A stretch of 64,000 nucleotides of DNA from Acutalibacter sp. 1XD8-36 (GTDB taxonomy: Bacteria > Bacillota > Clostridia > Oscillospirales > Acutalibacteraceae), in contig NZ_QZDU01000007.1 of NCBI RefSeq assembly GCF_009917525.1, positions 62,001 through 126,000 of the forward strand, given 5' to 3'. The notes beneath the pieces are model-generated. The model was not told the DNA's origin. It made no database searches and saw only the letters and a list, made by a program, of their open reading frames with translations. Of the stretch, positions 1-64,000 are shown one piece after another (position 1 is the stretch's first letter; the number at the start of each line of letters is the position of its first letter). A program made the translations under genes and the position numbers.

Positions 1-252
1 AACATGGCCCTGCCCGGCAGCACCGACGAGGAGGCGCTGCAGATAGTGCGCGACGCGAAGGTCTGCGACAACGTGGAGGCTTTCATCGCCTCTGTGGACG
101 ACTGCGACCTGGTGGACGAGCTCTCTGTCTACCGCACCGAGGTCAATACCGCCCTCGGCAAGACCATCGACGAGATGCTCATCGGCAAGCGCAGCCCGGA
201 GGAGACACAGCAGGAGCTGATATCCCAGATAAACAAAATCCTGGCTGGCTGA
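1..252 (+). CDS. Sugar ABC transporter substrate-binding protein, C-terminal end (partial)
   Basis: The frame is open from the window edge to a TGA at 250-252, leaving about 83 residues of a C-terminus. The composition is that of the last helices of an extracellular solute-binding protein (family 1), with an ending of the type SPEETQQELISQINKIL that is common in CUT1 sugar-binding proteins. The two genes downstream are matching inner-membrane permeases, which supports the call. The lipoprotein signal and most of the ligand-binding lobes lie outside the window, so the substrate cannot be judged. The methionine codon at position 4 is internal, not the start. Confidence 0.72.
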   Translation, partial: NMALPGSTDEEALQIVRDAKVCDNVEAFIASVDDCDLVDELSVYRTEVNTALGKTIDEMLIGKRSPEETQQELISQINKILAG

Positions 253-320
253 TGGATTTTTTATGTGAGAGGGGAGGCTCAAAGGAGAGGCTCCCCCTCC
301 GCTTTTAAGGAGGGTTTTCA

Positions 321-1229
321 ATGTTGAATTCCGCAAATGCCGCAAGAAAACCGAGAAAGCCGCTGGGCACCAATGAGACCTTTTGGGGGTATGTGTTCCT
401 GGCCCCTGTCATAATAGGCTTTCTGGTCTTTACGGCGGTGCCAGTAGTAGTATCCCTATACTACAGCCTGACAAACTACGACGGCATAACCGCCCCGAAA
501 TTCGTAGGGCTCAGCAACTATATCGACCTGTTTCAAAATGGCGAGTTCGGGCACGCGCTATTAAACTCGGTATACTTTACCATAGGCACCGTGCCGCTGG
601 GGGCTTTTCTGGCCCTTCTGGTGGCGATACTTTTAAACCAGAAGATAAAGGCCCAGAGCCTCTACCGCTCAGCCTTCTTCATCCCCTGCATAGTTTCCTA
701 TGTTGCTATTGCAATGGTATGGCAATGGATGTATAATCAGGATTATGGACTGATTAACTCCGTCTTAGGGGCACTGGGGCTTCCGCAGCCCGGCTGGCTG
801 GCGACAGAGGAGCTGGCAATGCCCTCGGTGATAATCATGACCATATGGAAGGGCCTGGGGTATAACGGCGTCATACTGCTGGCAGGGCTCCAGGGGATAT
901 CCACTTCCCTGTATGAGGCGGCTGAGATAGACGGCGCCAGCGCCTTTCAGCGCTTCACCCGCATTACCCTGCCCATGATACGCCCCACCATGATGTTCGT
1001 GCTGCTCACAAGCATGATAGGCGCGCTCCAGGCCTTCGACCAGATATATATTATGACAAGCGGCGGGCCCGGGCGCGCTACCGAGGTGGTGTGCTACCTT
1101 ATCTATATGAACGCCTTCCAGTATTTTAAACAGGGATACGCCTCGGCTATGGCCTATATACTGTTCATAATCATTTTCGCTGCCAGCGTCATACAGCTGA
1201 AGGTCAGCGAAAAGAACAGTGAGATTTGA
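321..1229 (+). CDS. Sugar ABC transporter permease (MalF/UgpA-type)
   Basis: This is an inner-membrane subunit of a binding-protein-dependent sugar importer. The 302-residue protein has six predicted membrane segments, the first around residues 24-46. It carries the EAA loop that docks the ATPase (YEAAEIDGASAFQRF, about residues 196-210), and its length is normal for the family. The start ATG is set by an AAGGAGG eight bases upstream. It follows the partial binding-protein gene and its stop overlaps the beginning of the partner permease, so the genes form one operon. No ATPase gene is present here; CUT1 systems of Firmicutes usually borrow a shared MsmX-type ATPase. Confidence 0.93.
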   Translation: MLNSANAARKPRKPLGTNETFWGYVFLAPVIIGFLVFTAVPVVVSLYYSLTNYDGITAPKFVGLSNYIDLFQNGEFGHALLNSVYFTIGTVPLGAFLALLVAILLNQKIKAQSLYRSAFFIPCIVSYVAIAMVWQWMYNQDYGLINSVLGALGLPQPGWLATEELAMPSVIIMTIWKGLGYNGVILLAGLQGISTSLYEAAEIDGASAFQRFTRITLPMIRPTMMFVLLTSMIGALQAFDQIYIMTSGGPGRATEVVCYLIYMNAFQYFKQGYASAMAYILFIIIFAASVIQLKVSEKNSEI

Positions 1230-1243
1230 AAGGGGGGACGGTC

Positions 1244-2080
1244 ATGCATCAGGGTAAAACAAAGAAAATCGTCTATAAGACCGCCATACACATCATCCTT
1301 ATTATACTGTCCCTTACCATGCTGGTCCCGTTCCTGTGGATGATTTCAAGCTCGCTGAAGACAACCCAGGAGATGTTCGCCTCCCCGCCCACATGGATAC
1401 CAAGGTATGTGGCCTGGGAGAACTATACCTATATGCTCCAGGCCGCGCCGTGGTTTAAGTATTTCGCCAACACCTTCTTTATCTCGGTGCTGACTATTAT
1501 AGGGCAGCTCGTCACCTGCAGCATGGCGGCCTATGCCTTTGCACGCCTGCGCTTCAAGGGGCGCAACCTCATCTTCCTTATATACCTCGGCACGATGATG
1601 ATACCCTTCCAGGTCGTCATGATACCCCAGTTCAAGATAGTGAAGCTGCTGGGGCTGGTAAATACCCACTGGTCGCTGATAGTCCCGGGCATATTCAACG
1701 CCTTCGGCACATTCCTGCTGCGCCAGTTCTTCCTGACAATCCCAAGGGAGCTGGAGGAGGCCGCCAAGATAGACGGCTGCGGATACCCCAGGATATTCTG
1801 GGAGATAGTCATCAAGAACTCAAAGCCCGCCATTATAACCCTGGTGGTGTTCACCTTCATGAACACCTGGAACGACTTCCAGCGTCCGCTGATATTCCTG
1901 AACGACGACTCCCTCTGGACGCTGTCAATGGGCCTTGCCAAGTTCCAGGGCACATATGTGACCCAGTGGAACCAGATGATGGCGGGGGCGCTGATAACTA
2001 TGGTGCCGGTGCTGATACTGTATATCTTCGCACAGAAATACTTTGTCCAGGGAATAGTTATGAGCGGACTGAAGGAGTAA
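1244..2080 (+). CDS. Sugar ABC transporter permease (MalG/UgpE-type)
   Basis: Second permease of the importer, about 278 residues with six membrane segments and an EAA loop (ELEEAAKIDGCGYPRIF). An in-frame TTG at 1226 overlaps the stop of the preceding gene. I chose the ATG at 1244 because the GGGGGG-rich ribosome site lies at the right distance from it and because the encoded protein then begins with the usual short basic stretch. It pairs with the MalF-type subunit upstream. The next gene is an ADP-ribosylglycohydrolase-family protein, so this importer probably serves a ribose-containing or similar N-glycoside; that is inference. Confidence 0.92.
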   Translation: MHQGKTKKIVYKTAIHIILIILSLTMLVPFLWMISSSLKTTQEMFASPPTWIPRYVAWENYTYMLQAAPWFKYFANTFFISVLTIIGQLVTCSMAAYAFARLRFKGRNLIFLIYLGTMMIPFQVVMIPQFKIVKLLGLVNTHWSLIVPGIFNAFGTFLLRQFFLTIPRELEEAAKIDGCGYPRIFWEIVIKNSKPAIITLVVFTFMNTWNDFQRPLIFLNDDSLWTLSMGLAKFQGTYVTQWNQMMAGALITMVPVLILYIFAQKYFVQGIVMSGLKE

Positions 2081-2115
2081 AACAATAAACATTTTTAAGA
2101 GAAAGGAGCAATATC

Positions 2116-4242
2116 ATGAAAATACCTCAGGATTATCTTAGGCGGGTATACGCCGGATGGCTTGGGAAGGTCATCGGGATACGCCTGGGCGCGCCTATTG
2201 AGGGCTGGTCCTATGAGATGATAAGGAACACCTTCGGGGAGCTGAACGGCTACCCCGCCAGCTACAAAAACTTCGCCGCGGACGACGACAGCAACGGCCC
2301 GCTCTTCTTCATCCGGGCGCTGGAGGACTGCGGGGATATAGGCAGGTTCGACGCCCAGGACGTTGCAAACGCGCTTTTGAATTACGCCCCCTTTGAGCAC
2401 GGCTTTTTCTGGTGGGGAGGCTATGGGGTCTCCACAGAGCATACCGCCTATCTCAACCTTAGGAACGGCATTCCGGCCCCAAGGAGCGGGAGCATAGAGC
2501 AGAACGGCTCCACCATGGCCGAGCAGATTGGCGGCCAGATATTTATCGACCCCTGGGGCCTTGTGGCCCCGGGCAACCCAGAGCTGGCGGCAAAGCTGGC
2601 GGAGAAGGCCGCAAGCGTTACCCACGGAGGCAACGGGGTGTACGGCGGCGTGTTCATCGCCTGCTGTGTGAGCCTGGCCTTCGTGGAAAAGGACGTGCGC
2701 ACGGTGATGGAGAAGGCCCTTGGCTTTATCCCTGCCGACTGTGAGTACACTAAGGTCGTCAGGGCAGTTATGGACTTCTACGACAGAAACCCCGACAACT
2801 GGCGGGCCTGCTTTGACTTCCTGCACGACAACTTCGGCTATGACAAATACCCCGGCAACTGCCATATCATACCCAACGCCGGAGTTATTGCCCTGTCTCT
2901 GCTCTACGGCAGGGGAAGCTATTCAGACACTATAAATATCTGCAATATGTGCGGCTGGGACACCGACTGCAACGTGGGCAACGCCGGGTGCATTATGGGC
3001 GTGCTTGTGGGCATAGAGGGCATAGACTATGAGAAATACGCCGCGCCCATAAACGACTTCTTGGCTTCCTCAAGCGTTATCGGCTCTCTGAACGCCACCG
3101 ACCTGCCCTTTGGGGCAAGCTATTTCGCAAAGCTTGGCTATATGCTGGCAGGTGAGGAGCCTCCAAAGGAGTGGCAGGGTATACTTAATGACCGCATAGA
3201 CAGCTGCCACTTTGAGTACCCGGCCAGCACCCACGCCATCCGGGGCAGGAGCCAGAGCCGCTTCCATATACTCAATACAGACGAACAGGCCAACACCGGC
3301 TCCCGCTCCCTGAAAATAACCGTATTCAACGGCAGGCCCGGCTCAGAGCACTATTTCTATAAGCAGACCTACTACGGCCCTGAGGACTTTGACGACTCCA
3401 GGTACGACCCATTCTTCTCGCCCCTCTGCTATCCGGGACAGACGGTGCATATGAGCGTTATGCTGGAGCAGGGGAAAAACGGCGTGGAGGTCTTTGCCCA
3501 GCCCTATGTGAAGCTGGGTATAAGCGGTGAGATTCTCCGGGGCGAAAAGGTCAGCGCCGCTGAGCCCGGCTGGAAGGAGCTCTCCCTTACCATACCCGCA
3601 GGGCTTTCAGACAGGGTGGACGAGACCGGCGTGATACTCTCCTGCACGGCTAAAGGCTTTGCAATGGACCCCATCACGGCCTATCTTGACGACCTCTACT
3701 ACGACGGACAGTCGGACTATAAAATTGACTTTAACAGGGAGAGGATGGCTGTCTGGCATAACCTCCACCAGGACGTACACCAGTTTGCGCGGCTCAAGGG
3801 CCATACCTATCTTGAGGACGGCTGGCTGAGCCTGTCCTGCGGCGACTTCGGTGAGATGTACACGGGGCACTATAACTGGACGGACTACAGCTTTGAGGGG
3901 ACCTTAAAGCCGCTGACCGGCGAAGACTGTTTCCTGAACGTCCGGGTGCAGGGGGCCATGCGCTCCTATGCGGCGGGCTTCTCCAAGGGGCGGCTGGTGC
4001 TGGACAAGAACTATTACGGCTACAGCACCCTATGTGACAGGGAGTTTGCCGTTGAGCCCGGCAGGGAGTATAAGGTTGAAGTCTCTGCCTGCGGCGACAT
4101 GTTACAGGTGTCAGTGGACGGCGTGAAGCTTCTGGAGCACCGGGACACAGACTCTCCCCTGCTCACCGGCTCGGTGGGGGTGTCAGTGCGGGGCGGCAGC
4201 CACTGCCTCTATGGAAGCCTGTCCGTAAGGGGGCATGGTTGA
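2116..4242 (+). CDS. ADP-ribosylglycohydrolase-family protein with C-terminal beta-rich domain
   Basis: The N-terminal half (about residues 1-345) has the all-helical ADP-ribosylglycohydrolase fold. The metal-binding acidic cluster ADDDSNG is near residue 55 and the second metal motif GWDTDCNVGNAG near residue 281. Known family members cleave the N-glycosidic bond of ADP-ribosyl groups or related ribosides using two magnesium ions. At 708 residues it is about twice the single-domain length. The C-terminal half looks like one or two beta-sandwich modules (LamG/carbohydrate-binding style), inferred from alternating hydrophobic strands and a terminal SVGVSVRGG strand. No signal peptide is seen, so it is cytoplasmic. 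It sits between sugar permeases and a ribokinase, which argues for a catabolic riboside hydrolase rather than regulation of protein ADP-ribosylation. Confidence 0.85.
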   Translation: MKIPQDYLRRVYAGWLGKVIGIRLGAPIEGWSYEMIRNTFGELNGYPASYKNFAADDDSNGPLFFIRALEDCGDIGRFDAQDVANALLNYAPFEHGFFWWGGYGVSTEHTAYLNLRNGIPAPRSGSIEQNGSTMAEQIGGQIFIDPWGLVAPGNPELAAKLAEKAASVTHGGNGVYGGVFIACCVSLAFVEKDVRTVMEKALGFIPADCEYTKVVRAVMDFYDRNPDNWRACFDFLHDNFGYDKYPGNCHIIPNAGVIALSLLYGRGSYSDTINICNMCGWDTDCNVGNAGCIMGVLVGIEGIDYEKYAAPINDFLASSSVIGSLNATDLPFGASYFAKLGYMLAGEEPPKEWQGILNDRIDSCHFEYPASTHAIRGRSQSRFHILNTDEQANTGSRSLKITVFNGRPGSEHYFYKQTYYGPEDFDDSRYDPFFSPLCYPGQTVHMSVMLEQGKNGVEVFAQPYVKLGISGEILRGEKVSAAEPGWKELSLTIPAGLSDRVDETGVILSCTAKGFAMDPITAYLDDLYYDGQSDYKIDFNRERMAVWHNLHQDVHQFARLKGHTYLEDGWLSLSCGDFGEMYTGHYNWTDYSFEGTLKPLTGEDCFLNVRVQGAMRSYAAGFSKGRLVLDKNYYGYSTLCDREFAVEPGREYKVEVSACGDMLQVSVDGVKLLEHRDTDSPLLTGSVGVSVRGGSHCLYGSLSVRGHG

Positions 4243-4245
4243 GGC

Positions 4246-5172
4246 ATGGAGAAAGTTCTTGTAATAGGCAGCCTTAATTGCGACTATGTGATAAATGTGC
4301 AGAAAATGCCCCAGATAGGGGAGACCCTTCTCTGTGACGGCTTTGAGATGATACCCGGCGGCAAGGGGGCAAATCAGGCCTATGCCCTGGGAAAGCTGGG
4401 CGGCGCGGTGACAATGCTGGGCGCGGTAGGTAATGACGGGCCGGGCTCAATGCTGCGGGAGAACCTTAAAGGCGTGGGCGTGGATGTGTCCCGGCTGAAG
4501 TGCGCCGAAGGCGAGAGCACCGGGACGGCATTTATCACCGTGGACAGCTCCGGCGGCAACAGCATTATCGTGGTGCAGGGGGCAAACGGGACGGTGGATG
4601 TGCCGTATATTAAGGCCAACGACGATGTTTTAGCGGCCTCGGATATAGTGCTGCTCCAGATGGAGATACCTATGGAGACAGTGGTATACTCGGCTAAAAG
4701 GGCGAAGGAGCTGGGCAAGACGGTGGTACTGGACCCGGCCCCCGCCCGCTCGGATATACCCCGGGAGCTCTACGGCTGTGTGGACTATATCAAGCCCAAC
4801 GAGGTGGAGCTGGGTATGCTTATCGGGGACGGCGGGGCCGAGAGCCATCTTGAGGAATCCGCAGCTCTTTTGCAGGAGAGAGGGGTAAAGAACGTGGTGG
4901 TTACCCTTGGCAGCAAGGGGGCGTTCCTGCTGGACAGTAAGGGGAGCACCCGCTCTTTCCCCGCAAACACCAGCCTGCGCGCGGTTGACACCACCGCCGC
5001 CGGGGACAGCTTTACCGCAGCCCTGGCCTACGGCCTCTCGGAGGGCCGGGAGCTGCATGAGGCGCTGGAGCTTGCCATATGCGTTTCAGAGATAGTAGTG
5101 ACCCGCAAGGGGGCGCAGACATCAATTCCGGATATGGACGAGGTGCAAAGGTTCCTGGCTCAGAAAATATAG
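4246..5172 (+). CDS. rbsK: Ribokinase, PfkB family
   Basis: ATP-dependent sugar kinase of 308 residues. It has the substrate/ATP lid motif GGKGANQ (residues 38-44) and the PfkB signature TTAAGDSFTAAL with the catalytic aspartate at residue 254. The N-terminus KVLVIGSLNCDYV is typical of ribokinases. The start lies three bases after the stop of the glycohydrolase gene, so translation is probably coupled. In this context it would phosphorylate the pentose released by that enzyme. Ribose is the likeliest substrate but other PfkB sugars such as deoxyribose or fructose are not excluded. It is the last gene of the operon and a strong terminator follows. Confidence 0.88.
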   Translation: MEKVLVIGSLNCDYVINVQKMPQIGETLLCDGFEMIPGGKGANQAYALGKLGGAVTMLGAVGNDGPGSMLRENLKGVGVDVSRLKCAEGESTGTAFITVDSSGGNSIIVVQGANGTVDVPYIKANDDVLAASDIVLLQMEIPMETVVYSAKRAKELGKTVVLDPAPARSDIPRELYGCVDYIKPNEVELGMLIGDGGAESHLEESAALLQERGVKNVVVTLGSKGAFLLDSKGSTRSFPANTSLRAVDTTAAGDSFTAALAYGLSEGRELHEALELAICVSEIVVTRKGAQTSIPDMDEVQRFLAQKI

Positions 5173-5181
5173 TTAAAACAA

Positions 5182-5216
5182 AACCGGCTGTGGGTAAAAC
5201 TGCAGCCGGTTTTTTA
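5182..5216 (+). terminator. Rho-independent terminator after ribokinase
   Basis: A nine-base perfect stem (AACCGGCTG with CAGCCGGTT) separated by a 12-base loop is followed by a run of T. It closes the importer/riboside operon. The stretch 5217-5404 shows no gene or clear signal. Confidence 0.9.
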
Positions 5217-5404
5217 TTCAACGGAGCGCATAGCAGGTGAGAAATTTTCAAGGGCACAAAAGGGTGTGCTGTCTGTGAGGAGCAGGCGGCAGGCCCTTTT
5301 TCCTTTTGTTCTGAGGCAGATATATCAGCTCTCTCGGAGCGGCAAAGCCTGCCTATGGACCGCCAAATTGTTGATTATATCATGATAATTGGTAATCATA
5401 TTTA

Positions 5405-5433
5405 TTGAAAATGCCTTTGTGCAAATGTATAAT
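5405..5433 (+). promoter_or_regulatory. Sigma-A promoter for the oxidoreductase/two-component unit
   Basis: TTGAAA (5405-5410), a 17-base spacer, then TATAAT (5428-5433). It sits about 57 bases ahead of the start codon at 5490. A near-consensus constitutive promoter fits a regulatory unit. Confidence 0.75.
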
Positions 5434-5489
5434 ATAGCTAAAGAATATGAAAGAGTTTGATAAAAGGCTGAGAAAAGGAGGGTGTTGAT

Positions 5490-6479
5490 ATGGGGATAAC
5501 TCTGGGAATAGTCGGATATGGAAGCACAGGGGAGCTGCACCATAAACAGGCTGAGAAGGTAGAGGGAGTTACTGTAATAGGGGCCTATGATATTGACCCG
5601 GCCCGCCAGGATGCTGCAAAGGCAAACGGTATCCGCAGGTTCGGCTCTTTAAAGGCACTGCTGGGGTGCAGAGAAATAAACACTGTGCTGATTTCAGCGC
5701 CGGTCAGCCGCCATAAGGAGCTGTGTGCGGCGGCAGCCAGGGCCGGGAAGCATGTGGCCTGTGCGGCACCTGCCGCGCTGAGCGCCTGGGACCTGGACCG
5801 GATAATTGCAGCCGTAGGGCGGAGCGACAGGGTATTAGCAGTCTGCCAGAGCCACCGTCTGGACGGAGATTTTTGCACGGTAAAAAAGCTGCTGAATACC
5901 GGCAGGATGGGGAAGGTTTATTCCATACAGGTCCGGCTGCATAGCTGTGGGGACAAGTATGGCTGGCCTGACGGCTCTGAAGATGGCGGCATTTTATTCA
6001 GCTGGGGAATACATGTTATCGACCAGCTTATGTGGCTGCTGGGCTACGACGACTTTACCGGAGTGTTTTGCAGAACATGCAGTATGGGTCCGGCTGGCAC
6101 AGACGATTACTGTTTTTTGAGCTTCAATCTGGAGAGCGGAGGCGTAGTGCAGATAGAGCTTGACCGCCGCTCCCCGCAGGTATCCCCCCGCTGGACGGTA
6201 CTTGGTAACAAGGCGGCAGCCTTCCTGGGAGGCACAGCAGGGGAGGGCAGGGTAATCCCGCTGGAGCCCGGTACAGAGACAGGTGAAGGGGAGCTTCTGC
6301 CACCGGAGCCGGAGGAGACAGCCGGCCCTTTGGCAGCATACTACGGCAACCTGCGGGATGTTATGGACCTCAGCGGAAGGCTTTCTGTGCAGCCCTGGCA
6401 GGTGCGACGGGTCCTGAAGGCTGTGGAGGCGGCACTTCAGTCGGCTGAGACAGGGAAGCTGGTCAGCCTCAAGGGTTAG
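5490..6479 (+). CDS. Gfo/Idh/MocA-family protein lacking the EKP motif
   Basis: A 329-residue protein with an N-terminal Rossmann fold (GIVGYGSTGELH, residues 5-16) and a Gfo/Idh/MocA C-terminal beta-sheet domain (WGIHVIDQLMWLLG). Family enzymes use NAD(P) to oxidise or reduce hydroxyls of sugars and cyclitols; the lysine of an E-K-P motif is catalytic. Here the equivalent position reads C-A-A-P (in GKHVACAAPAAL), so both E and K are gone. It may therefore bind a sugar or nucleotide without turning it over, or use another residue. It is first in a unit with a sensor kinase and response regulator, which fits a sensing role, though that is inference. AAAGGAGG precedes the start. Confidence 0.85.
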   Translation: MGITLGIVGYGSTGELHHKQAEKVEGVTVIGAYDIDPARQDAAKANGIRRFGSLKALLGCREINTVLISAPVSRHKELCAAAARAGKHVACAAPAALSAWDLDRIIAAVGRSDRVLAVCQSHRLDGDFCTVKKLLNTGRMGKVYSIQVRLHSCGDKYGWPDGSEDGGILFSWGIHVIDQLMWLLGYDDFTGVFCRTCSMGPAGTDDYCFLSFNLESGGVVQIELDRRSPQVSPRWTVLGNKAAAFLGGTAGEGRVIPLEPGTETGEGELLPPEPEETAGPLAAYYGNLRDVMDLSGRLSVQPWQVRRVLKAVEAALQSAETGKLVSLKG

Positions 6480-6544
6480 GTACAGCGTGAAGGCTGGGAA
6501 TACCAATTTTAAGCCTGGATGTTTTCCGGAAAGGATGGCTGAAT

Positions 6545-8317
6545 ATGTCTTTGAAGAAGAAACTGATGCTGACAATGATTGGCATTGCCGTGCTGCCAAT
6601 CCTTTTACTGGGTAGCTTCTGCTACGGCTATTTCAAGCAAATACTGCTGTCTGACATCCGGCAGAGCAAGCTGCAGCATAACAGCCAGACAATATACGTT
6701 ATGGACAGCTTTTTCCTCTCCCTGGAGAAGATATCCGACTCCATGCTGATGAATGGGCAGCTTACAGAGGCCCTGGAGCGCACCTATTCCGGGCCAAAGG
6801 CCAAGGTGCTGAACTATCAGGACAAGCAGAAAATAGAAGACGCCCTTTACCGCAACGGCTACTATCTGGATAACAGGATAGACACCATCGCAGTGTTTCC
6901 TGAAAACAGCGATATGTTCTACTACTGCACCAAGCGCACAATAAATCCCGGCTACGATGTAAAAGCCGAGGACTGGTACCGGCAGATAGTGGATAATGAG
7001 GGGGCCCTCACGCTTATTGGCGTGCACGAGAACGAGCTAATCCTTCCGGAGTCTGCCCAGGAGAAGGAATACTGTGTGACCCTTGGGCGGAGCCTTCACT
7101 CGCCCAGAAGTTCCCAGCTGCTGGGAGTCATCCTGATAAACGTCAATGTGCAGGACCTTGAAAAGCTCTGGCCCCAGCGCCAAGCCGACCCACAGGAGCG
7201 GTTTTACCTATTGGACAGCCGGGCACAGGTGGTGTGCAGCGATATACGGAGAGAGGTGGGCACAACCTTCTTTATGCCCCAGCTAAGCGGGGGAGTCACT
7301 ACGGCCCGGGTAGATGGGGCCCTTTGCGATATATTGGTATCGGAGTCCTCAAACCCCGGATGGAAGGGGGTACGGCTGATTATGCGCAGTAAGCTGAACC
7401 GGGAGATAGCAGCCATGCCGTATATCTCCGTCGTTTTAGCCCTGCTGCTTATCGGGCTGGCGGTGGTTATGGCCCACTTCCTTTCCAAAGCCATAACCCG
7501 CCCGCTGCAGGAGCTGTACACAAAGCTGCGCTGGTTTGAGGCCCAGAAAAACGGCGAGGATTTTCATGAAAACCAGGTAGAGGTAAGGGGACTGTCCAAC
7601 AGCTACAACAGCATGATAGACGAGATAAACCACCTGACTATGCACAACTATGAGACCCAGACAAGGCTGAGGAAAACCGAGCTTCTGGCCCTGCAGTTTC
7701 AGATAAACCCACATTTTGTGTACAACACCCTGAGCTCCATTAAGTGGATGGCGGAGATGCAGGGCTCAAAGCGCATGGTGACGGCTCTGGATTCACTGAT
7801 AAAGCTAATGCAATTCTCATCCAAAAGCGGCAGCGACATCGTGTCTATCCGAGATGAGGTGCTGTTTATCCGGGACTACCTAAACCTGATAAACCTAAAG
7901 TATTTCGACAAGATACAGACAGATATCAGAATGGGGCCGGACACAGAGGACTGCGGGACACTGCGCTTCCTTCTACAGCCTATTGTGGAAAACGCTATCT
8001 GCCACGGCTTCAGCGAGTTCAAGCAGCCCAACAAGGATGCGGCAATCTCCATTGATATACGAAGGGAGGGGGATAGGATATTGTATGAGGTGAAAGACAA
8101 CGGGAAGGGTATGACTGAGGAGCAGGCCCGCAGGGCGCTGGAGTCAGAGTACCCGGCTAATTCCATGTCCTTTAATAAGATTGGCCTATATAATGTGCAC
8201 ACAAGGATACAGTATACCTTCGGCAGCCAGTACGGTATCAGTATTGACAGCAGGATGGGGGAATACACCCGGGTGCTGGTAGAGATACCGGCCCGGGCCT
8301 GTAAGGAGGAGCAATGA
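6545..8317 (+). CDS. YesM-type sensor histidine kinase
   Basis: A 590-residue membrane sensor. The order is membrane segment (about 7-29), extracellular Cache-like region (about 35-290), second membrane segment (about 293-312), HAMP linker, His_kinase domain with the phosphoacceptor in QINPHFVYNTL (His390), then an HATPase domain with DNGKGMT and the N box FLLQPIVENA. This is the class that regulates sugar-uptake operons in Firmicutes together with YesN regulators. Its stop overlaps the start of the regulator gene by four bases. It probably senses an extracellular sugar or the loaded binding protein, and controls the operon starting at 10041. Confidence 0.93.
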   Translation: MSLKKKLMLTMIGIAVLPILLLGSFCYGYFKQILLSDIRQSKLQHNSQTIYVMDSFFLSLEKISDSMLMNGQLTEALERTYSGPKAKVLNYQDKQKIEDALYRNGYYLDNRIDTIAVFPENSDMFYYCTKRTINPGYDVKAEDWYRQIVDNEGALTLIGVHENELILPESAQEKEYCVTLGRSLHSPRSSQLLGVILINVNVQDLEKLWPQRQADPQERFYLLDSRAQVVCSDIRREVGTTFFMPQLSGGVTTARVDGALCDILVSESSNPGWKGVRLIMRSKLNREIAAMPYISVVLALLLIGLAVVMAHFLSKAITRPLQELYTKLRWFEAQKNGEDFHENQVEVRGLSNSYNSMIDEINHLTMHNYETQTRLRKTELLALQFQINPHFVYNTLSSIKWMAEMQGSKRMVTALDSLIKLMQFSSKSGSDIVSIRDEVLFIRDYLNLINLKYFDKIQTDIRMGPDTEDCGTLRFLLQPIVENAICHGFSEFKQPNKDAAISIDIRREGDRILYEVKDNGKGMTEEQARRALESEYPANSMSFNKIGLYNVHTRIQYTFGSQYGISIDSRMGEYTRVLVEIPARACKEEQ

Positions 8318-9870
8318 ATAGGATTAGAATTGCGGTGATTGATGACGACAGCCTGATACGCCTGGGAATCTGCTCCTCAGTGGGATGGACCCAGCACGGA
8401 TATGAGGTGGTGGGCGAGGCGGACAACGGCCAGGCTGGCTGGGAGATGATACAGCGTGAGCAGCCGGACATTGTGTTTTTGGATATCAGTATGCCTGTAA
8501 TGGACGGCATAGAGGTCCTGAAGCTTATGCAGCAGGCGGGAGTACGCACGAAAGCGGTTATCCTCAGCTGCCACGATGATTTCCACCTGGTGAAGGAGGC
8601 CATGAAAAACGGAGCGTGCGACTACCTGCGCAAAAGCGAAATAAACAGCGATAACCTTCTAAGTGTACTGGATGAAATATGCCGGTCACTGCAGGAGCGG
8701 AGCGTGACCGGCGAGCAGCCCGGAAACTGGGAGAGCTACTCTGACAAATATGCCAGCTTAAAGCGGCTTATTGCCGGTCGAAGCGGCGCCAGTGAACACG
8801 CCTCTCAGGTGCGCTGGCTGGCAGTCCAGGAGAAGGAGTTGTACTGCGTGGTGTTTGCCGTTACCCACTATCAGCAGGTGATACAGCGGTATGACGAGGG
8901 TTATCCGTTTACCCTGGAGCATGGGGTGGTAAACCTGTCAAAGGAGGTGCTGAGGCAGCGGACAACAGAGCTGGAGCTGTTCGTGCTCAAGGAAAACCAG
9001 TATGTGCTACTGCTCAGCGGCGAGCCCAGGAGGGAGGAGGTTTTCTCACTGCTGGAGCAGATGGCGTCTGTGCTGAAAAACTACCTGAATGTAGAGGTGC
9101 AGTTTGGTGTTAGCGGTGTGATACAGAGCTTCTCAGCCCTGCCTAAGGCCTTTGGGCAGGCGGTATATTCACAGAAGCTCCACTACCTGCGCCCTGGGGA
9201 GACAGTAATACAGGAAATCCGCAGCGCCGGGGATACTATGAATGACCCGGGCTTCAGCAGGCTTGCCCAGGCTGCCAAAGACGCCGCGTCCCAGAAAAAC
9301 TATCCACAGCTTTTCGCCGGCCTGCACGAGGCGCTGCAGTGGCTGCGGCGGCATGGGAGCGGTAATCTTGATGTAGACGGAGTCCACCGGTTCCTTAGGG
9401 AGGCGGTGGAGGCTGTGCTGGTACAGGAGGGCAAGACAGCCGAGGCCTCTGTGCGGAAGCTTCAAAACTGCGGCAGCCTGGCAGAGACCGAAGAATTTTT
9501 TCAGGAGTTCCAGAAGGAGCTGCAGTCTGACGACGGGGGCCAGAATCACTATCTTATACGCGCGGCAGAGGAGTATATTCAGCAGAACCTAAGCCGTGGG
9601 GACATCTCCCTGGGGGAGATAGCTGACTACCTGATGATAAGCAAATCTTACCTTTGCCGCCTGTTCCAGAAAAAGCTAGGAATATCCGTGCAGCATTATA
9701 TGCACAACATACGCATTGAAAAGGCTAAGGAATATCTCAGCGACTTCCACCTGAAAATTTACGAGATTGCAGAGCTCACCGGATTCAACAGCTCCACGCA
9801 TTTCAATATTGTGTTCAAGAAGATAATGAACTGCACGCCGGTGGAGTACCGCAATGGGCTGAGGCACTAG
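8314..9870 (+). CDS. YesN-type response regulator, AraC-family output
   Basis: A 518-residue regulator. The N-terminal receiver domain has the acidic pair D10-D12 and phosphoacceptor Asp57 in PDIVFLDISMPVMDG. A long central region follows. The C-terminus (about residues 415-518) is an AraC helix-turn-helix pair, with ISLGEIADYLMISKSYLCRLFQ in the first unit and YEIAELTGFNSSTHFNIVFKK in the second. The ATGA overlap with the kinase gene indicates coupled translation. The likely target is the promoter directly downstream, ahead of the binding-protein gene. Confidence 0.93.
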   Translation: MNRIRIAVIDDDSLIRLGICSSVGWTQHGYEVVGEADNGQAGWEMIQREQPDIVFLDISMPVMDGIEVLKLMQQAGVRTKAVILSCHDDFHLVKEAMKNGACDYLRKSEINSDNLLSVLDEICRSLQERSVTGEQPGNWESYSDKYASLKRLIAGRSGASEHASQVRWLAVQEKELYCVVFAVTHYQQVIQRYDEGYPFTLEHGVVNLSKEVLRQRTTELELFVLKENQYVLLLSGEPRREEVFSLLEQMASVLKNYLNVEVQFGVSGVIQSFSALPKAFGQAVYSQKLHYLRPGETVIQEIRSAGDTMNDPGFSRLAQAAKDAASQKNYPQLFAGLHEALQWLRRHGSGNLDVDGVHRFLREAVEAVLVQEGKTAEASVRKLQNCGSLAETEEFFQEFQKELQSDDGGQNHYLIRAAEEYIQQNLSRGDISLGEIADYLMISKSYLCRLFQKKLGISVQHYMHNIRIEKAKEYLSDFHLKIYEIAELTGFNSSTHFNIVFKKIMNCTPVEYRNGLRH

Positions 9871-9919
9871 GCATATCTTATGTTGGTCAATATCTATAAA
9901 AAAGCAGCAATGAGGTTTA

Positions 9920-9949
9920 TTGAAATAAATGCCATAGTTACATTATACT
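9920..9949 (+). promoter_or_regulatory. Promoter of the GRE/sugar operon
   Basis: TTGAAA (9920-9925), an 18-base spacer and TATACT (9944-9949) lie about 90 bases before the binding-protein gene. No terminator is seen between here and 20735, so this promoter may drive the whole 10.8-kb operon. The AraC-type regulator encoded just upstream is the obvious candidate activator. Confidence 0.6.
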
Positions 9950-10040
9950 ATAACTACCATGGGATATGGAAAAAATCCGGCAGATGGAGGTGACACAAGG
10001 GACAGGCTCGAATAAAAAATATTGAATCGAGGTAAAGAAA

Positions 10041-11333
10041 ATGAAAAAAGTATTAGCATTGTTATTGGCATTATTGATGGTCTCAGCATTGGCTGCCTGC
10101 GGACAGGACGGAAAAGAGTCCTCAACTCCATCCAGCGGCACGGACAATAGCAGCATCTCCGGCGCCGCGGATGAAAGCCAGGCTTCCACCGGCGATACAG
10201 TTACCATCCGCATGGGCGGCTGGGGAAACTTTGCAGATGAGCACGAGCCGGGTACTGTGGGCATGGAGGAGGCCATTGGCGTAAAGGTGGAGTTTCAGAA
10301 GTACCCTACCGACGCTGCCTTCTGGGATAACCTGCCAGCTCAGATTGCCGCAAAGACGGCGCCTGAGTTTATCGCCCTAAGCAACGAGCTGTATCTGCCG
10401 TATATCAACGATGGGCTGATTATTCCAATAAGCAAATATATTGACGACGGCACCATAACCTGCTGGGATAGTATAGGCGATAATGTGAAAGATATCTGGA
10501 CCATAGACGGAGAGGTTTACGGCATTCCCTTCTATCAGACTCCCGCGGTGTTCGCGGTGAACATGGACCTATGGAACGAGGCCGGGCTCACAGAGGCAGA
10601 TTTTCCCGAGACTTGGGATGATGTGCTGGACGTATGCAGGGTCTTTAAGGACGAGCTTGGTATGACAGGGCTCTGCTTCAACACCCAGGAGTTCCACTTC
10701 ACACAGTATTGCCTGTCCTTTGGCGGCGGCTGGGGACTGGGCAAGACCATAGACACTCCCGAGAATGCGGCGGCATTACAGTTCATAATTAACGCCTACC
10801 ACCAGGGCTATGTGGTAACGCCCAAGGAACTGGGCGTCGGCTACGACGGCAATGTAGTTATGTCAGGCGATGCAGCAATGTCCACCGGCGGCACCTGGTA
10901 TGTAAACGACTTTAAGAAAAACGCTCCCGATGTGGAGGTGAAGTACCTGACCATTCCCCATGCCGAGGGCAAGGACGACGTTTCCGGTACATTCCATGCG
11001 CCGTGCTACGCGCTGCTCAAGGGTGGCGCCCATGAAAAGGAAGCAGCCATGGCAATTAACTATATGATGAATGACAGCCATGACGAAGCACTGATTGATA
11101 TAGGCTATATCCCCGTCAACTCCGACTTGTTTGATACGTTTAAAGAGAGGCAGCCAGAGCTTGCCGGCTTGGTCGACGCGGTATCCAAGTCCAACGGCTT
11201 CGGTTATCCCCCTGCCGGAAAGAAGTTTGCCGACGCCCTTATATCCAAGATGGAAGAGGCTCTTTTCAACTCGGATTCCACTGTAACCGGTTCTCAGATT
11301 GTGAAGGAACTGCAGGAGGAATATGGCGAATAA
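10041..11333 (+). CDS. Extracellular solute-binding lipoprotein (CUT1 sugar-binding)
   Basis: A 430-residue lipoprotein with a classical signal peptide (MKKVLALLLALL...) and lipobox LAAC with the lipidated Cys at residue 20, then a Ser/Gly-rich linker. The mature part has the family 1 solute-binding layout, with VYGIPFYQTPAVFAVNMD in the hinge region and FADALISKMEEALFN near the end. It captures an oligosaccharide or glycoside outside the membrane and delivers it to the two permeases downstream. GAGGT lies upstream of the ATG. Its mRNA end carries a strong stem-loop, which would explain higher expression than the permeases. Confidence 0.93.
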   Translation: MKKVLALLLALLMVSALAACGQDGKESSTPSSGTDNSSISGAADESQASTGDTVTIRMGGWGNFADEHEPGTVGMEEAIGVKVEFQKYPTDAAFWDNLPAQIAAKTAPEFIALSNELYLPYINDGLIIPISKYIDDGTITCWDSIGDNVKDIWTIDGEVYGIPFYQTPAVFAVNMDLWNEAGLTEADFPETWDDVLDVCRVFKDELGMTGLCFNTQEFHFTQYCLSFGGGWGLGKTIDTPENAAALQFIINAYHQGYVVTPKELGVGYDGNVVMSGDAAMSTGGTWYVNDFKKNAPDVEVKYLTIPHAEGKDDVSGTFHAPCYALLKGGAHEKEAAMAINYMMNDSHDEALIDIGYIPVNSDLFDTFKERQPELAGLVDAVSKSNGFGYPPAGKKFADALISKMEEALFNSDSTVTGSQIVKELQEEYGE

Positions 11334-11372
11334 AATTTGAATCATGTAAAGGGTTCAAAAGATGTGGTGTGG

Positions 11373-11402
11373 TCTCCCTGCCGGCTGCGTCCGGTGGGGA
11401 GA
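11373..11402 (+). promoter_or_regulatory. Intercistronic mRNA stem-loop after the binding-protein gene
   Basis: A twelve-base-pair stem (TCTCCCTGCCGG with CCGGTGGGGAGA, two wobble pairs) around a six-base loop. No T run follows, so it is not a typical terminator. Stem-loops in this position protect binding-protein mRNA from 3' decay in many importer operons. Confidence 0.65.
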
Positions 11403-11433
11403 TTCCATATATAAGAAAGGGGCTTATATAAAG

Positions 11434-12354
11434 ATGACGGCTGATAACACAGGAGGTAAGAAAAAGAAAACTAGTAAAATGAGAAGGCAGGAGGCGGTTG
11501 CAGGCTGGATATTTGTGCTGCCGGCAGTGCTGTTTTGGCTGATATGGTTTCTGTACCCGGCCCTAAAGGCAATCTCCATAAGCTTTTTCCAGTATAACTA
11601 TGCCACGCCTGAGACAAACACCTTCATAGGCCTGGCTAACTACGTCCGTCTGTTCCAGGACCCAAAGTTCTTCACGGCCATGGGCCACAGCTTTCTGATG
11701 GTGGCTATAGTCGTGCCTTTGCAGACAATACTGTCATTTGCCATTGCGGTACTGCTAAACGGGCCCATACGGTTAAAGGGATTTTACCGCTCAAGCTGTT
11801 ATATCCCATACGTCATATCTGCTATGGCGGTGACGATATTCTTCATGTACTTCTTCGTAAAGGGCGGGCCTGCGTCATCATTTTTCGCCCTATTGGGGAT
11901 GGAAAACGTGAGCTGGTTTGCCAGCACCAAGTATGCCATGGCCTTCCTGATGATTGTTTACGTCTGGCAGCAGGTGGGCTTCTATATGGTGATATTTATT
12001 GGAGCGCTGCAGGAGGTGCCCATGGAGCTGTACGAAGCGGCAAAGGTGGACGGCGCCAACGCCTGGCAGCGGCTGACAAAGATAACGGTGCCCATGATAA
12101 AGAACACCACCTATTTGGTGCTGACCTTCGGCATGATAAACGCCTTCCAAATATTTGACCAGATAGCCGCCATGTCCAAGCAGTCGCCTCTGGGTTCCCC
12201 TTCGGGAGCCACCAGCACGCTGGTGACCTTCCTGTATCAGCAGTCCTTCAGCTATATGGACATGGGGTACGGCAGCGCGGCGGCGGTAGTGCTTTTCCTA
12301 ATTATATTCTCTCTGTCAGCTGTAAGGGAAACTGCCGGAAGGAGGTCGGACTGA
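11434..12354 (+). CDS. Sugar ABC transporter permease (MalF/UgpA-type)
   Basis: An inner-membrane importer subunit of about 306 residues with a lysine-rich cytoplasmic N-terminus, six membrane segments and an EAA loop (LYEAAKVDGANAWQRL). The frame extends upstream to 11362 but that portion covers the mRNA hairpin. I start at the ATG at 11434, which has GAAAGGGG upstream. The last segment ends in RETAGRRSD, slightly shorter than usual. It works with the binding protein before it and the permease after it. No dedicated ATPase is encoded here. Confidence 0.92.
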   Translation: MTADNTGGKKKKTSKMRRQEAVAGWIFVLPAVLFWLIWFLYPALKAISISFFQYNYATPETNTFIGLANYVRLFQDPKFFTAMGHSFLMVAIVVPLQTILSFAIAVLLNGPIRLKGFYRSSCYIPYVISAMAVTIFFMYFFVKGGPASSFFALLGMENVSWFASTKYAMAFLMIVYVWQQVGFYMVIFIGALQEVPMELYEAAKVDGANAWQRLTKITVPMIKNTTYLVLTFGMINAFQIFDQIAAMSKQSPLGSPSGATSTLVTFLYQQSFSYMDMGYGSAAAVVLFLIIFSLSAVRETAGRRSD

Positions 12355-12355
12355 A

Positions 12356-13171
12356 ATGATTAAAAAACGCATGGCAAAGAGCCTTATTTACCTGTTCCTG
12401 ATTTGTTTGGCGCTTATATTCCTGGTGCCGGTGTTCTACGTGTTCTATAATTCCCTGCTGCCAAAGCGCTACATCGGCAGCTTTGTGCCGCCCAGTGTCT
12501 GGAGTTTCGACAACTATAAGGAGCTATTCTCAGAGTTCCCCATAATGCAGTGGTACGGCAATACAGCCATCTCAACTATAGCGGTGGTTGTAGGCAACAT
12601 CTTCTTCACACCCCTTGCAGGGTACGCTCTGGCAAGGCTGCGCTTCCCCGGCAGGAAGACCATCTTCCTTTGTCTTATGCTCTCAATGATGATTCCCGGC
12701 CAGCTTGTGCTGCTGCCCCAGTACATCATGATGGCGAAGGCAGGGATGGTGGACACCCTATGGGCAATTATCCTGCCCTACCTGTCACAGTCCATGTTTA
12801 TATTCATGTCCCGGCAGTTTTTTTACGGCATACCTGAGGAGCTGGAGGAGGCGGCGCGCATTGACGGCCTGGGGCGGTTTGGTACCTATTTCCGAATAGT
12901 GCTCCCAATATCGGGGGTGCTGCTTGCTACCATTGCCATCTTTAATTTTACGGGCACCTGGAACTCATACCTTGTGCCGTCCACATTTATCAGTTCCCCT
13001 GACAAGTATGTGCTTGTGGTGGGCCTGCAGACGGTGAATAACGAGCATTTCCAGCAGGAAAACCTGACCCTGGCAGGGGTGGTGCTCCTATCCTTCCCGG
13101 TAATCGGTTTCTTCATGTTCACCCAGAAATTTTTTGTGCAGGGCATTGCCACAGCCGGACTGAAGGGATGA
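12356..13171 (+). CDS. Sugar ABC transporter permease (MalG/UgpE-type)
   Basis: The second permease, 271 residues and six membrane segments, with an EAA loop (ELEEAARIDGLGRFGTYF) and the family C-terminus QKFFVQGIATAGLKG. The ATG lies two bases after the upstream stop and GGAGGT overlaps the end of the previous gene, so expression is coupled. It completes the importer whose cargo is presumably processed by the three oxidoreductases and the glycyl radical enzyme downstream. Confidence 0.93.
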   Translation: MIKKRMAKSLIYLFLICLALIFLVPVFYVFYNSLLPKRYIGSFVPPSVWSFDNYKELFSEFPIMQWYGNTAISTIAVVVGNIFFTPLAGYALARLRFPGRKTIFLCLMLSMMIPGQLVLLPQYIMMAKAGMVDTLWAIILPYLSQSMFIFMSRQFFYGIPEELEEAARIDGLGRFGTYFRIVLPISGVLLATIAIFNFTGTWNSYLVPSTFISSPDKYVLVVGLQTVNNEHFQQENLTLAGVVLLSFPVIGFFMFTQKFFVQGIATAGLKG

Positions 13172-13233
13172 ACGCTGTACAGAGAGTATAGCTTATCATA
13201 AAATATTTAATTTTATCAAGGAGGAAAGACTTA

Positions 13234-14322
13234 ATGAAAAAATGGAAGGTTGCGCTGATTGGCTGTGGCTCTATAGCAGACAATACATATCTGCCCAGGA
13301 TAAAGGATATTCCAGAGGCGGACATGGTGGCGGTGTGTGACACTATCCCGGAGAGGGCTAGGGACTATTCTGAAAAGTTCGCCGTGCCCGCCTGGTATAC
13401 CAGCATTGACGAGCTGCTGGAGAAATGCGATTTTGAGATACTCATGAACACCACATCAATCCCGGCCCATCATGAGATAAACATGAAGGCCCTGAAAGCG
13501 GGCAAACATCTCTATTCCCAAAAGCCTGTGGGCCTTACTGTGGAGGAGGTAACGGAACAGATAGAGGCGGCTGAAGCGGCGGGGGTAAAGTATACGGCTT
13601 CTCCAATACATATGCTGCGGGACGATATCCGTTTCGCAAAAAAGCTTATTGCCGGGGGCTGCATCGGTGAAATTATGAAGGTGCATACCAATGTGTGCCA
13701 CGGCGGGCCCGAGTATTTCCAGTACCGCACCGCCGACCCCACATGGTTCCACCGGCCCGGCAGCGGAGCACTGTACGATATGGGTGTGCACGGCCTCACT
13801 ATGACGACCGGTATATTAGGCCCGGCAAAGGCAGTGGGGTGTATGGCGAAAATATCCGAACCGGTCCGCACGGTGCGTTCGGGCAGCTTCGATGGTATGC
13901 AGATTCAGGCAAACCAGCTGTATGACAACTATATCATCACCCTGGACTATGGCGACCGCACAATGGCTGTGGTGGAGTCGGGATTCTGCCAGAAGAACAG
14001 CAGGGCCCCGCAGATGGAGATATTCGGCACAAAGGGCACAATCTCCTTTGTGGAAAACGGCAGCTGGATGCCCCTTGACATCTATCTGGACGCACCGGAG
14101 CGGGGGATTAGAGGCTGGCTGCAGCCGATGGAGTGGGATATCCCTGCCAGCGAACAGAACTTTTTCCAGTGCATGGTGGTGCAGGACCTGATACATGCCA
14201 TTGAGGAAGACCGCCCGGTGGGCCTGCCCCCCGAGCACGCCCGCCATGTTGTGGACATCATGTGTACAATACCCGAGGCCATAGAGACCTGCAGCATAGT
14301 GCCCCTGCACACCACGTTTTGA
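13234..14322 (+). CDS. Gfo/Idh/MocA-family oxidoreductase (first of three in operon)
   Basis: A 362-residue NAD(P)-dependent sugar/cyclitol dehydrogenase homologue. The Rossmann motif is GCGSIADNTYLP (residues 10-21). The catalytic motif reads QKP (in GKHLYSQKPVGL), keeping the lysine but replacing the usual E by Q. The C-terminal domain contains GSGALYDMGVHGLTM, where a histidine aids catalysis in relatives. AAGGAGGAAA precedes the ATG. Enzymes of this family oxidise the 3-hydroxyl of glycosides or inositols to ketones, a plausible first step after uptake; the true substrate is unknown. Confidence 0.9.
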   Translation: MKKWKVALIGCGSIADNTYLPRIKDIPEADMVAVCDTIPERARDYSEKFAVPAWYTSIDELLEKCDFEILMNTTSIPAHHEINMKALKAGKHLYSQKPVGLTVEEVTEQIEAAEAAGVKYTASPIHMLRDDIRFAKKLIAGGCIGEIMKVHTNVCHGGPEYFQYRTADPTWFHRPGSGALYDMGVHGLTMTTGILGPAKAVGCMAKISEPVRTVRSGSFDGMQIQANQLYDNYIITLDYGDRTMAVVESGFCQKNSRAPQMEIFGTKGTISFVENGSWMPLDIYLDAPERGIRGWLQPMEWDIPASEQNFFQCMVVQDLIHAIEEDRPVGLPPEHARHVVDIMCTIPEAIETCSIVPLHTTF

Positions 14323-14352
14323 GCTAAAACAAAGAAAGAGAGGTAAGCTTAA

Positions 14353-15477
14353 ATGAAGAAGAAATACCGCATAGGGCTGGTGGGCTTCGCCCATATGCAC
14401 GTGCTGGACCAGATAAAGCCGTTCCTGGCTATGCCGGAGCGTGTGGAGTGGATAGGCGCGGCGGATATAAAGCCCCTGGTAGAGCCAGAGTATTTTGAAA
14501 GCTCCAGCCGCAGTATGAACCTGGAGCTGTGCCGGAAACAGTGCGGCTTTGAAAAAGTATACGAAGACTATATCCAGCTTTTGGAGCAGAAGCCAGACCT
14601 GGTACTGGTAAACTGTGAAAACGCCTTTCATGGCACAGTGATACCAGAGATACTGATGAGAGGCATCCACGTGGTAGTGGAGAAGCCTCTGGCCTACTCC
14701 ACAGCCCATGCCATGGCTATAGAACGAGCCTCCCGCATAGGAGGCGGCAAGTGTATGATAAACTGGCCCACCACCTGGCAGGCAAGCATACGCCTGGGCC
14801 AGAGGCTGGTGAGTGAGGGTGCCGTCGGCAAGGTCTACCGTTTCCAGTTCCGCAACCCGGACTCCATGGGCCCCTTCTCCTACGGACAGGTGATGACCGG
14901 CCGTCAGCTCGGCAAAGAGTGGTGGCACCAGGAGGCGGCAGGCGGGGGGAGTATGCTTGACTACTGCTGCTACGGTACAATACTTTCAAACTGGTACTTA
15001 GGCCAGGAGCCACAGGGGGTCTACGGACTGAAGGCCAACTTTAACCATCGTTTCGGGGATGCAGAGGACTATGCATCAATCACCGTGCGCTATCCCGAGG
15101 CAGTTTCCATCCTTGAGGGTACCTGGAACACTGTCAGCAGTGGCTACCCCTCAGGGCCAATAGTATGGGGCGAGAAGGGTGCTTTGATAGTGGAAAACGG
15201 CGGCGACCACGGAGCTCATGCCAATGTGTGCGTATACCATGACCGCTACTCCACAACACCCAGCGAGGTCTACTGCTCAGACGACTACCCATTGCCCGAG
15301 GGCAGGGATGACCTTGCAAAGGAAGTGTTCTATCACCTGGAGACAGGTGAGCCCATCCACTATACGATGGACCTTCGGAACAATATCTTGTCTGCCGCCA
15401 TGCTGGACGCAGGCTTGCGCTCCAGCCGTTCCCTGAAAATGGAAAATATAAAAAACGCCTGTTGGACCATCGGCTGA
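14353..15477 (+). CDS. Gfo/Idh/MocA-family oxidoreductase (second)
   Basis: A 374-residue homologue with a Rossmann start of the GFAHMH type (GLVGFAHMHVLDQI), the canonical EKP motif (HVVVEKPLAYS) and a histidine-containing C-terminal segment. It is clearly diverged from its two paralogues in the operon, so it probably has a different position or substrate specificity rather than being a recent duplicate. It is followed closely by the isomerase-fold gene. Redox function is well supported by family; the substrate is not. Confidence 0.9.
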   Translation: MKKKYRIGLVGFAHMHVLDQIKPFLAMPERVEWIGAADIKPLVEPEYFESSSRSMNLELCRKQCGFEKVYEDYIQLLEQKPDLVLVNCENAFHGTVIPEILMRGIHVVVEKPLAYSTAHAMAIERASRIGGGKCMINWPTTWQASIRLGQRLVSEGAVGKVYRFQFRNPDSMGPFSYGQVMTGRQLGKEWWHQEAAGGGSMLDYCCYGTILSNWYLGQEPQGVYGLKANFNHRFGDAEDYASITVRYPEAVSILEGTWNTVSSGYPSGPIVWGEKGALIVENGGDHGAHANVCVYHDRYSTTPSEVYCSDDYPLPEGRDDLAKEVFYHLETGEPIHYTMDLRNNILSAAMLDAGLRSSRSLKMENIKNACWTIG

Positions 15478-15500
15478 CAGGCACTGATAGGAGGAGAAAA

Positions 15501-16388
15501 ATGAAGCTAGCTAATGTTGCCTGGGGCTGGACGCCCATACCGGAGGATATGCCCGAGGGGGATTCACTTATCAATATTGCCAGCCAAATCCGCAGCCTGG
15601 GCTTTGAGGGCGTGGATTATCTGGGAACTCCCGAGGCGCTGGACCAGTTCTTTACCGAAAAGGCGGCGAAGTCTCTGGGGGAGCATTCCCGCACCATAGG
15701 ACTTGAGCCAAATGTGTTCGTCTTCCAGGAAGCCGGCTGGAATGACCCCAACAGCGTCCGGCAGGCTGACTGTCTGGCCCATTTTGAGAAAGCGGCTCAG
15801 ACAGCTGTAAATATCGGCTGTAGGATAGTCTCGACACTAGTACCGCTGCCCTGGGGCACTGCCGGCTGGCAGTTTAACCCTGCGGCCCCGGCTATAAAGC
15901 AGAGTTACCGTATGCCCTCAGGCTATTGCTACAAAAATGACTGGAATAACTTGATGGACAGCTACCGCAAATGCCTTGCCATCGCCAAAAAGCACGGCCT
16001 GCGCATGTCGGTCGAGTGCTTCCCCGGCTCCATAGTCTCCACACCCCACGCCATGCTGAAAATGCTTGAGGACGTGGACGACCCGGAATTCGGTATCCAG
16101 CTGGACACAAACCATCTGGTGGCCCAGCATATAGACCCGGAGTGGTCCATATATGTCCTCGGCGGGGAGCATATTTTCAATGTGCACTGTAAGGACTGCG
16201 ACGCCGTGTCCAGGAGTAATATTCCCGCCGGCTGCGGTATCACGGACTATACGGCGGTCATAGCGGCGCTGAAAAATGTGGGCTATACCGGCAATCTGTC
16301 TGTGGAGCTAGAGTTTACCGACAACCCCCGCCGCTATAACAGGCAGGCGCTGGACCATCTCAGGCTATGCCTGGCAGGAGAATACTAA
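15501..16388 (+). CDS. Sugar phosphate isomerase/epimerase-fold protein (AP_endonuc_2 TIM barrel)
   Basis: A 295-residue TIM barrel with the four metal ligands of xylose-isomerase-like proteins: Glu172 (SVECFPGS), Asp202 and His205 (QLDTNH), His229 (NVHCKD) and Glu269 (SVELEF). Relatives include inosose dehydratases, ketose epimerases and the subunits of C-glycoside-cleaving enzymes that act on 3-keto sugars. The frame is open to 15462, but GAGGAG directly before the ATG at 15501 fixes the start. Its position between Gfo/Idh genes suggests it acts on a keto intermediate they produce. Confidence 0.88.
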   Translation: MKLANVAWGWTPIPEDMPEGDSLINIASQIRSLGFEGVDYLGTPEALDQFFTEKAAKSLGEHSRTIGLEPNVFVFQEAGWNDPNSVRQADCLAHFEKAAQTAVNIGCRIVSTLVPLPWGTAGWQFNPAAPAIKQSYRMPSGYCYKNDWNNLMDSYRKCLAIAKKHGLRMSVECFPGSIVSTPHAMLKMLEDVDDPEFGIQLDTNHLVAQHIDPEWSIYVLGGEHIFNVHCKDCDAVSRSNIPAGCGITDYTAVIAALKNVGYTGNLSVELEFTDNPRRYNRQALDHLRLCLAGEY

Positions 16389-16403
16389 AGAGGAGAGCAT
16401 TAT

Positions 16404-17531
16404 ATGAAAACATACAAGGTTGCCATTATCGGCAACGGAATGATATGCAATGCCGCCCATATCCCAGCTTACAAGTCTATGGGGGACAGGATAGAGCTGG
16501 CGGCGGTGGCTGACATCCGCGAGGAGGCGGCCCGGGAGACGGCCCAGCGTCACGGCATTTCCAGGTACTATACGGACCCGGCAAAAATGCTGGAGGAGGT
16601 AAAGCCGGACATTATCTCAGTCTGTACCCCCAATGCCTACCATAAGCACTACACACTTATGGGCTTTAAGGCCGGGTGCCATGTAGTCTGCGAGAAGCCG
16701 GTGGCTATGAGCAGGGCAGACGCCAGAGAGATGTTTGAGGCGGCAAAAACTGCTGGTATGAGGCTTTTTGTGATACAGTCACTGCGGTTTATCGGGAACT
16801 TTGCAGCCGCAGCAGGGATTGCCCAAAGCGGCTGCCTGGGGGATATTTACTATGCAGACCTAAATCTGGTGCGGCGTAGGGGCGTTCCCCGCTGGGGAAT
16901 GTTCCATATGGCCAGTGAGAATGTAGGCGGCTCCTTTTGCGATTTGGGCGTGCATATGTGCGACTACCTCATGTATATCTCCGGCAACCCAAGGATGACG
17001 GCAGTAAGCGGTAGCGCTGTAACAAGGATTGTAAATCATGAGGAGAATGTCACCTTTTCAAATGCGGAGAGCGGCGCGCCGACAGGACTTTTCACCCCCA
17101 GAAAGTTCCGGATGAAGGAATTTGATGTGGAGGAGTTCTCCAACGGCTATATCCGGCTGGACAACGGCATGACAGTCACCTTCAAGATATCCTGGGCGCT
17201 GAACCTGCCCAACTGCAACACTGTGAGTATTTGCGGCGATAAGGGCGGCCTGTCTATTGGTGACGACGGCCTGCGGCTGCTGACTACCCAGGGGGCATAC
17301 CAGACAGACGTGACTCCAAGGGTGTTCCCTGACGAGTATTCGGCTATCTCGGACTTTACCGGGCATATACATGAGCTCAAGTATATCCTGAAGGTTCTGG
17401 ACGGTGAGATGACAATGGAGGAGTACCCAATCCGGCAGGAGGAGGTCATGAACGTGGTGTCGATAATCGAGGCGTTCTATAAGTCCGCAAAGCTTGGCAG
17501 AGAGGTGCGTTTTGACGAGCTGAGTGAGTAA
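16404..17531 (+). CDS. Gfo/Idh/MocA-family oxidoreductase (third)
   Basis: A 375-residue enzyme with a nucleotide-binding start GNGMICNAAHIPAY, the canonical EKP motif (HVVCEKPVAMS) and the C-terminal motif GGSFCDLGVHMCDYLMYISG with a conserved histidine. It follows the isomerase by 15 bases. With three such enzymes in one operon, successive oxidations and a final reduction of one sugar ring are a reasonable model, as in known 3-keto-glycoside and inositol routes. A hairpin separates it from the glycyl-radical pair. Confidence 0.91.
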   Translation: MKTYKVAIIGNGMICNAAHIPAYKSMGDRIELAAVADIREEAARETAQRHGISRYYTDPAKMLEEVKPDIISVCTPNAYHKHYTLMGFKAGCHVVCEKPVAMSRADAREMFEAAKTAGMRLFVIQSLRFIGNFAAAAGIAQSGCLGDIYYADLNLVRRRGVPRWGMFHMASENVGGSFCDLGVHMCDYLMYISGNPRMTAVSGSAVTRIVNHEENVTFSNAESGAPTGLFTPRKFRMKEFDVEEFSNGYIRLDNGMTVTFKISWALNLPNCNTVSICGDKGGLSIGDDGLRLLTTQGAYQTDVTPRVFPDEYSAISDFTGHIHELKYILKVLDGEMTMEEYPIRQEEVMNVVSIIEAFYKSAKLGREVRFDELSE

Positions 17532-17538
17532 AATACCT

Positions 17539-17562
17539 TGGTGCGGCTTATCTGCCGCACCA
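17539..17562 (+). promoter_or_regulatory. Intercistronic hairpin between oxidoreductase and activase genes
   Basis: A perfect nine-base stem (TGGTGCGGC with GCCGCACCA) and a six-base loop. Only a weak T-rich stretch follows (ATCTTTAAAA), so it is more likely an mRNA processing or stability element than a full terminator. It could lower expression of the activase relative to the upstream genes. Confidence 0.5.
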
Positions 17563-17586
17563 TATCTTTAAAATAAGGGAGAAGAC

Positions 17587-18489
17587 ATGAAAGGAATAAT
17601 TACTGAAATCGAAAGGTTTTCACTGCGTGACGGCCCCGGTATACGCACAACGGTATTCTTAAAGGGCTGCAATATGGCCTGTAAATGGTGCCATAACCCG
17701 GAGACCCTGCAGATAAAGCCCCAGCTTATGGTCTATCCGGAGAAATGCCTGGGCTGCGGAGCCTGCGTAAGGGTCTGTCCGTCTGGGGCAAGAACTATTA
17801 AGGACGGAGCTCTGCACTACAGCCGTGCCATCTGCACAGGCTGTGGGGCCTGTGCCAATGACTGCTTTACAGGGGCGCTCATTCTCTCCGGCAGAGAGAT
17901 GACAGTGGAGGAGGTGATGGAGGAAATCCTTCAGGACAGGGCGTATTATAAAAATTCCGGCGGCGGAGTTACCCTCTCCGGCGGGGAGCTGACGACACAG
18001 CCCGAGTTTGCCAGGGCGCTGCTTGAGACAGTAAAGGCGGAGGGGATATCCACGGCCCTTGAGACGAATATGCACGCCCCCTGGCATGTATATGAAAGCC
18101 TGCTGCCCCTAGTGGACCTGGTTATGTTCGACATTAAAATTTTTGACTGCGAGGCCCATAGGAAATGGACCGGGGTAAGTAACGAAAGGGTTCTGGAAAA
18201 TGCCCGGAAACTTGCAAAGACAGGGAAGGATTTTCTTGTCAGGACTCCTGTTATACCCGGGGTCAATGACTCACAGGAGGAGATTGGCAATATCGCTGAG
18301 TTTGCAGGCAGTCTAGGGGGCGCGCAGTATTACGAGCTGCTGCTGTTCAACCCTCTGGGTGAGAGCAAATATCAGGCGCTGCAGACGGACAATCACTTTG
18401 AGGGAGCCAGCCCGTCGCCCGTTAAGACCGCGGACAGGCTGAAGCAAATAGCTGAGGAGCGCTCGGGCATGCCTGTGCGGGTGGGCTGA
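17587..18489 (+). CDS. Glycyl-radical enzyme activating enzyme (radical SAM)
   Basis: A 300-residue radical SAM enzyme that would install the glycyl radical on the GRE encoded next. The SAM-cluster motif is Cys28, Cys32, Cys35 (GCNMACKWC). It is followed by an inserted ferredoxin-like domain with two CxxCxxCxxxC sets, Cys54/57/60/64 and Cys83/86/89/93. This two-extra-cluster layout is the one found in activases of non-PFL glycyl radical enzymes such as dehydratases, decarboxylases and lyases. The SAM-binding motif GGGVTLSGGE is near residues 122-131. The following gene begins about 40 bases later. Confidence 0.94.
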   Translation: MKGIITEIERFSLRDGPGIRTTVFLKGCNMACKWCHNPETLQIKPQLMVYPEKCLGCGACVRVCPSGARTIKDGALHYSRAICTGCGACANDCFTGALILSGREMTVEEVMEEILQDRAYYKNSGGGVTLSGGELTTQPEFARALLETVKAEGISTALETNMHAPWHVYESLLPLVDLVMFDIKIFDCEAHRKWTGVSNERVLENARKLAKTGKDFLVRTPVIPGVNDSQEEIGNIAEFAGSLGGAQYYELLLFNPLGESKYQALQTDNHFEGASPSPVKTADRLKQIAEERSGMPVRVG

Positions 18490-18527
18490 ACTTATGGAAG
18501 CGTCACATTATAGAAAGGATGTGCAGT

Positions 18528-20735
18528 ATGGAAAACAGGGTAAATATCTTTAGTCCGGACGAGCTGATGGATTATGGGCGCAGGATAAAGATACTCAGAC
18601 AGCGCAAGCTGGAGGAGACGAAAATTAAATCGAAGATGAAAGTATACCAGGACGGCGACGACTATGGCAGCGTTCCGGCCCCGGAGGATTACGAGTTTAA
18701 GTGTATCCCAAACCATGAAAACGGCTCCTGGTATGGCTATGAGGGCTGGAGCAGAAACTTCCATAAGCTGATGAGCGAGCACCCGGTATATATCGACTCG
18801 GTGGACGCGTTCTCATGCCGGTGGATGTACAGCATGATATGGTTTGATGAAAAGTCACCGGAAAAGGGGCTTAACTGGAATCCGGATTACTCCTACGACT
18901 ACCTGAAGCCAGAACAGGAGCTTTACGGTATAGTGCCCGGAATAGGCTCTGACGCCCACTTTGGAGGCGACTATGAGCTGGGCCTGTCCCTGGGCTGGGG
19001 AGGACTGCTGGATAAGCTGGCGGTCTACAGGGAGAAGAACCCGGAGCATAGGGCGTTCTACGACGCCGAAGAGCTGGTGATACACGGCATACAGAACTGG
19101 ATGAACAGAGCTATAGATGAGGCCGAGCGGCTGGCGGAAATAGAGCAGCATCCTGTTCTCAAAGACAATTTATTGCAGATGGTTAAGGTCAACAGGAATA
19201 TTGTCAGCGGAGCTCCGCAGACCATGCGGGAGGCTTGCCAGTGGGTCTGCTGGTTTAATATGGCAAGCCGTACCTACAACCGGGACGGAGCCGGTTTCCA
19301 GCTGGACCAGGTGTTAAAGCGCTACTACGACGCAGACCTGGCAACAGGGCGCATAACCCGGGAGGAGGCGGTTTTCTATATCGCCTGCCTGCTTTTAAAC
19401 GACCCGCACTACTACCAGATAGGCGGCACAGACGGACAGGGCAATTCACTTCTCAGCGAGTTCAGCGATATGGTGCTGGAGGGCGCTGATATGCTGGATT
19501 CGGCCTGCAATATCACTGTGCGGGTGGACAGGAACATAGACCGGGACTTTCTGCACAGAGCAGTGGATTATCTCTTTAAAAACCGAAACGGCTGGCCCCG
19601 CTTCTCCGGCGACGAGGCATTGAATGAGGGATTTATGCGGCTGGGCTACCCGGAGAGCCTTGCCAGGAAACGGATTGCAGTTGGGTGCCACTGGATGAGC
19701 CTGCCGGGGCTTGAGTACTGCCTTAACGACTGCGTGAAAATAAACTGCGCCAAGGTGTTTGAGATTGCCCTTGATGAGATGATGGGCGGCGAGGGACCGT
19801 ATTCCACAGAAAGGCTTTGGGGGCTTTACGAGAGGCACATGCTCCGGGCGGTGGAGGTTACCGCTGAGGGGATAGCCTTCCATCTGAAGTACCAGCAGTA
19901 TAATGAGCCTGAGCTTATGTTGAATCTAATAAGCCACGGACCGGTGGAGAAGGGGCTTGACATGACCTGCGGCGGGGCGATGTACTACAATATGTGCATG
20001 GACGGCACGGCAATCGCTACCGTAGCCGACTCCTTCGGTGCCCTTCAGCAGCGGGTGGAAAAGGAAGGAAGGCTGGGCTGGCAGGAGCTTTACAGGCACT
20101 TGAAGACCGACTTCCGAGAAGAGGGGGGAGAGATAGTCAGGCGAATGCTGGCCTCCAGCCCGCGATACGGCGGCGGGGACACCATAAGCGACCGCTGGGC
20201 CCAGAAGCTTTCGGAGTCCTACGCCGGGCAGGTACGCAGTGTCAGCGGGAGATATCCGGGATGTGAGTTCATCCCCGGATGGTTTAGCTGGTCCAACACT
20301 ATTGTGCTGGGCAAGCAGGTCGGAGCCACACCCAACGGACGCCACGCCTTCGAGCCCATAAACCATGGGGCCAATCCCCACCCCGGCTTCCGCAGGGATG
20401 GGGCGCTCACAGCAATGAGCAACTCCATTTGCGCCATCCAGCCAGGCTACGGCAACACGGCTCCCGTCCAGCTGGAGCTGGACCCAGGCATGGGCAGGGG
20501 AGAGGAAGCTGTGCAGAAAATCGCAGACTACATCCTGACACTGTTTCAGCAGGGAGGAACGCTGCTGAACATCAACATCATCGACAGCAGGCAGATACTG
20601 GAGGCGGACAAGGACCCGGATAAATACCCCGACCTGGTGGTGCGCGTCACCGGATTCACAGCCTACTTCTGTTCGCTGACACCGGAGTTCCGTAAGCTGG
20701 TGGTGGACAGGATTTTAGTGCAGGGCGGGGCTTAG
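18528..20735 (+). CDS. Glycyl radical enzyme of unassigned substrate, atypical active site
   Basis: A 735-residue PFL-fold glycyl radical enzyme. The glycyl motif RVTGFTAYF places the radical at Gly709. The thiyl loop reads VGCHWMSLPG with Cys387; aligned relatives usually have G-C-V-E, so the glutamate two residues after the cysteine is replaced by Trp and Val by His. GATPNGR near residue 603 is conserved. An ATG at 18519 touches the ribosome site, so I start at the ATG at 18528 with AGAAAGG nine bases upstream. It is somewhat shorter than the usual 780-850 residues. The operon (importer, three dehydrogenases, isomerase) suggests a carbohydrate-derived substrate. It does not match any family I can name with confidence. 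Confidence 0.92.
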   Translation: MENRVNIFSPDELMDYGRRIKILRQRKLEETKIKSKMKVYQDGDDYGSVPAPEDYEFKCIPNHENGSWYGYEGWSRNFHKLMSEHPVYIDSVDAFSCRWMYSMIWFDEKSPEKGLNWNPDYSYDYLKPEQELYGIVPGIGSDAHFGGDYELGLSLGWGGLLDKLAVYREKNPEHRAFYDAEELVIHGIQNWMNRAIDEAERLAEIEQHPVLKDNLLQMVKVNRNIVSGAPQTMREACQWVCWFNMASRTYNRDGAGFQLDQVLKRYYDADLATGRITREEAVFYIACLLLNDPHYYQIGGTDGQGNSLLSEFSDMVLEGADMLDSACNITVRVDRNIDRDFLHRAVDYLFKNRNGWPRFSGDEALNEGFMRLGYPESLARKRIAVGCHWMSLPGLEYCLNDCVKINCAKVFEIALDEMMGGEGPYSTERLWGLYERHMLRAVEVTAEGIAFHLKYQQYNEPELMLNLISHGPVEKGLDMTCGGAMYYNMCMDGTAIATVADSFGALQQRVEKEGRLGWQELYRHLKTDFREEGGEIVRRMLASSPRYGGGDTISDRWAQKLSESYAGQVRSVSGRYPGCEFIPGWFSWSNTIVLGKQVGATPNGRHAFEPINHGANPHPGFRRDGALTAMSNSICAIQPGYGNTAPVQLELDPGMGRGEEAVQKIADYILTLFQQGGTLLNINIIDSRQILEADKDPDKYPDLVVRVTGFTAYFCSLTPEFRKLVVDRILVQGGA

Positions 20736-20795
20736 GGAAAGCATAACTAGAGTTTTTAGTCATCTTATTGTAAATTAATACAACTTCAGAAAGCG

Positions 20796-20827
20796 AAAAT
20801 CCCTCCTTTAACCCAAGGCGGGATTTT
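20796..20827 (+). terminator. Terminator after the GRE operon
   Basis: AAAATCCC pairs with GGGATTTT and an inner CC/GG pair extends the stem. The A and T flanks make it usable from both strands, so it can serve both the GRE operon and the decayed minus-strand gene to its right. Confidence 0.7.
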
Positions 20828-20864
20828 ACTTTTGCCCGAGTTTTTACTTTGACTAACGCACTTT

Positions 20865-22110
20865 TTAAGCTTCCGTCAGATAATTCTTCACTATCATCGC
20901 CGTCTCAGCCCTGGTGGCAAACCCCTTGGGGTCCAGGAGATTTCCGGGCTTCCCGCTTATAATCTCATGCTCCACCGCCCACCGCAGGGCGTTCCTTGCG
21001 TACTTGCTGGCCTTGCTGGCATCATTAAACCCGAGCTCAGCGTCCGGCTCAGGGCTGCCCGCATACCGCCAGAGCATAGCAGCCAGCTGTTCCCGGGTTA
21101 TAGGGTCACCGGGGCCAAAGCGTCCGTCGCTATAGCCGCTGACAACCCCCTTGCCGGCGGCCCAGCTCACAGCTTTGGCGTATCAGCTCCCGAGCCTGAT
21201 GTCCCTAAACCTGCCGTCGATAGCTACCTCAGGTTGTCCAGGGTGATTTTCACCCGCATGGCATTCTCCAGCTTGCTGGGGTTTTTATAGAGGCTGTCCA
21301 GCTCGGTGGGTACTTTGCTGATACCTGTATCCATGACAAGCTGGAATTGATTCTGTCCTTATCAGCGGGCGGGTCGGGGAGAATCCTTTGCCACTTGGCG
21401 TATATGGTAAGCAGGACGGTGACAGGGTAGGCTGTGCTGCTGCCAATAAGGATTTGACCTGTGCCGGTGATGGCACCCAGCTTGCTGAGGTCGGTATCAT
21501 CAGGGAATATAGCCGCTCCGTTCACTACCAAGGTTCCGTTATTTGTGTAGTATTCAGCCAGCGTGTCCTTGGTAATCGTTCTCTTTGCCGTAGCGTCCAA
21601 TGTTACATTTTTCGGAATGGTGAGAGATGTTCCGGCAGGTATGATGATTTCACTTTTTGTGGTGATACCATTGGTATCAGTCGTGCCGATTGTAGTGAAC
21701 CCAGCATGGAAAATGGCGTCTCCATAGGCTGTAAACTTATCGTGCCTGTTAGACTCTTCTATAAACCTGCCGGGTTTGCCCAGAGGCGTTTACTGTGCCG
21801 CTGCCCTCGATTGAGCCATAGTTTCGGATTCCAATGGCGCAGATAAGCATGCCGTCATTTATCAGCCTGCTTCCGGGAACAGAGAGATAGAGCGCCGGAG
21901 TCTCAGCCTCCACACCGCTTGGAATTGTCAAGGAGGCCGGAAGCCGGTTCCAGGCGGAGCCATCAAAATACAGTAACGAAAGGCTGATAAAAGCCGTTGA
22001 CGGTGCAGGCATGGATTCATTCCACACCAGACTGCCGCAAATATAGGCAGAACCGACACTTGTCACTTGATGGGTAGATTCATCATAAATGCAGTTTGCG
22101 TGCTAAATAA
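20865..22110 (-). pseudogene. Decayed S-layer-homology-domain surface protein
   Basis: Read on the minus strand, the C-terminal end has two clear SLH modules, with AVSWAAGKGVVSGYSDGRF and ITREQLAAMLWRYAG in the first and ALRWAVEHEIISG in the second. Upstream, fragments in different frames (about 21250-21600 and 21749-22066) look like repetitive beta-rich surface-protein sequence. The pieces are separated by frameshifts and by an in-frame TGA at 21183-21185, where the SLH consensus expects an aromatic or small residue (G-S-x-Y-A). No intact start with ribosome site is seen. It is best read as a once larger cell-wall protein that has been inactivated. Confidence 0.7.
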
Positions 22111-22274
22111 TTATGTGCACTCATTTTAAAAATTCAACCCCTTTTTATGAATTTTTTGTAAATTATATGAAGCCGCTATGGAACAATTTTTTCTGACGTT
22201 ATCATATTATACTGATTTTGAGGTTTATTGTACACTCACTGGGTTGGGTAGTATGGAGAGACTTTTAGGATAGG

Positions 22275-22300
22275 AAAAGGCCGCCCCATTCCGGAGCGGC
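22275..22300 (-). terminator. Minus-strand terminator after the aldo/keto reductase remnant
   Basis: On the minus strand GCCGCTCC pairs with GGGGCGGC around a five-base loop, followed by CTTTT. It lies about 70 bases past the reductase stop. The AT-rich stretch from 22110 to 22270 shows no gene. Confidence 0.7.
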
Positions 22301-22371
22301 TGATTCTAGGCAAATATAGCCTTAATATTGACAATTCTTCTTATACACGGTTGAAGAATGTCCGGCTTTCC

Positions 22372-23004
22372 TCACTCTCCAAATATATCCACAGCCTTCT
22401 GCATATGCTCCACAATCTTCACCCCAAAGGGGCACCGTGTCTCGCACTGGCCGCACTTCACACAGGCGCCGGCTTTGACGCTCAGCACATTATAGTGCTC
22501 CCGGACTGTCTCTGGCACCATATGCTGGGCCTCGCACAAATCTGCAAATTTGTTCACGCTGGCGATGTCAATTCCCGCAGTACAGGGAGCACAGTGCCCG
22601 CAGTACATGCACTTGTCGGTGAAGGGGTGGGCAGGGCAGCTGCTGAGCAGCTTTGCGTAATCCCTCTCCGCGTCGCCGGCGTCACAGTAGGCGACCGCTT
22701 CCATCAGCTCCTCCTTATTGACGGCCCCTGCCAGGACCGTCGCCACGCCGGGCCGGGTCAGGCAGTAGTGCAGGCACTGGGCGACGCTCATAGCCGCGCC
22801 AAAGGGGGAGGCCTCGGCGCTCAGCAGGGCCCCGCCGCCGTAGGGCTTCATTACGGTGATAGCAACGCCCTGGCTCTCACAGAGGCTGTAAAGCTCCTGC
22901 CGCTCCGGGTCAATATTTGAGAGCACAGTCTCATAGCTGGCCTTATCGAACATTACGTTAATGTCCTCGTTAGGCGGCAGGACGCTTGTGATATAATAGG
23001 ACAA
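22372..23004 (-). pseudogene. Aldo/keto reductase with C-terminal 4Fe-4S domain, 5' half missing
   Basis: The minus-strand frame encodes about 200 residues matching the C-terminal half of Clostridia aldo/keto reductases: barrel segment GVAITVMKPYGGGALL, then QCLHYCLTRPGVATVLAG, then two ferredoxin-type clusters (CMYCGHCAPC and CVKCGQCETRC). Full-length relatives have about 370-380 residues, so the first 170 or so, including the catalytic Tyr/Lys region, are absent. Recognisable reductase sequence stops at LPPNEDI, about position 22980. The few codons beyond that (to 23004) are unrelated. The simplest explanation is insertion of the conjugative element into this gene. Confidence 0.8.
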
Positions 23005-23050
23005 AACCTGGGAACCCGCATGATTACTGGGGTTTTGCTGATTTTGTCCG
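22981..23050. other. Candidate left attachment junction with inverted repeat
   Basis: GGACAAAA (22999-23006) is inverted as TTTTGTCC (23042-23049). A second overlapping pair, CAAAACC (23002-23008) and GGTTTTG (23031-23037), lies inside. Such arms beside a gene breakpoint are what a tyrosine-recombinase core or arm site could look like, but no second copy is available in the window for comparison. Confidence 0.4.
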
Positions 23051-23127
23051 GATCAGACGTCTATAAAATGGGGGTTCAAGCTTAGAAATTGGGGTGAGGC
23101 ATTAAAAACTGAATTATCCTTTAGGTT

Positions 23128-23158
23128 AAAGCCGGGTGCATACAGTACCCGGCTTTCG
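23128..23158 (+). terminator. Hairpin/terminator before the first element gene
   Basis: A ten-base perfect stem (AAAGCCGGGT with ACCCGGCTTT). Symmetric A and T flanks allow use on both strands. It would insulate the element from chromosomal transcription. Confidence 0.6.
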
Positions 23159-23189
23159 TCATAGAAAATTTGAATAAGGAGGTCCTGCC

Positions 23190-24464
23190 ATGAAATGTCT
23201 GCATAAATACCAATGGGTCAAGCTACCCCGCAGCGCCCTGCCCACGGGCAAGGGCCTCATGGGAGCGTGGATGAAGCTCGCCAGCCGTGCGGCGTTCCGT
23301 AAGGGCAAGGCTTACTATTGCGGCTATGAGAATGCCGTAGAGCCCGGTATGTGGGCAGGAGGAATTGTGGGGCTAAAGGCTATCCTCGGTGTCAGGAGCC
23401 GTACTAAGGCTTTGGAAGCGCTGGAAAAGCTATCCCAACTTGGCTATCTGACCTACGGACTGGACAAAGAAACAAGGAAGCTAACCTACCAAATCGCCGA
23501 TTGGGTTGTCAAGTGTTCCGGCAAGGAGTGCATGGATGGGGCCGTATATACAACAGATGGCTATGGCTTTCTGTGCCTACCCCGGAACATCACAGAACGG
23601 TTAGCAGAACAAAACTATAAATTTGAAGAAACCGATGCCTGGCTCGATTTATGGTGTCACACAGTATGGGAGGACCCGGATAACGGGTTCTCCTTTTTAA
23701 CGCCCACCGTACAATATGGCAAGTACGGCGCTAACCTGACTTTGGAAACCCTGGGACAACGATGGGGCTGGGAGAAGACCAAGGTATGGAGGTTCTTGAA
23801 GAAGCATGGGGATGCCTTCACTCTGTACCGTCTGCCCGGCAGCTATGGCTGTCTCATTTTTAATAAAGCGTACCCAACGGGTACGGAGGTTTCACTGCCC
23901 GACCAGAGTGAAGTTGTGCGTATTTTTGAGGAAATACGTTTTTATGGCGCGAATACGCACAAGGGAAACGTGGGACAATCGCGCTTTGGCAAGCTGGTGG
24001 CCTGGTTCAGCAGGAAGTTGAAATTCCCTGCCAGCGCCCCGGCACAAGAAAGCCGCGTTGCACTTTCGCCCCCTATAATACGCGCGTATATTTCTCCACT
24101 CATGAATAGTAAGAACTGTAATTATGACTGCAAGGGTTGTTGTTATAGTAATCCTACAGTTATAGAGAATCACAGGAGCAATAGGGAAATTCTGCCTATT
24201 GACCTCTTGAAAACGGCAAAGGAGTTTTTTGACTATGGAGAACAGGAAAGATTTGACATACGAACAGCAGGAAGCACAGATGAGCGAGAAATCCCAGGCA
24301 TTTATCAATATGCTCACCAGGCGTGGGATTCTAGCCGACCAGAACATCAGCGACGAGAAAGCCCGCGCCGCCAAGCAGAGGAAACGGCGGGACAGCTATC
24401 ACAACACGCTGCTGCTTTTGCAGAACTACCGTACCTTGCTATGGGTGATGGAATGTTTTCCTGA
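23190..24464 (+). CDS. Element protein with winged-helix-like segments, function unknown
   Basis: A 424-residue frame starting at an ATG with AAGGAGG upstream. Two stretches look like winged-helix units, one around residues 60-105 (GIVGLKAILGVRSRTKALEAL) and one around 180-215 (LTLETLGQRWGWEKTKVWRFLK). A DNA-binding or replication-initiation role is therefore possible but unproven. The last 80 or so residues overlap the next gene in another frame and have the odd composition of an out-of-frame reading. A lost stop or frameshift near 24230 is suspected, and the true protein is probably about 350 residues. Confidence 0.6.
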   Translation: MKCLHKYQWVKLPRSALPTGKGLMGAWMKLASRAAFRKGKAYYCGYENAVEPGMWAGGIVGLKAILGVRSRTKALEALEKLSQLGYLTYGLDKETRKLTYQIADWVVKCSGKECMDGAVYTTDGYGFLCLPRNITERLAEQNYKFEETDAWLDLWCHTVWEDPDNGFSFLTPTVQYGKYGANLTLETLGQRWGWEKTKVWRFLKKHGDAFTLYRLPGSYGCLIFNKAYPTGTEVSLPDQSEVVRIFEEIRFYGANTHKGNVGQSRFGKLVAWFSRKLKFPASAPAQESRVALSPPIIRAYISPLMNSKNCNYDCKGCCYSNPTVIENHRSNREILPIDLLKTAKEFFDYGEQERFDIRTAGSTDEREIPGIYQYAHQAWDSSRPEHQRRESPRRQAEETAGQLSQHAAAFAELPYLAMGDGMFS

Positions 24465-24873
24465 AACGGTTGCGGAGGAGCTGGATCAGCCTCTCGCCAA
24501 CATGGATATGCTGCTGGAGCAGTTGGATCTGCAGCTTGCTATGGGTAACCGCAAGCTGGAAACCCGATTGGAGGGGGCCAAGAAAACCCGGATCCTGCTG
24601 GACAGGGTACACGACGCCCTGACCGTCCTCAAGCAGAAGCCCGGAAACGGCAAAAAGCTCTACAAGCTCATCTATCTGACCTACATAGGCCCGGAGAAAT
24701 TCACCCATACTGAGCTGCTTTATCAGCTTGACGTTTCCTCCCGGCACTATTATCGGCTTCGTCAGCAGGCCATTTCCATTCTTTCATTGCGTTTGTGGTC
24801 AGCCCCTTCTGCGGATATTGAGCTGGTGCTGGATATGCTGGCACTTTTGGAGGAGCTGGAGGGGACTTTATAA
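24235..24873 (+). CDS. Hypothetical helical element protein
   Basis: A 212-residue protein starting at the ATG at 24235, with AAAGGAG ten bases upstream; a TTG two codons earlier is less likely. It is strongly helical with a basic stretch (AAKQRKRRD) near residue 46 and a C-terminal segment YQLDVSSRHYYRLRQQAISIL that resembles the helix-turn-helix of ArpU-type or sigma-region-4-like transcription regulators. That resemblance is by eye only. It overlaps the preceding frame by about 230 bases, which is unusual. It may be a regulator of the transfer genes that follow. Confidence 0.6.
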   Translation: MENRKDLTYEQQEAQMSEKSQAFINMLTRRGILADQNISDEKARAAKQRKRRDSYHNTLLLLQNYRTLLWVMECFPETVAEELDQPLANMDMLLEQLDLQLAMGNRKLETRLEGAKKTRILLDRVHDALTVLKQKPGNGKKLYKLIYLTYIGPEKFTHTELLYQLDVSSRHYYRLRQQAISILSLRLWSAPSADIELVLDMLALLEELEGTL

Positions 24874-24969
24874 GAAATTTTTTGAGATTCTTTCAAGATT
24901 TTTCCTCAAAAACAAGCCAAAAATCGCAAATGGCAGAAAAGTGGCGCAAAATTGGCAAGTCTTTTGCCG

Positions 24970-24998
24970 ATGACAGACGATTGAAAATGTGGTATAGT
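24970..24998 (+). promoter_or_regulatory. Promoter of the transfer operon
   Basis: ATGACA (24970-24975), a 17-base spacer and TATAGT (24993-24998), each hexamer one base off consensus. It lies directly ahead of the two-hairpin leader and the type IV secretion genes. Confidence 0.6.
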
Positions 24999-25004
24999 TG
25001 TATC

Positions 25005-25087
25005 GTACCAAATTGGGGGTAGCGAAGAGTTCGATTGAAAACGAACTCTCAAGGCCGTTTTGAGCAGACGCTTGAAACGGTTTTTTT
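25005..25087 (+). ncRNA. Two-hairpin leader with terminator ahead of transfer genes
   Basis: A predicted leader of about 80 bases. The first hairpin is AGAGTTCG with CGAACTCT (25026-25049). The second is CCGTTTTGAG with CTTGAAACGG (25055-25080), followed by seven T. The second is a bona fide intrinsic terminator located 34 bases before the first transfer gene. Read-through would have to be regulated, or the RNA is a separate small transcript. No competing antiterminator fold was worked out. Confidence 0.55.
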
Positions 25088-25120
25088 GTTACCACAAAAA
25101 TAATTTTCAAGGAGGAACAA

Positions 25121-25480
25121 ATGACAAAACCAAAGAAGAAAGGCCAGCGGCTGGTGACAGCCTACTGGTCGCTGGTGGGAGCCGGGACAGCCGTCATGGT
25201 ATCGCTGCAGCCGGTGTTCGCAGACACCATCTGGAACCGGTTTTCTACCATCATGAAGGACGTGTACGGCCAGTTGGTGACCATCAGCACCATTGTTGCA
25301 GTCACAGCCGCGGCTATCGCCCTGCTGGTGAGGATGATCTCCCGCAACCAGCGCTCGGTGGACGAGGCAACAAGCTGGCTCAAACGGATCGTGGTCACCT
25401 GGATCGTGCTCAACTCGCTGGGCTTTGTGGTCGCGTATCTGCAGCCGCTCATTGCCGGAGGAAAATATACCGGGCCGTAA
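25121..25480 (+). CDS. Small membrane protein, VirB2/TrbC-like pilin candidate
   Basis: A 119-residue protein with a basic N-terminus, a cleavable-looking hydrophobic segment ending in VFADT (about residues 13-35), then two further membrane helices (about 50-70 and 88-108). This matches the size and topology of VirB2-like subunits. It is the first gene of the transfer block, ahead of a VirB6-like protein, where such a subunit usually lies. AAGGAGGAAC precedes the ATG. Sequence identity to a named family is not obvious. Confidence 0.6.
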   Translation: MTKPKKKGQRLVTAYWSLVGAGTAVMVSLQPVFADTIWNRFSTIMKDVYGQLVTISTIVAVTAAAIALLVRMISRNQRSVDEATSWLKRIVVTWIVLNSLGFVVAYLQPLIAGGKYTGP

Positions 25481-25497
25481 GAAAGGAGTGACCGACT

Positions 25498-27600
25498 ATG
25501 CTTGACTGGATCTTTGAGGGAATCGTCAAGTGGGTAAGCAGCGTGGCGTCGGAGCTTATGGATACCGTTTCAGGACTGTTCCTGGATGCCCTGGGCACCG
25601 ACATGACCGCCATGGAGGAATACTTCCCCTTTGTGACGAAAGCCTTCACAGTCATGCAGTATTTCGCCTGGGCCACGCTGTTCCTTATTACAGTCTGGCA
25701 GCTTTTCCGGGTGTTCGGCGGGCCGATCACGGAGGCAGAAAACCCTCTGACGCTGATTGCCCGGAACGGACTTTTTGCAGTCCTCATCGCCTATTCAAAA
25801 GAGATCTTCCTCATCACGCTGGACATCGCCAGAGCGCCATACACGGCACTCATGGAACTTACCATGACGGAGGAAGATTTTACTTTTGCCGGGGTGGAGG
25901 AAACCCTGAGCAACGGTATAGCGAACTTTGTGGCGATCACATCGGTGGTGGGGACGATCCTAATTCTTGTTCTGCTGATAGCCTTGGGTTGGAACTACTT
26001 CAAGCTCCTGCTGGAAACGGTAGAGCGTTATGTGGTGGTGGGCGTGCTCTGTTACACCTCGCCGTTGGCGTTCTCCATGGGGGCGTCCAAGGCCACCTCG
26101 CCAGTGTTCAAAAGCTGGTGCAGGATGGTGGGTTCTCAGCTGCTCCTGCTTACCATGAACGTGTGGTTCCTGCGGGGGTTCTCAACCTCGGTGGGGCAGT
26201 TCATTGGCAACGGCGGCGCTCTCACCAACGGGAACGGCAGCATTTTCCTGTGGTTGTTCTGTGCGCTGGCTTTCCTCAAGACGGCCCAGCGGTTCGACAG
26301 CTATCTCTCCAGCCTGGGGCTTAACGTGGCCCAAACAGGTTCAAGTATGGGTATGGAGCTGATGATGGCCGCAAGGGTGCTGTCTGGTGCTGCCGGCAGC
26401 TCCAAGACTGTTGGAAAGGTTTTCAACGGTGCCGGCCCGGCTGGAAAAACCGCAACGGCAACTGCTGCGGGTGGCACCAGCTTCGCAACGGGCTTTGCCA
26501 ACAAGTTCAAGGGCAACAACTATGTGCGTGATTCCGTGGTGACCGGCGGCGTGCCTATGGGCGCAGGAGGCGGTATGGGTTTCGTGGGCCGGGCCTTTGG
26601 TGGAATGGCGGCAAGAAATGGCGCTACGCTTACCGGGGAGTCTATTAGCTCTGTTGCAAGCCGTCAGCCCGGTGTTTCCGGTTCTATCGGCGGCGAGATC
26701 GCAGACCGCAGCCTTGGGAACTATATGCCCCAGTTCGGTGGGTATCAGATGCGGGGCACAACTATCACCGGCGGGCAGATCAATACCACAGCAGTGGGAG
26801 CCAACGGCAAGTCGGCAGAGGTTGCTATGTTCAATGCGGCCCAGTTTGATGCTCCATCCGCTCCGCACTCCGTAGTGACAGCTTCGGATGGCAGTCAGTG
26901 GTACCAGATGGCCAGCGGCGCTGAGGCGGGTGCGTTCTATGACGCTCCCAATTTCACAGGCAGTACGGGCGAGGCCGGGCAGGTTGCCCAGGCGTTCCCG
27001 TCTGCGGAAAACGGCACTATGCTACGCACAGTGGGCGAGGGCGTTATGGAGGCCAGCACGCCCGAGGGCAACACCCTCTGGTACAACAGCGCCTACTATG
27101 ACGAGCCGGACGCTCCCCATTCGGTGGTGCAGTCGGCTAACGGCGTGGACTGGTACGCTCTGCAGCAGAACGCTCAGGCCCCGGAGTTCGAGGCCGGGGA
27201 ATCCGCGTTGGCGTACAATCAGGCCCAATTCCAGGCTTTCATGCCAGGGTTTGAGCAGAAGGCTGCCAATGTAGACGGCTCCACCCGCAAGGACGGGCAC
27301 TTCGAGGTAAGGCACGAGAATGGCTCGGGCACTATGTTCTACGACACCACCCGTTACGCTGCTCCTCGCGGGGATTACAAGGTCTATGAGGATGTCAAGG
27401 GCGGTCAGTGGTATGCCATTCCCGGCCAGCCTGGGGTGGAGCGCAAGCCGGTCTATGAGAACGGCAAGGCCGTGTATGAGAATGGGAACGTGAAAACCGT
27501 GCAGGTGGAAACAGTGCGCTACAAGAGCCAGCCTACACGCTTTGCTGAGCCAAAGGCCCGCACGCTGACGGAGATCAGGCCGCCCAGAAGAAAAAGATAA
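25498..27600 (+). CDS. VirB6/TrbL-like conjugal transfer membrane protein with C-terminal repeats
   Basis: A 700-residue protein. Residues about 1-280 contain five to six membrane segments and form the channel-type domain of VirB6/TrbL-like proteins of Firmicutes elements. A Gly/Ala-rich stretch follows. The C-terminal 300 residues hold at least three copies of a unit with an aromatic core: FDAPSAPHSVV...SQWYQM, YDEPDAPHSVV...VDWYAL and a more distant YAAPRGDYKVY...GQWYAI. The repeat tail may be extracytoplasmic and interact with the cell wall or recipient. It sits 18 bases after the pilin-like gene. Confidence 0.8.
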   Translation: MLDWIFEGIVKWVSSVASELMDTVSGLFLDALGTDMTAMEEYFPFVTKAFTVMQYFAWATLFLITVWQLFRVFGGPITEAENPLTLIARNGLFAVLIAYSKEIFLITLDIARAPYTALMELTMTEEDFTFAGVEETLSNGIANFVAITSVVGTILILVLLIALGWNYFKLLLETVERYVVVGVLCYTSPLAFSMGASKATSPVFKSWCRMVGSQLLLLTMNVWFLRGFSTSVGQFIGNGGALTNGNGSIFLWLFCALAFLKTAQRFDSYLSSLGLNVAQTGSSMGMELMMAARVLSGAAGSSKTVGKVFNGAGPAGKTATATAAGGTSFATGFANKFKGNNYVRDSVVTGGVPMGAGGGMGFVGRAFGGMAARNGATLTGESISSVASRQPGVSGSIGGEIADRSLGNYMPQFGGYQMRGTTITGGQINTTAVGANGKSAEVAMFNAAQFDAPSAPHSVVTASDGSQWYQMASGAEAGAFYDAPNFTGSTGEAGQVAQAFPSAENGTMLRTVGEGVMEASTPEGNTLWYNSAYYDEPDAPHSVVQSANGVDWYALQQNAQAPEFEAGESALAYNQAQFQAFMPGFEQKAANVDGSTRKDGHFEVRHENGSGTMFYDTTRYAAPRGDYKVYEDVKGGQWYAIPGQPGVERKPVYENGKAVYENGNVKTVQVETVRYKSQPTRFAEPKARTLTEIRPPRRKR

Positions 27601-27654
27601 CCGCGCCGGTTGGACTTTACAGCCGGCCATTTTCATGAAAGGGGGTGCTGCCTA

Positions 27655-29436
27655 TTGGGCGAGCCGCAGAAACAACAGATTGGTGACGGCCAGGACAATT
27701 ACGGTGAGGCCGCAGGGAAAATCGCCGACGCTGCCAAGCAGATACAGGCGGCGGGACAGGCATCGCAAGCTGCTGCTCAGACGGCCAATGCGGCGATCAG
27801 CACGGCGCAAGCGTCCAGCGGGGCGGCTGCGGAGATCGCGGCGGGTTCGGCGGCCGGGCCGTGGGGAGCGCTGCTGGCGGCGGCCTGGGCCTCCCGGCAC
27901 ACGCTGTTTAAGGTGCTGGTGTGCAGCTGCATGGTGCTGCTGATTTTCGTGGTGCTGATCGTGTCGCTGCCCAGCATTGTGAGCAACGGTATTTTCGGGT
28001 TGGACGGTGTTCAGCCAGAAGACGGCGCTACTTTGTTGGGAACGTATAACGAGATGGCAGACGTAGTGAATCAGGCGGTGGATGATGGGTACAACCAAGC
28101 ACTTGCAGAGGTGGAGTCCATCATAGAGGCCGGTGGGTATGACTACAGGCTCTCGATGGACGCGCTGTCCAATTATGCACACAGCTCTGCCGGGTACGAT
28201 GTCTGCTACATTTTGGCGGCATACTCAGCCTCAAAAGAGCAAAAGGACACCAGCAAGACCGACTTGGCCGCCAAGCTGAACAGCGTGGCAGGTTCTATGT
28301 TCCCGGTAACGGAGGATGGCGAGGGCGAGGTGGAGCAGGAAGTTGCGGCCACGCCAGCACCCTCTCCGTCACCGGGAGCTACACCTGTACCGACCGCCGT
28401 GACGGTCAAATATGTCAAATGTACCATTCATCCTTTCGACACCTCAGTGATCGCCACAGCGTTTGGGATAGACCTGGACGCACCATATGCTCAGTTCGGT
28501 ATCACATACCGGCAGGCCATAGAGAACATGGCAAACGCCCTCAAGCGCACAATGTACGGTTCGGTGGTGGCTGGTTCGTCGGTTCCGCTAACGGACGAGG
28601 AGTTGATTGCTTTCGTCAACAGCCAGAACTGCAGTGCCATGCGCAAGCACATTCTTTCTACCGGGCTGTCCCTGGTAGGCAAGGTGCCCTACTTCTGGGG
28701 CGGCAAATCAGAGGCCGGGTGGAACGACGCCTGGAATACCCCCCGGCTGGTGACAGCGGCTGGCGACCACACCAGCGGCACGATTCAGCCATACGGGCTT
28801 GACTGTTCGGGGTTTACCGATTGGGTCTACAAAACCGCCGTGGGCATGAGCCTGTATGGCACAAACTGGAGCCAGTGGGATAACTCTTTTGCGGTCACGG
28901 CGGCGGAACTGCAGCCAGGTGATCTGGGATTCCTGGGCGGCCGGGAGGACTGGACGCACGTTCTTATGTTCGCAGGTTACGGCGAGAGCGGGCAAAGAAT
29001 GTGGGTTCACTCATCTGGAGGTGAGGGGGTTATCCTCAACACACCCAGCTATGAGGGCACGCTTTCTCTGCGTCGGCCCAGCGGAGTTGACTTTGACGCG
29101 CCAGTATCAGGCGGCGGGAGCTACGGCACGCCAATCTCTACATTAGAGGTAGACGTGACACACTATTGCGCCTGCACCCGTTGCTGTGGCGAGAACGCCG
29201 CCGGAATCACTGCCAGCGGAAAGCGGGTGTCACAGGGGATGGTCGCCATGTCCAGTCATTACCCGTTTGGTACGCAAATCATGATTAACGGCACCATGTA
29301 CACCGTGGAGGACAGAGGCGGCTCTGGCATTGAGAACGATATAAGCCGGGTTGACATCTATGTCCCCGACCACAATGAAGCACTGCGGCTGGGACGGTTC
29401 AAGACCACAGCGCAAATTTACAGATTAGGAAGATAG
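27655..29436 (+). CDS. Conjugation cell-wall hydrolase, NlpC/P60 plus 3D domain (VirB1-like)
   Basis: A 593-residue protein. The start is a TTG at 27655, chosen because AAAGGGGG lies at the right distance; an in-frame TTG at 27610 has no ribosome site. The N-terminus is Ala/Gln-rich, followed by a membrane segment (about residues 82-105), then a Pro/Thr linker. The NlpC/P60 peptidase has its catalytic Cys384 in GLDCSGFTDW and a histidine in DWTHVLMFAGYG. The C-terminus is a 3D domain with VEDRGGSG and RVDIYVPDH. It opens peptidoglycan for the mating channel, like Orf14 of Tn916. Confidence 0.9.
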   Translation: MGEPQKQQIGDGQDNYGEAAGKIADAAKQIQAAGQASQAAAQTANAAISTAQASSGAAAEIAAGSAAGPWGALLAAAWASRHTLFKVLVCSCMVLLIFVVLIVSLPSIVSNGIFGLDGVQPEDGATLLGTYNEMADVVNQAVDDGYNQALAEVESIIEAGGYDYRLSMDALSNYAHSSAGYDVCYILAAYSASKEQKDTSKTDLAAKLNSVAGSMFPVTEDGEGEVEQEVAATPAPSPSPGATPVPTAVTVKYVKCTIHPFDTSVIATAFGIDLDAPYAQFGITYRQAIENMANALKRTMYGSVVAGSSVPLTDEELIAFVNSQNCSAMRKHILSTGLSLVGKVPYFWGGKSEAGWNDAWNTPRLVTAAGDHTSGTIQPYGLDCSGFTDWVYKTAVGMSLYGTNWSQWDNSFAVTAAELQPGDLGFLGGREDWTHVLMFAGYGESGQRMWVHSSGGEGVILNTPSYEGTLSLRRPSGVDFDAPVSGGGSYGTPISTLEVDVTHYCACTRCCGENAAGITASGKRVSQGMVAMSSHYPFGTQIMINGTMYTVEDRGGSGIENDISRVDIYVPDHNEALRLGRFKTTAQIYRLGR

Positions 29437-29439
29437 CTT

Positions 29440-29886
29440 ATGGACGAAAAGCCTTACAATAACGTGTTCGCTATCCCGGCGAACTACACCGATTCTGGCA
29501 AGATACTGGGCGGTATGCTGGAGCTTCGTAACGCTGTCGAGGCAGCGTTTCTGCTGCTCTTGGCAGGCTACCCGGAGCTTATGTATCTCCCGGTGACAGG
29601 CACGGTCAAAATCGTTATTATGACCGTTACTCTGCTCCCTCTTGGAGTGATAACGGTCATGGGAATAGACGGCGACTCCCTGTTCCAGTGCCTGGCCCAT
29701 GTACTGAAGTTCGCAAAATGCAGAAGAAAAATCCATATGAAGAGGGTTGGTTTCAGATATGACCCAAAGCAAGAAAAGAGAAAAGCAAAGAAAGCTCACC
29801 GCACAGGGGTTCCTGCCGGTGAAAAAAATCGAGCGCGGCGTGGTGGAAACAACAGACGGCAGGTTTCTGAAGATTCTGGAGATTGA
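29440..29886 (+). CDS. PrgI-like conjugal transfer membrane protein
   Basis: A 148-residue protein beginning three bases after the hydrolase stop. Two membrane helices (about residues 35-55 and 57-80) are followed by a basic cytoplasmic part; this is the layout of PrgI/VirB3-like proteins that precede VirB4 in Gram-positive elements. The last 40 or so residues overlap the start of the VirB4 gene in another frame and are arginine-rich, so they may not be conserved. The product would tether the VirB4 ATPase to the membrane. Confidence 0.7.
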   Translation: MDEKPYNNVFAIPANYTDSGKILGGMLELRNAVEAAFLLLLAGYPELMYLPVTGTVKIVIMTVTLLPLGVITVMGIDGDSLFQCLAHVLKFAKCRRKIHMKRVGFRYDPKQEKRKAKKAHRTGVPAGEKNRARRGGNNRRQVSEDSGD

Positions 29887-32269
29887 GCCTATCAATTTCA
29901 TGCTGCGCTCGGATGAAGAGCAGTTCAACATCATTTCCACATTCGCAAGCTGGCTCAAAATCTCACCTATGCGGTTACAGTTCAAGAGTATCACCCGCAA
30001 GGCGGATTCGGATAAGCACGTCGCTATGGTGCGCAAAGAGCTTGAAACTGAGGAGAACGACCAGTGCCGCTCTCTGGGCGAGGGCTATGTGCGGCTCATC
30101 AAGGACGTAGGTAGCAGAGAAGCCTTGACCCGCCGGTTTTTCCTGATATTCCAGTATGAGGAACAGCGCCGGGGGGATTCGGAGGATTTGGGCCAGGTCT
30201 ACGGAGCTTTACAGACCGCCGAGCAGAATGCCCGGGCTTACTTTCTCCAGTGCGGAAACTCCATCGTACAGCCCGCAGACCCGGATGAAACTGTCGCTGA
30301 AATACTGTATATGTTTTTCAACCGGCAGTCCTGCGTGGACGAGCCGTTTTCGGAACGGGTCAGCCGGGTGGTGTTAGACACGATGGCGGCTCGGGATAAG
30401 GTGATTGGAATTGACCCGGTGCCGAAAATCCATGTGGCACACTTTCTGGCACCACGGGGGATTGACCTGACCCACTTCAACTACACCGTCATGGATGGCC
30501 TGTACTACGCCTTTCTATATATAAAGGGCAACGGCTTTCCGGGGGCGGTTCGGGCTGGGTGGATGTCCTCCCTGATTAACGCTGGCGAGGGCATTGACGT
30601 GGACGTACATCTGCGCCGGGAGAACAGAAGTAGGACGATTGACAAGGTAGCCCAACGTATTAGGCTGAATCGCACCAAGCTCAGGGGTATGCAGGACACC
30701 AGCACCGACTACGAGGAACTGACGAACTCCATCCAGGCCGGGTACTTCATTAAACAAGGCATTGCTAACAACAACGAGGACTTATTCTATATGTCCGTGT
30801 TCATCACAGTATCAGCTCGGACCTATGACGAGCTTCTCTGGCGCAAACAGCAGATGGTAGATATGCTCAAGTCCATGGATATGCAGGTCAGCGATTGTCG
30901 ATTCCAGCAGGAGGAAGCGCTGCGCTCTGTCATGCCGTTTCTGCACCTAGACAGCTCACTGGAGCGCAAATCCCAGCGGAATGTGCTCACCAGCGGGGCT
31001 GCGTCCACCTATATGTTTACCAGCTTTGAGATGTCGGATGATACCGGGGTGCTGCTTGGGGTCAACCGGCACAATAACTCTCTGTGTATTGTTGACCTGT
31101 TCGACACGCGAAAGAATAAAAATGCCAATCTCAACCTTCTGGGTACCAGCGGGGCAGGAAAGACCTTTACCTTACAACTCTTGGCTCTGCGCATGAGGAT
31201 GAGGGGTATCCAGTGCTATATACTGGCTCCCATCAAGGGGCACGAGTTCCGGCGGGCGTGCAACCGTATTGGTGGGCAGTATATTAAGATTGCTCCTGGC
31301 TCGCCCCACTGTATCAACGTCATGGAGATACGCCACACGGTTTCCCCAGAGATGGAGCTGATTGACGGCGACAGCGGTGAGGAGGATTCCATGCTGGCAC
31401 GGAAGATCCAGCAGCTGATGATTTTCTTCTCGCTCTTGATTCCTGACATGACCAACGAGGAGGAGCAAATGCTGGACGAGGCGCTCATCAAGACCTACGC
31501 TGACTTTGGCATTACCCACGATAACGATTCACTCTACATTGACAGCAAGTGCAGCCCTCCTAAGATGAAGAAAATGCCCATCCTGGGTGACCTCCACAAG
31601 AATCTGTTGGAGAATCCCATGACCAAAAGGGTAGCTATCATCGTCAGCCGGTTCGTAACCGGGTCGGCACAGTCGTTCAACCAGCAGACTAACGTGGATT
31701 TGAGCAACAAATACATCGTGCTGGACCTATCCGAGCTGAAGGGCAAGCTGCTCCCGGTGGGCATGATGATCGCCTTGGATTACGTCTGGGACAACGTGAA
31801 GGCTGACCGCACTAAGAAAAAAGCCATTATGATAGACGAGATATGGCAGCTTGTGGGAGCTTCCTCCAATAAGCAGGCTGCTGACTTCTGCCTGACTATC
31901 TTTAAGACTATCCGTGGGTTCGGAGGGGCGGCAATTTCAGCTACCCAAGACCTATCCGACTTTTTTGGCTTGGAGGACGGCAAGTATGGGAGGGCCATCA
32001 TCAACAACTCCAAGAACAAGATAATTCTGAATCTGGAGCCGGACGAGGCCCGGTATGTACAGGAGGTGTTGAAACTAACAAAGACGGAGACGCGCTCCAT
32101 TACCCGATTTGAGCGGGGCGAAGCGCTGGTCTATTCCAACAACAATAAGGTGCCGGTGGTGATAAAGGCTTCCAGGGAGGAGCAGGAAATGATTACCACC
32201 GACAGGGCAGAATTGGAGGCGATATTGAGGGAAAGACAGCGGAATGCGCACAACTCGGAAAATGAGTAA
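29759..32269 (+). CDS. VirB4-type conjugation ATPase
   Basis: An 836-residue ATPase that energises the type IV secretion channel. The N-terminal domain carries the CagE/TrbE/VirB4 region. The Walker A motif is LLGTSGAGKTFTLQ (about residues 460-473) and Walker B is KKAIMIDEIWQLVG (about 683-696). A TTG at 29747 is in frame, but I prefer the ATG at 29759. It overlaps the PrgI-like gene, as usual for this pair. The protein is full length for the family. Confidence 0.93.
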   Translation: MTQSKKREKQRKLTAQGFLPVKKIERGVVETTDGRFLKILEIEPINFMLRSDEEQFNIISTFASWLKISPMRLQFKSITRKADSDKHVAMVRKELETEENDQCRSLGEGYVRLIKDVGSREALTRRFFLIFQYEEQRRGDSEDLGQVYGALQTAEQNARAYFLQCGNSIVQPADPDETVAEILYMFFNRQSCVDEPFSERVSRVVLDTMAARDKVIGIDPVPKIHVAHFLAPRGIDLTHFNYTVMDGLYYAFLYIKGNGFPGAVRAGWMSSLINAGEGIDVDVHLRRENRSRTIDKVAQRIRLNRTKLRGMQDTSTDYEELTNSIQAGYFIKQGIANNNEDLFYMSVFITVSARTYDELLWRKQQMVDMLKSMDMQVSDCRFQQEEALRSVMPFLHLDSSLERKSQRNVLTSGAASTYMFTSFEMSDDTGVLLGVNRHNNSLCIVDLFDTRKNKNANLNLLGTSGAGKTFTLQLLALRMRMRGIQCYILAPIKGHEFRRACNRIGGQYIKIAPGSPHCINVMEIRHTVSPEMELIDGDSGEEDSMLARKIQQLMIFFSLLIPDMTNEEEQMLDEALIKTYADFGITHDNDSLYIDSKCSPPKMKKMPILGDLHKNLLENPMTKRVAIIVSRFVTGSAQSFNQQTNVDLSNKYIVLDLSELKGKLLPVGMMIALDYVWDNVKADRTKKKAIMIDEIWQLVGASSNKQAADFCLTIFKTIRGFGGAAISATQDLSDFFGLEDGKYGRAIINNSKNKIILNLEPDEARYVQEVLKLTKTETRSITRFERGEALVYSNNNKVPVVIKASREEQEMITTDRAELEAILRERQRNAHNSENE

Positions 32270-32340
32270 AACGCAAAGCGCATTTTGAGTTTTATACGTA
32301 TTGGACCAAAAAATACGCACATATCAAGGAGGTGATGCCC

Positions 32341-32850
32341 ATGCTGCTTCAGGAGGAGCGGTATGTGGTGAAATGGCTGTCCCAGTACGGGGCTCTGCCC
32401 AGGGTGCAGGTTGCCCGGATGCTGCGAAAACCTGCGGGTGCAGCCGAGAAGATTTTACGCAGCTTGCGCCGAATGGGGCAGATTGAGGATATTTCCGGCG
32501 GGTACTATGTGGGGCTAGACCCCATGTGCAAGCCAGACCAGCGGACGATTATAGCCGTATGGGTGCTGTTGCAGTTCCTTGACCAGGTGGGGCCGCTGGA
32601 CCACTACCCGGCGGTGTACCCCTCCCAGATTTTCTTTCTGAAGGAAGATGTTGGGTATGAGATCGTGGTACTGTATGAGGGCGAGCAGAGCCAGCTGCGG
32701 CTGCTCCAGCCCCAGGATGACTTGAAGTACATCATTGTTCTGCCCCATATCTCTATGGCGGAGGGCCTTCGGCTGCCTCCTGTCCCCTGCTTGTTCACCA
32801 CGGTGGAGTTCCAGGGCAGTGAGGTGCCGGAGGTAAAATTCTATTCGTGA
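32341..32850 (+). CDS. Hypothetical element protein (DUF5697-like)
   Basis: A 169-residue soluble protein. The start is the ATG at 32341, with the extended ribosome site AAGGAGGTGAT just upstream; other in-frame codons at 32332 and 32335 lie inside that site. The N-terminus (VVKWLSQYGALPRVQVARMLRKP) has the look of a winged-helix DNA-binding unit. The rest is mixed alpha/beta. The resemblance to DUF5697 is from memory only. It lies between VirB4 and VirD4 and could regulate the transfer genes. Confidence 0.6.
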   Translation: MLLQEERYVVKWLSQYGALPRVQVARMLRKPAGAAEKILRSLRRMGQIEDISGGYYVGLDPMCKPDQRTIIAVWVLLQFLDQVGPLDHYPAVYPSQIFFLKEDVGYEIVVLYEGEQSQLRLLQPQDDLKYIIVLPHISMAEGLRLPPVPCLFTTVEFQGSEVPEVKFYS

Positions 32851-32870
32851 TTATCGGAAAGGACAGATAT

Positions 32871-33575
32871 ATGAGCATATTTCTTGAGGTGCTTGGCCAA
32901 ATCGACGCCAAGCTGAAGCAGATGACGGAGCAGGTGGAAAGCACTCGCTGGCTGGCAAATTCCGGGCGCTTTGATGCGGCGTACCAGCACGCCATGACCC
33001 TGGAGGACAATCTGGAGCGGGCCACGCTCCTGGGCCGGGCGCTCCCGGCGTATACAGGCTATCCCAATGCCAAGTGGGAGGTGGAGAGGATCGTCCAGAA
33101 GGTTCACCCAGTGGAGATCGGATTTACCAAAAACGGCTGGTTCACCCTGCGTCTGCCTATGCTCCTGCCCAAAAAGGAAACCGGCTCCACCGAGTTTATC
33201 CGTGGCTTTCTCTACCCTGCCATGCAGGAGTTCTTCAATAAAAATCCACCAGTGTGCTATACCGATTGTGTGCTGATTTTCCGACACGTCTACGCCCGGG
33301 ACAGGCCCGAGCGCCGCTGGCGGGACCACGACAACATCGAGGTGAATATCGTCACAGACATTGTGGCTCTCTACACACTGCCGGACGACAATCCCACGGT
33401 CTGCACCCACTACTATTGCAGCGCCGCCGGAAATCAGGAACGCACGGAGGTATATGTGGTGCCCAAAGAGGACTTCCCGCTGTGGCTTGATGTCGAGAAA
33501 AATCATCCGAACGGCGGAGGGCTGGACATTTATCCGCAGTTTTCGCCATGCAAACCGATATGTAAAAAGGGCTGA
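32871..33575 (+). CDS. Hypothetical element protein (DUF6100-like)
   Basis: A 234-residue protein. I use the ATG at 32871, preceded by GAAAGGA; the open frame continues to 32847. The first 60 residues are a helical, possibly coiled-coil segment. The remainder is alpha/beta with LPMLLPKKETGSTEFIRGFL and a CVLIFRHVYARD stretch. Similar proteins occur in Clostridia conjugative elements, recalled as DUF6100; no activity is known to me. Confidence 0.6.
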   Translation: MSIFLEVLGQIDAKLKQMTEQVESTRWLANSGRFDAAYQHAMTLEDNLERATLLGRALPAYTGYPNAKWEVERIVQKVHPVEIGFTKNGWFTLRLPMLLPKKETGSTEFIRGFLYPAMQEFFNKNPPVCYTDCVLIFRHVYARDRPERRWRDHDNIEVNIVTDIVALYTLPDDNPTVCTHYYCSAAGNQERTEVYVVPKEDFPLWLDVEKNHPNGGGLDIYPQFSPCKPICKKG

Positions 33576-33717
33576 TTTTTTAGGCTTTCAAAATACACAG
33601 CCCATGCCAAGGCTATGATTCTGGGATTTTCTGGCTTTTCTGCTCCCTCAAATGCACAAAAAACGACGTTGAGGGTTGTAGAGATGTCGGGATTTCTCTC
33701 AAAGGAGATGAGGTAGA

Positions 33718-34869
33718 ATGGTACAGTTCCGCCCCGGCAGTCATGTGTCAAATCTGGTGGCTCTTCTGTCATTTGTGGGGGAGTTCCCCTTCCAGTCTTT
33801 GGAGCTTTTGGGGAGTGAGCGGGTCTACAAGGCGCTCATCGTCAGGCTGACCCAGCCGGAGCACTTTGTCAATTCCCAGACAGGCGAGGAGATGGACTGC
33901 CGCCTGTTCACCCTCAATGGGGGCGGGCAGGCAAAATCCGTGCGGCTCTATAAGAAAGCGTTACATATCCTGGACTGGGTGCATCCCGACGCGTATTCCT
34001 ATTATATGGAGGCGTTCTGGCAGCACCACTTCCCCGGGGACGATGGACACCGTGAGCGCCACTTCCGGGTGGCAGAGATGGCGGCGATGTTCATGCGGGC
34101 AGGCTTTCAGGTCTGCCCATATTTGCTGCCTGAGCTGCAGAACCAGAGCCGGGCGAACATTGTCCCCGGCGAGCCGGTCCTGTATCTGAGCAGGGCTTTG
34201 AAAAGCGTGGGTATGGATGACGCAAATAAAACCAAGTTTACAAGAATCACAGGAGCTGCCTTTTCTGAGGAGTGTCCCTATGTGGTATACAACGCACGCG
34301 GTGCCGTCATGAAGTGGCAGGGCCGCGGAGAGTTCAAAGCTCTCCAGAGCCTGACCGACATTATCCGGCTCAATGCGGGGATAGACCGGGTGGATTCCGC
34401 GATTCTCCTTGGCAATTCCCCGAAGGTTGCCCTGGATACTGTGCTGGATGCGGCCCACCCCCACCGCAAGGAGTTCCGGTTTGATGCGGTCTACCCTTGC
34501 GTGCATTTCATTCCCATGGATGAGAACGGCGTGCGGCAACTGAGGATCATGGCCTCGCCCGTCTGGAAGGAACGTATCCTTGACGCGCTGTTCCTGCCGG
34601 AAACCCGGTCCTACGGAAGCGGGAGGTTTGAGTATGACGCTTGCGTGGACGGCGGCTATGTTTTCTCCCACCTGGACGGCGATCTGAACCGGCTGATACG
34701 GTTCCGGGAAGTCATGGGGCAGATACCTGGCCCTTTCGAGGTACTGTGTTATCCCCACCAAGTGGAGTTTTTGCGGGAGTGCCTGGCAGGCAATGGGACA
34801 ATCAAAACAATAGAATTGGAGGCGATAGAATCAGCATTGGACATTAAAGCAAGGAAGGAATGCTTTTGA
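33718..34869 (+). CDS. Hypothetical element protein ahead of VirD4
   Basis: A 383-residue soluble protein with GAGATGAGG-type ribosome site upstream. It has no membrane segment and no motif I recognise. Its end overlaps the VirD4 start by ten bases, so the two are translationally coupled. That suggests it works with the coupling protein, for example as an accessory factor presenting the DNA substrate, but this is inference. The 142 bases before it hold no recognisable gene. Confidence 0.6.
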   Translation: MVQFRPGSHVSNLVALLSFVGEFPFQSLELLGSERVYKALIVRLTQPEHFVNSQTGEEMDCRLFTLNGGGQAKSVRLYKKALHILDWVHPDAYSYYMEAFWQHHFPGDDGHRERHFRVAEMAAMFMRAGFQVCPYLLPELQNQSRANIVPGEPVLYLSRALKSVGMDDANKTKFTRITGAAFSEECPYVVYNARGAVMKWQGRGEFKALQSLTDIIRLNAGIDRVDSAILLGNSPKVALDTVLDAAHPHRKEFRFDAVYPCVHFIPMDENGVRQLRIMASPVWKERILDALFLPETRSYGSGRFEYDACVDGGYVFSHLDGDLNRLIRFREVMGQIPGPFEVLCYPHQVEFLRECLAGNGTIKTIELEAIESALDIKARKECF

Positions 34870-36740
34870 ACAAACGCCGGGCGGCCGTGATCACCAGTAT
34901 CATCATGGCGGTCACGATGCTGCTATATCTGGGAGGGATGCTGGGCCAGTTCCTCTCAAACTATGAGATATGGCTGGCGGATGGCGGTATGAATGGGCAG
35001 GCAGTCATGATTTCATTCAACTGGAATCCGCTGGCAGTTTTTCCGGCGGCCTTCACAGTGAACGGTCTGAAGGGAATGGCAGCTATCCTGCTGATCGTCG
35101 GTGGGCTGGTTGTTTATTTCAAATTTCAAGGCCGGCACGGCTGCAGGTCCCAAGACCCTCGCGGATTCAAAACCAGTTCCACAGGGGCTTACGGTACCGC
35201 AGGCTGGATGAGCGAGAAGGAGATGGGGGTGGTTCTGGAGACCGCCCCCATCGCAAAAGCAAAAGGCACCATCCTCGGCGAGCACCGGGGCAAGGCTGTC
35301 TGTATGCCGGAAGACACCCGGTTCAACCGGCACATCGCTGTGTTCGGGGCATCCGGCACCATGAAGTCCCGGGCAGTCATACGCAACGCCCTGTTCCAGA
35401 GTATCAAGCGGGGCGAGTCGGTGGTCATAACTGACCCCAAGGGCGAGCTTTTCGGTGATACTTCAGAGTTATACCGCAGGCATGGCTACGAGGTCAAAGT
35501 GTTCAACCTGGTAGACCCTGCCCACGGTGATTCCTGGAATTGCATGGCAGACCTCCACGGCGATACCCTCATGGCCCAGGTGCTGACAAACGTAATTATT
35601 GGCAATACCAGCTCCGGCAAGAGCGACCATTTCTGGGACAACGGCGAGGGCAACCTCCTCAAGGCACTCATCCTCTACATCGACCAGGACAACACCCTGG
35701 ATTCCAACATGAAGAACCTGGCCACAGTTTACCAAATGCTCACTCAGAACAATGAGCGGCAGTTGACCGCCATGTTTGAAAAACTGCCCCTGGGCCATCC
35801 GGCCCGTGCCCCTTACAACTTGTTCTCCCAATCCAGCGACACAGTGCGCTCTGGCATAGTGCTGGGCCTGGGTACCCGGCTGCAGGTCTTACAGAACCAG
35901 TCTGTGCGGAACATCATCACCCGGTCAGACATCAGCCTGACGGCCCCGGGCCAGCGCAAGTGCGCCTACTACATCATACTGAGCGACCAGGACACAACGA
36001 TGGCATTTTTGTCCTCGTTGTTTTTCTCGTTCCTATTCATACGGCTGACACGGCTTGCTGACAGTCAACCCAATGGTCGCTGCACCGTGCCGGTCAATCT
36101 GATTCTCGATGAGTTCAACAATGTCGGCAGAATCGGCGGAGCGGCAGACGGCTCGGATTTTGCCAGGTCGCTCTCGGTGATACGTTCCCGGGATATCCGG
36201 GTCATGCTGGCGGTACAGAGCCTGGGCCAGTTACAGAACCGCTATCCCAACAACCTCTGGAGTGAAATCATCGGCAACTGCGACATTCAGCTCATGCTGG
36301 GCTGCACCGACGATGTGACAGCCCAGTATTTCTCGGCCCGCAGCGGGGATATGAGCATCAGAGTAGATTCCACGTCCACCACCCGGCAGACCATGGCCGT
36401 TGCCCAGTTTATCCCCCAATACCGCCAGACCGAGGGTCAGGGGCGGCGCAGGCTGCTGACCCCGGATGAGGTGCTGCGGATGCCCAATGAGGAGCTGCTG
36501 TGCATCATACGGGGGTGCAACGTGCTCAAGCTGCGGAAATTGGACTATACCAGACACCCCATGTCTGGGGAGATGGCGAGGACTTCTATTTTGGAGTACC
36601 GGTCTGAGCAGACAAAAGCCACACCAGAGCCAGTTGTAAGTGTTGTTTCTACCCCGGCCAAAGATGCAAAGAAGGCTGAACCAAAAGCCAAGTCAAAGCC
36701 AAACCTATACAGCTCGGCAAAGCCGCCCGGAGACTTTTAA
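34860..36740 (+). CDS. VirD4/TraG-type coupling ATPase
   Basis: The 626-residue type IV coupling protein that brings the relaxase-DNA complex to the channel. Two N-terminal membrane segments (about 9-30 and 66-85) are followed by a Walker A variant GASGTMKS with Lys169, and by Walker B NLILDEFNNVG. The C-terminal tail is Lys/Pro/Ala-rich. AAGGAAGGA precedes the start. The Met in the P-loop (GTMKS) is a common variant in Firmicutes TraG proteins. It is the last gene of the core mating block. Confidence 0.94.
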   Translation: MLLNKRRAAVITSIIMAVTMLLYLGGMLGQFLSNYEIWLADGGMNGQAVMISFNWNPLAVFPAAFTVNGLKGMAAILLIVGGLVVYFKFQGRHGCRSQDPRGFKTSSTGAYGTAGWMSEKEMGVVLETAPIAKAKGTILGEHRGKAVCMPEDTRFNRHIAVFGASGTMKSRAVIRNALFQSIKRGESVVITDPKGELFGDTSELYRRHGYEVKVFNLVDPAHGDSWNCMADLHGDTLMAQVLTNVIIGNTSSGKSDHFWDNGEGNLLKALILYIDQDNTLDSNMKNLATVYQMLTQNNERQLTAMFEKLPLGHPARAPYNLFSQSSDTVRSGIVLGLGTRLQVLQNQSVRNIITRSDISLTAPGQRKCAYYIILSDQDTTMAFLSSLFFSFLFIRLTRLADSQPNGRCTVPVNLILDEFNNVGRIGGAADGSDFARSLSVIRSRDIRVMLAVQSLGQLQNRYPNNLWSEIIGNCDIQLMLGCTDDVTAQYFSARSGDMSIRVDSTSTTRQTMAVAQFIPQYRQTEGQGRRRLLTPDEVLRMPNEELLCIIRGCNVLKLRKLDYTRHPMSGEMARTSILEYRSEQTKATPEPVVSVVSTPAKDAKKAEPKAKSKPNLYSSAKPPGDF

Positions 36741-36741
36741 G

Positions 36742-36796
36742 TGTCAATTTATTTATCGATATAAAGATTGACATTAATGGCGTTTTTCAGTATAAT
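36742..36796 (+). promoter_or_regulatory. Consensus promoter with inverted repeat before the toxin-antitoxin genes
   Basis: TTGACA (36768-36773), a 17-base spacer and TATAAT (36791-36796) make a perfect sigma-A promoter. TGTCAAT (36742-36748) and ATTGACA (36767-36773) form an inverted repeat whose right arm covers the -35 box. A TTTATCGAT motif lies between the arms. This fits autorepression by the antitoxin or toxin-antitoxin complex. Confidence 0.75.
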
Positions 36797-36837
36797 ATGA
36801 ATATAGATAGAAAGGCTATATTCAGGAGGGATACGCT

Positions 36838-37167
36838 ATGGAAGAGATGTCCGTGCTCAGCGTGATGAAGTCTATTGTACCAATCACCCGGTTTAATAAG
36901 GGCGAGGCCAGTCGGATTTTTGAGGAGGTCCAGTCAGGCGGTACGAAGGTGGTCATGAAGAACAACCGGCCTGCCTGCGTGCTTATGTCCCCCGAAAAAT
37001 ATGAATCCCTGATGGAGATGCTCTCCGACTACATTCTCCAGGAGGAGGCTGAACGCCGCTTAGCTAGTGAAGGATCGGTTGAAACTCTGTCCCAGGATGA
37101 TGTCATGCAGTCGCTGGGAATTACTCAGGCCGAACTTGACGGAATCGATGTGGAGATTGAAGAATGA
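36838..37167 (+). CDS. Antitoxin, Phd/YefM-RelB type
   Basis: A 109-residue protein. The N-terminal half has the Phd/YefM DNA-binding fold signature, with ITRFNKGEASRIFEEV and VVMKNNRPACVLMSPEKYESL. The acidic C-terminal tail would wrap the toxin. It overlaps the toxin gene by four bases (ATGA). It should neutralise the downstream RelE-like toxin and repress the promoter at 36768. It presumably stabilises the conjugative element. Confidence 0.85.
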   Translation: MEEMSVLSVMKSIVPITRFNKGEASRIFEEVQSGGTKVVMKNNRPACVLMSPEKYESLMEMLSDYILQEEAERRLASEGSVETLSQDDVMQSLGITQAELDGIDVEIEE

Positions 37168-37490
37168 AGTGGCGGGTGGAGTATTTGAAAGAGGCGCTGC
37201 GTGATCTGAAACGCCTTGACCCCTACAATCAGAAGCTTATCCTGAAAGCCATCAGTAAGACTGCGGAGCGCCCGCTGCCACCGCCAGACGGGATCGGCAA
37301 GCCACTGGGCAACCATGCCAGTTCCAAGCTCAGCGGGTTCTACAAGATCAAGCTGAAGAATCTCGGGTACCGTGTGGTGTACCAGTTGGTCATACAGGGC
37401 GAAGTCATGCGGATCATTGTGATTTCCGTCCGGGATGACGATGAAGTGTACAAGGAAGCAGAGCGAAGGATCCGCAAAATGGAAGAATAA
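37164..37490 (+). CDS. Toxin, RelE/ParE-type mRNA interferase family
   Basis: A 108-residue protein with the RelE/ParE fold signature: WRVEYLKEALRDLKRLDP at the start, the central GFYKIKLKNLGYRVVYQLV strand pair and the closing VISVRDDDEVYKEAERRI. The arginines of the GYRVVY strand and the C-terminal region are in the usual place for RelE-like ribosome-dependent cleavage, although a ParE-like gyrase target cannot be excluded. At 108 residues it is slightly longer than most. A terminator follows immediately. Confidence 0.85.
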   Translation: MKWRVEYLKEALRDLKRLDPYNQKLILKAISKTAERPLPPPDGIGKPLGNHASSKLSGFYKIKLKNLGYRVVYQLVIQGEVMRIIVISVRDDDEVYKEAERRIRKMEE

Positions 37491-37499
37491 TGTAGAGCG

Positions 37500-37527
37500 A
37501 AAGCGCCTCTTTTTAAGGGGCGCTTTT
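37500..37527 (+). terminator. Terminator after the toxin-antitoxin pair
   Basis: AAAGCGCCTC pairs with GGGGCGCTTT around a seven-base loop, followed by a short T run. It makes the toxin-antitoxin pair a self-contained unit. Confidence 0.85.
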
Positions 37528-37570
37528 CTCATATAAAAAAGGAGGAATTTTTATTAACTACATAACCGAC

Positions 37571-38830
37571 ATGGAATTAACCCCCGATCAGGTATCCCCT
37601 TCGATCCAGGGGCCCTGCGAGGAGGAAAACGCTCCTCTCTGTGAAACCGATTCTGATATGGCGCTCAGCGCTGAAGAGGTCCGCGTTGAGGCGCCTGAAT
37701 TGTTCAATCAAGAGCCAGTTCCACAGGATTCCCCGGAACCGACTCTGGAAAGCTCCGATCCCACCGCAGCTCCGGAGGCGGAAGGCTTTTCCCATCAAAC
37801 CGACATAGACCCTGCGGCAAGACGCGGTCCCCGCAGGAAGACGGCTCCAGTTTTAAACCAGTCTGACACAGAGGCCGCCGGAAGCACGCCTTCCGCCAGC
37901 CGAAGACGCGTGCGGCGGCGTTCATCTGTCAAAACAATTCCAGTTATACCAATCGACGAGGGCCGTACTGTGGAAACCGCTGCGGACAAAGCCCGTAACG
38001 ACCTGTTAGACCTGGTGGAGTCCCAGAAAACCGGGCGCATACTTACAGGCACGCTGCAAGGCGTGGAACGGGCTGCGAACTCTGATACCAAATCATTGGC
38101 AGTCCTGTATCATGGAGCTTTCAAGGTGATCATTCCCGCCGAGGAGGCAGTTGTTCTGCCGGACAATACCCGCGGGCGCTCCCCGGACGAAATTCTGCAC
38201 TATATGCTCACCAAACGCCTGGGTGCGGAGGTCGATTACATCGTGAAAGGCGTGGACCCGCAGTCCAATTTGGCAGTGGGCAGTAGGCTTGAGGCTATGG
38301 CAGCCAAGCGTAAGACCTACTATTTCGGCGCAGACCGGGACGGAAACAACCGTATCTACTCCGATGTTTGCGCCGAAGCCCGCATTGTATCTGTTATCCG
38401 GGCAGGCATTTTTGTTGACCTGTTCGGGCTGGAGGTGTATATTCCTCTGCGTGAACTGAGCTACCAGCGCTGGATGGATGCGGGGCTGTATTTCCAGCCT
38501 GGCCAGCGGGTGCTGGTCAAGGTGCTGGAGGTGGAACGCAGCGGCCGGGACAACGTGCGTGTGGTCGCTTCGGTTAAACAGGCCGGGGAGAATCCATATG
38601 AGAAGGCCCTGCGGATGTACTCGGTGGACAGCTGCTATGTGGGTACCGTCAGCATGGTGGACGTAAATGGTGTGTTCGTAGCGCTGGACGGGGGCGTTGA
38701 CTGTCTGTGCAGCTATCCCAAGCGCGGCAGGCCGCCCAGGGGCGCCCGGGTCACGGTGAGGATTCTGGGTATCAATCATGAGTCTAACCGGATTTGGGGT
38801 GCCATTACACATATTGCGGCGGCGAGATAG
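37571..38830 (+). CDS. S1 RNA-binding-domain protein
   Basis: A protein of about 419 residues. The first 150 or so residues are acidic and Pro-rich, then Arg-rich (SRRRVRRRSSVK), likely disordered. Two S1-type beta-barrels follow: about 265-340 (ARIVSVIRAGIFVDLFGLEVYIPLRELS) and about 350-415 (GTVSMVDVNGVFVALDGGVDCLC). It probably binds RNA or single-stranded DNA during transfer or expression. The best ribosome site (AAAGGAGG) lies 25 bases before this ATG but only seven before an in-frame ATT at 37553, so six extra residues with a non-standard start are possible. Confidence 0.75.
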   Translation: MELTPDQVSPSIQGPCEEENAPLCETDSDMALSAEEVRVEAPELFNQEPVPQDSPEPTLESSDPTAAPEAEGFSHQTDIDPAARRGPRRKTAPVLNQSDTEAAGSTPSASRRRVRRRSSVKTIPVIPIDEGRTVETAADKARNDLLDLVESQKTGRILTGTLQGVERAANSDTKSLAVLYHGAFKVIIPAEEAVVLPDNTRGRSPDEILHYMLTKRLGAEVDYIVKGVDPQSNLAVGSRLEAMAAKRKTYYFGADRDGNNRIYSDVCAEARIVSVIRAGIFVDLFGLEVYIPLRELSYQRWMDAGLYFQPGQRVLVKVLEVERSGRDNVRVVASVKQAGENPYEKALRMYSVDSCYVGTVSMVDVNGVFVALDGGVDCLCSYPKRGRPPRGARVTVRILGINHESNRIWGAITHIAAAR

Positions 38831-38905
38831 GAGGCGGCGCGTATAGCTAACATCACTAAAAAGGAACAAAACCGCCGTGCCGATCTGGCCGCCCACGCCC
38901 GCCAG

Positions 38906-39259
38906 ATGCTGCTGGAATCCATGCCCATTGAGTACCAGGATGGGATGTGTCTGTCTATCAACCTTAGCGGGTGGTATGTGCAGGTGTCCTTTTCACCTCT
39001 CCACCCGCTCATGGTAATCTGTCTGGCAAGGCAAATCAAGACCCCAGCGGCCATCGCCCAGTACCTTGACACTAACGACATGAACCTGCACAGCATCCTG
39101 GGCTGCCATACCATCAACAGCGATACCGGCTGTTACGCCTACCGGGCCACCCAATGGCTGGACACCGAACTGACCCATGAGCGGTTCATGGAGATTCTTT
39201 CACGTTGCATAGGCGAGGCCGAAAGAGGTTTTGAAAAAATTTTGAAAAAACAGTTGTAA
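38906..39259 (+). CDS. Hypothetical element protein, N-terminus probably longer
   Basis: At least 117 residues, no recognised domain. The first ATG has no ribosome site. The same frame is open and protein-like back to 38843, reading A-N-I-T-K-K-E-Q-N-R-R, and there a GGAGG lies eight bases before an ATA codon. An ATA or other non-standard start at 38843 is therefore likely. The sequence contains IARQIK-like and IEYQDG-like segments but nothing diagnostic. It follows the S1-domain gene directly and appears cotranscribed with it. Confidence 0.6.
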   Translation: MLLESMPIEYQDGMCLSINLSGWYVQVSFSPLHPLMVICLARQIKTPAAIAQYLDTNDMNLHSILGCHTINSDTGCYAYRATQWLDTELTHERFMEILSRCIGEAERGFEKILKKQL

Positions 39260-39312
39260 ATTCCGACAAGCAGTGGTCTAATATAGGTAGATGCTATCCT
39301 GACCGCTGCTTG
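39254..39312 (+). promoter_or_regulatory. Promoter flanked by a 12-base inverted repeat
   Basis: TTGTAA (39254-39259), a 17-base spacer and TCTAAT (39277-39282). CAAGCAGTGGTC (39267-39278) is inverted with one mismatch at 39301-39312, so the arms bracket the -10 box and the expected transcription start. It looks like an operator controlling the secreted-protein genes that follow. Confidence 0.5.
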
Positions 39313-39333
39313 CCAGTTTTCAGGAGGAAATAT

Positions 39334-39930
39334 ATGAGTTCAAAAGCATCAAAGGCCAGGCTGTTGATCAGCTTGGCGACCACATTGTTTTTGCTGTTTA
39401 CGATTTCACTTTCCGCTCAGGCACGGGATGGCACTGACGGTACGGAGATGCAGATCGCCACGCCGGAGCAGTTGGAAGTACAACTGGGCACAGCTTGGGC
39501 TGGAGTAGAGTTCCAGCTCAAAACGGAGCACGGCCTATATCCAGGCACGATACCTGTTGGGGACGACGGCGTACTGCGATTGGAAATTGGCGGCAGTTCC
39601 AGCTATCAGTTGACCTGCCTTACCTCAAAGGCGCCTGTTCCAACGCCAAAGCCTACACCTGAACCGGTTACGTCCGCTGTTCTCACAAACCAACCTGACA
39701 GTAAGGCTGAATCAGGTGAAGAACAGCAGCCGGGTTCACAGCCGCAGGCGACAATCACCGCCACAGAAACAGGCTCAGTTGACCCGGCGTTCACCCTGGC
39801 GGATATTCCCATCTGGCAGTTAGGCTTACTGGGCGGCGGAATGGTCGTCGCCATTGGAGCGCTGATCGTCATGGCGGTGCTGAAGAAACGCCGCGTCAGC
39901 GAGGATGAAGACGAGGACGATGGGCTGTAG
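39334..39930 (+). CDS. Secreted membrane-anchored protein with Pro-rich stalk
   Basis: A 198-residue protein starting at the ATG at 39334, with AGGAGG upstream. The N-terminal signal peptide ends near AQARD. A small beta-rich domain (about residues 35-95) is followed by a Pro/Thr/Gln-rich stalk. A single membrane helix (about 163-185) and an acidic tail (EDEDEDDG) close the protein. The topology places the domain outside the cell. No LPXTG-type motif is present. A role in contact with recipients or in surface display is inferred from the neighbours. Confidence 0.65.
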   Translation: MSSKASKARLLISLATTLFLLFTISLSAQARDGTDGTEMQIATPEQLEVQLGTAWAGVEFQLKTEHGLYPGTIPVGDDGVLRLEIGGSSSYQLTCLTSKAPVPTPKPTPEPVTSAVLTNQPDSKAESGEEQQPGSQPQATITATETGSVDPAFTLADIPIWQLGLLGGGMVVAIGALIVMAVLKKRRVSEDEDEDDGL

Positions 39931-39994
39931 CGTTTCCTGACGGCTGGCTGCGAATAGCAAAACGATGTGCAAAAAACAAATAGGAGTGATCCAA

Positions 39995-41287
39995 ATGAAG
40001 CGCAAAGTTAAAAGGCTATTCGCATTGTTTGCTGTCTGTGTTCTGGCTGTCAATATGTTTGCTATGCCCGGATACGCGGCGGCTGAAAACTTCACAGACG
40101 TGAAGCCGGGTGCATGGTATTACACGGCGGTAGATTACGCCGTGACGGAGGGCCTGTTCAGCGGTACCTCTGCCACCACCTTTGCTCCAAACAGCCCCAT
40201 GACCCGTGGGATGTTTGTCAAGGTGCTGGGAAACAAAGCTCAGATTGATTCGGCGGATTACCCAACCAGTAGCTTTTCTGACGTGAAACAAGGCGCTTGG
40301 TATGCTCCTTGTGTGGAGTGGGCGGCGCAAAATGGGATCGTCAACGGTACGGGCAATGGCCGCTTTAGTCCAGACCAGAGCGTGACCCGCGAGCAAATGG
40401 CGGTCATCCTCTATAAGTACGCGGAGTTCACAGACTGTGACATGACAGTCCGGGCCGGGATGCTGGATAAGTTCCCGGATGGGGGCAAGACCTCCGGCTA
40501 TGCCAAATATGCCATGGAGTGGGCCATAACACATGGCCTGCTCAGCGGCAGTGATGGAAAGCTGGACCCCCAGGGCACCGCTACCAGGGCCCAGGTGGCG
40601 CGGATTTTTTATAACAGCCGGGAGCTGCTGGCAGGCAGCGGGAATAAACCCGTTGACCCAACTCCATCCCCTGTGCCTACCCCCCCTCCCTCGCCTGCCC
40701 CGGATGAACCCAGAATTCTTATTACAGACGAAGTACGGGCCAAGCTCAAGCCCAACCAAGACCCGGAAAAGCTTTTGGACTATGTGCTGTACGGCAAACA
40801 TGATGACCCGACTTTTGCGTATGATGGAACTACAGCAAAATGGGATCCTGCACTAACATCTGCCGATGACACCGGCCGTAAATATCTTGGTAGCTGGGAA
40901 AATGTCGAAGATGAAATACGGGGATCAAGTGCAGTGGCAAATGGATTTGTTCAGATGCTTACTCGTACCGCCAGTGACAGATTTTATATCACTGCGGATG
41001 TGGCAGACGGATGCTTTTGCCTGTACTACCACCCCGTGGAAGTTCCAGACAGTCAAAGGCTTAAAGAGGTTAAGGCAGCATTAAAACTTCCGGATTCAAA
41101 GAAACTTGCCCGTTCGCTTTGCTATGAAGGTGCCGGATGGGCCGGCCCCATTCCTTTGGAAGCATACGGAGGGGCCCGTGGTGTTGCAGAAAAAATTGAG
41201 TATTATCTTTGCGATATGCACCCTTACACCACGGAGTATTATATAACCGAACCAGAGTCGGGTGTTTTCTTCCTGCTCTACGGTTGA
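39995..41287 (+). CDS. Secreted S-layer-homology protein with unknown C-terminal domain
   Basis: A 430-residue protein. The start at 39995 follows AGGAGTGAT; the frame runs back to 39965. A signal peptide ending near GYAAA precedes three SLH modules (about residues 32-85, 93-150, 155-205), which bind pyruvylated wall polymers. A Pro-rich linker leads to a C-terminal domain of about 200 residues that I do not recognise (from PRILITDEVRAKLKPN to the end). It is an element-borne wall protein, comparable in type to the decayed chromosomal SLH gene at 20.9-22.1 kb. Confidence 0.8.
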   Translation: MKRKVKRLFALFAVCVLAVNMFAMPGYAAAENFTDVKPGAWYYTAVDYAVTEGLFSGTSATTFAPNSPMTRGMFVKVLGNKAQIDSADYPTSSFSDVKQGAWYAPCVEWAAQNGIVNGTGNGRFSPDQSVTREQMAVILYKYAEFTDCDMTVRAGMLDKFPDGGKTSGYAKYAMEWAITHGLLSGSDGKLDPQGTATRAQVARIFYNSRELLAGSGNKPVDPTPSPVPTPPPSPAPDEPRILITDEVRAKLKPNQDPEKLLDYVLYGKHDDPTFAYDGTTAKWDPALTSADDTGRKYLGSWENVEDEIRGSSAVANGFVQMLTRTASDRFYITADVADGCFCLYYHPVEVPDSQRLKEVKAALKLPDSKKLARSLCYEGAGWAGPIPLEAYGGARGVAEKIEYYLCDMHPYTTEYYITEPESGVFFLLYG

Positions 41288-41411
41288 CAACATGGATTGT
41301 TCTGTCGTATTCGCCTATAATATAAGTCAGGGTGGGCATAATTAGCACATACCCTATTGATTTGCGCCTAATAATATGATAGGATTAGGCGTAAAGAAAA
41401 GAGGTGGGCGA

Positions 41412-42458
41412 ATGCGGCAGTTTAACTATGAACTTCTGAAAGACCGCCAGTGGGACGGCGAAGTCTTGGATCTGGTGGCACAAATACATGAATATAAGGG
41501 CCGGCAGGAGCTTTACTTGAAACAAAGGCCCGCAGTCTTGGACAAACTAGTGGTGGTCGCCAAAATTCAAAGCACCGAGGCTTCAAACAAAATCGAAGGC
41601 ATTGTGACCACCAGCATGCGGATCAAGGAATTGTACCTGGAGAAGACCACGCCCCGTAACCGGGACGAGGAGGAGATCATGGGGTACCGGGATGTGCTCA
41701 ATACCATTCACGAAAGTTACGAATACATCCCGCTACGCTCCTCTTACATCTTGCAATTGCACAGGGACTTGTACCAATATTCGGCAAAGTCCATCGGGGG
41801 ACGGTTCAAGAATACGCAGAATTTTATTGCGGAAACCAGGCCAGATGGCATCCGGACAGTGCTGTTTATACCGATGGAGCCCTATGCGACGCCGGGTGCA
41901 GTTGATGAGATATGCGACAGCTTTAACCGGGCTGTGGACAACTGCATTATCGACCCGCTGATACTGATTCCCATTTTTATCCACGATTTTTTGTGCATTC
42001 ACCCATTTAACGATGGAAACGACCGCATGGCGCGTCTGCTTACGACCTTGCTGCTCTACCGCTGTGGCTATGTGGTAGGCCGGTATGTCAGCATAGAGAG
42101 CAAAATCGAGAGGACGAAGGAGACCTACTATTCTTCTCTGCAACAGAGCGGTATTGGCTGGCATGAGGGGGAGAATGACCCGGTGCCGTTTGTGAAGTAC
42201 CTGCTTGGCATAATTCTTTCGGCCTACCGGGACTTCGAGAGCCGTGTGGATATTTTTGCCCAGCGGCTCTCGTCTTTGGAACTGGTTAGGAAGGCTGTCA
42301 CCAGTACCATCGGCAAGTTTACAAAGAGCGAAATCATGGAACAGGTACCGTCCATCGGCAAATCATCTGTGGAGAACGCTTTGAACGTGCTGATCCAGGA
42401 AAAAGTGATCGAACGACATGGGCGAGGGAAGGCTACATTCTATACCCGCACAGATTAA
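41412..42458 (+). CDS. fic: Fic-family protein (class II, N-terminal inhibitory motif)
   Basis: A 348-residue cytoplasmic protein. The Fic catalytic loop is HPFNDGNDR with His197, complete for AMP transfer from ATP. The inhibitory helix motif S-x-x-x-E-G is present as SNKIEG (Ser58, Glu62), upstream of the Fic core, which defines class II. A C-terminal winged-helix-like segment (about 290-345, KSEIMEQVPSIGKSSVENALNVL) follows. The ATG at 41412 is preceded by AAAAGAGGTG; the frame runs back to 41376. Targets are unknown. Such proteins on mobile elements may modify host proteins or act as toxins. Confidence 0.9.
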   Translation: MRQFNYELLKDRQWDGEVLDLVAQIHEYKGRQELYLKQRPAVLDKLVVVAKIQSTEASNKIEGIVTTSMRIKELYLEKTTPRNRDEEEIMGYRDVLNTIHESYEYIPLRSSYILQLHRDLYQYSAKSIGGRFKNTQNFIAETRPDGIRTVLFIPMEPYATPGAVDEICDSFNRAVDNCIIDPLILIPIFIHDFLCIHPFNDGNDRMARLLTTLLLYRCGYVVGRYVSIESKIERTKETYYSSLQQSGIGWHEGENDPVPFVKYLLGIILSAYRDFESRVDIFAQRLSSLELVRKAVTSTIGKFTKSEIMEQVPSIGKSSVENALNVLIQEKVIERHGRGKATFYTRTD

Positions 42459-42475
42459 ATCATTACAAGTGTTGA

Positions 42476-42508
42476 GGGCATCTGCTGGAAACAGCAGGTG
42501 CCCTTTTT
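42476..42508 (+). terminator. Terminator after fic
   Basis: A twelve-base stem (GGGCATCTGCTG with CAGCAGGTGCCC, one wobble) capped by a GAAA tetraloop and followed by five T. Very strong. Confidence 0.93.
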
Positions 42509-42522
42509 CATGCCAATTTTAT

Positions 42523-42706
42523 GAAAGGGGGTGATGCCCACTTGTCTGTTTCCCACGGAAGGGGGTGATGTCAACATTCAATAAGAATCCAGGGAGGTGG
42601 TATGGCTAATATAATTTAATTCATAAAGGCGGTGATAACCCTATCAGATCCACTGAAAAAGGAGCGTGATACCCACACTACAGCGCTGCCAGTGGGAGCC
42701 ACTTGA
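42523..42706 (+). other. Array of five ribosome-binding-site-like motifs with overlapping mini-ORFs
   Basis: Extended Shine-Dalgarno-like motifs begin at 42523, 42558, 42591, 42625 and 42657, i.e. every 32-35 bases. Mini-ORFs run from them: ATG 42534-42584 (16 codons), ATG 42568-42609 (13), ATG 42602-42619 (5) and GTG 42632-42706 (24). The first three overlap each other. The last one ends inside the terminator-like hairpin that precedes the adhesin gene. It could be a leader-peptide control region or the collapsed remains of a set of small genes. Confidence 0.5.
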
Positions 42707-42729
42707 AGGCTCCCACTGGTAGTTTTTTT
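42688..42729 (+). terminator. Terminator/attenuator ahead of the adhesin gene
   Basis: CCAGTGGGAGCC pairs perfectly with GGCTCCCACTGG around a seven-base loop, followed by a seven-T run. It lies only about 40 bases before the adhesin start, so the adhesin needs read-through or a very short own promoter, of which none is obvious. Confidence 0.85.
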
Positions 42730-42766
42730 AACGAACCATGACTTTAAGAAAAGAAAGGATGGCTAC

Positions 42767-45700
42767 ATGACCAAAAACATTAAGAGATTTCTTGCCCTGA
42801 TCCTTACACTGGTGCTGTGCGTTGGTATGGTGCCTGCCCCGGTCTTTGCTGCCGAGGTCACCAGTAAATCTTCTGAAGCCGTTGCCGAACCAGAGAAATC
42901 GAATATTGCGTCCTCATCAAAACCGGACAGCAGCCCCGCTCCGGAGGAACCCTCCCCAGGCCCAAGCAGCGAACCTACCCTGACCCCGGAACTGTCCGCC
43001 GCGCCGGCAGACGAACCGGAAAGCATCTACGATACGGAAATGGCCTCAGTGGACGCTCAGCAGGTCTGGCCCGCGCTTCAGCGAGCCAGAGCCAGGGCAG
43101 CGGCAGGGGTTGGCACAGGCGGTGTGCTGCAGATGGGCTATTATTGTTTCAAGTCCGATGTAGGCACTCTCACCACTTTGGGGGAGTATGTCAGTCAGAT
43201 GCCTGCCAAGACTATGCTCATTAACGGAACGAATGTGGCCGCGTACTGCCTTGAGCATGAGAAGGGCGCAACCGGGGGAACACCCTATACCTGGGTGGAC
43301 TTGTCCGTGAACGCTCAAGATACGGTAGGTACGATCATGGCCTTGGGTTTCCAGTGGAACGCCCCGGACTTTTGGGTGGGCCCCAGCGATAACGGCGATA
43401 AATGGGCCGTGACCCAACTTCTGATCTGGGAAACCATCAACGGCCACGCCTTTATGCAGGGAGACGGCTTGTTTGGCGTAGAGGCGGCGGTAGATGCGGA
43501 TATGGAGAAATGCGCTCCCCATGCCTATAACCCCACGAAGTTCCTGGAGTATTACCGGGACCTGAAAAAGCGGCTCAACGACTACATGAAGGTACCCAGC
43601 TTTGCCAGTAAAGAACCTGATAAAACAGAAACGATCACTCTTAGATGGGATGGGAACGGATATAGTGCCACGGTCACAGATTCTCGAGCGGTTCTCAAAA
43701 ATTATCATTTTGAGAACTCAATTCCAGGCGTGACCATCCGAGCAAATGGGAACACTCTTACGCTTTCTACTACTCAAGCGATCATCAACCCCAAGACGTC
43801 AAACAAAGTGGATAGCGACAGTGCTATGCTGGGAGGCAAAGGTGCTGTAGCAGTCTGGCGCACTAGTGATAGTTCCCAACAGAACTTCGCTACCTATAAT
43901 GTGTCAGGCGGCGATCCTGTAAGCTGCTACATCAAGGTCAAAACGGATGCAGTGGGCAGCGCTGGTCTGGTCAAGACCAGCGAGGACGGTAAGGTGTCCG
44001 GCATCCAATTCCAGATCACCGGCAGCGACGGCAGCAGCGTGACCAAGACTACCGACGCCAACGGCAATATCGACTTGGAGGGTATGCCCATCTATGCCGC
44101 TGACGGTTCAAAGATCACCTACACGGCCACGGAGCTTAATGTGCCAAATCGGTATGTCAAACCGCAGTCCCAAACCTTCCAGCTTACCGAGGGTCAGACA
44201 GCCTCCATCCAGTTTGAGAACAAACTCAAGCGCTGGCGGGTGACGGTCACCAAAGCCGACAGCAAGACCGGTTCTACCGCCCAGGGCAACGGCTCTCTGA
44301 AAGGCGCTAAGTTTGGCGTGTACCAGGGCGGCACTCTCGTCAAGGAGTACACCGTGGGTGAGGATTTGACCTTTACTACCGACTATTATCCCTTTGGCGA
44401 AGATTGGACGCTGAAAGAAATCAGTGCTGGTGAGGGCTACAAGGTCAGCACCGTAGTCACCGACCTGTGCGAGATCCCCGCTGGCTCCAACGAGGAATTT
44501 AATGATAATACTGTAACCGTTACCAACGAGGTCATACGCGGCGGCGTTTCGGTGCAGAAACGGGACAGCAAGACCGGGGAAGTTCCCCAGGGTGACGCTA
44601 ACTTCGCAGGTATCGTGTTTGAGATCATCAATGATTCCACGAATACTGTGGACGTCGATGGCGTGAAGGTTGCTCCCGGCAAGGCGGCCAAGGAGATCAC
44701 TACCAACGCCCAGGGCTTTGCCACTACTGGCCCCAACTGCCTGCCTTACGGTGACTACATTATCCGAGAAAAATCCTCCAACAGTTCCATGCTCAAGACC
44801 TTTATGGAGGAAATTCCGGTAACTGTTTCTGAGGATGGCAAGGTTTATCCGTTTTATGCAGACAACGATGTGGTGCGTGGCGGTATTGCCATTGAGAAGC
44901 GGGACAGCAAGACCGGCGAGGTTCCCCAGGGTAACGCTGACTTCGCAGGTATTGTGTTCGAGATCATCAACAGCAGCGCCAACCCGGTGGTCGTGGGAGA
45001 CACGACCTACGCTCCCGGGTCGGTGGTAGCCACCATGACTACGGACGAAAACGGCCATGCTGAAACTGCGGATGACGCTCTCCCCTATGGCCGGTATACT
45101 GTCAGAGAGAAAGAAACCAATCAATCCATGCTGCTGACCTGGCCGGAGCAGCAGGTCACAGTTTCAGAAAACAAGAAAACCTATATTGTTACCGCCGTGG
45201 ACGATGTAGTCCGGGGCGGTATTTCTGTTGAGAAGCGGGACACCATCACCGGCAGCACACCCCAGGGCGATGCCGACTTTGAGGGCATCGTCTTTGAGGT
45301 CATCAACGACAGCCGGAACCCGGTCATCGTCAATGATAAGAGCGTGGCTCCTGGTGAAGTAGCCCTGACCCTGACTACCGATGCAGAGGGCAAGTGCAGT
45401 TCCGCTCCGGACGCTCTGCCCTATGGAGCCTATATCCTCCACGAAAAAACCACGAATGAATCCATGCTGAACACCGCTCCCGACCAGCCTGTCACCATTG
45501 ACGAACACCTCAAGGTGTATCCGTTCTACATGGATAATGAGGTGGTGCGGGGCGGTGTGCTCATTGAGAAACGCGACCTGGAATCTTTGCTCCTGACTCC
45601 GCTGGGCGGCGCGAGTTTGGATGGCACCCTGTTCGAGATTACCAATAAGAGCAAGCGGGCTGTCTATGTGGACGGCGCTCTGTATGAACCCGATACCGTC

Positions 45701-48691
45701 TGCCTGACCATCGAGGTCAAGGATGGCGTGGCCCAGTCTGACGTGCGGGCTCTGCCCTACGGAACCTATTCCATGGTGGAGAGCAAGCCCGGCAAGGGCT
45801 ATCTTTGGACAGACAAGAAGGTGCGTGACTTTACTGTGCGCAAGGATGGCGAGGTTACCGAGTACCGCGAAGGCGATGCAGCTTACAATCAGGTCATTCG
45901 CGGCGATTTGAAATTCGTCAAGGTGGGCGAAAAGAATATGCACCGCTTTGCGAACGTGGCCTTTAAGCTGACCAGCCAGACTACCGGTGAGAGCCATATT
46001 CTTGTCACGGACGAGAACGGAGAAGTGCGCACCGAGAACCAGTGGAACGCCCACAGCCTCAACACCAACGGCAACGATGAGAAGCCCGAGCTGGAATGGG
46101 ACGACCTGACCGGCTCCTGGTACGGTCTGACCACGGAGGGCTGGATCGTGGAAACCCAGGACGGACTTTGCGCTTTGCCCTTTGACACATACTGCCTTGA
46201 AGAACTGCGCTGTGAGGGCAATAAAGGCTATGAGCTGGTGACGGTTCCCAACATCACGATTTCCCGTGACAGCACTGTAATCGAGCTGGGTACTATCGAT
46301 GACCATGAGGAGGAGAATCCGGAAATCGGCACTACAGCTACCGTTAACGATGAAAAACTGGCCGAACCTCTGAGCGAGGTAACAATCGTTGACACTGTGC
46401 GGTATTCCGGCCTGACCGCTGGCAAGACCTATAAGCTGTCTGGCGTTCTCATGGACAAGGAGAGCGGCAAGCCCCTGGAGGTTGACGGTAAGCAGGTCAC
46501 GGCGGAAAAAGAATTTACCCCCACCAAGAGCAGCGGCACCGTGGAACTGTCTTACACCTTCAATGCCAGCACTCTGGCTGGGAAGTCCGTGGTCGTGTTC
46601 GAGGACTTGTACGAGGGTGAGAAGAAAGTCACCAGCCATGCGGATATTGAGGATGAGGGCCAGACTGTCACCTTTACCGAGCCGAAAATCGGCACCACGG
46701 CCACCGCTAACGGCGAGCATACCGCCGAGCCGATCGGCGAAATCACCATCATCGACACTGTAGCCTATTCCGAGCTGATTGTGGGCAAAGAGTATACGGT
46801 CAAGGGTGTGCTCATGGACAAGGCCACAGGCGAAAAACTGCTGGTGGATGGGAAAGAAGTCACTGCCGAGGCCACGTTCCGGGCCAGCAAGCCGGAGGGC
46901 ACCATCGACATTCCCTTTACCTTTGATGCCTCTGCTTTGGCCGGTAAAACTGTGGTGGCCTTTGAAACCTTGTACCGGGACAAGCTGGAAGTCTGCGCCC
47001 ATACCGATATTGAGGACAAAGAGCAGACGGTTACTTTCAGCGAGAAACCGGAGATCAAGACCACCGCCACCGTGAACGACGAAAAGAAAGCCGAACCTGC
47101 GGGAGAGGTTACTATCGTTGATACTGTTACCTATAGCGGCCTGACTCCTGGCAAGACCTATAAGCTGTCTGGTGTTCTCATGGATAAGGCCAGCAATGCG
47201 CCCCTCCTGGTGGACGGGCAGAAAATCACTGCTGAAAAGGAGTTTACTCCCGAGAATGCCTCCGGCACTGAAGAAATCACCTTTACCTTGGATGCCACCG
47301 CCCTGCCAGGGAAATCGGTGGTCGTCTTTGAAACTCTCTATCATGAGGATAGAGAGGTAACGTCTCACGCCGACATCAAGGATGAGGGCCAGACTGTAGA
47401 GTTCGAGAAGCCTGACGAGCCGGAGATCAAGACCACCGCCACAGTGAACGGCGAAAAGAAAGCCGAGCCCGCGGGCGAGGTTACTATCGTTGACACCGTT
47501 TCCTACACCGGTCTGACTCCTGGCAAGACCTACAAGCTGTCCGGTATTCTTATGGATAAAGCGACTGGAAAGCCTTTGGAGATTGATGGCAACCAGGTTA
47601 CTGCTGAAAAGGAGTTCACACCTGAGAAAGCCAGCGGCACTGAAGAAATCACCTTTACCTTTGATGCCTCAGTTCTGGCTGGAAAATCGGTGGTCGTCTT
47701 TGAAACCCTCTATCATGAGGATAAAGAGGTAACTGCCCACACCGACATCAACGATGAGGATCAGACCGTTACCTTTGAGGAACCGGATAAGCCTAAAATC
47801 AAGACCGAGGCCACCGTCAACGGCGAGAAAGAGGCAGACCCATTGGAGGAAATCACCCTAATTGACAAGGTGACATACTCCAATCTAGTCCCCGGCAAGG
47901 AGTACCAGGTGAAGGGTGTGCTCATGGACAAATCTACCGGCAAGAAACTGCTGGTGGACGGCAAAGAAGTCACCTCTGAGACCACCTTCACACCGGATAA
48001 GGCTGAAGGCTCCGTAGAGCTGTCCTTTACCTTTAATGCTTCCGGCTTGGCCGGGAAATCCATCGTAGCCTATGAAACACTGTACCACAAGGATATTGAG
48101 GTCGCAGTTCATGCTGACATTGACGACGAAGACCAGACGGTCACCATCAAGGACGGCCCCAAGCTGAAGACCACCGCCACTATCGGCGGCAAAAAAGAAG
48201 CTACCATCTCCAAGGAAATCGTGCTGGATGATAAGATTGCCTATACCGGCCTGACCCCCGGCAAGGAGTATACCGTCAAGGGTGTGCTAATGGACAAATC
48301 TACCGGCGAGAAGCTTCTGGTAGATGGGAAAGAGGTCACTGCAGAAACTACGTTTACTCCAGAGAAGCCCGATGGTGAGGTAACCGTAAGTTTCAAGTTC
48401 GATGCCAGCGGGTTTAAGGAGAAGATTGAGACTGTCGTGTTTGAAACTCTGTACCTGGGTGACAAAGAAATTGCCTCCCATGCAGACATCAACGACAAAG
48501 ACCAGACTGTTACCCTGGTGCCCGAAAAGCCTAAGACGCCGACTACTGATGTTCCCAAGACAGGCGACGACCGAAGCCTGACCATGCCGCTCATCATGAT
48601 GTGCGTGTTCTTTGCAGGTTTGCTGGCTGCCATCTTCTTCTGGTACCGGTTTTGCGACCGTAGAACTGGCTCGAAAAAGAATAGGCGATAA
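42767..48691 (+). CDS. Giant sortase-anchored adhesin: thioester domain, SpaA/Cna-B and VaFE repeats
   Basis: A 1,974-residue surface protein. Order: signal peptide (about 1-28), Ser/Pro-rich stretch, thioester domain with Cys161 (AAYCLEH) and Gln217 (VTQLLIWE) that can form an internal Cys-Gln bond for covalent capture of a host ligand, about five SpaA/Cna-B-like modules (about 400-1170), six VaFE repeats (about 1185-1925), sorting motif VPKTG at residue 1929, membrane helix and basic tail. Modules of this type are usually locked by isopeptide bonds. AAAGGATGG precedes the start. The class B sortase at 59.4 kb and the signal peptidase at 50.1 kb may process it. Confidence 0.94.
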   Translation: MTKNIKRFLALILTLVLCVGMVPAPVFAAEVTSKSSEAVAEPEKSNIASSSKPDSSPAPEEPSPGPSSEPTLTPELSAAPADEPESIYDTEMASVDAQQVWPALQRARARAAAGVGTGGVLQMGYYCFKSDVGTLTTLGEYVSQMPAKTMLINGTNVAAYCLEHEKGATGGTPYTWVDLSVNAQDTVGTIMALGFQWNAPDFWVGPSDNGDKWAVTQLLIWETINGHAFMQGDGLFGVEAAVDADMEKCAPHAYNPTKFLEYYRDLKKRLNDYMKVPSFASKEPDKTETITLRWDGNGYSATVTDSRAVLKNYHFENSIPGVTIRANGNTLTLSTTQAIINPKTSNKVDSDSAMLGGKGAVAVWRTSDSSQQNFATYNVSGGDPVSCYIKVKTDAVGSAGLVKTSEDGKVSGIQFQITGSDGSSVTKTTDANGNIDLEGMPIYAADGSKITYTATELNVPNRYVKPQSQTFQLTEGQTASIQFENKLKRWRVTVTKADSKTGSTAQGNGSLKGAKFGVYQGGTLVKEYTVGEDLTFTTDYYPFGEDWTLKEISAGEGYKVSTVVTDLCEIPAGSNEEFNDNTVTVTNEVIRGGVSVQKRDSKTGEVPQGDANFAGIVFEIINDSTNTVDVDGVKVAPGKAAKEITTNAQGFATTGPNCLPYGDYIIREKSSNSSMLKTFMEEIPVTVSEDGKVYPFYADNDVVRGGIAIEKRDSKTGEVPQGNADFAGIVFEIINSSANPVVVGDTTYAPGSVVATMTTDENGHAETADDALPYGRYTVREKETNQSMLLTWPEQQVTVSENKKTYIVTAVDDVVRGGISVEKRDTITGSTPQGDADFEGIVFEVINDSRNPVIVNDKSVAPGEVALTLTTDAEGKCSSAPDALPYGAYILHEKTTNESMLNTAPDQPVTIDEHLKVYPFYMDNEVVRGGVLIEKRDLESLLLTPLGGASLDGTLFEITNKSKRAVYVDGALYEPDTVCLTIEVKDGVAQSDVRALPYGTYSMVESKPGKGYLWTDKKVRDFTVRKDGEVTEYREGDAAYNQVIRGDLKFVKVGEKNMHRFANVAFKLTSQTTGESHILVTDENGEVRTENQWNAHSLNTNGNDEKPELEWDDLTGSWYGLTTEGWIVETQDGLCALPFDTYCLEELRCEGNKGYELVTVPNITISRDSTVIELGTIDDHEEENPEIGTTATVNDEKLAEPLSEVTIVDTVRYSGLTAGKTYKLSGVLMDKESGKPLEVDGKQVTAEKEFTPTKSSGTVELSYTFNASTLAGKSVVVFEDLYEGEKKVTSHADIEDEGQTVTFTEPKIGTTATANGEHTAEPIGEITIIDTVAYSELIVGKEYTVKGVLMDKATGEKLLVDGKEVTAEATFRASKPEGTIDIPFTFDASALAGKTVVAFETLYRDKLEVCAHTDIEDKEQTVTFSEKPEIKTTATVNDEKKAEPAGEVTIVDTVTYSGLTPGKTYKLSGVLMDKASNAPLLVDGQKITAEKEFTPENASGTEEITFTLDATALPGKSVVVFETLYHEDREVTSHADIKDEGQTVEFEKPDEPEIKTTATVNGEKKAEPAGEVTIVDTVSYTGLTPGKTYKLSGILMDKATGKPLEIDGNQVTAEKEFTPEKASGTEEITFTFDASVLAGKSVVVFETLYHEDKEVTAHTDINDEDQTVTFEEPDKPKIKTEATVNGEKEADPLEEITLIDKVTYSNLVPGKEYQVKGVLMDKSTGKKLLVDGKEVTSETTFTPDKAEGSVELSFTFNASGLAGKSIVAYETLYHKDIEVAVHADIDDEDQTVTIKDGPKLKTTATIGGKKEATISKEIVLDDKIAYTGLTPGKEYTVKGVLMDKSTGEKLLVDGKEVTAETTFTPEKPDGEVTVSFKFDASGFKEKIETVVFETLYLGDKEIASHADINDKDQTVTLVPEKPKTPTTDVPKTGDDRSLTMPLIMMCVFFAGLLAAIFFWYRFCDRRTGSKKNRR
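46320..48520 (+). repeat. Six tandem VaFE-repeat coding units
   Basis: Units of about 363-375 bases begin near 46320, 46684, 47047, 47419, 47794 and 48157. Each encodes a protein repeat starting like PEIKTTATVNGEKKA, with a central GKTYKLSGVLMDK and a closing VVFETLY...SHADI. Units 3 and 4 are the most alike, suggesting recent duplication. Such repeats can expand or shrink by recombination. Confidence 0.85.
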
Positions 48692-48735
48692 ACACTCTTT
48701 ATCGATAAAATGTTAAATATTTATATCTAAATAGC

Positions 48736-48764
48736 TTGACTTTGCGGCTGTGATGTGCTATACT
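48736..48764 (+). promoter_or_regulatory. Promoter of the structured RNA
   Basis: TTGACT (48736-48741), a 17-base spacer and TATACT (48759-48764). The expected start is about 48771. A 12-base palindrome TTTATCGATAAA (48698-48709) lies upstream, resembling the TTTATCGAT seen before the toxin-antitoxin promoter. Confidence 0.7.
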
Positions 48765-48770
48765 ATTTAT

Positions 48771-48966
48771 ATTAAGACCGCTACGTTCAGGCTCCCAGGT
48801 GGATAGCATACCGGGACGGGCCAGAGAAAGGAAGGCCCCCAATAGCGTAGACCACAGCAGGTAACTGCTGTTTTGAAGACAAGGCCGGAAGGCTGCAATA
48901 GGACATGAAATGGTTTCCCCGCTATCCGGGCAACCTCATGTTCTTTGCGGGCTTCCGGCTTTTTTA
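48771..48966 (+). ncRNA. Structured RNA with kissing loops (candidate DUF3268 RNA motif)
   Basis: About 195 bases between a promoter and a T run. Helices: CTACGTT 48781-48787 with 48844-48850; CCC-A-GGT 48794-48800 with 48810-48815; GGGCC 48818-48822 with 48834-48838; ACAGCAG 48854-48860 with CTGCTGT 48865-48871, closing a GUAA tetraloop; GGACATGA 48901-48908 with 48936-48943; and the terminator stem 48884-48898 with 48945-48959. Hairpin loop GGATAGC (48801-48807) is exactly complementary to loop GCTATCC (48921-48927), a seven-base kissing pair. The next gene is a DUF3268 protein; a published candidate RNA is named after that domain, so identity is suspected, from memory only. Confidence 0.7.
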
Positions 48967-49002
48967 TTTTCATTTTTAGCTTACATCGAAAGGAATTGCG
49001 AT

Positions 49003-49443
49003 ATGAAGAAACATAAAACAACAAAAAGGAAGCAGCAAATGCGGTGTCCGTACTGTGGCAGCCCGGTGATTCTGCGAAGCGCTGACGGTATTTACCGTGA
49101 GAACAAGAACAATACCATGCTCTATGTTTGCAGTAATTATCCAAAGTGCGATGCTTATGTGAAAGCCCACCCCGGTACGAACCGCCCCATGGGAACGTTG
49201 GCGAACCCGGAGTTGCGCACTCTTCGGCGGACGGCACACTATTACTTCGACCAGTTGTATAAGTCTGGAAGAATGACCCGGGAACAGTCCTACCGTTGGC
49301 TGGCAGACAGAATATGTGTGCCCATGAGCGAGGCGCATATCGGTCATCTGGGTGAATATTACTGCAAGCAGGTGATCCAGGATAGCAGGGAACTCTTGGG
49401 GGCGCAGGCCCGGCACGGCCCGGGAGAAAGGAGGGCGTCATGA
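49003..49443 (+). CDS. DUF3268 zinc-finger protein
   Basis: A 146-residue protein. The start is the ATG at 49003 after AAAGGAA. A four-cysteine zinc ribbon (CPYCGSPV and CSNYPKCDAYV) resembles the topoisomerase C-terminal finger. The rest matches the DUF3268 layout: HPGTNRPMGTLANPELRTLR, then SGRMTREQSYRWLA, then HIGHLGEYYCKQVI. The function is unknown; a nucleic-acid role is likely from the finger. It overlaps the sigma-like gene by four bases and follows the structured RNA, which may be its leader or a separate transcript. Confidence 0.85.
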   Translation: MKKHKTTKRKQQMRCPYCGSPVILRSADGIYRENKNNTMLYVCSNYPKCDAYVKAHPGTNRPMGTLANPELRTLRRTAHYYFDQLYKSGRMTREQSYRWLADRICVPMSEAHIGHLGEYYCKQVIQDSRELLGAQARHGPGERRAS

Positions 49444-49991
49444 AACTGACGAGGGAGCAGCAGATTAAGGTTGAGGAGAATATGGGCCTGGTGGGTCAGG
49501 TGCTGAAGGACAAGCTGCGTGGGCAGTCCGCCGTGGGGAGCTATACCCGTGAGGATTTGTTCCAGGTTGGGTGCATTGGGCTGTGCAAGGCAGCGGCTAC
49601 CGATAAGGGCGGCACGTTCTCTACATACGCCTACCGGCTGATTTGGCATGAAATATGTGATGAGCTGGTTAAAGCTAACAAGCAGGTGAACAGGGAGGTG
49701 TTGGACGAGAATGAGCTTTCGTTTATTGACGTAATAGTTGATGAGGAGCAGAAGGCTGAGCTGAACTTGGATGTGTTTCGGGAGCTGCTGGATGCCAAAG
49801 AAGTCGCCCCGCCCCATGTGGTGAAAGGTATAGATGCCATGATTCTGATGGCCAAGGGGTACACCTGCAGGGAAATCGGTGAGAAAATGGGTGCGACAGA
49901 TAATCTGGTAAGCGCCTGGGTATCTAAGGCACGAAAGTTCCTGAAGGGCAGGCCGCAGTCGGCGGCAGTGCTTGAGTTGTACGCGGCATAA
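49440..49991 (+). CDS. Sigma-70-family-like regulator
   Basis: A 183-residue protein with region 2 features (YTREDLFQVGCIGLCKAA and TFSTYAYRLIWHEICDEL) and a C-terminal helix-turn-helix of region 4 type (MAKGYTCREIGEKMGATDNLVSAWVSKAR). It is short, like the sigma-like factors of conjugative elements and phages. It probably directs RNA polymerase to element promoters, or acts as a positive regulator. It overlaps the DUF3268 gene by four bases and is followed by a strong terminator. Confidence 0.85.
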   Translation: MKLTREQQIKVEENMGLVGQVLKDKLRGQSAVGSYTREDLFQVGCIGLCKAAATDKGGTFSTYAYRLIWHEICDELVKANKQVNREVLDENELSFIDVIVDEEQKAELNLDVFRELLDAKEVAPPHVVKGIDAMILMAKGYTCREIGEKMGATDNLVSAWVSKARKFLKGRPQSAAVLELYAA

Positions 49992-49997
49992 GACTTT

Positions 49998-50037
49998 GCG
50001 GGGTACTGAGCGTTGAAGCTCGGTACCCCGCTTTTTT
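49998..50037 (+). terminator. Terminator after the sigma-like gene
   Basis: GCGGGGTACTGAGC pairs with GCTCGGTACCCCGC (one wobble) around a six-base loop, followed by six T. Confidence 0.93.
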
Positions 50038-50055
50038 GTATTGGAGGAAAACTCT

Positions 50056-50445
50056 ATGAGAAAACACAAAAGAAAAATTGTTGTTCCCCTTTTTATAATG
50101 GTGATGTCATTGCTCATGTTTCGATTTGTGCTGTTTATTGGCTATGTGCCGACCGAGTCCATGGAGCCGACCCTACGCAAAGGAAGCTTTATTATCGGCA
50201 GTCGGATTTTTGGCGAGCTGGAGGTGGGGGATATTGTGGTGTTCCGGCATGAGGAGAAGCTGCTGGTGAAGCGGGTTGCCAGGGTGGAAGGTAATATAGT
50301 GGAGCATAGGGGTGAAAAAAAGACTGTGCCAGCAGGGGAGCTCTATCTATTGGGGGACAATGAGAGGAACTCTTGGGATTCCAGGTTTTGGGAGTATCCG
50401 TTTGTCTCTGAAGAGAATGTGTATGCGATACTTATGACCTCATAA
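50056..50445 (+). CDS. Signal peptidase I (small form)
   Basis: A 129-residue membrane protease of family S26. One N-terminal membrane helix (about 8-29) is followed by the catalytic Ser35 in PTESMEPTL and the general base Lys72 in LLVKRVARVEG. The closing GDNERNSWDSR motif is intact. At 129 residues it is a minimal type I enzyme. The ATG at 50056 is chosen over an in-frame TTG at 50041 because GGAGG lies between them. It may mature the exported element proteins such as the adhesin. Confidence 0.92.
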   Translation: MRKHKRKIVVPLFIMVMSLLMFRFVLFIGYVPTESMEPTLRKGSFIIGSRIFGELEVGDIVVFRHEEKLLVKRVARVEGNIVEHRGEKKTVPAGELYLLGDNERNSWDSRFWEYPFVSEENVYAILMTS

Positions 50446-50575
50446 ATACGGGGTGCCGTTGGAATTTTTACAAAACGAATGATACAACCGTCCCTTAGAG
50501 AGATATGGCACACCTTTAAGAGATATCTTGCCTAATAATTGAGACGGAAACAATCGAAAAAATCAAAAAATCCGC

Positions 50576-50631
50576 TTGACAAAAGCAATGCTATATCATA
50601 TACTTGATCTAACATATGACGATTTAGTCAT
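50576..50631 (+). promoter_or_regulatory. Promoter and operator-like dyad of the BlaI-family gene
   Basis: TTGACA (50576-50581), a 17-base spacer and TATACT (50599-50604). Just downstream ATGAC and GTCAT (50616-50631) form an inverted repeat, well placed for autorepression. Confidence 0.75.
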
Positions 50632-50675
50632 CGTTACTTGAATCAAGCAATCCAGAGCAGAAGGAAGGTGAGATA

Positions 50676-51086
50676 TTGAACAAGATTCCAGCACTTACAA
50701 AGACCGAAGAGAAGGTTATGCTTTTTCTCTGGAGACAGGGAAAGGCCCTCAGCGTCCAGGAAATGCTGGAAAACTGGGACGGAGAGGAAAAGACATGGAA
50801 GGACAACTACATGAGGGCGATTGTCCATGCGATGGAAGAAAAAGGCGCCTTGAAGTTTTCCGACTTAAAGCAAAAGGGCAGCCGATGCTCCCGGCGGATG
50901 CGGCCGATGTTTTCCAAGGCGGAGTACTACAACCAACTGAGGAGGCGCGGCGGCCTTACCATAGGCGAGATGGCCAAGGCGGAAGCGGTTGCCATGGCTA
51001 AGGATGAGGACAGGGAAGGGATGGATGCGCTGCTCCGGGACCTAGAGGGGATCATCGAAGAATACCGCACAAGGGATGATGAGTGA
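50676..51086 (+). CDS. BlaI/MecI/CopY-family transcriptional repressor
   Basis: A 136-residue repressor starting at a TTG with AAGGAAGGTGA upstream. The N-terminal winged helix has LTKTEEKVMLFLWRQGKALSVQEML and DNYMRAIVHAMEEKGAL; the C-terminal part is helical and acidic, suited to dimerisation. Classical members are cleaved by a BlaR1/MecR1 sensor protease or respond to copper. No BlaR-like gene, beta-lactamase or copper gene is next to it, so its signal and targets are open. It may regulate element genes. Confidence 0.82.
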   Translation: MNKIPALTKTEEKVMLFLWRQGKALSVQEMLENWDGEEKTWKDNYMRAIVHAMEEKGALKFSDLKQKGSRCSRRMRPMFSKAEYYNQLRRRGGLTIGEMAKAEAVAMAKDEDREGMDALLRDLEGIIEEYRTRDDE

Positions 51087-51374
51087 AATGAGCGCGACAG
51101 TCTTTTCATTACACTATGTGAGTGTTTTTCAGCATCTGGTTTATCTTTTGGAATCCACATTCTGAAAGGACCAATTCGGTTCCTTCACTTGTTTGGCGTA
51201 CATATTATACAATCTAAGAATACATATTCTATACTTGATTTTTAGGGGTATTATGAATATAGATCTCATGGTGTTGTTGACCATTTTAACGCATTCTGGC
51301 CAGATCGAGAGGAGAGTTCGCTGATCAAGAGCTACACTACATACCAGAGCAAGAGTGAACCCACTTCATATTAC

Positions 51375-51910
51375 TACCGCAGCGAAATATAGGAAACTCC
51401 ATGATGACGAAAGAAAGCCTTAACCTGCGCAGTGTTTAATTGAATGCGCGCCATAAAGGAACGTATCTTATGGTCAATATCCGCCGCAGAAACAGGAAGA
51501 TTTCCAGAATGGACGTCAAGTTTTAAGGCATGGTTCAGGTACCCATCCGGATTCAATTTCGGGCGAATATGGGGGCAAATATAACACCTCAATTTTGTCC
51601 TGGCGCTTCTCCAGCCAAGCCGTAACCATTTTCTCGCAATGAACCTTCAGGTTGTCCAAAATCAGGAATATTTTGTGCGATGAACGGGAGATCAACCGAT
51701 GCATGCATAAATGTGAGCAAACGCTACTGCGTCATGCTGTCCTCATAGGCCATAAATCGTGCAGCACCTTCTTCTGAAATGGCGGAGATCATGTTCACAT
51801 GTTCCTGTTTCGATTCTATGGTCAAAACAGGCGTTTGACCACGAGGCGCAAAGCCCCGCTCATGGTTCTCCCGATGCGATATGAGCGCAAAGGAAGTTTT
51901 CAGTCAGGAG
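51375..51910 (-). pseudogene. Degenerate IS630-type transposase
   Basis: Minus-strand fragments read in order GFAPRGQTPVLTIE, then VNMISAISEEG, then FLILDNLKVHCEKMV and LPPYSPEI, then NPDGYLNHALKLDVHSG. This is the DDE core of IS630 transposases, broken by frameshifts and a stop. The final catalytic glutamate (usually N-P-x-E-Y) is glycine here. The element is dead. It marks the left edge of the AT-rich insertion. Confidence 0.75.
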
Positions 51911-52689
51911 AAAGGTATGAGATATCCTTTTCCCAACTGTTTGGGTTTTAGCGGGACAAATGAAGTAATAAAAGAAGTCACTTGATTTTGGTACCAGACT
52001 GGCTTGCAGAAAGGATTAAGGAGAACACGATAAAACGTTTTCGCGTCATAACCTTGTCGGAGCGGTCGGCCCACAAATTGTGTTAGGGTGCTTTCTGGGC
52101 ATTGTTGGTGCATTAACTATGTTTTTGTATTCGTTCATGTTCCAGAAGAAAGGAATGAATGCTGGGGGTTATGTCCAAACATTAAAAGAGCGGCTTTTAC
52201 AATTAACATTATATCAAGGATGAAGTTGTTCGAGTAGGGCGATTTTGAAAATCTTGGAAATCTAGAAAGACTGAAGATAGTATTAGATTCATGTGATGAC
52301 GCACATCTAATCCACTAGCTATATAGGATGCAGGAAAGGAAGGAGTGAATGTGACCCTGTAAGTTGAGGCTATATGGGAATTCTTTTCTAGGAACAAACA
52401 GCCGCATACACTCTGTAGTTTGCTCCAAAGCTGGAAGGACAGAGATTTTATGCTTGATGAGCTTGACAAAGTTTATCTATAGTGGTAAAATATTCTGGGA
52501 TAAAGGACATAGAATCAGACAAAAGAAGTAGTGAAATGATTCGTCATTATCACAACCAAACACGACTATAATGTTTGCTATTTCATTTTTGATACCGACT
52601 TCTGGTTTTCTCGTTGTAAAAAAAGCTTTGCGGTTAGTTTTGTCATATCTTTAAAGATTGTTTGTTTATATTTTCTTTAAACATTTCTT
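51911..52689. other. AT-rich stretch without recognisable genes
   Basis: Only short, unconvincing frames are present on either strand (for example minus-strand 52209-52469 and 51904-52113). The sequence is AT-rich and looks like eroded insertion-sequence or intergenic DNA between the dead IS630 copy and the ABC cassette. Confidence 0.5.
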
Positions 52690-52713
52690 TTTAGTATATG
52701 TACATATACTAAA
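52690..52713. promoter_or_regulatory. Perfect 24-base palindrome upstream of the ABC/ACP cassette
   Basis: The half-site TTTAGTATATGT (52690-52701) is followed directly by its exact reverse complement. It lies about 80 bases before the first permease gene. Its length and symmetry suit a TetR- or PadR-type dimer, though no such regulator is encoded in the cassette. Confidence 0.65.
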
Positions 52714-52793
52714 CACTACCTATAAACCAAACTTTTTTTAACAAGACGCATTCGATTTTATGTTAAGTGTTTTTGATGGGTGATGGTGATATT

Positions 52794-53582
52794 ATGAAAA
52801 AATATTTAATTATAATTCAAAAATCCTTAAAATCGGAATCAGCATACCATTCTGCTGCGATAACAGGAATGACCAGTTCGTTGTTGACATATTTAATTCA
52901 GATTTTTCTTTGGCATGCTCTGTTAGGAGCCGGGACACAGAATCATACTAATTTCTCTGAAATGTTGATTTATGTCCTTGTTAATACTGTGATGATTGAA
53001 CTTACCAAAGGAAACGTGGCTAACATGATTGAGGCATCTATGATTGATGGATCAATTTCAGTGGAATTATTGCGTCCAATCTCTTATAAACTTTTTACTC
53101 TAGCAAATTTATTTGGGAAAAACGTCTACAATGCGGTAATCCGAGCTTTACCAATTATTACGATTAGCTTTTTTTTAATACAGTTTAACTCTTTGCCGGA
53201 TCTTACTCATTTGGCGTTATTCATAATGTCCGCATCTTTGGGAATTATGTTGATGTTTGAAATTACTTATTTTGTTGGTCTATTCGCATTTTGGATTCAG
53301 CGGTGTTGGTTCCTTAGTTGGTATTTAAGCGGCTTTTTAATCTTCTTTGGTGGAACGAAGATTCCGATATGGTTTTATCCTAAATCGCTTGCACAACTAA
53401 GTTATTTGCTTCCTTTTCGCTATATCACGTTTGAACCCATAAATTTTTTTCTTTGTAAAACTACAGTTGAAGATGCATTTTGGCCGTTATTTATTGCAAT
53501 ATTTTGGCTGGCTCTGTTATGTATTTTCGACAGGTTTGTTTGGAGATTTGCATTGAAAAAGCTTTGTATTAATGGAGGATGA
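52794..53582 (+). CDS. ABC-2 family transporter permease (first)
   Basis: A 262-residue membrane protein with six predicted helices, of the ABC-2 type seen in export systems (PF06182-like). It includes MIDGSISVELLRPISYKLF, similar to the D-G-x-x...L-x-R-P signature of the family. I use the ATG at 52794; a GTG at 52767 is in frame. It has low GC and frequent A/T-ending codons, unlike the genes on either side. Together with the next permease and the ATPase it would form one heteromeric exporter. Confidence 0.85.
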   Translation: MKKYLIIIQKSLKSESAYHSAAITGMTSSLLTYLIQIFLWHALLGAGTQNHTNFSEMLIYVLVNTVMIELTKGNVANMIEASMIDGSISVELLRPISYKLFTLANLFGKNVYNAVIRALPIITISFFLIQFNSLPDLTHLALFIMSASLGIMLMFEITYFVGLFAFWIQRCWFLSWYLSGFLIFFGGTKIPIWFYPKSLAQLSYLLPFRYITFEPINFFLCKTTVEDAFWPLFIAIFWLALLCIFDRFVWRFALKKLCINGG

Positions 53583-54405
53583 AAATTCATTTATGGCGAA
53601 ACGCACATTTTTACTTGTTAAATCATTTATGGTGATTGCATTCAAAAGAGAAACTGCTTACCGAGCTACTTTCTTGTCAGGAATTATTGGACAGTGGATT
53701 AGTTATGGAGCAACATTTATATCACTTTATATTTTAGCAACAAACTTTGGACAAGTAGATGGATGGAACGGATCGGAAATAATGGTACTTTATAGTATGT
53801 CTTTACTTTCCTACTCTATAGGAGGAATTTTTCTATTTAATTTTTCAACAGGACTTTCGCGTCGCATTCGTTCTGGCGAGTTTGATGATTCTTTGACAAA
53901 ACCAATTCCCCCTCTAGCACATGCGATTTTATCAAGCGGTTTTAATGTTTGCTACATCAGTCATATTTCAATTTCAATTATGGTTTTTGTTTTTTCCCTC
54001 ATATCCCTAAATTATTCTATGTCATTTGTTAACTGCGTATTTATTATTTTCGCAATCCTTTCTGGGGCCATGATTCAAGCTGCAGCATTTATCGCTTCTT
54101 CGACTATGGCATTTTTTACAGTAGGAAATAACCCTTTAATTGATTTCATCATGTATGATGTCAAGGAATTTACTAATTATCCGCTTGGCATATTTCCAAA
54201 AGGTATTCAATATATTCTGACATTTATTCTTCCGTTTGCAATGATGAATTTTTATCCAGCTTCTACCCTTTTGAATAAATCTTTGCCAGAAGGTTTTCCA
54301 ACATTTCTACCTTATCTTAGTCCCATTATTGGATTAATTGCCTTAAGCTTAAGCGTTTTTCTATGGAATTGGGGATTGTCACATTATAAGAGTACCGGAT
54401 CTTAA
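53572..54405 (+). CDS. ABC-2 family transporter permease (second)
   Basis: A 277-residue membrane protein with six helices, homologous in type to the first permease. It has RRIRSGEFDDSLTKPIPPLAHAI, matching the family's cytoplasmic signature. It overlaps the previous gene by 11 bases. The start may instead be the ATG at 53593, which lies 14 bases after GGAGG. It is AT-rich like its neighbours. Two related permeases plus one ATPase suggest a heterodimeric exporter, as for several lipid, antibiotic or peptide exporters. Confidence 0.85.
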   Translation: MEDENSFMAKRTFLLVKSFMVIAFKRETAYRATFLSGIIGQWISYGATFISLYILATNFGQVDGWNGSEIMVLYSMSLLSYSIGGIFLFNFSTGLSRRIRSGEFDDSLTKPIPPLAHAILSSGFNVCYISHISISIMVFVFSLISLNYSMSFVNCVFIIFAILSGAMIQAAAFIASSTMAFFTVGNNPLIDFIMYDVKEFTNYPLGIFPKGIQYILTFILPFAMMNFYPASTLLNKSLPEGFPTFLPYLSPIIGLIALSLSVFLWNWGLSHYKSTGS

Positions 54406-54424
54406 AGAAATCGAGGTTTTTAAG

Positions 54425-55420
54425 ATGAGCTATATCGTTGTAGATCATTTGTGTAAGGAATATCGAATTGCTCAAACAGAAAAAGGCTTTAGTGGAGCAA
54501 TTAAGTCTTTATTCCATCGAAAGTATACTGTAAAAAAAGCTGTGAATAATATCTCTTTTGTGATAGAGAAGGGAGAAAGTGTTGGATATATTGGCCCTAA
54601 TGGTGCAGGTAAATCTACCACAATAAAAATGCTTTCAGGTATACTGATTCCATCAAGTGGAACCATAACAGTTGGGGGGATTATTCCTTATAATGAACGG
54701 AAAGAAAACGCAAAACATATTGGTGTTGTTTTTGGACAACGATCTCAGTTGTATTGGGATTTGCCGTTATCCGATACTTTGGATTTATATAAATATCTTT
54801 ATCCGATTCCATATACGAGCTTTAAAAAAAATTGTGATTTTTACATAGAACTTTTTGGGTTGAATGAGTTTATGCATCAACCGGTTCGACAATTAAGTTT
54901 GGGACAAAAAATGAAAGCTAATATTGCAATTGCGCTCCTACATGAACCAGATATATTGTACTTAGATGAACCTACGATTGGGCTTGATTTGACGAGCAAA
55001 AAAATTGTACGAGACTCATTAAAAACAATTAATAAATTGAAGCAGACCACGATTATTTTAACCACCCATGACATGGATGACATTGAAGCGGTTTGCGATA
55101 GGCTGATTTTGATTGATCAAGGCGAAAAGTTATTTGATGGTAGCCTAAGAGAATTTAGAACGAAATACGATGATGGGTTAATTTTTAAACTTGAATTTGA
55201 AAAAGGGGCAGCACCGATTTGGCAGAATGATTGTGCATTTGAAATAATCGACCAAAATGACCATCAGTGGATTATTGGCGTTCCCCCTACCCACTCGTCA
55301 AAAGAAGCTATGATTGAATTGATAAATAGGTTTGATCCAATAAATCTGTATGTTTCAGAAAAAAGCATAGAAGAGATTGTGAGAAAAATTTATAGCAGTG
55401 TGCATTTAGAGGATACATAA
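54425..55420 (+). CDS. ABC transporter ATP-binding protein (NatA/daunorubicin-resistance type)
   Basis: A 331-residue ATPase. Walker A is GYIGPNGAGKSTT with Lys63, the signature is RQLSLGQKMKANIA, Walker B is DILYLDEPTIGLD and the switch histidine lies in TTHDMDD. The C-terminal extension of about 90 residues is typical of DrrA/NatA exporters. It starts 20 bases after the second permease and energises the export of the cassette's product. No substrate is indicated by this gene alone; the carrier-protein segment downstream suggests a thioester-linked small molecule or lipid. Confidence 0.92.
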   Translation: MSYIVVDHLCKEYRIAQTEKGFSGAIKSLFHRKYTVKKAVNNISFVIEKGESVGYIGPNGAGKSTTIKMLSGILIPSSGTITVGGIIPYNERKENAKHIGVVFGQRSQLYWDLPLSDTLDLYKYLYPIPYTSFKKNCDFYIELFGLNEFMHQPVRQLSLGQKMKANIAIALLHEPDILYLDEPTIGLDLTSKKIVRDSLKTINKLKQTTIILTTHDMDDIEAVCDRLILIDQGEKLFDGSLREFRTKYDDGLIFKLEFEKGAAPIWQNDCAFEIIDQNDHQWIIGVPPTHSSKEAMIELINRFDPINLYVSEKSIEEIVRKIYSSVHLEDT

Positions 55421-55735
55421 ATGAAACAATTATGTGTTTACACAAAAAGTACTAAAAGATTGCACTTGACCTTGGAGCATTCTTTCGAAAATAACCTAGG
55501 TTTATCCCGCATAAAAGAACTTTATCAAAATCAAAAACTTGATTATGTGTATTTTGGCAATGATTTATGTGAAAATAAAATACCCAGTATCGCTGAAATC
55601 GATGAGATGATTTCTTATTTGGTATGGACTCTATCACTTTCGTTTCTCTTGTTGTTTCCTTGGAAGATGCATTTGACTTTGAATTTCCTGATGACAAACT
55701 TATTATGTCAGAAGCGAATACGATTTCAGGATTAA
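55421..55735 (+). CDS. Small ORF preceding the carrier-protein segment, probably frameshifted
   Basis: A 104-residue frame starting one base after the ATPase stop. Its last 37 or so codons overlap, out of frame, a stretch that clearly encodes an acyl carrier protein, and they are Leu/Phe-rich nonsense. The first 65 residues (to SIAEIDEMISY) could be the true N-terminus of that carrier protein or of a fused protein. A one-base change near 55615 would join them. Whether this is a sequencing error, a programmed frameshift or a dead gene cannot be told. Confidence 0.45.
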   Translation: MKQLCVYTKSTKRLHLTLEHSFENNLGLSRIKELYQNQKLDYVYFGNDLCENKIPSIAEIDEMISYLVWTLSLSFLLLFPWKMHLTLNFLMTNLLCQKRIRFQD

Positions 55736-55785
55736 AGGATATCATCGTTAGCACAAGGCAAAATAATGGGGAGGGAGGTTTGTGA
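55624..55785 (+). CDS. Acyl/peptidyl carrier protein segment
   Basis: A 53-residue frame beginning at the ATG of G-M-D-S-I. The motif MDSITFVSLVVSLEDAF is the phosphopantetheine attachment helix of acyl carrier proteins, with Ser3 of this frame as the modified residue. EFPDDKLIMSEANTISGL then continues the carrier fold. Helix 1 and the loop before the serine are missing in this frame, which has a TGA four codons upstream, so the gene is read here as frameshifted with the ORF at 55421. It overlaps the BtrH-like start by four bases. Confidence 0.65.
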   Translation: MDSITFVSLVVSLEDAFDFEFPDDKLIMSEANTISGLKDIIVSTRQNNGEGGL

Positions 55786-56762
55786 TATATAAAAATCCGA
55801 TTTATGATCCATTTATTTCAACAATCCCAGATGATACCATGATATTTTCAGCTATTGATTCAAAATCAGATTTCTTTAGAAAATTTGTTATGGAAAACTA
55901 TATTAACTTTTATGCGATACATCTAAGATCAAATGATGAAGTTGTATTCCGCTTTGAAAATCTGATTGACTATGAAAGTATATATGGGTTAAAAAGAGTG
56001 TTTCTTCCTGTTGATTTGTTGAAGAGAATGCGAAAAGACATAGATTTCTTTATTAGTCTTATAAGGGATGGGTATTATCTTAGTGTGCCCATTGCGAGAA
56101 GAGTGATTGATTTTTATCAAGATTCATCAAATGCTACTCATCGGATGATGATATATGGCGTTGACCCAGATAAAAAAATGTTTATGTGTAAAGACTTCCA
56201 GGGACATTCTTTCGTTCCATTTGAAATTACATATGAAAGCTTATCCAAAGGAATTGAGTTGTACAGTAACCCAAATTCTCGTGAAAGTGATGGATTATTG
56301 GCATTTAAATTTGATGACAATATTTCACATGAGATTTCATATTCAAAAGTTTATCTTGAATTATTAAAGCTTAAAGATGGCCTCACTGTCGGGAACTTGG
56401 ATTCATATGGAATAGGAGCACTGGATTCATTTTTAAGAAATATAGAATCAACGAATGCTAATAATAGATTATTAGCAAGGTGGTATGAAGTTTCAAACTT
56501 TTTGCGTGAAGCGGCTAAGCTTATGCAACTTCGGTTTGAAATCCTGTGTGACGATTTGAAGATTAATGCAGATGAATCCTCTACTAATATTGTAAGGGAA
56601 GTTTCCGAGTCAACAGAAAAGCTCTTTTTTTTGATTTCCAAATCTTTTTTGTCAAATCGCTTTGATGATACAACAAACAAACAATTTGTAGATCTTTGTG
56701 ATTTATCCCGTAACAGCTTTTTTCGGGTTTCTAGCCTATTTATGAAGCTTATCATAACATAA
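55782..56762 (+). CDS. BtrH-like/C39-like protein, putative acyl-ACP processing
   Basis: A 326-residue protein starting at a GTG with GGGAGG upstream. The middle part has IRDGYYLSVPIARRVIDFYQ and HRMMIYGVDPDKKMFMCKDF, the pattern of BtrH N-terminal domain proteins (a cysteine-protease-like fold that transfers acyl groups from a carrier protein in butirosin synthesis). The C-terminal third is helical. I see no cysteine at the usual N-terminal nucleophile site, so activity is uncertain. Its neighbour is a carrier-protein segment, which fits the family role. The assignment rests on motif memory. Confidence 0.5.
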   Translation: MIYKNPIYDPFISTIPDDTMIFSAIDSKSDFFRKFVMENYINFYAIHLRSNDEVVFRFENLIDYESIYGLKRVFLPVDLLKRMRKDIDFFISLIRDGYYLSVPIARRVIDFYQDSSNATHRMMIYGVDPDKKMFMCKDFQGHSFVPFEITYESLSKGIELYSNPNSRESDGLLAFKFDDNISHEISYSKVYLELLKLKDGLTVGNLDSYGIGALDSFLRNIESTNANNRLLARWYEVSNFLREAAKLMQLRFEILCDDLKINADESSTNIVREVSESTEKLFFLISKSFLSNRFDDTTNKQFVDLCDLSRNSFFRVSSLFMKLIIT

Positions 56763-56812
56763 GCTTCGTATTGAGTACAGAGCGAATGAATTTATTTGCG
56801 TGTTATAGATAC

Positions 56813-57183
56813 TGGAGCGAGAACCGCATCTGCACGGAGAAAGGGCCGTGGTGCGCCGGAGGGAGCCGCACAGTAAAAAAAGAGGAGCTTGCAGGAAAAC
56901 ATACTCCTCCAAATAGAACGGGATTATGAGACAAAAAATTGTAAGGACGAGTGGATTAAAACCAAGTCACCCCAATCGTCTTTAGAGAAAACATTTTCCT
57001 CAAAGGAAAAACATCTTCTCTAAAGACGGTGATGGGGATCTCAATCTGATCCATTCTTCTTTCCGGCTTTTCAATTCCTAATCTTGTTTCTGCTGGCAGG
57101 TCTATCTTTTGTGGACCTGCCTTCTTTGTGGCTCTCGCGGCAGAGTGTGGCTAAAACTCCGTGCAGATGTGGCTCTCGTTCCG
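56813..57183. repeat. Imperfect inverted repeat pair enclosing a hairpin
   Basis: A 26-base segment at 56814-56839 recurs inverted at 57157-57182 with 23 identities. A shorter direct repeat GTGGCTCTCG occurs at 57128 and 57169. The enclosed 320 bases hold no convincing gene. This may be a small non-autonomous insertion or the ends of a decayed one. Confidence 0.5.
56977..57028. other. Long two-tier hairpin
   Basis: CGTCTTTAGAGAA (56977-56989) pairs perfectly with 57016-57028. Inside it, TTTTCCT pairs with AGGAAAA around a three-base loop. No T run of terminator type follows. It lies between the inverted repeats above. Confidence 0.6.
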
Positions 57184-57336
57184 GTATTTACACCTGGATT
57201 GATTCTCTCGCTGGCCACCATCGAGGGGTCCTCGTGCTTTTTCCTTGGGGATTGTGCTGTATTGCTGTTACATTGGTTTACAGGAAAGTTGCTTGCATTA
57301 GAATACCTCCGCGTCAGCGGGTTTTGTTTAATAGTG

Positions 57337-57446
57337 ATTGTGTTTAACCCAACAGACATTTAGCCCCAAAAGAAGCGCTCCAGCTAAACACAATCAAAGT
57401 CAAATCCAAAGGAAATGAGTTAAACACAATAAAATCCATGGAGCGC
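57337..57446. repeat. Three copies of a TTAAACACAAT motif and an inverted repeat before the transposase remnant
   Basis: The motif occurs inverted at 57337-57347 and direct at 57385-57394 (first base differs) and 57420-57430. GCGCTCCA (57375-57382) is inverted at 57439-57446, the latter overlapping the transposase start. These could be transposase-binding or element-end sequences. Confidence 0.5.
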
Positions 57447-58497
57447 CCGCCTACGAATTATCTTGAAAAAGCCCGCCGCCTATGGTATGATAATATCAAA
57501 GAGGTGATACGCATGGAACCTGCCACGACTATCGGCCAGGGCCTAGACGCAACGGACATGGCCGGCTGCCTGCAAGCGCCTGCTCTCGGAGAAAGCCATT
57601 CTGGCCCGCATTATGAAAGAGTGCCTGGAGGAGTTCCGGGATGTGCCAGTAGAGGACATAGAAACCAAGTATATCGAAGGCACGCCAGAAATTGGTGAAA
57701 CGCCGGTTTTGGCGGATGGCACCCCACGAATCAAAGGCGATACCAACGAGGACACTACTATCAGGGAAGGCACAGTGGCTTTCGACATCCGGTTCCGAGC
57801 CATAGCGCCCAGGCTGGACGGCTATATTGAGCTTATCATCAATATTGAGGCGCAGAACGAGTATTACCCCGGCTATCCGCTTATTAAGCGGGAAATATAC
57901 TATTGCAGCAGGCTGATTTCCGCCCAGTACGGTGTAGACTTCCCGCCGGAGCAGTACGGCAAGGTGAAGAAAGTCTACTCCATCTGGATCGGCATGAACC
58001 CGCCCAAGTACCGGGAGAATACCATCAACCGCTACCGCATGGCGGAGGAGCACCTGGTAGGCAAGGCAGAAGAAAAGCCGGAAAATTACGACTTGCTTAC
58101 CACCCTGATGATTTGCCTGGGTGATTCAGACCGCTCAGAGGGCCTACTGAGGATGCTGGATGTGCTGCTGGCAACAGATATTCAGCCACAAATAAAGAAG
58201 AATGTGTTGGAGGACGAGTTTTCCATACCCATATCGCAGAGCTTTGAACAGGAGGTGTCTGGTATGTGTAATCTGAGCAAAGGCGTTTTAGAGAGAGGAT
58301 TAAAAGAGGGCAGAGCAAAAGGCATCGAAGAAGGCATGAAGCAAGGCATAAAGCAAGGGACCCAAGAGAGCCTCCTGCAATCCATCAAGAACCTGATGGA
58401 AACGCTGTCGCTTTCTGTGGACCAGGCGATGGAAGCTCTTAAAATCCCGGTGCACGAGCGGGCCGAGTATGCCCGGATGCTGGAAAATAATTCGTAA
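57438..58497 (+). pseudogene. PD-(D/E)XK nuclease-family transposase, frameshifted
   Basis: The N-terminal frame (57438 to about 57570: MERPPTNYLEKARRLWYDN...) and the main frame (from CKRLLSEKAILARI at about 57571, usable ATG at 57613) belong together but differ by one base, so the gene is frameshifted. The main frame encodes EGTVAFDIRFRAIAP and IINIEAQNEYYPGYPLIKR, the catalytic D and E-x-Q of the family, then KKVYSIWI and a helical tail with KGIEEGMKQGIKQG. Relatives are called Rpn-like or PDDEXK transposases and are common in gut Clostridia. A truncated product from 57613 (294 residues) could still be made. Confidence 0.75.
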
Positions 58498-58512
58498 AAT
58501 TAGTTGCAAAAC

Positions 58513-58545
58513 CGCCTCTGTCCTGTGTAATACAGGATGGAGGCG
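58513..58545 (+). promoter_or_regulatory. Hairpin covering the integrase ribosome-binding site
   Basis: CGCCTCTGTCCTGT (58513-58526) pairs with 58532-58545 through 14 pairs, two of them wobble, around a five-base loop. The GGAGG of the recombinase gene (58539-58543) is inside the right arm, so the folded RNA would block translation. It may also act as a weak terminator for the upstream gene. Confidence 0.7.
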
Positions 58546-58550
58546 ATTTT

Positions 58551-59381
58551 ATGTTAAAACAATTTTCAAAATATCTGCAAAGGCAAGGGAAATCTTCCAG
58601 GACAATTTCTGCATATTGCAGGGTCATGACCCTTTATTTCAAGTGGTGTGAGGAAACTTTTGGTGAGCCGCCCGCTCAGATCTACCGCGCTAATGTGCTG
58701 GAATATATCTCCTATATGCGCAACCTAAAGAATTACAGTCACAAGACAATCAATCATCACCTGTCATCCCTGCGCTGTTACTGCGACTGGCTCATAGAAA
58801 CCGGCCAGCAGACCGAAGCGGCAGTTTTGCCCAGCGACTTCATGAAAGTCCAAACGCAGTACGCCAGCCCCTGTACCGTGACCAAGAAAGATGTGGAGGC
58901 TTTCCGACAGAGAATCCTGGAGAGCGGCAGCAAGCGGGATTATGCCATTGTTACCCTGTGCGCATACACCGGCATCCGGCGTGATGAATGCGTGAACCTC
59001 AAGCTGAGTCAAGTCGATTTGACCTCTAAGGAAATCCGTGTGACTGGTAAAGGTGACAAGCAGCGGCTGGTGTACCTAAACGATAAGACCGTCCACGCCC
59101 TGCGGGAGTACCTGAAGGAACGCCAGTCCGCGAGTCCTTTCCTATTTATAAGCAGGCAGAGCGAGAAACTGACCCCCAGCCGTATCAATCAGATTTTCAA
59201 CAGATATTCAGACACCATCACGCCCCACAAATTACGTCACTTTTTCTGCTCCCATGCTTTGGAAAGCGGATACTCCATCCATGAGGTGGCGAACCAGGCA
59301 GGCCACAGCAATGTGCAGACCACCTTGATTTATGCCAACCCCACCGCCCAGGCCATGAAAGAAAAGGCAAATAAGCTGTGA
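58551..59381 (+). CDS. Tyrosine recombinase (XerC/D-like integrase)
   Basis: A 276-residue site-specific recombinase. The N-terminal SAM-like core-binding domain spans about 1-95. The catalytic domain has Arg143 (TGIRRDE), Lys167 (GKGDKQR), His226 and Arg229 (PHKLRH), His252 (AGHSNVQTT) and the nucleophile Tyr261 (LIYAN), so it is complete. It lacks an extended arm-binding domain, resembling XerD or Tn554-type recombinases more than Tn916 Int. It lies far from the left end and could serve the element or a nested unit. Confidence 0.9.
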   Translation: MLKQFSKYLQRQGKSSRTISAYCRVMTLYFKWCEETFGEPPAQIYRANVLEYISYMRNLKNYSHKTINHHLSSLRCYCDWLIETGQQTEAAVLPSDFMKVQTQYASPCTVTKKDVEAFRQRILESGSKRDYAIVTLCAYTGIRRDECVNLKLSQVDLTSKEIRVTGKGDKQRLVYLNDKTVHALREYLKERQSASPFLFISRQSEKLTPSRINQIFNRYSDTITPHKLRHFFCSHALESGYSIHEVANQAGHSNVQTTLIYANPTAQAMKEKANKL

Positions 59382-59388
59382 GGTACAA

Positions 59389-60195
59389 ATGAGAAAAAAT
59401 ATCATCTTTATAATTATAGTGCTACTTTTGCTCATGGGCTTCGGTGTGGCGGCATGGCAGGTCTACATTCCCATCCAAGAGGATAATGAGAGTGTACAGT
59501 CATATGAAGATTTGCGGAAGCACATACATCAATATAGGGTAACTCCTACTACCCGGCCAGATGTCAGCCAAACATTGGAACTGGAACTGCAGCCAGACTT
59601 TGAACAATCCCAAGAAGATACCACCGAACAGCTACAGGCCGAAATTGACTTTGAAGCTCTGAAAGCAATCAATCCAGAGATTGTCGGCTGGCTCACCATC
59701 GACGGCACCGATATCGACTACCCCATCGCCCAACACGCAGACAACGATTATTATCTGCACCACCTGTTCACCGGCGAGTGGAACAGCTCCGGGTGTATCT
59801 TCCTGGACAACCGGAACAGCCCGGATTTTTCCAACGAGAACAGCATTATCTATGGCCACAACATGGATAACGGCACCATGTTCCAGAATCTTATGCACTA
59901 TAAAAGCCAGGAGTTCTATGAGCGGCACCCCACGGGCAAGCTGATTACGCTGGAGGGCAGCTTTAAGCTGGAGTTTTTTGCCGGGTATGTTGCTAATGTG
60001 GACGATGATGCTTGGCCGACGGATTTTACATCAGAGGAGGAGTTTGCCCAGTGGCTTTTATCTGCAAAAGAGCGTTCTCTGTTTTCAAACTCAGTTGCGC
60101 TGACCGCAAGCGACCGTGTTGTTACTCTTTCTACGTGTAGCTATGAATTCTACAACGCGAGGTTTGTGCTTCTGAGCAAGCTCATACAAAATTGA
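59389..60195 (+). CDS. srtB: Class B sortase
   Basis: A 268-residue membrane-anchored transpeptidase. An N-terminal membrane segment (about 4-24) is followed by a spacer and the sortase beta-barrel. Catalytic residues are His157 (YGHNMDNG), Cys250 (TLSTCSYE) and Arg258 (NARFVLL); the TLSTC context and long helix insert are class B. It would attach proteins to the wall. The only sorting-signal protein in the window is the VPKTG adhesin. Class B enzymes usually prefer NPxTN-like or S/PxTG-like motifs, so a match is plausible but untested. GAGGT precedes the ATG. Confidence 0.92.
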   Translation: MRKNIIFIIIVLLLLMGFGVAAWQVYIPIQEDNESVQSYEDLRKHIHQYRVTPTTRPDVSQTLELELQPDFEQSQEDTTEQLQAEIDFEALKAINPEIVGWLTIDGTDIDYPIAQHADNDYYLHHLFTGEWNSSGCIFLDNRNSPDFSNENSIIYGHNMDNGTMFQNLMHYKSQEFYERHPTGKLITLEGSFKLEFFAGYVANVDDDAWPTDFTSEEEFAQWLLSAKERSLFSNSVALTASDRVVTLSTCSYEFYNARFVLLSKLIQN

Positions 60196-60216
60196 CTTAC
60201 AAAATTTGTTTTCCTA

Positions 60217-60245
60217 TTGCAATTACAATTCAAATATGCTATACT
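60217..60245 (+). promoter_or_regulatory. Promoter of a short transcript
   Basis: TTGCAA (60217-60222), a 17-base spacer and TATACT (60240-60245). ATACTA and TAGTAT around the -10 region also form a small inverted repeat. Confidence 0.6.
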
Positions 60246-60251
60246 ATACAC

Positions 60252-60336
60252 TATAGTATCAAGTTTGTCTTTAGCAAACATAGTTATCCGGGTTATCAAA
60301 GCGTCTTAAAGCCTTGTGCTTTTAGGCGCTTTTTTG
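60252..60336 (+). ncRNA. Predicted small RNA or leader with terminator
   Basis: Between the promoter and a strong terminator lie about 85 bases. A 5' hairpin (GTTTG with CAAAC) is followed by the terminator stem AAGCGTCTTAAAGC with GCTTTTAGGCGCTT (one mismatch) and six T. The layout of promoter, small hairpin and terminator resembles the leader at 25005-25087. Confidence 0.5.
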
Positions 60337-60467
60337 TTTTTTCATAACGGAATCAGAGCATAATGTAAAAACAAGTTATGAAAGGTTATAGCTGGACTGC
60401 CCGGTGGCCCCGAGCCCTACTCTAGCTATATCCTGGGCTTTACAGCAGCGGTTCTTTCCGAAAACAG

Positions 60468-60599
60468 ATGAAAACTGTCCACGGTGTTCGGATTGATAAA
60501 TACGTAGTCGAGAATATTTATTTCTCCGATACAGTGTGGCACCTTCAGCCCTTGGAGAGGGGCTTTAATAACTACTACTCTATAATACAAGGAGAATAA
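60468..60599 (+). CDS. Small ORF of 43 residues, possible remnant
   Basis: ATG 60468 to TAA 60597-60599 encodes a well-mixed peptide (MKTVHGVRIDKYVVENIYFS... to ...YYSIIQGE). The frame just upstream (60382-60471, about 29 codons, IAGLPGGPEPYSSYILGF-like) ends in a TGA that overlaps this ATG. The two may be parts of one decayed gene or a coupled pair. No good ribosome site is present. The ribosome site of the next gene lies in its last codons. Confidence 0.35.
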   Translation: MKTVHGVRIDKYVVENIYFSDTVWHLQPLERGFNNYYSIIQGE

Positions 60600-60601
60600 A
60601 A

Positions 60602-61048
60602 ATGAATCAGAAAGGAAAAGAAAAGCTAAAATTGAAGTATATAGGGGATGATTTCTGGTCGCACCCCGTGTACAAAGATCAACACAACCACCTGTGGAAG
60701 GATATAAGTTGCGGTGATTCAGAAATCCCCTCCCTATATTCTGTCGTAAACAATGATTTTGATGGTGAGCCAGAATATCCTATAGCACAGGAGTTTATCA
60801 TTATCCGTGATAAAGTCAAGGTGGATAAAAGTTTTCAGTATATGATGCTGGACCGGCTAAGAAGCGACTGTGACTATTATCTTGGATATGGAAACAGAAG
60901 TCAGGCCGGGCTATCAGGACACGATGAGAGAGAACACATTGAAGCCATGAAAAAAATCTGGCTGGAATTTGCCGAGGATGAGAAACCCCAATGGCTATCA
61001 TGGGAACAGATACTGGACTATGAGAGAAAGATGTGTGAAAGCAAATAG
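60602..61048 (+). CDS. LPD11-like element protein
   Basis: A 148-residue soluble protein starting after AAGGAGAA. The C-terminal half has YMMLDRLRSDCDYYLGYGNR, then HDEREHIEAMKKIWLEF, which matches what I recall of LPD11, a small domain otherwise found inside large polyvalent proteins of phages and conjugative elements. The N-terminal half (YIGDDFWSHPVYKDQHNHLWKD) is of unknown fold. It probably takes part in element maintenance or entry into the recipient, but no activity is known to me. Confidence 0.65.
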   Translation: MNQKGKEKLKLKYIGDDFWSHPVYKDQHNHLWKDISCGDSEIPSLYSVVNNDFDGEPEYPIAQEFIIIRDKVKVDKSFQYMMLDRLRSDCDYYLGYGNRSQAGLSGHDEREHIEAMKKIWLEFAEDEKPQWLSWEQILDYERKMCESK

Positions 61049-61083
61049 GCGTTTATAACTTAATATCAGGTTCCAAACGGTGC

Positions 61084-61120
61084 AAAAAGGCGCGCATAGA
61101 AAAATCTTTGCGTGCTTTTT
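61084..61120 (+). terminator. Terminator after the LPD11-like gene
   Basis: GCGCGCA (61090-61096) pairs with TGCGTGC (61109-61115), extended by A and T flanks, and ends in five T. Confidence 0.7.
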
Positions 61121-61184
61121 AATATAATGGGGCAAAGTTCCCCACAAAAAAATCTACCAGCTTCGGCTGACAAAGGAGGACAAA

Positions 61185-63308
61185 ATGCTGCCAAAATCAG
61201 AAATGCAATCTATTGCCCAAAAACTCAACCTTGAGCTTTTCAACCAAGTTACCGACTTTATCATGGAAACCGCAAAGGTTTCGCTTGAACAAATCAGGGA
61301 GCTGAATAACCGCTGCTTTCTCCGCACAGCGGAACCAGTGGCAGAAACCATGCAGGAGCAGTACGGTTTCCTGTATCTGGGTGAACTGCTGGAGCGCTAT
61401 GAGGAGCGCTTCGGGATGCCGGACGAAGACCTGCGGGCCATTGCCCTGGCTCTTGGGTTCACAAGCGAACTTCTGACAGCCAATATGTTCGTGGGAAAAC
61501 AGAAGTATGTGTTCCTGGACAAAGTGAGAGCCAAAGCGGAAGATGACATTTTCCTGGCTGGTGCGCTCTGCCTGCTCGGGGATGACACGCCGAAATGGGA
61601 AAACTCTTTTTACAATCGGAAGTACTGCTCAACAGAAGAACTTATTTTTATTATAAGTTTGTGCCCGGATTTCGCCCAGTCCTTCAGCCACTTTAAACCC
61701 CACCTGCTGCGCCTGCTGGGAAAAGAGCGCTCCCTGCCGGTTTTGGGAAATACCAAGCTCCTGGACTGGCTCATCGTGCGGATCATTCCCATACTGAAAG
61801 GATACCGCGGGAAAGATGCGGCGCTATTCCGGGCTCTTTGTGCTTTGCCCCGGATGTTCGTAAAGCCGGGCAGCAGGGAGTTCAATGAGCTGACAGCAAG
61901 CGGCTACACCTCGCTTGAGATTGCCTACGCAAACATGATGTGTGTGCAGTCACAGGCAGCTGACACGGTTTTGCGTACCGATTCTGTCGTAACGACAAAA
62001 ATCGTGGTGCAGCTATTCCAGGAAGTGGTTTCACAGAAAGAGTTATGCACGCCGGGGGTCTACGACTGGCTGAGTAGCATTTATCGCCAATACGCACGGT
62101 TTCCCAAGCTGTGCTATGGGACCCACAGCCTGATCCACGCCATAGAGGAACGGGCAGTGCTGCAAAATGTGGACACCTTTATCTGGCTTGCAGATGCGGC
62201 TGGCCTGAATCACGATATCTTTGCCTGCTTTGACATCATGGACACAAAGTGGGATAAGCTGGCAGAGGTTTTCGAGCACGAAAAATACAGAAGACTGTTT
62301 CGGGATCATCTTTCCAATGATATGTCCAAAGAGGAGATACAGTCCCGCATTGCCAGGTACGACACGCTGACCGGTGCGAGCTATGTATCTGAGTGCCTGG
62401 AAACGGATGAGTACGGCATGAAGCTGCTGGTTGAAAAAGGTGCCATTGACCTTTGGGACAGCTTTTGCGGCTGTCTGGACCAGAATGGAGAAGCTGCAAA
62501 TCGAAATGTGATGAAAAACATTACGAGCTACCTGTGCGCCGACTTCAATTTATCGGTGTTTCGGTTTTGCGAAAAATATTTTGCCGGGCATGATATGTAC
62601 AGCCTGGAACAACTCTTGGGGTACAACCGCAACAGCCTGTTCCGCAATGTGTATAGCATCGATGGCTACTATTCGGACAAATTGACTTTGTGCAATAACT
62701 TCCTGGACGAGGAGATGCAGCGCACCCTTCTGGGGTGGCTTCAGGACTTCATCTTTACATTTGAGCCAGAAAAGTATTTGAAATTCGCACTTTTAGTCCT
62801 GAGGGATAAAGATGCAGCGCACCTGCTGTCCCCATCTGAGCAACGTACATTGTTTGACCAGCTGATCACCCAAAAGAATTTGATTGGATATCATGGAAAT
62901 TACTTAAAGCAGCAGTATCTCACTTCCGAGGAGCTTGAGGCAGAACATGAGGCAGAAGCCGCAGCCAAATTAGAAATGGAACGGCAGGCCCAAGCGGTTC
63001 GGGAATCCGAAATACGCACTAGGTTTCAAGATATGGAGCATACCTTCCCCAAGATTTTCAAATTCCTGGACCGGAACAACTATTCACTGCGGGACGAGCA
63101 GATTGCCTGTACAGTAGTGAGGGAACAGCTGGATGCGTTGCTCTCTGCTGCCGGATACTGCTTGGACAGAGAGGGCATGGGCGGCTTTCTGAAGGTGTGC
63201 GGCAAACTGATAGAGAACGGAGCGCTGCAAATTGACGAGATGCAGGATTACATTAAATTGCTAAAGGAGGAAGTAACAAATGACAACAACTGTAACAAAG
63301 CCTGCTGA
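61185..63308 (+). CDS. Large helical protein of unknown function
   Basis: A 707-residue protein with AAAGGAGGA upstream. It is predominantly helical, with repeated short amphipathic helices reminiscent of HEAT/ARM-like solenoids, and a charged coiled segment near residues 580-605 (EELEAEHEAEAAAKLEMERQ). I recognise no catalytic motif, signal peptide or membrane helix. It overlaps the next gene by 29 bases, so the two are coupled and probably act together. Its position in the accessory part of the element makes defence, regulation or DNA-processing roles possible; none is supported directly. Confidence 0.6.
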   Translation: MLPKSEMQSIAQKLNLELFNQVTDFIMETAKVSLEQIRELNNRCFLRTAEPVAETMQEQYGFLYLGELLERYEERFGMPDEDLRAIALALGFTSELLTANMFVGKQKYVFLDKVRAKAEDDIFLAGALCLLGDDTPKWENSFYNRKYCSTEELIFIISLCPDFAQSFSHFKPHLLRLLGKERSLPVLGNTKLLDWLIVRIIPILKGYRGKDAALFRALCALPRMFVKPGSREFNELTASGYTSLEIAYANMMCVQSQAADTVLRTDSVVTTKIVVQLFQEVVSQKELCTPGVYDWLSSIYRQYARFPKLCYGTHSLIHAIEERAVLQNVDTFIWLADAAGLNHDIFACFDIMDTKWDKLAEVFEHEKYRRLFRDHLSNDMSKEEIQSRIARYDTLTGASYVSECLETDEYGMKLLVEKGAIDLWDSFCGCLDQNGEAANRNVMKNITSYLCADFNLSVFRFCEKYFAGHDMYSLEQLLGYNRNSLFRNVYSIDGYYSDKLTLCNNFLDEEMQRTLLGWLQDFIFTFEPEKYLKFALLVLRDKDAAHLLSPSEQRTLFDQLITQKNLIGYHGNYLKQQYLTSEELEAEHEAEAAAKLEMERQAQAVRESEIRTRFQDMEHTFPKIFKFLDRNNYSLRDEQIACTVVREQLDALLSAAGYCLDREGMGGFLKVCGKLIENGALQIDEMQDYIKLLKEEVTNDNNCNKAC

Positions 63309-64000
63309 GGTGGGCACAACAATGACGGAGCGGGTAAAAGTCATACTTAAAATGAATAAGATAGACTTGCCCCTGGAGTGGCTTAAGAAGTTCGACACGC
63401 AAACGCTGCTGGAAAGCTGCGGCCGCATAGAGAAGTCGTTAGGCAGACAGGTAGGAGTTGGAGCCAACTTCCAGCGGGAGTTTATCCAAAACCCTTTGTT
63501 TGCGGATTTCTACACTAAACTTTTGAGCACTATTGCCAACGGAGAAATTAGTTCTGTTCATCTGCAAGTTCAGATCGGCCGGTTCCTGCCTGCCTTTTGG
63601 TCCACGGGACGGGATATAGCGGAGTCCACTATCGACAACTTCTTGGAGGCCATGGGTGTCGATCCCATCGAAGAATCCAACCGCCTGATCTACCTGGATA
63701 ACTTTGCGGGTGCTGGGCTGACTGAAGACGCTGTGAAACTTGTTGTCAAAAGTCTTTCAAACTGCATAGAAGTCCCTGCTGTTCTCACCGAAGAGCAGAA
63801 GGACTTTTTGCAGGAACCTTTTGTGGGGCGCTGCGAGCTGTGCCATTCCGCACCGTTCACGGAAGTGTTCAACTTCTTGGCTGACCACCCAGACCTGCTT
63901 TCATTGACCCGGCTGCTTTATGAGAAGCAAGTGGATGGGTTCCTGACGATGAATGAGTACCGGCAGTTCGCTGAACCGGGGGCAGATCATGCCGCGCTTA
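63280..64000 (+). CDS. Unknown protein, partial (runs off the window)
   Basis: An ATG at 63280 with AAAGGAGG upstream opens a frame that stays open to the end (240 codons seen). The encoded N-terminus is MTTTVTKPAEVGTTMTERV, and the remainder is helical with GRCELCHSAPFTEVFNFLADH (a possible C-x-x-C, in GRCELCH) near residues 185-205. It overlaps the 707-residue gene and is coupled to it. No family is recognised. Confidence 0.65.
   Translation, partial: MTTTVTKPAEVGTTMTERVKVILKMNKIDLPLEWLKKFDTQTLLESCGRIEKSLGRQVGVGANFQREFIQNPLFADFYTKLLSTIANGEISSVHLQVQIGRFLPAFWSTGRDIAESTIDNFLEAMGVDPIEESNRLIYLDNFAGAGLTEDAVKLVVKSLSNCIEVPAVLTEEQKDFLQEPFVGRCELCHSAPFTEVFNFLADHPDLLSLTRLLYEKQVDGFLTMNEYRQFAEPGADHAAL

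Follow-up and report, generated by a model that had tools for sequence, protein, structure and literature searches.

A glycyl-radical enzyme of an undescribed branch in a ycj/dgp-like operon of Acutalibacter may act on oxidised sugars

Organization of the operon

The window (the whole stretch of 64,000 nucleotides that we analysed, from Acutalibacter sp. 1XD8-36, a bacterium of gut type) contains nine genes in the same direction at positions 10041-20735, identified through their Pfam domains as encoding a lipoprotein, two permeases, three Gfo/Idh/MocA enzymes, a TIM barrel whose gene is placed between those of the Gfo/Idh/MocA enzymes, an activase and a glycyl-radical enzyme (GRE; Table 1). 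A YesM/YesN pair stands directly before them, and the arrangement described in an earlier note on this DNA, a gene set in one direction beside such a pair, is confirmed by domains and coordinates. A YesM-like gene also adjoins the operon in L067 (from the genome of locus L002), L068 (from the genome of L003), L004 and L060. The nine genes are separated by eight gaps of 1-62 bases, and by eye a clear AG-rich, ribosome-site-like stretch precedes six of the eight downstream genes. The earlier note placed the genes behind one promoter; a consensus match upstream and the short gaps agree with this, but they are its sole basis and the same scan gives 19 promoter-like sites against 9.8 in shuffled sequence, so a single promoter is unproven. 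Hairpins comparable to the one between the GfoC and activase genes occur in L002 and L060, and none is clear in L068. The window holds a fourth Gfo/Idh gene at 5490-6479, absent from the earlier note.

Table 1. Features of the operon and its surroundings (positions in the window)
Feature	Position	Strand	Basis or remark
YesM-like sensor histidine kinase	6545..8317	+	Pfam His_kinase and HATPase_c
YesN-like response regulator with AraC domain	8314..9870	+	Pfam Response_reg, HTH_18
Promoter-like site upstream of operon	9920..9949	+	TTGAAA-18-TATACT, 10/12 consensus match; not evidence of function
Sugar-type solute-binding lipoprotein	10041..11333	+	Pfam SBP_bac_8 (E 1e-28) / SBP_bac_1
ABC permease, YcjO-like	11362..12354	+	Pfam BPD_transp_1; 29% to YcjO over 258 columns
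ABC permease, YcjP-like	12356..13171	+	Pfam BPD_transp_1; 29% to YcjP
GfoA, Gfo/Idh/MocA dehydrogenase	13234..14322	+	Pfam; best solved relatives DgpA (N-terminal half), then 6jw6
GfoB, diverged Gfo/Idh/MocA enzyme	14353..15477	+	Pfam; nearest solved: aldose-aldose, glucose-fructose oxidoreductase, E 8e-12
AP_endonuc_2 TIM barrel, YcjR-like fold	ATG 15501, end 16388	+	Pfam; AF2 pLDDT 83
GfoC, resembling YcjS/DgpA-type glycoside dehydrogenases	16404..17531	+	Pfam Gfo/Idh/MocA; 31% to YcjS, 373 columns, E 3e-54
9-pair hairpin between GfoC and activase genes	17539..17562	+	z -4.5
GRE-activating radical SAM enzyme, ferredoxin-type domains	17587..18489	+	TIGR02494 341 bits, cut-off 174
Glycyl-radical enzyme, C-x-W clade, 738 aa	18519..20735	+	Pfam PFL-like and Gly_radical
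Codons of Cys390-His391-Trp392, eliminase C-X-E position	19686..19694	+	
Codon of Glu399, invariant alongside Trp392 in clade	19713..19715	+	Candidate replacement acid/base
Codon of Gly712 in RVTGF, glycyl-radical site	20652..20654	+	

Likeness to known glycoside systems

In E. coli, YcjS is a glycoside 3-dehydrogenase and YcjR a 3-keto-glycoside 4-epimerase, and the ycj set has an ABC importer. The order of the first seven operon genes is similar to that of ycjNOPQRS (binding protein, permease, permease, dehydrogenase, TIM barrel, Gfo/Idh). The earlier statement that no described pathway has this gene set therefore needs to be divided: in the literature searched we found no work with the exact set, or joining such a GRE to Gfo/Idh dehydrogenases, but the layout of importer, dehydrogenase, TIM barrel and YcjS-type enzyme is that of ycjNOPQRS. 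The window operon differs from ycj in having two further Gfo/Idh genes instead of a YcjQ-type dehydrogenase, and in the GRE and activase at its end. Among the 16 window proteins compared there are no homologues of YcjQ, YcjM, YcjT or YcjU (the phosphorylase included), and the lipoprotein, a solute-binding protein in the same place as YcjN, gave no phmmer or blastp match to it. For the TIM barrel model, Foldseek ranked YcjR (6wn6) first, with D-psicose 3-epimerase nearly as good and 2-hydroxy-3-keto-glucal hydratase at rank 19; in sequence, the comparison with YcjR gave no match with phmmer and E 1e-5 with hhalign.

GfoC resembles a YcjS/DgpA-type glycoside dehydrogenase in sequence, its best PDB matches being DgpA (7xr9 and 9m3d, E 6e-46 and 7e-49, respectively); the further relative of GfoA, 6jw6, is named only 'Dehydrogenase' in the PDB, and we take it to be levoglucosan dehydrogenase. 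Four of the 21 Gfo/Idh matches in the 3.2-Mb source genome fall inside the window, so the presence of three within 4.3 kb is not due to chance. A genome-wide control did not bear out GfoC as a DgpA orthologue: it ranks sixth of the 21 in likeness to DgpA (29-31%), four others are close (49-66%), and, of the 17 Gfo/Idh genes located elsewhere in the genome, 16 matched DgpA (L096 did not). The genome is thus rich in this family, which makes the pairing of GfoC with a GRE less special here.

The C-glycoside cleavage systems DgpABC and DfgABE have in common with the operon a Gfo/Idh enzyme of the glycoside 3-oxidase type and an AP_endonuc_2 barrel, but GfoC is only about 30% identical to DgpA. A search of the source genome for DgpB (CGDB, PF19906) gave no match, and within the genus CGDB occurs in one of six genomes with this GRE and in 7 of 23 without it. 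We therefore rejected the idea that the GRE operon supplements C-glycoside cleavage of this type, CGDB having no match here and not being associated with the GRE in the genus.

The glycyl-radical enzyme belongs to an undescribed branch

The GRE is genuine, with fold, glycyl loop, Cys and activase all in agreement, and it is the one PF02901 match in the source genome. Its AF2 model (pLDDT 84.9, pTM 0.89) has PflD as best Foldseek match by a small lead (TM 0.82, versus 0.70-0.82 in the other rows listed), identity to solved GREs is 16-22% among the matches listed by Foldseek, and the closest PDB sequence is again PflD (8yjo, E 1e-49). Against every NCBIfam GRE model with a match, its score falls far short of the cut-off (the best, TIGR01774, at 244 bits for a cut-off of 678; TIGR01255, for pyruvate formate-lyase, at 82.7 for 994). 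In a tree of 37 rows, with partial GREs left out, a clade of 28 rows containing the window GRE is split from the other GREs, PflD and YbiW included, with 2.3 changes per column on the separating branch (support 100/100). Long branches meet in this tree, and we use only that split; the separation of a 26-row family from its sister pair has weak support (64/38). NCBIfam, PDB sequences, Foldseek and the tree together rule out membership in a characterised GRE family, and the earlier description of the enzyme as uncharacterised stands: it scores below the cut-off of every model matched, sits in a clade with a long branch of its own and clusters with no characterised GRE.

The clade spans phyla. 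In 299 surveyed genomes of the source's phylum, the window's own GRE was the sole member found, although members in GRE-rich genomes could have escaped the survey because at most three first-look candidates were scored per genome. We assembled 37 loci, which represent fewer than 37 independent cases because some places carry more than one identifier (L002/L067, L003/L068, L009/L061/L100, L044/L063 and L045/L062), L006 and L007 share a bin, and L026 and L027 nearly duplicate each other.

Catalytic loops

GRE eliminases work through a Cys that abstracts a hydrogen and, in the general view, a Glu two positions later that acts in deprotonation. This CXE motif on the Cys loop is given as a common feature of the eliminases in two papers (PMC7077986, PMC8473560). 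The loop reads C-[H/N]-W in all 37 of our loci (G-C-H-W in the window GRE and G-C-[HN]-W in the others). In the alignment, the second residue after the Cys is Trp in 26/26 complete family rows and 2/2 sister rows and Glu in 9/9 other GREs. Of eleven other GREs considered for this alignment, two are the sister rows, and L053 and L056 were dropped because their glycyl loops lay outside the search pattern. Five further GREs from outside the clade have C-X-E, namely these two (C-Q-E and C-A-E) and L054, L055 and L057, which stand outside the alignment; the Cys loop of L046 (25%) is C-Q-W. Cys390 is kept in all aligned rows, and the glycyl column is Gly throughout (26/26, 2/2 and 9/9). Cys and glycyl loop are thus retained in the clade with Trp in place of Glu, so that its enzymes must either catalyse a different kind of reaction or arrive at the usual one by another way.

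One rather improbable explanation is that the GRE is no eliminase and instead acts as an epimerase on a sugar carbon or breaks a C-C bond. The absence from all 37 loci of the motif that, by those papers, defines the eliminases would fit such an activity, but the adjacent catalytic Cys pair of pyruvate formate-lyase (C418/C419; PMC10591478) is also absent, and no second Cys is invariant (Cys330 is found in 25 of 26 family rows and is Ile in the sister rows). The window GRE has in common with the eliminases (glycerol/propanediol dehydratase, CutC, HypD and IslA) its fold, activase type, glycyl loop and the His147 position, and differs in the missing CXE. Every row of the clade has Glu399 and His147, a His occupies the latter position in eight of the nine other aligned GREs, and certain Trp, His and Tyr positions are specific to the family.

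PflD and YbiW, which going by PDB titles we take to be anhydro-hexitol 6-phosphate lyases, share the fold and both loops with the window GRE, and, like PflD, most of the window GRE's family has S-[LI]-P-G after the Cys. It is conceivable, if unlikely, that the GRE is a lyase of this kind, opening or dehydrating an unoxidised sugar, polyol or 1,5-anhydro-sugar, with another residue replacing the Glu of CXE and with the dehydrogenases and TIM barrel preparing or tidying epimers. The rank of PflD as nearest solved relative in both sequence and fold, the complexes of PflD and YbiW with anhydro-hexitol 6-phosphates named in PDB titles, and the invariant Glu399 and His147 are consistent with such a lyase; the smallness of PflD's lead, the separate clade and the nine genes themselves (among which, unlike in E. 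coli pflD, we identified no aldolase or PTS gene) argue against it. The window GRE further differs from PflD and YbiW in its C-X-W (theirs is C-X-E), in the shorter loop ahead of the IGG motif, in its identity to them (22% and 20%, respectively) and in its neighbours.

Gene neighbourhoods

A same-strand activase lies near the GRE in 34 of the 37 loci, and in the remaining three the contig ends at most 228 bp past the GRE. Same-strand Gfo/Idh genes occur within about 8 kb in 16/37 loci, in differing gene orders. They are found in 7 of 10 loci labelled Bacillota and in seven of eight Victivallales-type loci (L023, L026, L027, L030, L031, L032 and L036), a group that we assembled from the tree and record titles only after the Gfo/Idh count was known; the eighth, L033, has a flank of less than 0.8 kb. 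The remaining two of the 16 loci (L013 and L034) have a Gfo/Idh gene 7-9 kb from the GRE. The gene 3' of the GRE in L009 encodes a close DgpA relative (49-51%), and DgpA heads the PDB matches of Victivallis Gfo1 (E 1e-38). The conservation of neighbourhoods, which the earlier note had put forward as a check, is thus partial: dehydrogenases recur in Bacillota and Victivallales-type loci, whereas the importer was seen only in three close relatives (it is missing from L004 and unlike in other loci), and a branch of six loci has an SSF (sodium) symporter after the GRE and no Gfo/Idh within 7 kb. A GfoC-like gene (E 1e-30) was found in 6 of 12 genomes searched and in none of the five from the symporter branch, so the substrate in that branch would not come from such an enzyme, unless the gene is more distant or lies in a missing part of the bin. 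These symporter-linked members also fit a PflD/YbiW-type lyase.

We scanned 43 neighbour proteins; 10 have no Pfam family, and a 302-aa Victivallis neighbour (L023:15959) gave no clear match. The named ones include sulfatase, GH2, GH38, GH130, GH106, AGE epimerase, SSF symporter, AAA-ATPase, beta-lactamase-like, signal-peptidase-like and phosphatase proteins. We dropped single neighbours (GH38, GH130, GH2, GH106, sulfatase and AGE epimerase) as pointers to the substrate, there being no consistent sugar among them; a hint of mannose (GH38, GH2 and GH130) comes from three loci only (L011, L014 and L024). With neighbours varying by lineage, and with family-specific Trp, His and Tyr that could also bind a ring, the GRE might act on an aglycone or an unrelated metabolite, its sugar-oxidising neighbours reflecting co-regulated degradation of one compound. 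We regard this as hardly probable: carbohydrate genes are frequent among the nameable neighbours, and at least two Gfo/Idh genes recur in differently ordered loci.

Proposed function

Our preferred reading, tentative and given not quite an even chance, is that a GRE of the undescribed branch has joined a keto-glycoside operon of ycj/dgp type, where it would carry out radical chemistry on a keto-sugar or keto-glycoside without the usual Glu base. The substrate and reaction that we infer for the GRE are as follows. The ABC importer would take up a glycoside or unusual sugar, GfoC (or GfoA) would oxidise a ring hydroxyl, most likely at C3, to a ketone, and the TIM barrel would epimerise or eliminate beside it. 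The activase would set a radical on Gly712, to be passed to Cys390, whose thiyl radical would abstract a hydrogen from the carbon next to the carbonyl; the keto-stabilised radical would then expel a neighbouring C-O group, resulting in ring opening, deglycosylation or dehydration. This elimination might proceed without a Glu base, which we propose would be dispensable because the ketone acidifies the neighbouring OH, or Glu399 and His147 might serve as acid/base. Reduction of the product would fall to the other Gfo/Idh enzymes. The earlier suggestion of a radical step on a keto-sugar or cyclitol keeps its first half as a hypothesis (from the YcjS/DgpA-type dehydrogenase, the YcjR-like barrel and the repeated pairing with GREs); nothing we found is specific to cyclitols.

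Conclusion

The GRE may perform new chemistry on oxidised sugars, and the link to keto-glycoside enzymes provides concrete test substrates for its clade. If the proposed function is correct, the oxidative glycoside breakdown lately described from gut bacteria and other anaerobes would gain a radical route. A bolder and decidedly doubtful extension is that this class of GREs gave up the Glu base as its substrate carries the activating ketone from a glycoside 3-dehydrogenase; such a radical keto-glycoside lyase, if real, would allow anaerobes to break glycosides or rings that are untouched by beta-eliminases and hydrolases.

A glycyl-radical enzyme outside the named families

The glycyl-radical enzyme (GRE) of the window is a genuine GRE that lies outside any named family. 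Pfam assigns it PFL-like and Gly_radical domains, with Gly712 within RVTGF and Cys390 on the Cys loop, and the radical SAM activase beside it scores above the TIGR02494 cut-off (NCBIfam). The earlier note had called the operon uncharacterised, which for the enzyme is borne out by its highest NCBIfam score (244 bits, where the cut-off is 678) and by a tree in which 28 rows with a C-x-W Cys loop stand apart from nine other GREs (branch of 2.3 changes per column, support 100/100; finer branching order is unsure owing to long branches elsewhere).

One scan of genome contigs gave 37 loci with relatives at 46-91% identity, not all of them independent cases, in Bacillota (including Neglectibacter timonensis), Verrucomicrobia, Kiritimatiellae, Lentisphaerae/Victivallales (including Victivallis vadensis) and a Phycisphaerae bin. 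Sample sources in the record titles include goat, sheep and yak gut, plus others; a termite gut or rumen origin of further bins is our own reading of the bin codes. Among 29 genomes from the window's genus, six carry the clade at E 1e-80 (one, G028, with a short frame only). A sample of 299 genomes across the phylum gave one, namely the window's own (at most three first-look candidates scored per genome). In G028 the GRE relative (L062:8754-9914) is a 386-aa frame only, and the match to the genes for activase, barrel and dehydrogenase covers the greater part of each. In G051, a genome of the same order (L063-L065), 11 matches are GRE-like; two of these belong to the clade's sister group and have G-C-N-W loops.

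The AF2 model of the GRE (pLDDT 84.9, pTM 0.89) has PflD as its nearest PDB structure (TM 0.82/0.79, 22% identity), with further GREs almost equal; identity to the solved GREs listed is 16-22%. PflD and YbiW reportedly work as anhydro-hexitol-phosphate lyases, a role in line with their PDB titles. A PflD-like lyase acting on unoxidised sugars, its base relocated, would suit this fold match; set beside the near-equal rank of other GREs and the separation of the C-x-W rows from PflD itself, we consider it rather unlikely.

The Cys loop reads G-C-[H/N]-W in all 37 loci. In a joint alignment the residue at Cys + 2 is Trp in all 26 complete family rows and both sister rows and Glu in all nine other GREs, E. 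coli PflD and YbiW among them; many further columns are fixed with residues that differ between the groups, and C-X-E recurs in five more GREs from outside the alignment. Glu399 (Cys + 9) is invariant together with this Trp, and a weaker relative (L046, 25%) has a G-C-Q-W loop, Glu likewise at Cys + 9. According to PMC7077986 and PMC8473560, GRE eliminases share a conserved C-X-E, in which Glu probably acts as the base in the majority of them; PMC12451663 gives the same picture for CutC. With Trp at the place of this Glu, epimerisation or C-C cleavage is a further chemistry to weigh, and one that we regard as improbable.

A literature search, mostly without subscription papers, found none uniting a glycyl radical with Gfo/Idh/MocA, or a GRE with anhydroglucitol. 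Among the matches listed, quaternary amines and DesII are the only subjects of those joining glycyl radical with 3-keto, and titles and abstract openings in part of the GRE literature since 2024 name no such clade; this absence falls short of proof of novelty.

Operon layout

Features of the window and its genome
Feature	Position	Strand	Content or location
Second sugar-type gene group	321-5172		Two permease-like genes (YcjO-/YcjP-similar), ADP-ribosylglycohydrolase-fold protein, PfkB kinase
Fourth Gfo/Idh gene (Pfam)	5490-6479		Ahead of YesM/YesN pair
YesM/YesN-type pair			Directly 5' of nine-gene run
Promoter-like site	9920-9949		Consensus match only
Nine same-direction genes (Pfam)	10041-20735	+	Lipoprotein, two permeases, GfoA, GfoB, AP_endonuc_2 TIM barrel, GfoC, activase, GRE
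GfoB	14353-15477		Gfo/Idh/MocA enzyme
Hairpin, strong, GC-rich	17539-17562		Between GfoC and activase genes
Conjugation-type genes	27610-36740		NlpC/P60, TraG-like ATPase, coupling protein
Surface-type protein, 1974 aa	42767-48691		Thioester, SpaA, six T-Q ester-bond domain stretches
DgpA-like genes (L083, L081, L085, L082; flanks L097-L099)	C21:128235, C21:138428, C54:145116, C54:194457		Elsewhere in genome

Pfam recovers the gene set of the earlier note (binding protein, two permeases, three Gfo/Idh enzymes, TIM barrel, activase and GRE in one direction), with intergenic gaps of 1-62 bases. Its single promoter is only tentative: the promoter-like site, a consensus match alone, is compatible with one transcript for the nine genes. 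The hairpin could give the operon halves separate expression levels; comparable hairpins, their letters differing, lie at the same place in two relatives (L002 and L060) and not clearly in a third (L068). PF02901 matches once in the genome and Gfo/Idh 21 times, four of these inside the window. The fourth Gfo/Idh protein (5490-6479) may not be an active dehydrogenase, because A-A-P replaces the E-K-P usual in the family. The conjugation-type genes, which start a few kilobases past the GRE, suggest an integrated conjugative element.

Neighbourhoods of relatives

We ran profiles made from the window's genes over the 37 GRE loci. An activase lies near the GRE on the same strand in 34; in the remaining three (L034, L037, L038) no more than 228 bp of contig follow the GRE. 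Sixteen loci have a Gfo/Idh gene on the GRE strand within about 8 kb, including seven of ten labelled Bacillota (L005 and L007, both with short flanks, and L024 are without) and seven of eight of Victivallales type, after or before the GRE (the exception, L033, has a flank below 0.8 kb); in L013 and L034 the distance is 7-9 kb. Relatives of GfoA, GfoB and GfoC accompany the GRE in L012 (45-53% identity) and in L063, a locus of a different family within the order (GfoB-like genes at 29-33%), and both sister loci (L064 and L065, one genome) have a Gfo/Idh gene 3-4 kb ahead of the activase.

The importer varies. No loci but three close relatives (L002, L003, L060) show the window-type binding protein and permeases, which are absent from L004; L008, L012 and L062 have importers of other types. 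Six loci (L013, L018, L019, L020, L022, L025) carry an SSF symporter 3' of the GRE, called by Pfam in L022 and by neighbour-protein cluster in the other five; their labels are Verrucomicrobia, Kiritimatiellae, one Lentisphaerae and one bacterium without finer label. GfoC-like genes at E 1e-30 were found in none of five genomes searched from this branch, against six of the 12 in that search overall. The dehydrogenase-GRE link is therefore true of two branches and not of the whole clade, so that the conserved neighbourhood sought in the earlier note holds for the dehydrogenases there, fails in the symporter branch, and for the importer goes no further than the three close relatives. The symporter branch is the strongest evidence against a keto-sugar substrate as a clade-wide rule. 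To a GRE acting on an aglycone or unrelated compound we assign a small chance.

Partner proteins and proposed mechanism

GfoC has DgpA proteins as best PDB matches (E 7e-49 and 6e-46), and GfoA matches DgpA across its first half and next 6jw6, which we take to be levoglucosan dehydrogenase. GfoB is nearest, weakly, to aldose-aldose and glucose-fructose oxidoreductases; it has D-Y-C-C-Y at the place of the D-x-G-x-H of many Gfo/Idh enzymes, a trait shared with Tyr-type members of the glucose-fructose oxidoreductase group. The TIM barrel model (pLDDT 83) has YcjR, a 3-keto-glucoside 4-epimerase, as top fold match, with D-psicose 3-epimerases near it and 2-hydroxy-3-keto-glucal hydratase at rank 19; by sequence, phmmer gives no match to YcjR and hhalign E 1e-5. 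The gene order is that of E. coli ycjN-O-P-Q-R-S, in which kojibiose phosphorylase and phosphoglucomutase stand where the window has GRE and activase. GfoC resembles YcjS, the E. coli D-glucoside 3-dehydrogenase (31% identity, 373 columns); sequence comparison found no YcjN match for the lipoprotein. Functions of the Ycj and Dgp proteins follow the E. coli record and PMC11543891, PMC8563793 and PMC11170127.

Our preferred reading, a tentative one at a little under even chances, is radical chemistry with a keto-glycoside or keto-sugar as substrate. A dehydrogenase would form a ring ketone on the sugar, the TIM barrel would catalyse epimerisation or elimination adjacent to it, and the GRE would abstract hydrogen beside the carbonyl, the radical then expelling the adjacent C-O bond. 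By making the adjacent OH more acidic, the ketone would do away with the need for the CXE Glu; Glu399 and His147 are candidate providers of the remaining acid/base help. We infer every chemical step from gene set, fold, motifs and conservation.

The gene immediately 3' of the GRE in L009 is 49-51% identical to DgpA, and for that of Victivallis the top PDB match is again DgpA (E 1e-38). In the window's genome the DgpA-likeness of GfoC is by itself nothing special, because GfoC ranks only sixth of the 21 Gfo/Idh genes and four others, distant from the operon, reach 49-66% identity to DgpA; three of these four have importer-type genes around them or a barrel-like gene next to them (on the evidence of first residues only). 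C-glycoside cleavage of the DgpBC type requires a partner, CGDB, for which this genome gives no match; within the genus CGDB occurs in one of six GRE-positive and seven of 23 GRE-negative genomes. With four extra DgpA-like genes yet no CGDB match, the organism looks like a glycoside-3-oxidation specialist of a kind other than the CGDB-using one.
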